Virus record (IMG/VR): IMGVR_UViG_3300042906_001457
Coordinates: 1 to 21,512 of that record
Direction: 5' to 3' (one strand)
DNA from: a virus
Length of the DNA: 21,512 nt
Shown: one piece after another, positions 1-21,512 of the stretch
Layout of the letters: the number at the start of each line of letters is the position of its first letter
Numbering within the stretch: position 1 is the first letter of the stretch
Program-made: the position numbers and the translations under genes
Notes under the pieces: model-generated
The model's input: the letters and a program-made list of their open reading frames with translations, nothing else
What the model was told of the DNA's origin: nothing
Databases searched by the model: none

Positions 1-1767
1 CAAACAGCCACGAGGGTTTTAACCTCAGTTCCAGCGCAAGCAGCATTAGCAGGAGCAGGTGCCGCGGACGGAGAGGATGTTGTAGAAAATGCGTTTTTGT
101 CAGGGGCTATTGGAACGGGAGCATCGGCGGTTGGCACTGTCGCAGGGAGGGCGCTTGAGGGCACAGGCCGATCCGCTGATCGAATGAAACTAAGCGCGTA
201 TGGAATTGGGTACGCCGATCTTGCCAAGCAAATAAAGAAAATGGACGGCGCGACATTTGATGACGCCTCTCAGTTGCCGATTGTACAGACGCTAATGCGA
301 GCCGAGTCTCAAGGGCTCGTGAATGCTGGCGACGATTTAGTAAAAAACGCAAAAAACATAGCGGAGTATCAAAAAGGATTAGCAAAAAGCCTCTCGACCG
401 TCATTTCTGAGGCCGATGATGTGGTTCCATTAAGCAAGGAGTTTTCTTGGAATAACACCTTGAACTACATTGACAGTTTGCAAGGAACCGCAAGAGATCA
501 AGCAGAAAACGCAGCACTCAAGGAACTAGACGCAATCACTCGACAGATGAAAACCGGATCTCTGAGTGAGTTACAAAAGGCAAAAATCGGACTAAATTAT
601 AAGTACGACAAAAACCCCTATACCGAGGATGTCATAAAAGCCATCAGGTCCGATCTGCGAGAGGCTATCGAAACGCGGGTCGACGATGCGGTTGATCAAG
701 GAGCATTACCGAAACCGTTCGGCGGGGCCGTCAAACAACTAAACAGAGAGTTCGGTGATATGCAGGATCTGCGCGAAGCATTCATGCGACGCGCGCCGTC
801 CGACTTGCAGGGTAATCCTGTTGAAGATGTAATTGCAGGCATAAGGACATCCGGCGGATCTGGCTCACTGAATGTAGCGTCGGCCGCTTCTGGGAATCCG
901 ATATGGAGTTGGATCGGGGCCGGTCTTAACGCCGCGCGAGGACCAGAGGCGCTTAGCGAGGCCGCGGATGTTATACGCGATCCTGCGGTGGGCGCAACGC
1001 TTAGGAGTGTCGGTCGAGCTTTGCCCGAAGTAGTTACAGGGCGCAACGCAGCTCAAGCCTATGCAGGATTTGAGTCAGACAAGAGGAGCGAGCAAAATAG
1101 GCTAAATGAACGGGCTTTGCTGGCAGAAATAGAAAAGCTTGCCAGACGCTCTACCGATAGCGGTGAGGATTCAGCGCAACCGCAAGCACGTTCAAAAAAA
1201 ACCAACCCAATAAAAACAGGTTCGTCGTCCTCGGAGAATCAAGAACAGCTACCAAACAATCCCAAAGTTGATCCAGTGTCATATACCGAAAACGATAACC
1301 TGTTTAACGACCTTTTTGAAGGGGCAGATATGCGTGACGTGAAAACAGTGGAAGCAGAGATAGATCAAGATCCGTACCTGTCGGCACTCTACGAGACAGA
1401 AAGCGGCCGAAACCCCAACGCCAAAAACCCAAAATCAACGGCTTCGGGCGGGTTTCAGTTCATCAAGCGCACTGCGGCATCGCTCGGCCTCGAAGATCCT
1501 TTCGACTTGGATCAAAGCCTGACGGCGGTCAGAAGGCTCACCGACGAGCACAAAAAGCTGTTTGGTGACGATCCGGCGGTGCTGTACTCGGCTCACTATC
1601 TGGGATCTCCCCTCCTCCGCAAAGTGCAACGCGGCGCCGAGCTCACGGCAAAAGAACAGGAGATCGTTGATTCGCTCCTCGAGAAAGCGCTCCCTCGGTT
1701 CCTACGGATCTATAAGAGAGTCGCGGATCGTGACACCAACGAAGGCGGCGGGCAGGTGACGGCATGA
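1..1767 (+). CDS. Virion-associated lytic transglycosylase / DNA-ejection protein, C-terminal part (5' end outside window)
   Basis: The frame is open from base 1 with no stop, so at least 588 residues of a larger protein are visible and the true start lies to the left; the TTG at 97 is only the first possible start inside the window. The first ~60 visible residues are Ala/Gly-rich, as is common in long phage internal virion proteins, followed by charged helical stretches and a low-complexity Ser/Asn/Gln linker (about codons 385-425). The C-terminus (codons ~455-570) resembles an SLT lytic transglycosylase: ETESGRNPNAKNP with a candidate catalytic Glu at codon 467, then the GGFQFIKRTAASLGL segment that matches the usual GLMQLMPATA position. 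Such enzymes cut peptidoglycan glycan strands locally during DNA ejection. The stop overlaps the next start as ATGA. The ejection role is inferred from length, composition and position. Confidence 0.8.
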   Translation, partial: QTATRVLTSVPAQAALAGAGAADGEDVVENAFLSGAIGTGASAVGTVAGRALEGTGRSADRMKLSAYGIGYADLAKQIKKMDGATFDDASQLPIVQTLMRAESQGLVNAGDDLVKNAKNIAEYQKGLAKSLSTVISEADDVVPLSKEFSWNNTLNYIDSLQGTARDQAENAALKELDAITRQMKTGSLSELQKAKIGLNYKYDKNPYTEDVIKAIRSDLREAIETRVDDAVDQGALPKPFGGAVKQLNREFGDMQDLREAFMRRAPSDLQGNPVEDVIAGIRTSGGSGSLNVASAASGNPIWSWIGAGLNAARGPEALSEAADVIRDPAVGATLRSVGRALPEVVTGRNAAQAYAGFESDKRSEQNRLNERALLAEIEKLARRSTDSGEDSAQPQARSKKTNPIKTGSSSSENQEQLPNNPKVDPVSYTENDNLFNDLFEGADMRDVKTVEAEIDQDPYLSALYETESGRNPNAKNPKSTASGGFQFIKRTAASLGLEDPFDLDQSLTAVRRLTDEHKKLFGDDPAVLYSAHYLGSPLLRKVQRGAELTAKEQEIVDSLLEKALPRFLRIYKRVADRDTNEGGGQVTA

Positions 1768-2129
1768 CCGACCCGATTCGGCTTTACGAGATAAACGGCG
1801 AGGTTTGCAAATTACAATGCAGGGCCGTGTCTATTGCGGTAAGCAATAACGCAACGGTGATTGCGGCGACTACCGGGCGCATTATTCGAGTGATGGGCTT
1901 TGTAATACAAGGCGATGGCGGTGTTGCGAAAGTCACGTTTAAAGACGGAAGCGGAGGGGCAACTATTTTTGGCCCTATAGTCGTATCATCAAGCACGACA
2001 CCAGGGCAGCTTGCGATTGGTATCGTAAACTCTGGTTATTTCGAAACCAGTTCCGGGGTAGGACTTTTTGCAGATGTCGCAACAACAGCCGCAAACTTTA
2101 ACGTGTTCTATATTTCTTACCCGGTATGA
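1764..2129 (+). CDS. Small beta-rich phage virion protein (unknown function)
   Basis: 121 residues, rich in Gly, Thr, Val and Ile with short alternating hydrophobic stretches, which suggests an all-beta fold. It has no signal peptide or membrane segment. The pattern (IRVMGFVIQGDGGVAKVTFK, a central GPIVV segment, a late GYFETSSGVGLF) resembles small proteins often found near the tail or ejection genes of tailed phages, whose exact role is unsettled. The start is set by an ATGA overlap with the transglycosylase and by AGGTGA four bases before the ATG. It could be a capsid-decorating or tail-associated jelly-roll protein; the sequence alone does not decide. Confidence 0.7.
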   Translation: MTDPIRLYEINGEVCKLQCRAVSIAVSNNATVIAATTGRIIRVMGFVIQGDGGVAKVTFKDGSGGATIFGPIVVSSSTTPGQLAIGIVNSGYFETSSGVGLFADVATTAANFNVFYISYPV

Positions 2130-2455
2130 TGAACGAAAACGGCTACGACAAACATCAATGTCCATTTTGGGACGAGTGGCGGGAGCATAAACACCGTGCA
2201 CTAGAAACAGTGGGCCGCGTCGAGGCGATAGAGGCGACGCTTGTGCGCGTGGCCGAAAACCTCAACCACCTTTCAACGCTGCCGGCGATTCTCGACCGCT
2301 TGGTTGAATCAGCAACCGGGCGCGACCACGTGCCAACGCGCGTTGTGCTTCTCATGGTGGGGTGTCTCAGCTCGGTTATTCTTGGTCTTGTGTTCGTTGT
2401 CGTGTTCCTTCTTACCGGTGAGAACGCCGGGTGGATTAACTCACTACATAGGTGA
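2126..2455 (+). CDS. Small C-terminally anchored membrane protein, lysis-cassette candidate
   Basis: 109 residues. The N-terminal ~70 residues are soluble and charged, with a helix that could form a coiled coil (ALETVGRVEAIEATLVRVAENLNHL), and there is one strong hydrophobic segment at about residues 72-97 (VVLLMVGCLSSVILGLVFVV) followed by a short polar tail. The start ATG overlaps the previous stop (ATGATG, so either Met 1 or Met 2 could initiate). A holin candidate follows four bases downstream. A cytoplasmic helical domain with a C-terminal membrane anchor next to a holin fits an antiholin, a class III-like holin or another lysis accessory, but no family is recognised with certainty. Confidence 0.65.
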   Translation: MMNENGYDKHQCPFWDEWREHKHRALETVGRVEAIEATLVRVAENLNHLSTLPAILDRLVESATGRDHVPTRVVLLMVGCLSSVILGLVFVVVFLLTGENAGWINSLHR

Positions 2456-2459
2456 CTGT

Positions 2460-2672
2460 ATGAATACAAAACCGCTTATTGCATCAAAATCATTCTGGGG
2501 CGCGTTGATTGCACTCCTGCCGGCCGCATCTGACACCGTACAGCAGCTTTTAGGCTCGGGTTTCCTGCCGCCTCAGGTCACACCATGGCTGGCCGGTGCG
2601 GGCGCGTTGTTGGCGCTCCTGGGCCGTGTAACGGCGACCTCGCAGATCAGTGGGGTGTTGAGCTCAAAGTAA
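2460..2672 (+). CDS. Putative holin
   Basis: 70 residues, starting at ATG 2460, preceded by AGGTGA four bases upstream; this is shorter than the open frame, which runs back to 2241. Two hydrophobic segments are visible, about residues 11-24 (SFWGALIALLPAAS) and 40-56 (VTPWLAGAGALLALLG), separated by a short polar stretch, and the end is GRVTATSQISGVLSSK. Small proteins with a K-S-x-x-W-G start and a GR-x-TAT end are frequent in phage lysis cassettes, where they are annotated as holins that open the inner membrane at the time of lysis. No endolysin gene sits directly next to it; a nuclease gene follows with a one-base overlap (TAATG). Confidence 0.6.
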   Translation: MNTKPLIASKSFWGALIALLPAASDTVQQLLGSGFLPPQVTPWLAGAGALLALLGRVTATSQISGVLSSK

Positions 2673-2944
2673 TGCGCCGCGCCGCTCGAGTCGATGCAAA
2701 CCACAAAGAGATCGCCGACGGCCTCCGGGCTATCGGGCGGTCGGTGTTGTCGCTACATCGGCTCGGGCAGGATGCGCCGGATCTCCTCGTTGGGAACGGC
2801 GATCACAACATTCTAGTGGAAGTCAAAACCGCAAAAGGTAAACTCAGCGACGGGCAAAAAGCGTTTTTCGAGTGGTGGCGCGGTCCTCGGGCGGTTGTGC
2901 GCAGCCTCGAGGAGGCAATAGAAGCCACATCACCTAAGCATTGA
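2672..2944 (+). CDS. VRR-NUC-like PD-(D/E)XK nuclease (possible resolvase)
   Basis: 90 residues from ATG 2672, which overlaps the preceding stop by one base (TAATG); the frame is open further upstream but that overlap favours this start. The sequence has the VRR-NUC/Holliday-junction-resolvase-like signature: VDANHKEIADGLRAIGRSV, then APDLLVGNG with the metal-binding Asp, and ILVEVKTAKG with the E-x-K pair. Such small nucleases in tailed phages are thought to cut branched DNA before packaging or during recombination. The context between a holin and a tRNA at the end of the plus-strand block is typical of phage late regions. Its stop codon TGA forms the first three bases of the tRNA gene, so the two genes abut with no spacer. 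Confidence 0.8.
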   Translation: MRRAARVDANHKEIADGLRAIGRSVLSLHRLGQDAPDLLVGNGDHNILVEVKTAKGKLSDGQKAFFEWWRGPRAVVRSLEEAIEATSPKH

Positions 2945-3017
2945 TCGGTAGCTCAATCGGTAGAGCAGGACGCTGTTAACGTCAAGGTCGCAGGTTCGAG
3001 CCCTGCCCGATCAGCCA
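2942..3017 (+). tRNA. tRNA-Asn (anticodon GTT), CCA encoded
   Basis: A full cloverleaf can be drawn. The acceptor stem is TGATCGG (2942-2948) with CCGATCA (3007-3013). The D stem is GCTC/GAGC with loop AATCGGTA. The anticodon arm is 2968-2984 with loop CTGTTAA and anticodon GTT at 2975-2977; its outermost pair is a G/A mismatch. The variable loop is AGGTC, and the T arm is GCAGG-TTCGAGC-CCTGC. The discriminator is G3014 and CCA is encoded at 3015-3017. The tRNA overlaps the stop codon of the nuclease gene. It would supply Asn-AAC/AAT decoding; the N-rich linker of the replication protein in this window is one possible user, but that is speculation. Confidence 0.95.
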
Positions 3018-3038
3018 ATACACAAATCCGCGCAAAAT

Positions 3039-3068
3039 AAAATATACGTGTGAGCAGACATATATTTT
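3039..3068. terminator. AT-rich inverted repeat between converging operons (possible two-way terminator)
   Basis: AAAATATA (3039-3046) is complementary to TATATTTT (3061-3068), with two further pairs inside after a mismatch. The repeat lies in the 69-base gap between the plus-strand tRNA and the last gene of the minus-strand operon. T-rich runs follow the stem in both directions. The stem has no GC base, so termination strength is doubtful. Confidence 0.35.
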
Positions 3069-3086
3069 TAGACTATGGCGCGGGTG

Positions 3087-3263
3087 TTATTTTTTCTCCT
3101 TCGGCGGCTCGGGCAGCTCAATGGAACGCTCAGGTAATGGTTCCAAATAAGCTGCCCAGAGACTGTTTAATATTTCCTTTCCGCGCAAGCTAAGTCTTTT
3201 TTCGAGCTCCTCCAATAAATAAATTTCCTCCGGTGTAAGGCGATGGTAGGGGTCAAGGCTCAT
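3087..3263 (-). CDS. Small hypothetical protein, last gene of the leftward operon
   Basis: 58 residues, MSLDPYHRLTPEEIYLLEEL to PEPPKEKK. It begins at an ATGA overlap with the upstream gene and has AAGGAGG four bases before the ATG. The sequence is mostly helical and charged (TPEEIYLLEELEKRL), with a Pro/Glu/Lys tail. No family is recognised. Its C-terminal PPKEKK closely matches the C-terminal PPKEEK of the preceding gene, because that codon run carries a purine-rich ribosome-binding sequence; here no further gene follows it. A short open frame between good signals makes it a likely real gene of unknown role. Confidence 0.65.
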   Translation of the reverse strand: MSLDPYHRLTPEEIYLLEELEKRLSLRGKEILNSLWAAYLEPLPERSIELPEPPKEKK

Positions 3264-3547
3264 TTTTCCTCCTTCGGCGGGTTTGACGCTCTCAGTTGTT
3301 TAATTCCCTTTTCGAAGCCTTTCATAAAGCTCTCTAGTTTCGTCGCCTTCGCCTGTGAATCAATCATGCCGTCGAGATAGCCCTGTCGATAACTCATGTC
3401 GTGGTCGGCTCGGGCAATGCTGTAACCCGCAACAAAAGCCGAGCGAGCCACCAACTTCTCATTATCAAAAAGCGCGCATTGGCCTATGAACTGGTCTGCT
3501 AGTTCTTCGGGGCTTGGTGTTACTTGCGACTGATCTTCGTTATCCAT
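3260..3547 (-). CDS. Hypothetical small helical protein
   Basis: 95 residues starting MDNEDQSQVTPSPEELADQF. The ATG at 3547 is chosen because AGGAG lies eight bases upstream and the start overlaps the previous stop by eight bases, although the frame extends to 3592. The protein is charged and helical (ELADQFIGQCALFDNEKLVARSAFVAGYSIARAD), with no membrane segment or metal motif. It ends NPPKEEK, where the codons also form the ribosome-binding site of the next gene. No homology is recognised; it belongs to the cluster of small accessory proteins at the end of the leftward operon. Confidence 0.7.
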   Translation of the reverse strand: MDNEDQSQVTPSPEELADQFIGQCALFDNEKLVARSAFVAGYSIARADHDMSYRQGYLDGMIDSQAKATKLESFMKGFEKGIKQLRASNPPKEEK

Positions 3548-3725
3548 ATTTAAGCTCCTGACAGTACCGCCAAAAATCCTCCCACGACACAAGCCAATCG
3601 GCCGGATATTGATTGCTACCGCAGTCGTCGCACTTCTCCGGCGTCGTACCGTTGCCGCCGGCTTTTATGTTCTGCACGCAATCGCACTCCGGGCATTTCC
3701 AATGGTCGTATTGTTCCTCAGTCAT
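3540..3725 (-). CDS. Zinc-ribbon protein
   Basis: 61 residues. Two Cys pairs are plain to see: CPECDC (residues 11-16) and CDDC (residues 32-35), 17 residues apart, which fits a rubredoxin-like zinc ribbon. An aromatic tail follows (WLVSWEDFWRYCQEL). The start forms an ATGA overlap with the TIM-barrel gene, and the stop overlaps the next start by eight bases. Small zinc ribbons in phages often bind nucleic acid or act as adaptors, but no specific function is evident here. Confidence 0.75.
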   Translation of the reverse strand: MTEEQYDHWKCPECDCVQNIKAGGNGTTPEKCDDCGSNQYPADWLVSWEDFWRYCQELKYG

Positions 3726-4702
3726 CGAAACGATCCTCCTCTGAAAGCGGGATTAACAACCCCGAACTGGCGACCATCCACAACGAGCTTGGCCGTTGGC
3801 TTGCCGTGAATCCGCACGGCCTTTTCTGCGATCTTGTAACCGTACTCGCTCCAGTAGTACCGAAAACGCCCGTCATTGAACGGAAGCGCCGGCCCTGCCG
3901 TTGCCACGACCTGCCCGTTATCGGCGACCAGCTCAACGCGGCGAGCCTTTGGCGGCATAATGAGCACGGGTTTGTATGCTCGAGGTTCCGGCGGTGTTTC
4001 GTGCCGGTCGGCATGACTCTTCCACAGGAAGTTTCGCCTGTATTTCACCTCTCCCGCCGGGGTGCGAAGGTAAATGATCGAGTCGATAAGGTCCGAGGTC
4101 GGCCATGCTTTACGCTCGGAGCGCGGGGTAGTGTCGGTGGTATTCTTTCGACCGTTGAAAGCCGGGTGCCACCAGAAATATACCTGTGCCTTGGCATGGG
4201 CGGCCTTACTCTTCTCAACGTCACCATCAACACACGAAGCGCCGTCCCAGGAGTAGTTATACGCACCTTTCGGCGCGGCCTTGTCGCCGTGTATTTCGTT
4301 CTTGAACTTCCTGGAAAAACCGCCCTTCCAAGGGGTATTTACCGGGGTGCAGCTCGGCGCCTCGTTTGCGACTACCTCGAGGTACAGATCGGGGTTTGCA
4401 AGGTTGTGCTCACAGAACGGGGAAATCTCGATCTCAACGTGCGGGAACGCTCGCTTGAGGATCTCGTATTGACGCGCCAACCGTTGCACGGCTCGCGTGT
4501 CACCGGGGCCGAAGCTATGCGCATCACTCCACAACAAGTGTACCCGAAATAGAGGGCAGCGCCCGGTTTCGAGCAAGCGCCGCACCGAGGGCAGCGCATC
4601 GCCGAACGTGTTAGCAAAACAGCCAGCCGCCCAGCCAGCGGGGTGTTCCTTAATTGCGAGGTCTGCAAACTTTGGTAATCCTAGATAGTCGAGTCCGTGC
4701 AT
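3722..4702 (-). CDS. TIM-barrel glycoside-hydrolase-like protein, possible cell-wall or polysaccharide enzyme
   Basis: 326 residues from ATG 4702; GGAG lies seven bases upstream, whereas the TTG at 4708 has poorer spacing. The sequence alternates hydrophobic strands ending in polar residues, as in TIM-barrel hydrolases: FRVHLLWSDAHSF (about 53-65), VEIEISPFCEHNL with a Glu after the strand (about 90-102), APSCTPVNTPW, NEIHGDK, and AYNYSWDGASCVDGD. The last ~85 residues look like a separate beta domain (VELVADNGQVVATAGPALPF, GYKIAEKAVRI, PAFRGGSFR). No signal peptide is present. I do not recognise the exact family; a glycosidase or endolysin-like role is an inference from fold pattern and from the lack of a clear endolysin elsewhere. 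It is followed by an ATGA overlap with the zinc ribbon gene. Confidence 0.55.
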   Translation of the reverse strand: MHGLDYLGLPKFADLAIKEHPAGWAAGCFANTFGDALPSVRRLLETGRCPLFRVHLLWSDAHSFGPGDTRAVQRLARQYEILKRAFPHVEIEISPFCEHNLANPDLYLEVVANEAPSCTPVNTPWKGGFSRKFKNEIHGDKAAPKGAYNYSWDGASCVDGDVEKSKAAHAKAQVYFWWHPAFNGRKNTTDTTPRSERKAWPTSDLIDSIIYLRTPAGEVKYRRNFLWKSHADRHETPPEPRAYKPVLIMPPKARRVELVADNGQVVATAGPALPFNDGRFRYYWSEYGYKIAEKAVRIHGKPTAKLVVDGRQFGVVNPAFRGGSFR

Positions 4703-4714
4703 GATCAATCTCCT

Positions 4715-5269
4715 TTATTCACATGAAAAAATTTCAGTTTGACGCGCGATCCCTTTCGGGAACTCAAGCCGGTTATCCGTAAAACTTCGCTCTCTAAAAA
4801 CCACGTGGTTCGTTGGTTGCACCGTAAGGCGGCCGTCGGTCGTTTGGATGAAACAAAACTCTTTCGCTTGTTCGGGGTACGCAGAAAACCCGTCACCTAC
4901 CGGAGCCGCGGTAAACAAGTAGGTTCCGGCCACGTGCTTACCGTTTGCAAGCGCGACGCACTCAAGCCCCTGAAGGTATCGATACTCGAGCACCGTAAAG
5001 CCCTCACCGTAGCAATCCCAGGTTTGCGCATCCTCCGGGGTCCAAGGGGTAAGCGGCCGCTCCTCAAACGCAATCGCATGGGATGGCACGTTGCGGTAAA
5101 TTGCGCCGCACTCGAGCATCACAGTGCAGCCCCACAGCCGCCCCGGATACGACACCAAGCCAAACCAGACGCACGGAACAAAGCGCGGTTTTTGCGCCGC
5201 CTTGAACACAAACTTGCTATCAACGAAGCAGTAGAGGTGCCGCGGTAGCTCTCCAACAAGCGTATACAT
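4715..5269 (-). CDS. Conserved-looking phage protein of unknown function
   Basis: 184 residues, MYTLVGELPRHLYCFVDSKF onward. It is rich in Trp, Tyr, Phe and Cys and in short beta-like stretches: WFGLVSYPGRLWGCTVMLEC, AIYRNVPSHAIAF, DAQTWDCYGEGFTVLEY, TYLFTAAPVGDGFSAYPEQA, QPTNHVVFRERSFTDN. This regularity suggests a compact globular beta protein under strong selection. There is no signal peptide or membrane segment. A G-rich stretch (AAGGGGGG) lies just before the ATG, nine bases separate it from the upstream stop, and twelve bases separate it from the TIM-barrel gene start. I have the impression of similar proteins in other tailed phages but can assign no function. Confidence 0.75.
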   Translation of the reverse strand: MYTLVGELPRHLYCFVDSKFVFKAAQKPRFVPCVWFGLVSYPGRLWGCTVMLECGAIYRNVPSHAIAFEERPLTPWTPEDAQTWDCYGEGFTVLEYRYLQGLECVALANGKHVAGTYLFTAAPVGDGFSAYPEQAKEFCFIQTTDGRLTVQPTNHVVFRERSFTDNRLEFPKGIARQTEIFSCE

Positions 5270-5278
5270 ACGCCCCCC

Positions 5279-5533
5279 TTACGGCCAATCAGCATAAGCA
5301 ACGAGCCCGTTTTTCGAGCTCCTGTCGAGCACCTCAATAGACTTGATCCGCGGTATCTCCATCACCCGATCAACGATAGCTCGAGCGGAAAGCCCCTCTA
5401 CGTCCATGAGTAGATCGAGCAGGTCATCATTCGATCCGCTTGACTGATCAAACTCCGGCCCCTCTTGCCGCCACACGCGGATCTCCCATTGCACGGTATG
5501 AAACTTAGTAATTGACTCAACGAGCAGCGCCAT
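5279..5533 (-). CDS. Hypothetical protein
   Basis: 84 residues, MALLVESITKFHTVQWEIRV to GLVAYADWP. It shows one N-terminal beta-like stretch, an acidic middle (SSGSNDDLLDLLMDVEGLSA) and a C-terminal alpha/beta part (IVDRVMEIPRIKSIEVLDR), so it may be a small ferredoxin-like alpha/beta fold. The start lies inside the 3' end of the metzincin gene (17-base overlap), so translation is probably coupled. GGAG sits in the upstream coding region before the ATG. No family is recognised. Confidence 0.7.
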   Translation of the reverse strand: MALLVESITKFHTVQWEIRVWRQEGPEFDQSSGSNDDLLDLLMDVEGLSARAIVDRVMEIPRIKSIEVLDRSSKNGLVAYADWP

Positions 5534-6266
5534 TGCGGATCTCCTTTTTTTTACAAGTTTTTAGTTTTTCAACGGCCGATTTAGGCCACGGAAGCCAAGA
5601 TTTTGACGCGTCTACCGACGCAAGCGGGGCCGGGTGCATAATGCTAACCGGGAGCGTTTCGTCGTGATCAAGGCCGAGCGAGTGCCCTATTTCGTGCGCC
5701 ATTGCGACAACGGAATGACGATAACGCGCCGCACCTTCAGCGTTGGTAATCATCGCAGAGGTCATTGAGACTCTGCCGCTTCCGTCCCAGTAACACCGAA
5801 ATTGATACGCCTGCCCGACAATGTAGCGAGCGCCTTGATACTCTACGGGAGGGATAAGCGCATGATGCACCACCCGTGCACCTTTGCGACGACGCCCTAC
5901 GAAATAATCTTCGTCCCACCACCAGTGCGCATCATCGACGCCGTAGCCTCCAAGTCGTGTCGGGCGTTTCCTGGGGTTTGGTAAGCACTCAAACCATCTC
6001 AAGCGCAAACTAACACCGAGGGCCGCGTAAAGCGCTTGTACATCTCGAAACATGCGCCGCCCCTCTTCGCACGTCACCGAGTGTGGTCCCGTCGCAACAA
6101 CGAGCGAAACCGGCACGGTTTGAGCCGACGCAACCACCGGCGCCAACCCAAAAAGGAGGGGGAAGGCAAGGCGTTTGCAAAACCCGCATTTATAGCGCAG
6201 CATCATGCGTAGCAGTCGTTTCACGCGGCGCAAAAACCTTTGACCTCGCCTTTCCCCCATAATCAT
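5517..6266 (-). CDS. Secreted metzincin-type zinc metalloprotease (matrixin-like)
   Basis: 249 residues from ATG 6266, which overlaps the upstream stop as ATGA and has AAGGAGG four bases before it; the ATG at 6260 is an alternative. The active site HEIGHSLGLDHD (residues 191-202) is a full metzincin motif HExxHxxGxxH: His191, His195 and His201 bind zinc and Glu192 is the base. The Met-turn SIMHP (Met210) follows at the expected short distance, as in the M10 matrixin group. Residues ~27-48 (CGFCKRLAFPLLFGLAPVVA then SA) form a signal peptide with probable cleavage after ASA, preceded by an unusually long basic n-region. The enzyme should be exported to the periplasm or outside. The substrate is unknown; host envelope proteins or proteins released by lysis are possibilities. 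A Zn protease in a phage middle operon is uncommon. Confidence 0.85.
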   Translation of the reverse strand: MIMGERRGQRFLRRVKRLLRMMLRYKCGFCKRLAFPLLFGLAPVVASAQTVPVSLVVATGPHSVTCEEGRRMFRDVQALYAALGVSLRLRWFECLPNPRKRPTRLGGYGVDDAHWWWDEDYFVGRRRKGARVVHHALIPPVEYQGARYIVGQAYQFRCYWDGSGRVSMTSAMITNAEGAARYRHSVVAMAHEIGHSLGLDHDETLPVSIMHPAPLASVDASKSWLPWPKSAVEKLKTCKKKEIRNGAAR

Positions 6267-6550
6267 TTTTCCTCCTTGGTCATTGCTTCCTCGAGCGCGC
6301 ATCGAACGGATCGCCGTTGAGCTACCCAGGTTTCGAACGTGTCGTGCTTGTACCAGAGGAAAGTTGTTTGACGCGCCGCCTCAAAAGCGTCTTTTCGGAT
6401 CACCTCAAGCTCGTGAGGCGTGACGAAATAGCCCTCTTCGATCCGGTCGTCTTTGTGGTACGGCATGAGGTTTTCGCCCGCCGTGTTCACGCGGTACGGG
6501 ATGCGGGCGCCGTCTTCTCGTAGGTAGGTGTGTAACCAAACTTTACGCAT
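6263..6550 (-). CDS. Hypothetical protein
   Basis: 95 residues, MRKVWLHTYLREDGARIPYR to ALEEAMTKEEK. The ATG at 6550 is preferred to the longer frame (to 6568) because GAGGAG precedes it and it overlaps the MarR gene stop by eight bases. It has a beta-like N-terminus, then FVTPHELEVIRKDAFEAARQ and a helical C-terminus. Its last codons (KEEK) form the ribosome-binding site of the metzincin gene, so it is translationally coupled to the protease. No family is recognised. Confidence 0.7.
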   Translation of the reverse strand: MRKVWLHTYLREDGARIPYRVNTAGENLMPYHKDDRIEEGYFVTPHELEVIRKDAFEAARQTTFLWYKHDTFETWVAQRRSVRCALEEAMTKEEK

Positions 6551-6986
6551 GGCACTCCTCCACAGCATCGACGATGTTTCGGAAATGCTCAGTTAGTCCG
6601 ATGTGATCGGCTTCGTCGAAATATTTTGTAATCTCCTCACACCCGGCCTTTACCAACTCCTCGGCTTCGCTAAGTGCCGCGCGGCCGTCATCGGTTACAT
6701 GCACCGACACAACGCGCCGATCGCGCGAGTCGCGGGTGCGATACACCCAACCCATAAGCTCCATGCGGTCGATCATCCTAGTCATATCTGGCCGTGCTAC
6801 GGCGGCAGCTTTGGCCAACTCGCGCACTGATACGGGGCCGCCGGCAGTGACAGCGACGCGCAGGGTGTAGAACGTGGGAACGCTCATCTGATACCGTGCG
6901 AGGGTTTTGTTTAAGTGCTGCCGCGCCCTCGAGGCGACGGCGAAAAGTTGCCAAACGGTTTTTTCTTTACGGCTTAGGTTCATCAT
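6543..6986 (-). CDS. MarR-family transcriptional regulator
   Basis: 147 residues from ATG 6986 (GGAGG six bases upstream; a second ATG follows at once). The MarR pattern is clear: an N-terminal dimerisation helix (LFAVASRARQHLNKTLARYQ), the helix-turn-helix VSVRELAKAAAVARPDMTRM, the recognition helix continuing IDRMELMGWVYR, and the wing with the family signature RDSRDRRVVSVHVTDDGRAA, followed by a long C-terminal helix. MarR proteins bind DNA as dimers and usually repress nearby genes in response to small ligands. It lies just upstream of the metzincin in the same operon and may control it or a host gene. MarR proteins are not standard phage immunity regulators, so this looks like accessory cargo. 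Confidence 0.88.
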   Translation of the reverse strand: MMNLSRKEKTVWQLFAVASRARQHLNKTLARYQMSVPTFYTLRVAVTAGGPVSVRELAKAAAVARPDMTRMIDRMELMGWVYRTRDSRDRRVVSVHVTDDGRAALSEAEELVKAGCEEITKYFDEADHIGLTEHFRNIVDAVEECHA

Positions 6987-7221
6987 TATTTCCCTCCACA
7001 AAACGCCTTAATCTCTCAAACTCTACGACCCCGATTCGCTTGCTGTGCTGTAGCAAAACAAACTGACGCCGGCGGGCTTGCTCGAGCACAAGCTCGGCGC
7101 CCTGAAACATTGCGGTTCGGAGCATTGATCCAAGCTCCGTGCGGCTCACCTTCACCTCGAAATCCGTCGGTGTGTCGGGTAGCAACAAGCGAATCTGATC
7201 AAACAGCTCGCTTCTACTCAT
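6967..7221 (-). CDS. Hypothetical protein
   Basis: 84 residues, MSRSELFDQIRLLLPDTPTD onward to NNDEPKP. It is predominantly helical and basic in the middle (LVLEQARRRQFVLLQHSKRI). The start is an ATGA overlap with the upstream membrane-protein gene, with no strong ribosome-binding sequence, which suggests translational coupling. Its 3' end overlaps the MarR start by 20 bases. No function can be assigned. Confidence 0.65.
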   Translation of the reverse strand: MSRSELFDQIRLLLPDTPTDFEVKVSRTELGSMLRTAMFQGAELVLEQARRRQFVLLQHSKRIGVVEFERLRRFVEGNNDEPKP

Positions 7222-7421
7222 TTGACCCGCTGTAACGCGTGTTTTGCCGCGGCCGGTTGCATGTAAATTGCAGCCTCGGCAACGCCTCGGACTTTGCCGT
7301 CCTGATACGCTCGAGCAAGCTGCACCGAGGTGATGCGTTTACGCACACCCACCCCCATGACAAATCCCGCGAGCGAAAAGAAGCACGCAAAAATCAACAA
7401 AAACTCAATATCAGCCCTCAT
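7218..7421 (-). CDS. Small one-pass membrane protein
   Basis: 67 residues. One N-terminal hydrophobic segment (IEFLLIFACFFSLAGFVMGV, residues 5-24) is followed by a basic, probably cytoplasmic domain (RKRITSVQLARAYQDGKVRG) and an Ala-rich helical end. It has ATGA overlaps at both ends. The topology resembles an inner-membrane spanin or a small regulatory membrane protein, but there is no partner gene typical of a spanin pair next to it, and it lies in the middle of a replication/accessory operon rather than with the holin. Confidence 0.65.
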   Translation of the reverse strand: MRADIEFLLIFACFFSLAGFVMGVGVRKRITSVQLARAYQDGKVRGVAEAAIYMQPAAAKHALQRVK

Positions 7422-7744
7422 ACACTCACCCCCCTTACAGTCTTAAAATCGAAATAATTGCGGTACGCCGGATGCTTCAGAGCGAAGATCCGCGCGTAGT
7501 ACGCCGTCCAGTTGTTTGACACCTTGAAATCCTCAGCGCGTTCAATCTCGGTTTCCCACCTAACGCGCTCCATGACCGCCTTTGCGCCGACCTTGCGGCG
7601 CGTCTGTATCGCGTCCAGGGCGAACCGCTCAAACTGTCGCCACACGAGCGGGTTTTGTAGAAAGTTCTCAATGAAGGCATCGACGGTTTCAGCCGGTACA
7701 CCTTGCGCCAACAAATGCCCGCGGGCGTCATCAATCTTCAGCAT
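7418..7744 (-). CDS. Conserved-looking phage protein of unknown function
   Basis: 108 residues from ATG 7744; the TTG at 7750 (overlapping the upstream stop as TTGA, with better spacing from GGAGG) is an alternative. Features are a helical N-terminus, FERFALDAIQTRRKVGAKAV, ERVRWETEIE and YYARIFALKHPAYRNYF. This looks like a small helical protein type often seen beside phage replication or recombination genes, where it is usually left unnamed. No catalytic motif is visible. It has ATGA coupling to the next gene. Confidence 0.7.
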   Translation of the reverse strand: MLKIDDARGHLLAQGVPAETVDAFIENFLQNPLVWRQFERFALDAIQTRRKVGAKAVMERVRWETEIERAEDFKVSNNWTAYYARIFALKHPAYRNYFDFKTVRGVSV

Positions 7745-7746
7745 GA

Positions 7747-7962
7747 TCAAAAACCCTCCCTATCGTCATACGGTCCAAAATCTTGCGGCTCAGGAACGAC
7801 CGGCGGCGGCTGTATCCAGTACCAAACACCTGGGCGGCGTTGGCAGTAGAGTTTCCCTAGCCTGTAGTCGTAGAGTAGGTCGTTGTCGTCGCGGTAGAAG
7901 TTGTCCTCGAGCTCGTAGAGCTTGCGGCCCATAATGATTTCGACTCTGCCCGTTGGTTTCAT
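7747..7962 (-). CDS. Hypothetical protein
   Basis: 71 residues, MKPTGRVEIIMGRKLYELED onward. It is rich in Tyr, Trp, Asp and Pro (DNFYRDDNDLLYDYRLGKLY, GVWYWIQPPPVVPEPQDFGP), with alternating aromatic and charged residues and an acidic pI by eye. The start is an ATGA overlap with the helicase-loader gene, with GAGGTGG before it. An internal ATG at residue 11 is possible. Acidic, aromatic small proteins are sometimes DNA mimics or inhibitors, but nothing specific supports that here. Confidence 0.6.
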   Translation of the reverse strand: MKPTGRVEIIMGRKLYELEDNFYRDDNDLLYDYRLGKLYCQRRPGVWYWIQPPPVVPEPQDFGPYDDREGF

Positions 7963-8483
7963 TTCGCCACCTCAAGCAAACCCACCTTGGCGACTGTGAT
8001 TGGTAACGGCACAACCTTCGCTTTGAACTCATCGCGGGTGCGCAGGCCGCCGTAGACTTTCCAAAAGTGCGCACGGTTAGCGGCTTCGTCCTCGGCCTTC
8101 CACGCGCACACGTCTGGCCACCCAAGCGCCCGCACCGCAGCAACCAGGCGATCCCCTCCCTTGGTGCGCAGGTATTCGCGCGCCTGGCCGGGTGAGTACC
8201 GCCCGAAGCGGCGCACGGCCTCATTGACCACGCCCCAGGCTTCGCCGTCGGTCAGATCGTCGGCGCCTTGCATTCGGTCAAGCGTTGCGTACACCTGCCC
8301 GATAGTCGGCGGGAAATTGCCCGTGTGGCTTTTCAGCGTTGTGCGCATGACCTCCCAAAATTCCGTTGGGGTCATCGAGGGGAACGAATCACACCACAAA
8401 CGGATCATCGGTTCCGTCACCACGAAATGCGGCCAAGCCAAAAACGCCGTCGTGAGTATCTTGCCCATTTCGCTAGTTCGCAT
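7959..8483 (-). CDS. Putative helicase loader, G39P-like (lambda P analogue)
   Basis: 174 residues from ATG 8483, chosen because GGAGG lies six bases upstream; the frame opens to 8510. The N-terminal ~75 residues match the pattern of the phage replicative-helicase loader/inhibitor domain (SPP1 G39P type): GKILTTAFLAWPHFVVTEPM, LWCDSFPSMTPTEFWEVMRT, then HTGNFPPTIGQVYATLDRM. The C-terminal part continues with DGEAWGVVNEAVRRFGRYSP and helical segments. These proteins load the DnaB-type helicase at the phage origin. The gene overlaps the end of the initiator gene by 11 bases, the order expected for an initiator-loader pair such as lambda O and P. Confidence 0.7.
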   Translation of the reverse strand: MRTSEMGKILTTAFLAWPHFVVTEPMIRLWCDSFPSMTPTEFWEVMRTTLKSHTGNFPPTIGQVYATLDRMQGADDLTDGEAWGVVNEAVRRFGRYSPGQAREYLRTKGGDRLVAAVRALGWPDVCAWKAEDEAANRAHFWKVYGGLRTRDEFKAKVVPLPITVAKVGLLEVAK

Positions 8484-9336
8484 CGCGCTCCTCCGCTTCA
8501 AGTTTTGCAATTAGCTCAAGGTGAGTTTTGATCTGTTTCTCAGACTGAGACTCCTGACCCAGTACCAATTCCTCGTTTAAGCCCCTCCAGCCCTTCGCTA
8601 TGGCGCGATCGACGAGCTGCACGTATCTCCGGGGGTCTGTTTCAAATTGGCGCACTTGTAGGGCGTAGGAATCGATCAGGCACGGATGGCCGGATCGGGC
8701 TTTGTACTCGACCCATCGAGCGAGCGCGGCGCGGGCTTGGTCGCCCCACCGAGGAGGGAAATCAAAATCGGTTTCAGCGAACACGCGGTACTTATCCGCG
8801 CGCGCGCGTTTCCGATCCTTAGAGTTATTATTCTGGTTCTGGTTCTTATTATTATTCTGGTTCTTATTCTTATTGGGGCCGTTCAACGACTCGTTAACGG
8901 CCGTTGCAGCGTTCGTTGAACGGTCGTTGAACGCCCGTTGTGCACGTCTTTCAGCAGATAACCGACCGGCTTCTTTACGTTGTTCGAGAGCCTTCTCGTA
9001 CCGCTCCATGCGCTCAAGCAGGGATCGGGAACGGATAGACCCGTTTTGGTCCCGAATGAACAAACCGACGTTTACCGCGAGGTCTAGGAAAGTTTGAAAA
9101 TCGGTAGCACGCTCATTGAGCGACAACGCTACGGCCATTACCGCGTCGGCCTGTATGGCGTACTCGGAATCCTCGCGCATCACCTCGAGGCAAGCGAAGT
9201 AGAGCCCGTAGTAAGCCCAACCGCCGGCAGCCCGGAGGCGTAAAAGTTTCTGATCGTTTCTGGCGTTGGCGTCGTGTAGGAAACCAGCAGCTTCTTTTCG
9301 TCGCCGTGGTTGTGTAGAATTGTTTTGGGCGGTCAT
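8473..9336 (-). CDS. Phage replication initiator (Lin1244/Lin1753-like N-terminal domain; lambda O analogue)
   Basis: 287 residues. The N-terminal ~95 residues have the Lin1244/Lin1753-like pattern of phage replication proteins: GFLHDANARNDQKLLRLRAA, then GWAYYGLYFACLEVMREDSE and a helix-turn-helix-like part ending VGLFIRDQNGSIRSRSLLER. A basic helix (MERYEKALEQRKEAGRLSAE) leads into a strongly biased Asn/Lys/Gln linker (about residues 152-172). The C-terminal domain is FPPRWGDQARAALARWVEYK and IAKGWRGLNEEL, a common end module of these initiators. The linker DNA carries phased repeats and an AT-rich tract, a likely origin. The loader gene follows with overlap. GAGAG precedes the ATG at moderate spacing. 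Confidence 0.8.
   Translation of the reverse strand: MTAQNNSTQPRRRKEAAGFLHDANARNDQKLLRLRAAGGWAYYGLYFACLEVMREDSEYAIQADAVMAVALSLNERATDFQTFLDLAVNVGLFIRDQNGSIRSRSLLERMERYEKALEQRKEAGRLSAERRAQRAFNDRSTNAATAVNESLNGPNKNKNQNNNKNQNQNNNSKDRKRARADKYRVFAETDFDFPPRWGDQARAALARWVEYKARSGHPCLIDSYALQVRQFETDPRRYVQLVDRAIAKGWRGLNEELVLGQESQSEKQIKTHLELIAKLEAEERDAN
8822..8946. other. Candidate replication origin inside the initiator gene
   Basis: On the initiator side (8880-8946) lies a ~11-bp phased series based on CGTT-n-AACG: CGTTCAACG at 8880, CGTTAACG at 8892, CGTTGAACG at 8914 and 8925, with degenerate units at 8902 and 8936. Next to it, 8822-8878 is an AT-rich tract made of TTATT/TGGTTC triplets. Repeats followed by an easily melted tract within an initiator gene is the lambda ori layout. 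The arrangement is seen; the function is inferred. Confidence 0.5.
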
Positions 9337-9367
9337 CGATTGCTCTCATCAATCGGTCCCGCCTACT

Positions 9368-9396
9368 AAACCCGCCTTAGACCAGCGGGTTTTTTT
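9368..9396 (+). terminator. Rho-independent terminator-like hairpin
   Basis: AAACCCGC (9368-9375) pairs with GCGGGTTT (9385-9392) across a nine-base loop, and a T run (9390-9396) follows on the plus strand. No plus-strand gene ends here, as both neighbouring genes are on the minus strand. It might stop antisense transcription coming from the left, or be a host-derived piece of the attachment region. Confidence 0.65.
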
Positions 9397-9401
9397 ATTT
9401 A

Positions 9402-9419
9402 GGCGAGACAGTTCTCGCC
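9402..9419. repeat. Short perfect hairpin
   Basis: GGCGAGA (9402-9408) and TCTCGCC (9413-9419) form a seven-pair stem with a four-base loop CAGT. It follows the terminator-like hairpin directly, in the gap between the initiator and integrase genes. It has no T run in either direction. Confidence 0.5.
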
Positions 9420-9443
9420 ACGTTCAGACACCTCCACATTTTG

Positions 9444-9499
9444 TTATCGGACAAAAAAGATCCGATGACTTGACTTATCGGGCATTTTTTGTCCGATAA
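9444..9499. repeat. Four TTATCGG-type sites in alternating orientation; attP arm-site or operator candidate
   Basis: TTATCGGACAAAAAA (9444-9458) and its exact complement TTTTTTGTCCGATAA (9485-9499) form a perfect 15-bp inverted repeat. Between them lie CCGATGA (9462-9468, one base different) and TTATCGG (9475-9481). This gives four short sites within 56 bp, just beyond the 3' end of the integrase gene, where attP with integrase arm sites is usual. The attachment core cannot be identified without the bacterial junctions. Confidence 0.5.
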
Positions 9500-9593
9500 G
9501 CATTTGTGTGGGTGTATCAGAGCGTGACACACATCATGTGTCGATTGTTGTAAGGGTAATCCCCTAACCTGACAATATAGAAAATGATAAATC

Positions 9594-10652
9594 TTAGAAC
9601 TCTAATTGTTGCGCAACGTTATCAAAGTTCGAGTGCCGCAGCTTGTCGTATCGCTCAAGCATTTGAATGGATGAGTGCCTGGAAAACTTCAGCACCTCTC
9701 TGTGCGGTAATCCGTCTTGAAGGAGTTTCGTGATTGCAGTCGCTCGGGCACAGTGCGGGCTAAACTGCCCGGTAAGCCCAACCCGGCGCATATACCCGGT
9801 GAACTGCCGGCGCACGGTGCGATCCAACATAAACTCGTTGACCGGCGCCCGGTCGCGGTACTTAGTAAAAAACGGATGGAGGTCGCTGGCCCCTTCCGTC
9901 TTCCTCACCTCGAGGTATGCACGGATATGGACGGCAGCCCAGGAGCCGATCGTTTGCTCCTCAGCGCGCTGGCGTTTGGTATTCCGAAGGGTAAGGATCA
10001 CCGTTCCGGCCGTACCCTCTTTCACATCGCACAGCCTGACGCCAAGCGCTTCGTTGATACGCAAGGCGCCGCCAAATAGGGCAGCCAATAGCGCTTTATC
10101 TCGCGCACCCTCGGGGCCGCTATATTCAAGTTTGAACAGCTCGCGCACCTTCTCAAACGGTATTAGTTGGTGGGGCCGGCGGTCGTTGCCCTGTATACGG
10201 CGCATATCTTTTTTTGCTTTGCGCCACGGGTTTGACGTAACGCAGCCCAAATGCGCCAGTTCGTCCCAAATACTACATAGGATGATCACCTTGTGCTTAA
10301 CCGTTGCGAGGCTTACGCGGTCAGATATGAGGGCGCTTCGGCCCCTTTGAGCCGGCAGGGTGCGAAGGTGGTTTGTATATCGGACAACCTCGACGTGTCC
10401 TATGGTTTTCAGGCGGCTAGCCCCCTCTTGTGTGTACTCAATGCCAAAAAGGCCACAAAACTCGTGCAATACGGTTCTCTACTGTTTTGCGGTAGTAGCA
10501 GCCTTCAGGTCGAAAAACTGGTTTAGGTCGTCGAACATTCCCCACGCTCCACGAATACCGTTGTCACGGGTATTATTCGGCAGTATGGGATTTTTGTTTC
10601 GTAGGTCAGTAGGCGCATGAATGAGGCGCAAGGTGGGGCGGGCGGTGTTCAT
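9594..10652 (-). pseudogene. int: Tyrosine recombinase/integrase with an in-frame amber codon
   Basis: The reading frame runs 352 codons from ATG 10652 (GGAGG five bases upstream) to 9594 but is broken by TAG at 10479-10481 (codon 58). Downstream all catalytic residues are present, numbered on the full frame: Arg198 (GGALRINEAL), Lys226 (RNTKRQR), His300 and Arg303 (SPHCARAT), His326 (FSRHSS) and Tyr335 (LERYDK). The stop falls in the first helix of the core-binding domain, in TAKQ-stop-RTVLHEF, where related integrases often have Tyr. Possible outcomes are restart at TTG 10469, giving 291 residues with an intact catalytic domain, readthrough, a true lesion, or a sequencing error. The enzyme would integrate and excise the phage at att sites; repeats beyond its 3' end may be part of attP. 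Confidence 0.8.
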
Positions 10653-10665
10653 TACATCCTCCAAA

Positions 10666-10693
10666 GGCGGCGACCCTCCCCAGAATCGCCGCC
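10666..10693 (-). promoter_or_regulatory. GC-rich hairpin between recT and integrase genes
   Basis: On the minus strand GGCGGCGA and TCGCCGCC make a perfect eight-pair stem with a 12-base loop, followed by TTT and at once by the GGAGG of the integrase gene. It lies in the 48-base gap after the recT stop. It could attenuate or protect the transcript and so lower integrase expression; the U run is too short for a standard terminator. Confidence 0.45.
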
Positions 10694-10700
10694 CGTGTAC

Positions 10701-11546
10701 TTACTCTGTTGTGACCTCGCCGGTGTCGAGGTCGATAGTCACGTCACCTTCAACAGCCGACAGAAACGCTTCTACAGCCTTGCGGTCCAGGTCGGTTAAC
10801 TTGTCGGCGTTCGCCCGTAGCTTCCGCGCATCCGACTGATACGCCTCGCGCACCGACTGACCCTGCAAGCTGCAACGGGTTGTGATAACCCACCGCGCGA
10901 GCGCGTCCAGGTCTTCACCGTCGATGGCGTTCTGCAACACCTTCGCCGGGTCAGTTATAAAGTGCTCGGGTATATCGTCGCCGTCCGGTAAGGGCATGAC
11001 CTTCGTCAGTTTCGGGCGTTCAACGACGGTCGAATCGTCCATTTCCTCGCGGCTGTACAAACCACCGAGGATGTCGGCGAACATATTCCTGACCAAAATT
11101 GATACCGCTCGAGCGTACAACATCGCCTTCGGCATCCGCTTCCAGTTGTCTTTGTTTACGAGCCCCGCGCGGGTTGCATCGACCCAGGTGTACGTTGCCG
11201 AGTCGGTCCAATCGCCGCGGGTGCACTCGAGCGTGCATACGGTGTCAGACCACTCGAGGGTTTTGATTTTGCCGCCGTGCGCAATGGCTAAACTTTTCAG
11301 GGCTTGTGCCTCAAGGGCGGGTTTGCCGTTGATCACAGTGATCGAGTTGAGCGCGCGGATCGGTGAAAACCCGAGCTCGCGCCCGTAAAGGATCGCCGTT
11401 AGCACGCTTTCGGGGCTTCGATAGTGCGTAGGCAACATGCCGGATTTTAGCAGCACGGTTGCCATGCTCAGTTTTTGGCTCAAGTTGTTGGCGTAGCTCT
11501 CAATCGAGGCCGGTCCATCGGTGAGGGTTGCGAGGTCTTTACTCAT
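10701..11546 (-). CDS. recT: RecT-family single-strand annealing protein
   Basis: 281 residues. The family pattern is clear: LLKSGMLPTHYRSPESVLTA, ILYGRELGFSPIRALNSITV and INGKPALEAQALKSLAIAHG at the N-terminus, CTLECTRGDW, then VNKDNWKRMPKAMLYARAVS and FADILGGLYSREEMDD. Such proteins bind single-stranded DNA and anneal complementary strands in phage recombination and repair. The C-terminal ~80 residues are acidic and less typical. AAGGAG lies before the ATG at 11546, and the start overlaps the preceding zinc-finger gene by eight bases. No partner exonuclease of the RecE or lambda Exo type is seen next to it, so it may act alone or use a host nuclease. I am sure of the broad family, less so of the exact subfamily. 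Confidence 0.85.
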   Translation of the reverse strand: MSKDLATLTDGPASIESYANNLSQKLSMATVLLKSGMLPTHYRSPESVLTAILYGRELGFSPIRALNSITVINGKPALEAQALKSLAIAHGGKIKTLEWSDTVCTLECTRGDWTDSATYTWVDATRAGLVNKDNWKRMPKAMLYARAVSILVRNMFADILGGLYSREEMDDSTVVERPKLTKVMPLPDGDDIPEHFITDPAKVLQNAIDGEDLDALARWVITTRCSLQGQSVREAYQSDARKLRANADKLTDLDRKAVEAFLSAVEGDVTIDLDTGEVTTE

Positions 11547-11751
11547 GGTGCGTGTCTCCTTCGTGGTTAGTCATCTTTTCAATGTTGCGTAAAATTGTCT
11601 CGAGCTCGCGCGCGCCTACCTCGGCGCATTCCCTCGAGCAGTATTCGCCGTGCCGTGCAATCCACCACGTTTTTGTATGGCGGTAGATGTCGCGGTCGCA
11701 GCACGAGCAGCGGCGGCCCCTGTCGTCGTCAATAGTGCGTGTTTCAACCAT
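11539..11751 (-). CDS. Small zinc-finger protein
   Basis: 70 residues. Cys motifs CSCC (residues 15-18) and YCSREC (residues 37-42) can form a four-Cys zinc site of the type seen in MYM/FCS-like or DUF2116-like fingers (WWIARHGEYCSRECAEV). A helical C-terminus (ARELETILRNIEKM) ends in His-rich HEGDTHHE. A G-rich stretch precedes the ATG, and its 3' end overlaps recT by eight bases. Probably a nucleic-acid or protein-binding accessory; the exact role is unknown. Confidence 0.7.
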   Translation of the reverse strand: MVETRTIDDDRGRRCSCCDRDIYRHTKTWWIARHGEYCSRECAEVGARELETILRNIEKMTNHEGDTHHE

Positions 11752-11759
11752 GTGGCCCC

Positions 11760-11969
11760 CTACTCTTTCCCGCTATTGTACCACTGCGCAGCAATAGTTA
11801 CGGCGGCTTGGATGAGGTTCTCGCGCGCCTCAGCACTCAAACCGAGGTTCTCCGTTTCCACGACGTTTTCAATCTCGGTGCGCAGCGCTATCAAATGGCG
11901 CACCAGATCCGCAGCATCTCGTCGGTCGGCCGCGGGTAGCGTTAATGGTGGTTTTGTTTTTGTTGGCAT
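11760..11969 (-). CDS. Hypothetical helical protein
   Basis: 69 residues, MPTKTKPPLTLPAADRRDAA onward. The ATG at 11969 is preferred over the longer frame (to 11996) because AAGGAGG lies four bases upstream. After a Pro-rich start the protein is helical (LVRHLIALRTEIENVVETEN, ENLIQAAVTIAAQWYNS). No motif is recognised. A strong hairpin region lies just upstream in the transcript. Confidence 0.65.
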   Translation of the reverse strand: MPTKTKPPLTLPAADRRDAADLVRHLIALRTEIENVVETENLGLSAEARENLIQAAVTIAAQWYNSGKE

Positions 11970-11996
11970 TGGTCCTCCTTGACCCCTCGGCAACAT

Positions 11997-12071
11997 CGCC
12001 GATCAGTGCCCTGCCCTATTTTAAGGCAAAGCACTCATCGGCGGCGGCGTAACCCTCATCGAGCTACGCCG
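11997..12071. other. Two tandem hairpins in an operon gap (structured leader or small RNA candidate)
   Basis: CGCCGATCAGTGC (11997-12009) pairs with GCACTCATCGGCG (12031-12043) with one mismatch in 13, and an inner TGCC/GGCA stem closes a nine-base loop. A second stem, CGGCGTA (12045-12051) with TACGCCG (12065-12071), follows. They occupy most of the 108-base gap between 11969 and 12078. No T run follows either stem, so simple termination is unlikely. Confidence 0.5.
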
Positions 12072-12077
12072 ACCGCG

Positions 12078-12269
12078 CTATCGTTTACGTGAGAGCTCTT
12101 GCATGTCCTTTGAGCTAGGCACCGAAAGCACAACGTCGTTGCCCATTACGTGCACGTTGAAAAACATCCACGAGCCCAGGACGCCCAACACAATCATGTC
12201 GGTGATGATGGTGACGGCGAGCCCTTTAAGGGTGAACAAGTCTTGTTTGATCTCTGTGACTAAACTCAT
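12078..12269 (-). CDS. Small one-pass membrane protein
   Basis: 63 residues, with one hydrophobic segment at about residues 16-38 (LAVTIITDMIVLGVLGSWMF) and a basic C-terminal tail (SSKDMQELSRKR). The start is an ATGA overlap with the lipoprotein gene, so the two are translationally coupled. Both are the first products of the leftward operon. A membrane protein paired with a lipoprotein could act in the envelope, for example in superinfection exclusion; a spanin-like pair is less likely because of the early position. Confidence 0.65.
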   Translation of the reverse strand: MSLVTEIKQDLFTLKGLAVTIITDMIVLGVLGSWMFFNVHVMGNDVVLSVPSSKDMQELSRKR

Positions 12270-12466
12270 GATCCAAGCACCTCCTCGGTTTCAGCCTTAC
12301 AACTAACGAACAAACATTTAAGCGGCGGTGTTTTGTGTGTCTTTTGCGAGCTATACGACTCGTCAACTTTCATCACCCACGCCTTCCCGCCAATCTCTAA
12401 ACCGCTGCAACCGGTTGCGCATACAAGCGCCGCACAGCACAGCAAAACCTTGATTACGTTTCCCAT
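12266..12466 (-). CDS. Small lipoprotein, first gene of the leftward operon
   Basis: 66 residues from ATG 12466 (AGGAGG seven bases upstream; the frame extends to 12520 but lacks a ribosome-binding site there and would run into the promoter). MGNVIKVLLCCAALVCATGC is a lipoprotein signal with cleavage probably before the Cys at position 20 (CATGC, then SGLEIGG). The mature part has about 47 residues with two more Cys (KCLFVSCKAE), which could form a disulfide. It is a likely early or lysogenic product. Tiny phage lipoproteins made early, such as T5 Llp, block the phage receptor; that role is an inference. Confidence 0.72.
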   Translation of the reverse strand: MGNVIKVLLCCAALVCATGCSGLEIGGKAWVMKVDESYSSQKTHKTPPLKCLFVSCKAETEEVLGS

Positions 12467-12523
12467 TGTGTTTCCTCCTATTGGTACACGTTTTAACCTT
12501 TGTACATTATCGTTGTACAAGTA

Positions 12524-12552
12524 AACTTACTTGAGTGTGATGAGGATAGCAA
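12524..12552 (-). promoter_or_regulatory. Candidate leftward early promoter
   Basis: On the minus strand, TTGCTA (12547-12552) and TAAGTT (12524-12529) are 17 bases apart, which predicts a start near 12517 and a ~50-base leader before the lipoprotein gene. The -10 lies inside the palindrome 12518-12533 and the start point inside TTGTACAA, so repressor binding would block it. The hexamers match the sigma-70 consensus only in part. Confidence 0.45.
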
Positions 12553-12572
12553 GAGAAGTTGTGCAAGTATTG

Positions 12573-12600
12573 TTGCAGTGTGCAAGAAAAGATGTACAAT
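12573..12600 (+). promoter_or_regulatory. Promoter of the repressor gene, probably giving a leaderless mRNA
   Basis: TTGCAG (12573-12578) and TACAAT (12595-12600) are 16 bases apart. The expected start is seven or eight bases after the -10, on or next to the A of the repressor ATG (12608), and there is no ribosome-binding sequence. Lambda cI from its maintenance promoter is leaderless in the same way. Confidence 0.55.
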
Positions 12601-12607
12601 GTAAGTT

Positions 12608-12841
12608 ATGCGAATGAAACTGTTGGATCTTGTTAAGAAAGAGCGCGGGCTTACCAATTACGGCGTGGCAAAGGCGCTTCGGGCGCTTGGTGTTGAGATA
12701 ACGACTCAAGGTATTGACCACTACGAAAAGGGCAAGGCAAAGGCTATGCGGCTCGATGTGCTGTGTGGCCTTAAAACGCTCCTGGGCGCCAAGTGGGAAA
12801 CCGTCGGCAAAGTGCTCGAGGAGGAGTTTCGGAAGAAGTAA
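12608..12841 (+). CDS. Small helix-turn-helix repressor (Cro/CI-like)
   Basis: 77 residues. The N-terminus has an XRE/Cro-like helix-turn-helix: LLDLVKKERGLTNYGVAKAL, RALGVEITTQGIDHYEKGKA, followed by MRLDVLCGLKTLLGAKWETV and a charged C-terminal helix (KVLEEEFRKK). It has no LexA-like cleavage domain, so it resembles Cro or a short repressor rather than an SOS-cleaved CI. The gene diverges from the leftward early operon across repeated TTGTRCAA sites, which makes it the likely ligand of those sites. It starts at ATG 12608 just after a -10 element; ATG 12614 is also possible. Whether it maintains lysogeny or favours lytic growth cannot be read from the sequence. Confidence 0.78.
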   Translation: MRMKLLDLVKKERGLTNYGVAKALRALGVEITTQGIDHYEKGKAKAMRLDVLCGLKTLLGAKWETVGKVLEEEFRKK

Positions 12842-12930
12842 CGTTGTCGCTACGGGTCAAAATTACTATATGCGTAAGTGTGCGAGTTTATTGATTGTTG
12901 CCCAGTGGGTTTTCCCCCACCCCCTTGCGC

Positions 12931-13185
12931 ATGGTTATGAAATTCGACGTAGTAGAGCCCATGATTGAAAACGATAGCGTCAAAAATAAGCCGCCGTTGC
13001 TCGGTGTTTGGTATTACAACGCAAAGCAAATTTGCGCGATGTTCGGGTTTTCCAGAACGCATCTCTGGCGGCTTCATCGAAGCGGCGACTTTCCTAATCC
13101 TCGACAGCTTGGCCCTAACCGCGTTGGGTGGCTCGCATCGGAGGTTATAGCGTGGGCAGAGAGTCGGCCACCGGTTGAGTATTAG
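12931..13185 (+). CDS. AlpA-like/excisionase-type DNA-binding protein
   Basis: 84 residues from ATG 12931; ATG 12937 or 12961 are equally possible, since none has a good ribosome-binding site. The core YYNAKQICAMFGFSRTHLWR, then LHRSGDFPNPRQLGPNRVGW and LASEVIAWAESRPP, is the winged-helix pattern of the AlpA family (also used by phage excisionases). In this family, the Phe-Pro-x-Pro stretch and the x-x-x-WL-x-SEV end are hallmark positions. AlpA proteins bind DNA to activate or repress prophage genes or to steer excision. It follows the repressor gene by 89 bases in the same direction and may form a two-gene immunity/decision unit with it. Confidence 0.8.
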   Translation: MVMKFDVVEPMIENDSVKNKPPLLGVWYYNAKQICAMFGFSRTHLWRLHRSGDFPNPRQLGPNRVGWLASEVIAWAESRPPVEY

Positions 13186-13286
13186 CCTCAGCGCCATGTA
13201 AACAAGCTACACGTTTTTCACTTACATCCTGCGCACGGCTGAAACGTGCTTCGTTCCAAAATATCGAAAGATGCCGGGTTTTTCGG

Positions 13287-13330
13287 TGGGGGGATCTCAT
13301 CACGTTATTTTTTATGATGTGATCCCCCCA
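13287..13330. repeat. Long GC-capped palindrome with T-rich loop
   Basis: GGGGGGATCTCATCA (13288-13302) pairs with TGATGTGATCCCCCC (13315-13329) with a single mismatch, and the flanking T13287/A13330 adds a pair. The 12-base loop is T-rich. No T run follows the stem on either strand, so it is not a standard terminator. It could be a protein-binding or DNA-packaging element. Confidence 0.6.
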
Positions 13331-13621
13331 TAAAATGCGCGGCACCTCCGAAGAGCAAAAACAGGGAGAAAACAGACACAAAATCCGACGCGGTTTTATC
13401 CCTGTTTTGTAAAAGTGGAGGGGTTTGGAATTTTGCCGAACCCCTTGACGCACCGAGAAGGCCACAGAGCGCCAAGCAATTAAGAGCGGGTGAAACGTGC
13501 TGCAACAGTGAAGGGCTTTATTCATTATTCACGCCTATAGGTGATGCATGAATGAATAATGCATAAGGGCAGAACGCGGGGGGGAGTAATATACTTGTTT
13601 ACATCGAAGCGGAGGGTTTCC

Positions 13622-13650
13622 TTGTAAAGTTGTGCAAGTGGCCTTACCTT
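13622..13650 (+). promoter_or_regulatory. Candidate terminase promoter carrying the TTGTRCAAGTR operator
   Basis: TTGTAA (13622-13627) and TACCTT (13645-13650) are 17 bases apart, with TTGTGCAAGTG (13630-13640) between them. The predicted start falls on the A of the terminase ATG (13657), as at the repressor promoter. Both hexamers are weak matches, so the call rests largely on the shared operator and spacing. Confidence 0.42.
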
Positions 13651-13656
13651 GAAAGT

Positions 13657-14103
13657 ATGGCGCGCACAAAACCCTCCCCTTCCCCAGATGCACCTAAGAA
13701 CAAAGGCGGCCGGCCTCGCGAGTATGACCGAGATAAGGTTTTGCCGTATGTGTTTGAGCAGCTTTCACAGGGCAAGTCACTACGACGCATATGCGCCGAT
13801 CCAGAACGCCCCGATATTCCCGAGGAGAATACCGTGCGCGATTGGTGCGAAGCGCCCGAGCTTTCCGCGCAATACGCGCGCGCGCGCGAAAGGGGTGTGC
13901 TATCTCGAGCCGAGCAGATTAGTGATTTGGCAGCATCGGCAACCCCTGAAAACGTGCAGGTGGTAAAGTTGCAGGTTGAAACTTTGAAATGGGAAGCCTG
14001 TAAGCTCCTGCCAAAAATATACGGGGAACGGCAGCAAATAGAGCACACAGGAAAGATTGAATCCATCACCGTTAACGTCACCAGGAAAGAACCGCCAAAG
14101 TGA
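13657..14103 (+). CDS. terS: Terminase small subunit
   Basis: 148 residues from ATG 13657; the frame continues to TTG 13630, but that would run through the predicted promoter. The N-terminus is basic and Gly/Pro-rich (KNKGGRPREYDRDKVLPYVF), followed by a helix-turn-helix (EQLSQGKSLRRICADPERPD, EENTVRDWCEAPE) and helical segments (QYARARERGVLSRAEQISDL, VKLQVETLKWEACKLLPKIY), then GERQQIEHTG. This is the usual form of phage small terminases with a DNA-binding N-domain and oligomerising core. It recognises viral DNA and hands it to the large subunit. The stop overlaps the GTG start of the large subunit gene by four bases. A (CG)7 tract lies inside the gene. Confidence 0.85.
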   Translation: MARTKPSPSPDAPKNKGGRPREYDRDKVLPYVFEQLSQGKSLRRICADPERPDIPEENTVRDWCEAPELSAQYARARERGVLSRAEQISDLAASATPENVQVVKLQVETLKWEACKLLPKIYGERQQIEHTGKIESITVNVTRKEPPK

Positions 14104-15593
14104 ATGTTGAACTAGAGCTCAGTTTGTGGCCGCGGCAGGAACAAGCGTTCCTGACTGAAGCCACCGAGCTCTTGTTTGGTGGCGCAACAGAAGGTGGAAA
14201 GAGTCATTTCGTTAGGGTAGCGCTTATTGCATGGTGCATGGCGATCCGTGGCTTGCAGTGCGTACTTATTCGTAAAAAGTACCAGGACATTCTCGACAAC
14301 CATGTAGAGGGGCCGACAGGTTTCCGCGCGCTTCTGGCGCCTTTGGTGGACGGCAAAGCGGTTAAGATAACCGACGGAGACATAACGTTTTGCAATGGCT
14401 CGCGCATAGCTTTTCAGCACTGCCAGGATGAGCGGCAGTTTTCAAGTGCGCAAGGTATCGAAAAACATGTGCTAGTCATCGACGAGGCGACGCAGATAAG
14501 CGAGCGCCTTATCCGGTTCTTTCGCGCATGGGTGCGAATGCCAAACGATATGAAGGATGCGCTCCCTCCGGAGTGGCGCGGCAAGTTCCCGCGCATCATT
14601 TACACGGCTAACCCTATCGGGCAATCAGTGCCGTACTTTAAGCGCAACTTTGTCGAGCTATGCCAAGACGAGACGATCGTGCCGGTAGACGGCTTCAAAC
14701 GACAATACCTTCTTTCCAGGTATACGGATAACTACAGCGTTGACGAGGAAGCCCACATCGGTCGCCTTGATGGTATCGGAGACGCACAGCTTGCTCGAGC
14801 TTTAGACCTCGGCGATTGGAACGCAATCACGGGGGAATTCTTCCCGGAGTGGGATGAGGACCGGCACGTCATCAAATACGATTTTCGGGTGCCCTCGCAT
14901 TGGACTAGGTTCCGCACCTTCGATTGGGGAACCGCCGATCCATTTGCGGTGTATTGGATGGCCGTAGCCGATGGTGAGCCTTTCCCAGACGCAGAGGGAA
15001 AGCGTAGGTGGCTACCTCGAGGATCGCTTGTTGTGTATCGAGAGTGGTACGGGTGCGACTCAAACGATCCGGCAAAGGGTGCCCGGCTTAGAAACGAAGA
15101 GATCGCGCTTGGTATTGTGGCTAGGAGTGAAGTAGGACACGAAAACGTCCCAACACTTACCGACTCGCTACCATTTCAGGACAGGGGCGGCGAAACTATC
15201 GCCGAGGTATTTAGGAAAAATGGCGTCATCCTCACTCACGCCGACACCTCACGCATTCCCGGTTGGTCACAGATGCGCAGCCGGTTGATCGGCATTCAAA
15301 TCGACTCCAACGACCCCTTGCGATATCCCCTATTGTATGTAACCGCCGATTGCAAGTATGCTAGAGACTACATTCCAGCCCTCCCCAGGCATCCATCCGA
15401 ACACAAAAAGGAAGATGCCGCCGAACACGGGGAAGCAACCCACGCCTGTGACGCTATCAGGCTCGGTTGTATGGCCCACACAATAATCAAAGACAAGAAG
15501 TTACCGACGGAAGCACGCATAAACCGCGCGCTTGCCTCAAAACCAACGATGAAAAAGATCGCGGCGCGCATGGGATATGGCAATATCGGTTGA
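14100..15593 (+). CDS. terL: Terminase large subunit (packaging ATPase and nuclease)
   Basis: 497 residues, starting at GTG 14100 (GTGA overlap with the small subunit stop, AGGAAAG upstream). The ATPase domain has a Walker A-like loop GGATEGGKS (residues 27-35) and Walker B HVLVIDEAT with Asp128-Glu129. The nuclease domain begins RTFDWGTADPFAVYW (Asp275), has a central acidic region and ends near HACDAIRLGC with Asp451. This enzyme cuts concatemeric DNA and pumps it into the prohead at the portal vertex. The gene directly precedes the portal gene, whose start overlaps it by 17 bases. Length and motif order are normal, and no key residue appears to be missing. Confidence 0.95.
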   Translation: MNVELELSLWPRQEQAFLTEATELLFGGATEGGKSHFVRVALIAWCMAIRGLQCVLIRKKYQDILDNHVEGPTGFRALLAPLVDGKAVKITDGDITFCNGSRIAFQHCQDERQFSSAQGIEKHVLVIDEATQISERLIRFFRAWVRMPNDMKDALPPEWRGKFPRIIYTANPIGQSVPYFKRNFVELCQDETIVPVDGFKRQYLLSRYTDNYSVDEEAHIGRLDGIGDAQLARALDLGDWNAITGEFFPEWDEDRHVIKYDFRVPSHWTRFRTFDWGTADPFAVYWMAVADGEPFPDAEGKRRWLPRGSLVVYREWYGCDSNDPAKGARLRNEEIALGIVARSEVGHENVPTLTDSLPFQDRGGETIAEVFRKNGVILTHADTSRIPGWSQMRSRLIGIQIDSNDPLRYPLLYVTADCKYARDYIPALPRHPSEHKKEDAAEHGEATHACDAIRLGCMAHTIIKDKKLPTEARINRALASKPTMKKIAARMGYGNIG

Positions 15594-18165
15594 AGAAGTA
15601 AAGGCGTTCATCGAGGACGCAAAGAAGGCGCGCGAGTCGTGGATCACGTGGGCCGAACGCTCATGGGCCGAAATAAAAAAGCGCCAACGAAACAACCGCC
15701 TTTTGTCTGTTACCCCAAACAGTGCCAAGCGCCGCGCAAAGTATCCAGCGTGGTATGGCATTTTCAAAATAAGGCAACCCCTCCTTCTGTCGCGCGTTGG
15801 TATCCCTATCTGCAAGGATTCAACCCAGGACGGCACCGACAATATCGGCGCCTCGGCAGCATTCTTCAAAGAACGCCTAGCCGTAAACCTCGCCAAATCG
15901 TTCCCGTTTTTCGATGCGTTGTGCACGGCTCGCGACGATTTTCTAGTGACCAATTTTGGCATACTTCGTGCGTACTATGAGCGTGACGAGGTAAAGCAGA
16001 AGGTAAAGGAACGCATCTTTCCACAGCAGGATGAGGCAACGGGGGATGTGGTTTTCATCGACGGTGCCGGGAACGTCGTGCAGAGTGACGACATCGGGCA
16101 GGACGACGAGGGATATTTCCTCGAAACCGATGAGGTGATCGACGTAGAGAACGAGCGCGTGTGCCTCGACCAAGCGCTGTACAAAGAGGTCTACATCGAT
16201 CCAGACATCAAGCGTTTCAACCGCTGCGAGCGCATGGCGTTCGAGCTTCATTACTCAGTGCCGCAGTTCAAAGCCGTTTTCGGTGCTCGAGCGTATGCAG
16301 CGATCCCCAAATCTGACGACCCCAAAGAGGGCATCGACGAGGCAAGCCCAAAGCGCCAAACGATCAAGGTGTTTGAGTATTGGGATAAGTACGAGAAAAA
16401 GGTTTTATGGGTGCCCGAGCTTGGCAGTGAGTTCATCACCCCGAAAGCGATGCAGGTGCCGGAAGAGTACAGCGAAGGCGAGCAGCCCAACGGCTTGTAT
16501 GACCTCGAGCACTTTTTTCCCGTGCCTGACCCTATCCTGTCGAACCAATCAACGGATGAGTTCTGGCCGGTTCCAGAGTTTTATCAGCTTGTAGAGCTCA
16601 TCGAGGACATCCACACGATATTCAGCCGCATGATGGCGCTCACAAAAGCGATCCGCGCGCGGGTGTTGTTTGACAACAACGTCGAAGGGCTTCAAGAAGC
16701 GCTTGCGGAGGCCACCGAAGGCGACGCGTTCGGGGTGCCAAACCTCGCGCAATCGCTTGTGAGTAACGGCGGCAGCCTCGATTCCGTTGTGCAGTACATA
16801 CCCGTCGAGAAGATGGTTGCAGCTTTGGCGCAAGTATACCAGGCGCTCGAGCAGCGGTTAAACACCCTTTACCGGCTTACAGGCGTTTCAGACCTCCTCC
16901 AAGGGCTCATTTCCGACGGCACGCAACGCACGTTCGGCGAGCGGCAGATGCTCGAAAAATACGCGCTAAACCAGCACGCCGAGCCACAGCGAAAAATGCA
17001 GGAGTTTGTGCGTAACTGCTACGAGCTCCTTTGTGAAATGGCGCTCAAAAACTTTAAGGACGAATCCCTCGAGCGCTACATGCTACCGGCAACAGCGCCC
17101 CAGGTTCACCAACAGAATTTCAAAGCCGCTCTCGAGCTCCTAAAAGACGACCGCAAACGTTTCCGCATCGAGCTAGAAACCGATTCTACCATCGCGCTCA
17201 ATGAACAGTACGACAAACAAATGCGGGTTGAGCTTGTGAACACGCTCACCGGCGCAATCGAGAAGGTTGCCGGGATCGCGACCTCTTCCCCTGCCCTGGT
17301 TGCTATTGAGCTCCATGCGCTTAAATTCATGGTGCAGGGCTTTAGGCAGGGCAAGATGTTTCAGCAAGAAATCAGCCAGGCTATTGACCAGGTGATCCAG
17401 CAGATGCAGGCCGCAGCCGATCAAGAGCCGGCGCCAAATCCCGATCTGATGCGGTTTGAGTTCGAAAAGCAGGTGAAGGAAAGTGAGTTGAAGCTCAAAG
17501 AGTATCAAATACTCTCTAACGAGCGCATCGAAACCGCTCGAGTGCAGCTCGAGCAGCAGGTAAACAACATCAAATCACAGCTCGATCAGATGCGGCTAGA
17601 GGCGCAGACAAGCGACAATCTCGCCAAACGACAGCTTGAGTTTGAACAGGTTCGCAACGAAATCACCGTCGCACAAACCGAGCTTGCGCAACGTTCGCAG
17701 GAGCTAGAGATCGAGGTTGCCAAGCTTAACGATGACCGCAATAGAGCGGCGTACGAAGCGGCCGCGACCGAGCGGCTTGCAATGATCGATGCCGAGCTCA
17801 AATCCGCAGCGCAGCGCCTCGAGGAGTACCGCGTGCAGATGGAGGAGGCGCGCACGCAGATGGAAATCCAAGAGCGGTGGGCGACAGAGGCGCGATTACA
17901 ACAGGAATATGAGCTTGATAAATTGTTAAAAGCGGTCGAGGTAGCAAATAAACAGGCCGAGGGGCAGCAGGCGGCCTTTGTTGCAATGGCTCAGGCCAAG
18001 GCAGCGGCGGCGCCTCCACCACCCAAAAGCAAGAAAAAAATTAAGGTAAGCCGCGATGAGCTTGGAAACGTTGCAGGCTACGAGATCGAAGGGGGCGACG
18101 GGTACAGGGTGATTCGAGACGCAAACGGCGATGTTGTAGGGTACGAGCCAATCGGGGGGATATAA
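15577..18165 (+). CDS. Portal protein with long C-terminal coiled-coil extension
   Basis: 862 residues, ATG 15577 inside the terL 3' end. The first ~600 residues fit a podovirus-type portal: a helical wing region (FFDALCTARDDFLVTNFGIL, YYERDEVKQKVKERIF), a central stem/clip part (LFDNNVEGLQEALAEATEGD, VSNGGSLDSVVQYIPVEKMV, LNTLYRLTGVSDLLQGLISD, GTQRTFGERQMLEKYALN), and the residues that form the crown. From about 620 to 795 follows a nearly pure heptad-like coiled coil rich in Glu, Gln, Arg and Ala, then an Ala/Pro/Lys linker and a tail holding two related copies of RD-x-x-G-x-V-x-GYE. Portals are dodecameric rings for DNA passage. The coiled coil may be a long barrel or a scaffold-like fusion. 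Family by context and pattern. Confidence 0.87.
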   Translation: MAISVEEVKAFIEDAKKARESWITWAERSWAEIKKRQRNNRLLSVTPNSAKRRAKYPAWYGIFKIRQPLLLSRVGIPICKDSTQDGTDNIGASAAFFKERLAVNLAKSFPFFDALCTARDDFLVTNFGILRAYYERDEVKQKVKERIFPQQDEATGDVVFIDGAGNVVQSDDIGQDDEGYFLETDEVIDVENERVCLDQALYKEVYIDPDIKRFNRCERMAFELHYSVPQFKAVFGARAYAAIPKSDDPKEGIDEASPKRQTIKVFEYWDKYEKKVLWVPELGSEFITPKAMQVPEEYSEGEQPNGLYDLEHFFPVPDPILSNQSTDEFWPVPEFYQLVELIEDIHTIFSRMMALTKAIRARVLFDNNVEGLQEALAEATEGDAFGVPNLAQSLVSNGGSLDSVVQYIPVEKMVAALAQVYQALEQRLNTLYRLTGVSDLLQGLISDGTQRTFGERQMLEKYALNQHAEPQRKMQEFVRNCYELLCEMALKNFKDESLERYMLPATAPQVHQQNFKAALELLKDDRKRFRIELETDSTIALNEQYDKQMRVELVNTLTGAIEKVAGIATSSPALVAIELHALKFMVQGFRQGKMFQQEISQAIDQVIQQMQAAADQEPAPNPDLMRFEFEKQVKESELKLKEYQILSNERIETARVQLEQQVNNIKSQLDQMRLEAQTSDNLAKRQLEFEQVRNEITVAQTELAQRSQELEIEVAKLNDDRNRAAYEAAATERLAMIDAELKSAAQRLEEYRVQMEEARTQMEIQERWATEARLQQEYELDKLLKAVEVANKQAEGQQAAFVAMAQAKAAAAPPPPKSKKKIKVSRDELGNVAGYEIEGGDGYRVIRDANGDVVGYEPIGGI

Positions 18166-18168
18166 AGA

Positions 18169-18594
18169 ATGGCAAACGCTCTATATCCAAAATACAAGCA
18201 AAAGATCCTTAACCCTGGCACGCTCGGACCTACAAGCGCGGATGCGGTTGATCTGATCGATGATACGATCAACGTCGCGCTAATTGACACCGGAATTTAT
18301 TCGTACAACTCAGCCGATGAGTTCTACACCGCCGTAAGTTCGGCAGTGGTTGGAACACCTCAAACGTTATCAAGCAAAAGCGTAACGAGCGGCGTTTTCG
18401 ATGCGGCTGACGTGACGTATTCGGCAGTCACCGGCAACAGCATCGAGGCGCTTGTACTGTATAAAGACACCGGATCAGCAGGCACCAGCAGTTTGATTGC
18501 CTACATTGACACCGTTTCAGCCGGACTACCCGTTACGCCTAACGGCGGTAATGTGGTCATTCAATGGGCAGCAAATGGGATATTTACCTTATAA
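18169..18594 (+). CDS. Phage structural protein of unknown role
   Basis: 141 residues, MANALYPKYKQKILNPGTLG onward. It is all-beta by composition: NVALIDTGIYSYNSADEFYT, GVFDAADVTYSAVTGNSIEA, LVLYKDTGSAGTSSLIAYID and VTPNGGNVVIQWAANGIFTL. Proteins of this pattern are widespread in tailed phages and sit among head or tail genes, with no settled function. It starts three bases after the portal stop, where a run of G and A (GGGGG-A-TAT-AAAG-A) supplies the ribosome-binding site. Head-tail or tail-tip attachment is plausible. Confidence 0.75.
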   Translation: MANALYPKYKQKILNPGTLGPTSADAVDLIDDTINVALIDTGIYSYNSADEFYTAVSSAVVGTPQTLSSKSVTSGVFDAADVTYSAVTGNSIEALVLYKDTGSAGTSSLIAYIDTVSAGLPVTPNGGNVVIQWAANGIFTL

Positions 18595-18603
18595 GGGCAA
18601 AAT

Positions 18604-19131
18604 ATGGCGGATAACGTAGGCTATACCCCCGGGACTGGGGAAATAATAGCAACAGACGATGTCGCAGGAGTACAGCATCAAAAGATAAAAATTACCCTTG
18701 GTGATGACGGCATTGATGATGGCATGGTGTCGGCGAATAATCCGTTGCCGTCAATAATTACCAACTCCGAGGCCGGGCCAATACCAGTTAGAGTTTTTGT
18801 TGATTCAAATTTACCAGCAACATCGACTGATCCTATACCAACACTGCCACAGGGCGAAATTGTCGAAGCGCTGGAAGCGGTGCGCATGGGGGTTCAGTCG
18901 CTTAATAGAACCGTCGGCCAAGCGTTACCCGATAGTGCTAACAGGTTGAGGGTCAACATTGAGGCCGGGACGTTACCCACCGTGACTACTGTAAGCACGG
19001 TCACGACTGTAACGACTTGCTCAGCATTAACGAATCAAACGCAACTCGGAGGCAATCCAGCGTTCGAGCAAATACCAGCTTTGTTACGATTGGCGGCAGA
19101 CGCTTTGAGACGAAACATAAGTGTGACGTAG
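18604..19131 (+). CDS. Phage structural protein with beta-rich tail, unknown role
   Basis: 175 residues. An N-terminal acidic part (GEIIATDDVAGVQHQKIKIT, LGDDGIDDGMVSANNPLPS) is typical of small phage virion proteins. It is followed by a helical segment (EIVEALEAVRMGVQSLNRTV) and a Thr/Val repeat (TVTTVSTVTTVTT) near residue 130, and ends with a helix (IPALLRLAADALRRNISVT). A nine-base gap separates it from the preceding gene. The Thr-Val repeat resembles spacer segments in tail-fibre or baseplate-associated proteins. No named family can be assigned. Confidence 0.72.
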   Translation: MADNVGYTPGTGEIIATDDVAGVQHQKIKITLGDDGIDDGMVSANNPLPSIITNSEAGPIPVRVFVDSNLPATSTDPIPTLPQGEIVEALEAVRMGVQSLNRTVGQALPDSANRLRVNIEAGTLPTVTTVSTVTTVTTCSALTNQTQLGGNPAFEQIPALLRLAADALRRNISVT

Positions 19132-19138
19132 GGGAATT

Positions 19139-20578
19139 ATGGCAACGACTAACGGCAATAGAAAAATTCTTGACTTAAAACGATGGGAGTTTTGCACTCC
19201 TGCCCCAGTAGCAACGGCCGCAGGCGTCTTTGTTTCTTCGTCTAGGCATTTTCGGCAGCGGCAGTTATATGTTCAGTCGGCGACTGTTGCATATCTTTAT
19301 TTGCCCGAAGAAGACGGGTTTGTGCAAGTTGCTTCTCCGGCTTTGGCAGGTACTTTTGGCGTCGGCGCAACAGGCGTGGCCGGGGCATGGAGCACGGGCA
19401 CAAGCGTTGCAACCGCCTCACTTACAGCAACAGCAGGAACAACTAGCTCAATTACCACTAATCAAACCCTAGCAGTCGATTTGCGTGGGTACTCAGTTCA
19501 GATCCTTGCTGGCCCCAACGCGGGCGAAACGAAGGTGATAGCGTCAAACACTATAGGCGCAAACGCTGTAATTACGTTCACGGCAGCCTCAGCGTCGGCA
19601 TTTTCCGCGTCGACGGTGTATAGATTGTGCACTCCCGTTTGGTACGTGCTCGGCGCAGGTACGTTAGCAGCGAACATCTTTAAGAAATACGATTACGCGA
19701 CAAACACGTGGACAGCGCTGACACAGACGGGCTTACCCGCTACGATCGGCACAGACAGCAAGTTAATTTCGACGCCGTCATGGCTTGGCAGTAACTACGT
19801 ATCGTTTGCAACCGGCACGGCAACGGGTGGGACCGCTAACACGATTAGCAACACGGCAAAAAGTTGGTCAACAAATCAATGGGCAAATTACCAAATACGA
19901 ATCACAGGAGGCACGGGAGCCGGGCAAATCCGCACCATTGCCAGTAATACAGGCACGGCAATCACAGTCTCGACCAACTGGGGAACGAATCCAGATACAA
20001 GTTCAACTTATTCGATCGAAGGGAACGATGATTACCTATATTATATCGGTAGTAACGCCGTAACCTTGTATCGTTATTCGATAACGTCAAACACGTGGTC
20101 AACGCTGACGCCAACCGCAGCGCGAGCGGCTGCTCCGGGTGCTGGAATGTCCGGTCAATGGATATGGGAGGTTTCGGCGTCCGAATGGACCAACGAGAAC
20201 GCCATACTCAACGGAAAATATATATATTCGTTCCGCGGCGCCGCTGGCGCTGGATTAGACAGGTACGACATTGCAGCAAACACATGGGAAAATCTTTCAA
20301 CCTATACGCCGGGCACGGAAACGTTTACTACCGGAACAAAGCACGTTTATTCAGGTGATTATATATACTCCCAAAAAGATGCCACAGGCCGTTGGTTCAG
20401 ATTTAGTATTCCGAAACGAGAGCAGGATGGGTTTGGGACTATGACCTACACGCAAGGAGCGGCAGTAGCCGGCGATACTTGCTTTGACGCCTTGTACACA
20501 GACGGAGCTACGCAGATTACCTACATCTACATGATCCTTAACACTTCAACAGTAATGTTACGAATGATGGTGATCTGA
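19139..20578 (+). CDS. Kelch-like beta-propeller virion protein (adhesin candidate)
   Basis: 479 residues. Kelch-type repeats are seen as Y-D-Y-x-x-x-T-W endings: KYDYATNTWTALTQTG (about 183-198), RYSITSNTWSTLTP (about 310-323) and RYDIAANTWENLSTYT (about 376-391). Each is followed by a strand ending in aromatic residues (YIYSFRGAAGAGLDRYD). Between propeller blades sit two copies of a Thr/Gly/Ser-rich module (about 92-165 and 225-292), the second with IRITGGTGAGQIRTIASNTG, the first with VQILAGPNAGETKVIASNTI. This composite of propeller and inserted beta modules is known from phage virion proteins that touch the cell surface or capsid exterior. CTCGAG is absent from the gene, unlike most of the window. 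The adhesin role is inferred. Confidence 0.7.
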   Translation: MATTNGNRKILDLKRWEFCTPAPVATAAGVFVSSSRHFRQRQLYVQSATVAYLYLPEEDGFVQVASPALAGTFGVGATGVAGAWSTGTSVATASLTATAGTTSSITTNQTLAVDLRGYSVQILAGPNAGETKVIASNTIGANAVITFTAASASAFSASTVYRLCTPVWYVLGAGTLAANIFKKYDYATNTWTALTQTGLPATIGTDSKLISTPSWLGSNYVSFATGTATGGTANTISNTAKSWSTNQWANYQIRITGGTGAGQIRTIASNTGTAITVSTNWGTNPDTSSTYSIEGNDDYLYYIGSNAVTLYRYSITSNTWSTLTPTAARAAAPGAGMSGQWIWEVSASEWTNENAILNGKYIYSFRGAAGAGLDRYDIAANTWENLSTYTPGTETFTTGTKHVYSGDYIYSQKDATGRWFRFSIPKREQDGFGTMTYTQGAAVAGDTCFDALYTDGATQITYIYMILNTSTVMLRMMVI

Positions 20579-20757
20579 TGACTCTGTTTGATCTGATACG
20601 CATCCTTGAAAACAAAATAGTCAACTTAAGCCAACTTAAAACCGCCGCAGGGGCCATTGGCGATGTTGAGCAGGTAGTTAAGTTAGAAGAGGACGAGGCA
20701 GCAACCTCTACTTTAATCGGGCAACTAAAACAGGTAGCAGCGATCGGAGTCGAATAG
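20578..20757 (+). CDS. Small helical phage protein
   Basis: 59 residues, MTLFDLIRILENKIVNLSQL to KQVAAIGVE. The start overlaps the Kelch gene stop as TGATG. It is almost wholly helical, with heptad-like spacing of Leu, Ile and Val and an acidic middle (EQVVKLEEDEAATSTL), so it may form a coiled-coil bundle. Small proteins of this kind often sit among virion genes as connectors or chaperones. No family name can be given. Confidence 0.7.
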   Translation: MTLFDLIRILENKIVNLSQLKTAAGAIGDVEQVVKLEEDEAATSTLIGQLKQVAAIGVE

Positions 20758-20781
20758 TTTTGCGCTGAAATAGGCGGCTAA

Positions 20782-21129
20782 ATGCTCACCACTCTATTAA
20801 CAGCACAAGCAAGCTCGACTACGGTAGTTTGCTCGCGCATACCGAGCTCCGTAACGTTTTACGGCGCCACGGTGTCGCAGTCTGGGGTCGGTCAAACTAT
20901 CCTGTGCACTCGCATAGAGAGCTCGACGCAGTTCCCGCTGCCGTCTGTCATTGTGCGCAGGTTTGTAAGTTTCCCAGGACCAGTTGCAACCAATCCAACA
21001 TTTACCGAGCAGCCAACGCGGAAAAAAAAGAAACGCAGCAAAAAAGAGCTCGAGGCATTGATGGTTCGACGAGCAAAGCAACGGACCGAGGAAGAAGCGT
21101 TTTTCATATTTTTAAGTGAAATACTATGA
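20782..21129 (+). CDS. Hypothetical phage protein with basic C-terminal half
   Basis: 115 residues. The first ~70 residues are beta-like and Ser/Thr/Val-rich (TVVCSRIPSSVTFYGATVSQ). The second part is strongly basic and helical (TRKKKKRSKKELEALMVRRA, KQRTEEEAFFIFLSEIL). The start follows a 24-base gap with AGGCGG before the ATG, and the end is an ATGA overlap with the next gene. The basic tail could bind DNA or an acidic partner such as the portal coiled coil, but that is speculation. Confidence 0.65.
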   Translation: MLTTLLTAQASSTTVVCSRIPSSVTFYGATVSQSGVGQTILCTRIESSTQFPLPSVIVRRFVSFPGPVATNPTFTEQPTRKKKKRSKKELEALMVRRAKQRTEEEAFFIFLSEIL

Positions 21130-21512
21130 GCCAGAAGATACAAACGCGCGTTTTTAACTACGGCAACGAAAAGGAAAGTTCGTGGCCTCCCATGTTCGGC
21201 AAAGGTGGCTCAGGGCTCTATCACCGAGGCGAAGACGGTAAGTTTCACGAAGGGCTGCCACCGCCAAAGTTTCAAAAGTTTGGGGAAGCCCCGTTTGTAA
21301 TACAAGACACTATCGACGCCTACCGCCACCCGATGACGGGCGAAGTGATAGAATCACGCTCGAAGTTGTTAGCAACCGACCGCGCATGTGGTACGTTTAC
21401 CACCGATAAAAAGCAGGATTGCTCGACCATTAGAAAAAGCCGCGAAAAGCAGCTAAACACCGAGCGAAAGAAAGATATCCACGAAGCCATGCGGAAAGCA
21501 GTAGCCGCAATC
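21126..21512 (+). CDS. Conserved-looking phage protein, 3' end beyond window
   Basis: 129 codons are visible, open to the window end. It begins MSQKIQTRVFNYGNEKESSW, followed by PPMFGKGGSGLYHRGEDG, then EAPFVIQDTIDAYRHPMTGE and VIESRSKLLATDRACGTF. The FVIQDTID...HPMTGEVIESRSK pattern is familiar from small proteins that precede the scaffold or coat genes in tailed phages and whose role is unclear. It starts with an ATGA overlap. The late part (SREKQLNTERKKDIHEAMRK) is helical and basic. The remaining length is unknown. Confidence 0.75.
   Translation, partial: MSQKIQTRVFNYGNEKESSWPPMFGKGGSGLYHRGEDGKFHEGLPPPKFQKFGEAPFVIQDTIDAYRHPMTGEVIESRSKLLATDRACGTFTTDKKQDCSTIRKSREKQLNTERKKDIHEAMRKAVAAI

What the first reader, a model, noticed from the sequence alone, without database searches (positions are those of the whole stretch)
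12481..13657. One operator, TTGTRCAAGTR, shared by three promoters
The 11-mer is seen at 12513-12523, 12559-12569 and 13630-13640, with shorter relatives at 12501, 12579 and 12593. The sites cover the -10/+1 of the leftward early promoter, surround the repressor promoter, and lie between the -35 and -10 of the terminase promoter. Phage repressors are known to use repeated operators at divergent promoters. That the same repressor also controls packaging genes directly is inferred and would be an unusual switch. One further copy (19320-19327, TTGTGCAA plus GT) is inside the Kelch gene and is probably chance.
Basis: partly seen in the sequence, partly recalled or inferred. Interest (0 to 1): 0.72.

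Follow-up and report, generated by a model that had tools for sequence, protein, structure and literature searches.

The report
Phage repressor's operators, early region only
A small phage repressor has a clear pair of binding sites at its own promoter and a weaker one at the neighbouring early promoter, an ordinary arrangement; the extra look-alike site at the packaging-gene promoter is missing or altered in related phages and is most likely a chance resemblance.

Summary
The three 11-mers are exactly where stated, against 0.045 expected in the window. Comparison with five related phage lineages changes what they mean. The supported operator is a 16-bp inverted repeat, TRCAA-N6-TTGYA. It occurs exactly once in each of six related records and in the window, always at the promoter of the 77-residue XRE-fold regulator. 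A matrix trained without the phage's own clade ranks two sites there (R1 12562-12577, R2 12581-12596) first and second genome-wide in all six phages tested, including one whose regulator is only 52% identical. Site 12513 is a weaker third operator at the leftward early promoter. The terminase site ranks 119th-193rd, i.e. background. It reads TTGTCCAAGTG in a phage with an identical regulator, and in the others it is the -35 box itself (TTGTAAAAG). The terminase promoter is real and apparently leaderless: TTGTAA-N17-TACCYT-N6-ATG is kept in all close lineages. Verdict: an ordinary autoregulated early repressor circuit; direct control of packaging is not supported, though not excluded.

The parts
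12608..12841 (+). Rep: 77-aa helix-turn-helix regulator, start codon about 7 nt after its -10 box (leaderless)
   Evidence: ORF; no Pfam, PHROGs, NCBIfam or PDB sequence hit of note; AlphaFold model pLDDT 87.6, helices 5-13, 17-26, 33-40, 49-75; closest folds are XRE-type controller proteins, C.Esp1396I Z 8.7; no Shine-Dalgarno, duplex -1.1 kcal/mol
12562..12577 (+).
   Evidence: Only exact match in the window and one per related record, always here; rank 1 with leave-own-clade-out matrix
12581..12596 (+).
   Evidence: Rank 2 genome-wide in all six phages tested with leave-own-clade-out matrix
12573..12600 (+). Rep promoter: -35 TTGCAG, 16 bp, -10 TACAAT (12595-12600)
   Evidence: Aligned in five lineages, with TTGTAA-16-TACAAT in L011/L012; same overlap of R2 with the -10 in L031
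12513..12531 (+). Operator O1 region, TTGTACAAGTAAACTTACT; weaker third site over -10/+1 of the leftward promoter
   Evidence: TATCGTTGTACAA identical in all five close lineages; 12516-12531 ranks 4-5 of 21,497 in the window, but 38-63 in L011/L012, where the overlapping register ranks 3
12524..12552 (-). Leftward early promoter, -35 TTGCTA (12552-12547), 17 bp, -10 TAAGTT (12529-12524)
   Evidence: Read from sequence; TTGATT-17-TATTGT at the same place in L012; below the 9-of-12 threshold of the consensus scan
13622..13657 (+). Late (terminase) promoter TTGTAA-N17-TACCTT-N6-ATG, apparently leaderless
   Evidence: One exact match in each of five phages, always at the first late gene; 0 with up to 1 mismatch and 1 with up to 2 in 228,518 background bases
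13630..13640 (+).
   Evidence: TTGTCCAAGTG in L017, TTGTAAAAGTG in L013, TTGTAAAAGGC in L011/L012; rank 119-193 on the operator matrix
13657..14103 (+). Terminase small subunit
   Evidence: Sf6_terminase 3.1e-23; phrog_1482 4.4e-29
14100..15593 (+). Terminase large subunit
   Evidence: Terminase_3; phrog_2 2.4e-25
6543..6983 (-). MarR-family regulator in the leftward early operon (rival DNA-binding protein)
   Evidence: Pfam MarR 6.6e-12

Best explanation
The 77-residue protein is a small Cro/C-protein-sized XRE repressor of a temperate-type phage. It binds as a dimer to 16-bp inverted repeats TRCAA-N6-TTGYA. R1 and R2, 19 bp apart, overlap the -35 and the -10 of its own leaderless promoter and give autoregulation. 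The weaker O1 covers the start of the divergent leftward early promoter and lets the protein shut off the early genes (recombination, integration, replication). The third 11-mer, at the terminase promoter, is most likely not an operator: it sits where related phages have the -35 box TTGTAAAAGTGG, and two base changes in this phage made it resemble an operator half-site. Shown here: the sites, their conservation and ranking, the promoter geometry, the predicted fold. Inferred: that this protein is the binder, that it dimerises, the sign of regulation, and its role in lysogeny.
For: TRCAA-N6-TTGYA occurs exactly once per related record, always at the Rep promoter. A leave-own-clade-out matrix ranks R1 and R2 first and second in six phages, including L031, whose Rep is 52% identical. 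In L031, R2 ends in the -10 in the same register. The L031 record has operators but no detectable MarR or AlpA. The flank after the RCAA arm changes from GTA to CAA at both O1 and R1 in the L011/L012 clade, as expected if one protein reads both. The fold is XRE, nearest the C proteins. O3 is altered in the phage with an identical Rep (L017) and absent from the rest; 26% of TRCAA-anchored 16-mers in phage DNA score as well as O3.
Against: No binding data. R2 is only weakly palindromic. O1 lacks a good right arm and its best register shifts between clades. O3 shares an exact 13-mer (AAGTTGTGCAAGT) with the R1 region, and the shuffle probability of an exact motif in those 60 bp is 5e-5. L013 and L012 carry weak operator-like 16-mers over the terminase -35 (ranks 3 and 8). 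The matrix was built from only six sites chosen after inspection. The consensus promoter scan found no promoter at its threshold.
Confidence: 0.68

Rival explanations
1. One reading: the same repressor binds all three 11-mers and directly represses the terminase promoter as well as the two early promoters.
For: Three exact copies, 0.045 expected; exact 13-mer shared by the R1 region and O3 (sequence); position inside the promoter spacer would block polymerase; weak operator-like 16-mers over the terminase -35 in L013 and L012.
Against: O3 not conserved, changed even where Rep is 100% identical; background score; L013/L012/L011 lack it altogether; no operator near the terminase genes of L031; homologous position is a -35 box in relatives.
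Confidence: 0.14
2. The MarR-family protein of the early operon, not Rep, binds the TTGTRCAA palindromes.
For: MarR proteins bind short palindromes (general knowledge); MarR is present in the window and four related lineages.
Against: L017's MarR is only 67% identical, with changes at the start of the recognition helix, although O1/R1 are unchanged; L031 has the operators but no detectable MarR in a 30-kb record; the palindrome TTGTACAA itself is kept only at O1.
Confidence: 0.08
3. The repeats are only core promoter elements (-35 TTGCAG/TTGTAA, -10 TACAAT) and no specific repressor site exists.
For: The right arm of R1 is in the -35 and the right arm of R2 runs into the -10.
Against: The left arms TRCAA lie outside the hexamers, are conserved to L031 and are not needed by a promoter; R1/R2 rank first and second genome-wide across clades.
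Confidence: 0.07
4. TTGTGCAAGTGG at 13630 is the start of the terminase small-subunit gene (TTG codon, MCKWPYLESMAR...), so its similarity to L017 (MSKWPYLEGMRK...) reflects coding.
For: In-frame TTG ORFs at this place in the window and L017.
Against: In L013 the same triplet is followed by a stop codon (TTG TAA); the -35/-10/ATG spacing is kept despite an 8-bp length difference; ATG at 13657 also lacks a Shine-Dalgarno, as a leaderless start would.
Confidence: 0.03

Closest known systems
Type II restriction-modification controller (C) proteins, e.g. C.Esp1396I and C.Csp231I
   Same: About 77-80 residues, one XRE domain (best fold match, Z 8.7); leaderless C transcript and two inverted-repeat operators over its own promoter (PMC4824078); [quoted passage not shown] In C.Csp231I a look-alike site between the hexamers of the methyltransferase promoter did not bind (PMC4824078).
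   Different: Sequence identity only about 16%; no restriction endonuclease recognised here; operator sequence different (TRCAA-N6-TTGYA, not GACT/AGTC or CTAAG/CTTAG); it faces a phage early operon.
Small phage repressors: P2 C, P22 c2 and TP901-1 CI N-terminal domains, Cro-sized proteins
   Same: Repressor gene divergent from the early operon, repeated operators at divergent promoters (general knowledge), XRE fold (P2 C Z 6.6, P22 c2 Z 6.3, TP901-1 CI Z 6.3).
   Different: Here the repressor gene lies just upstream of the terminase genes; no C-terminal oligomerisation or peptidase domain; no sequence similarity detected.
Repressors with operators scattered over the phage genome (phage P1 C1; mycobacteriophage stoperators)
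   Same: Precedent for one phage repressor acting at many dispersed sites (PMC8198154; PMC9283540 abstract).
   Different: No evidence of dispersed sites here: strong operators occur only at the Rep promoter.

Membership tests
XRE/lambda-repressor-like DNA-binding fold | Compact helical HTH fold | tested here: met
   Model pLDDT 87.6; nearly all top structural matches are XRE proteins with probability about 0.9-1.0, though Foldseek E-values are 0.3 or more and Z is at most 8.7
Autoregulated phage early repressor (Cro/CI/P2 C type) | Gene divergent from the early operon with repeated operators at the shared control region | tested here: met
   Same layout and R1/R2 ranked 1 and 2 in six phages
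Autoregulated phage early repressor (Cro/CI/P2 C type) | Protein binds the operators and represses | not testable with these tools
   Needs EMSA, footprint or reporter
Restriction-modification C protein | Two inverted-repeat operators over its own leaderless promoter | tested here: met
   R1/R2 and missing Shine-Dalgarno, from sequence only
Restriction-modification C protein | Linked to a restriction endonuclease and its methyltransferase | tested here: not met
   No endonuclease recognised among the neighbours searched; one relative (L017) has a lone methyltransferase-like gene between Rep and the terminase
   Altered or absent in all related lineages except the near-identical contig; rank 119-193
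AlpA-controlled sites | AlpA present wherever the sites are | tested here: not met
   AlpA only in the window and its near-identical contig
MarR-controlled sites | MarR present wherever the sites are | tested here: inconclusive
   Not found in the L031 record, which has the operators, but the record may be incomplete

The most novel reading that the evidence does not exclude
Rep also binds the late promoter of these phages weakly, through a site over its -35 (CGAAAGTAAAGTTGTA in L013, AACAAGTGACGTTGTA in L012, O3 or its neighbour in the window), so that one small repressor silences early and packaging genes directly and times late expression by its own decline.
Probability: 0.12. Interest if true: 0.45.

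Novelty: new member of a known kind. Interest (0 to 1): 0.27.

Why it matters
It gives an unannotated phage group a predicted repressor with a defined operator, testable in one gel-shift experiment, and shows how an exact motif repeat at a third promoter can mislead until related genomes are compared. Direct repression of packaging genes would be unusual if true, but the evidence points the other way.

Tried and rejected
No close phage in the annotated collection and only a weak Rep hit there. The scan of bacterial and archaeal genomes for Rep relatives found none, so no host was identified. Pfam, PHROGs, NCBIfam and PDB sequence searches gave no family for Rep. The palindrome CAAGTAA-AC-TTACTTG at O1 was considered as the operator and dropped because it is not kept in L011/L012. 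The near-identity of window and L013 over 12488-12667 (3 differences, about 15% on both sides) was not used as proof of constraint, because it includes the start of the Rep gene and may be a recombination tract. A 16-mer self-similarity test of the control region was only marginal (19/300 and 6/300 shuffles). Searches for further copies of the control region and of the late promoter block found only contigs already known.

Full report
Observation. The sequence TTGTRCAAGTR is present exactly at 12513, 12559 and 13630 and nowhere else in the 21.5-kb virus record. Shuffles give 0.045 exact copies per window, and none of 1000 joint shuffles reproduced the pattern of two copies in the early control region plus one before the terminase gene. 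Allowing two mismatches, the motif is little more frequent than expected (21 against 14.8).

Setting. The leftward genes include RecT, an integrase, a replication-initiation protein and a MarR-family regulator; the rightward genes are the 77-aa regulator (Rep), an AlpA-like protein, terminase small and large subunits and portal. Related phage contigs were found: L010 (near-identical), L017 (Rep 100% identical, a DNA methyltransferase-like gene between Rep and terminase), L013 (Rep 92%), L012 and L011 (Rep 81%). A more distant one, L031, has Rep 52% identical in the same divergent layout with RecT.

The early sites. Alignment shows TATCGTTGTACAA (O1) and GATGTACAATGTA (Rep -10 region) unchanged in all five close lineages, while the 12559 region differs in L011/L012. 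At O1 and at 12559 the same change, GTA to CAA, follows the RCAA arm in that clade, which fits one protein reading both. Looking for a dyad kept in both clades gave TRCAA-N6-TTGYA: TGCAAGTATTGTTGCA in the window and TGCAACAAAAGTTGTA in L012. L031 has TGCAAGTATTTTTGTA at its Rep promoter. The exact pattern occurs once in each of the six related records and in the window, each time there.

Operator matrix. A matrix from R1 and R2 sites, with the phage's own clade left out of training, ranks R1 first and R2 second among about 8,600 to 21,500 positions in all six phages tested. O1 ranks fourth or fifth in the window; in L011/L012 the overlapping register ranks third. R1 overlaps the -35 and R2 runs into the -10 of the Rep promoter; the R2/-10 register is the same in L031. 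Among other lineages the 12501 relative is kept only in L013.

The terminase site. Its promoter is real by conservation: TTGTAA-N17-TACCYT-N6-ATG has one exact match in each of five phages, always at the first late gene, even where that gene is a methyltransferase instead of the terminase. Background DNA of 228,518 bases has no match with up to one mismatch and one with up to two. The 17-bp spacing is kept although L013 is 8 bp longer between the shared blocks, because a different TTGTAA serves as -35. Neither Rep nor the terminase small subunit has a Shine-Dalgarno sequence, while many other genes of this phage do, and the ATG falls where transcription should start, so both transcripts are probably leaderless. 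The 11-mer at 13630 does not behave as an operator: it is TTGTCCAAGTG in L017, whose Rep is identical, and in L013 it is TTGTAAAAGTG, the -35 itself. On the matrix it ranks 119th (193rd with the own clade left out); 26% of TRCAA-anchored 16-mers in phage DNA score as high. No operator lies close to the terminase genes of L031. The simplest reading is that an older -35 element, one mismatch away from the motif, drifted into it in this phage; the direction of change is inferred.

What remains open. L013 and L012 have operator-like 16-mers over the terminase -35 (ranks 3 and 8). Part of the score comes from the -35 itself: among 452 TTGTA-anchored 16-mers, 1.5% and 5% score as high. In L011-L013 Rep is followed by the terminase small-subunit gene after roughly 40 bp, which the late promoter fills, leaving no room for a terminator, so how late genes stay silent in a lysogen is unknown.

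The protein. Rep has no family match by sequence. Its model is a confident XRE fold closest to restriction-modification controller proteins; Z values near 8 show a shared arrangement, not membership. C proteins offer the nearest working analogy: leaderless gene, two inverted repeats over their own promoter (PMC4824078), and in C.Esp1396I three operators upstream of two genes (PMC3758141). In C.Csp231I a look-alike in the spacer of the methyltransferase promoter was tested and did not bind, a fair warning for the 13630 site.

Verdict. Early operators: supported as a known kind of circuit, with the operator redefined. Terminase control: not supported, not excluded.

Noticed in passing
window 13622-13657; L017 8339-8376; L013 8930-8967; L012 9059-9096; L011 9559-9596: Late promoter TTGTAA-N17-TACCYT-N6-ATG conserved in spacing despite an 8-bp length difference, and kept in front of different genes (terminase or methyltransferase); probably leaderless late transcripts.
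   Followed up: partly
window 12842-13620: An AlpA-like gene and about 440 bp rich in inverted repeats (e.g. GGGGGGATC...GATCCCCCC at 13288-13329) lie between Rep and the terminase only in this phage and its near-identical contig; three relatives have Rep almost abutting the terminase gene.
   Followed up: partly
L017 8347-9672: A large protein with a ParB-like N-terminal part and a DNA methyltransferase-like part replaces the AlpA module between Rep and the terminase small subunit (read from its sequence, no family search run).
   Followed up: no
window 6543-6983 (-): A MarR-family regulator sits in the phage early operon and is kept in the related lineages at 67-100% identity; its target is unknown.
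   Followed up: partly
window 5517-6269 (-): A metallopeptidase-like protein with HEIGHSLGLDHD (Reprolysin_5, E 8e-7) in the leftward operon; role unknown.
   Followed up: no
window 12078-12466 (-): The first two early genes encode a small lipoprotein-like protein and a small membrane-like protein with strong Shine-Dalgarno sites, conserved in all close relatives; function unknown.
   Followed up: no
L031 5281-5460 (+): A small ribbon-helix-helix-like protein is encoded convergent to the distant Rep gene, where close relatives have the terminase genes (judged from its sequence only).
   Followed up: no
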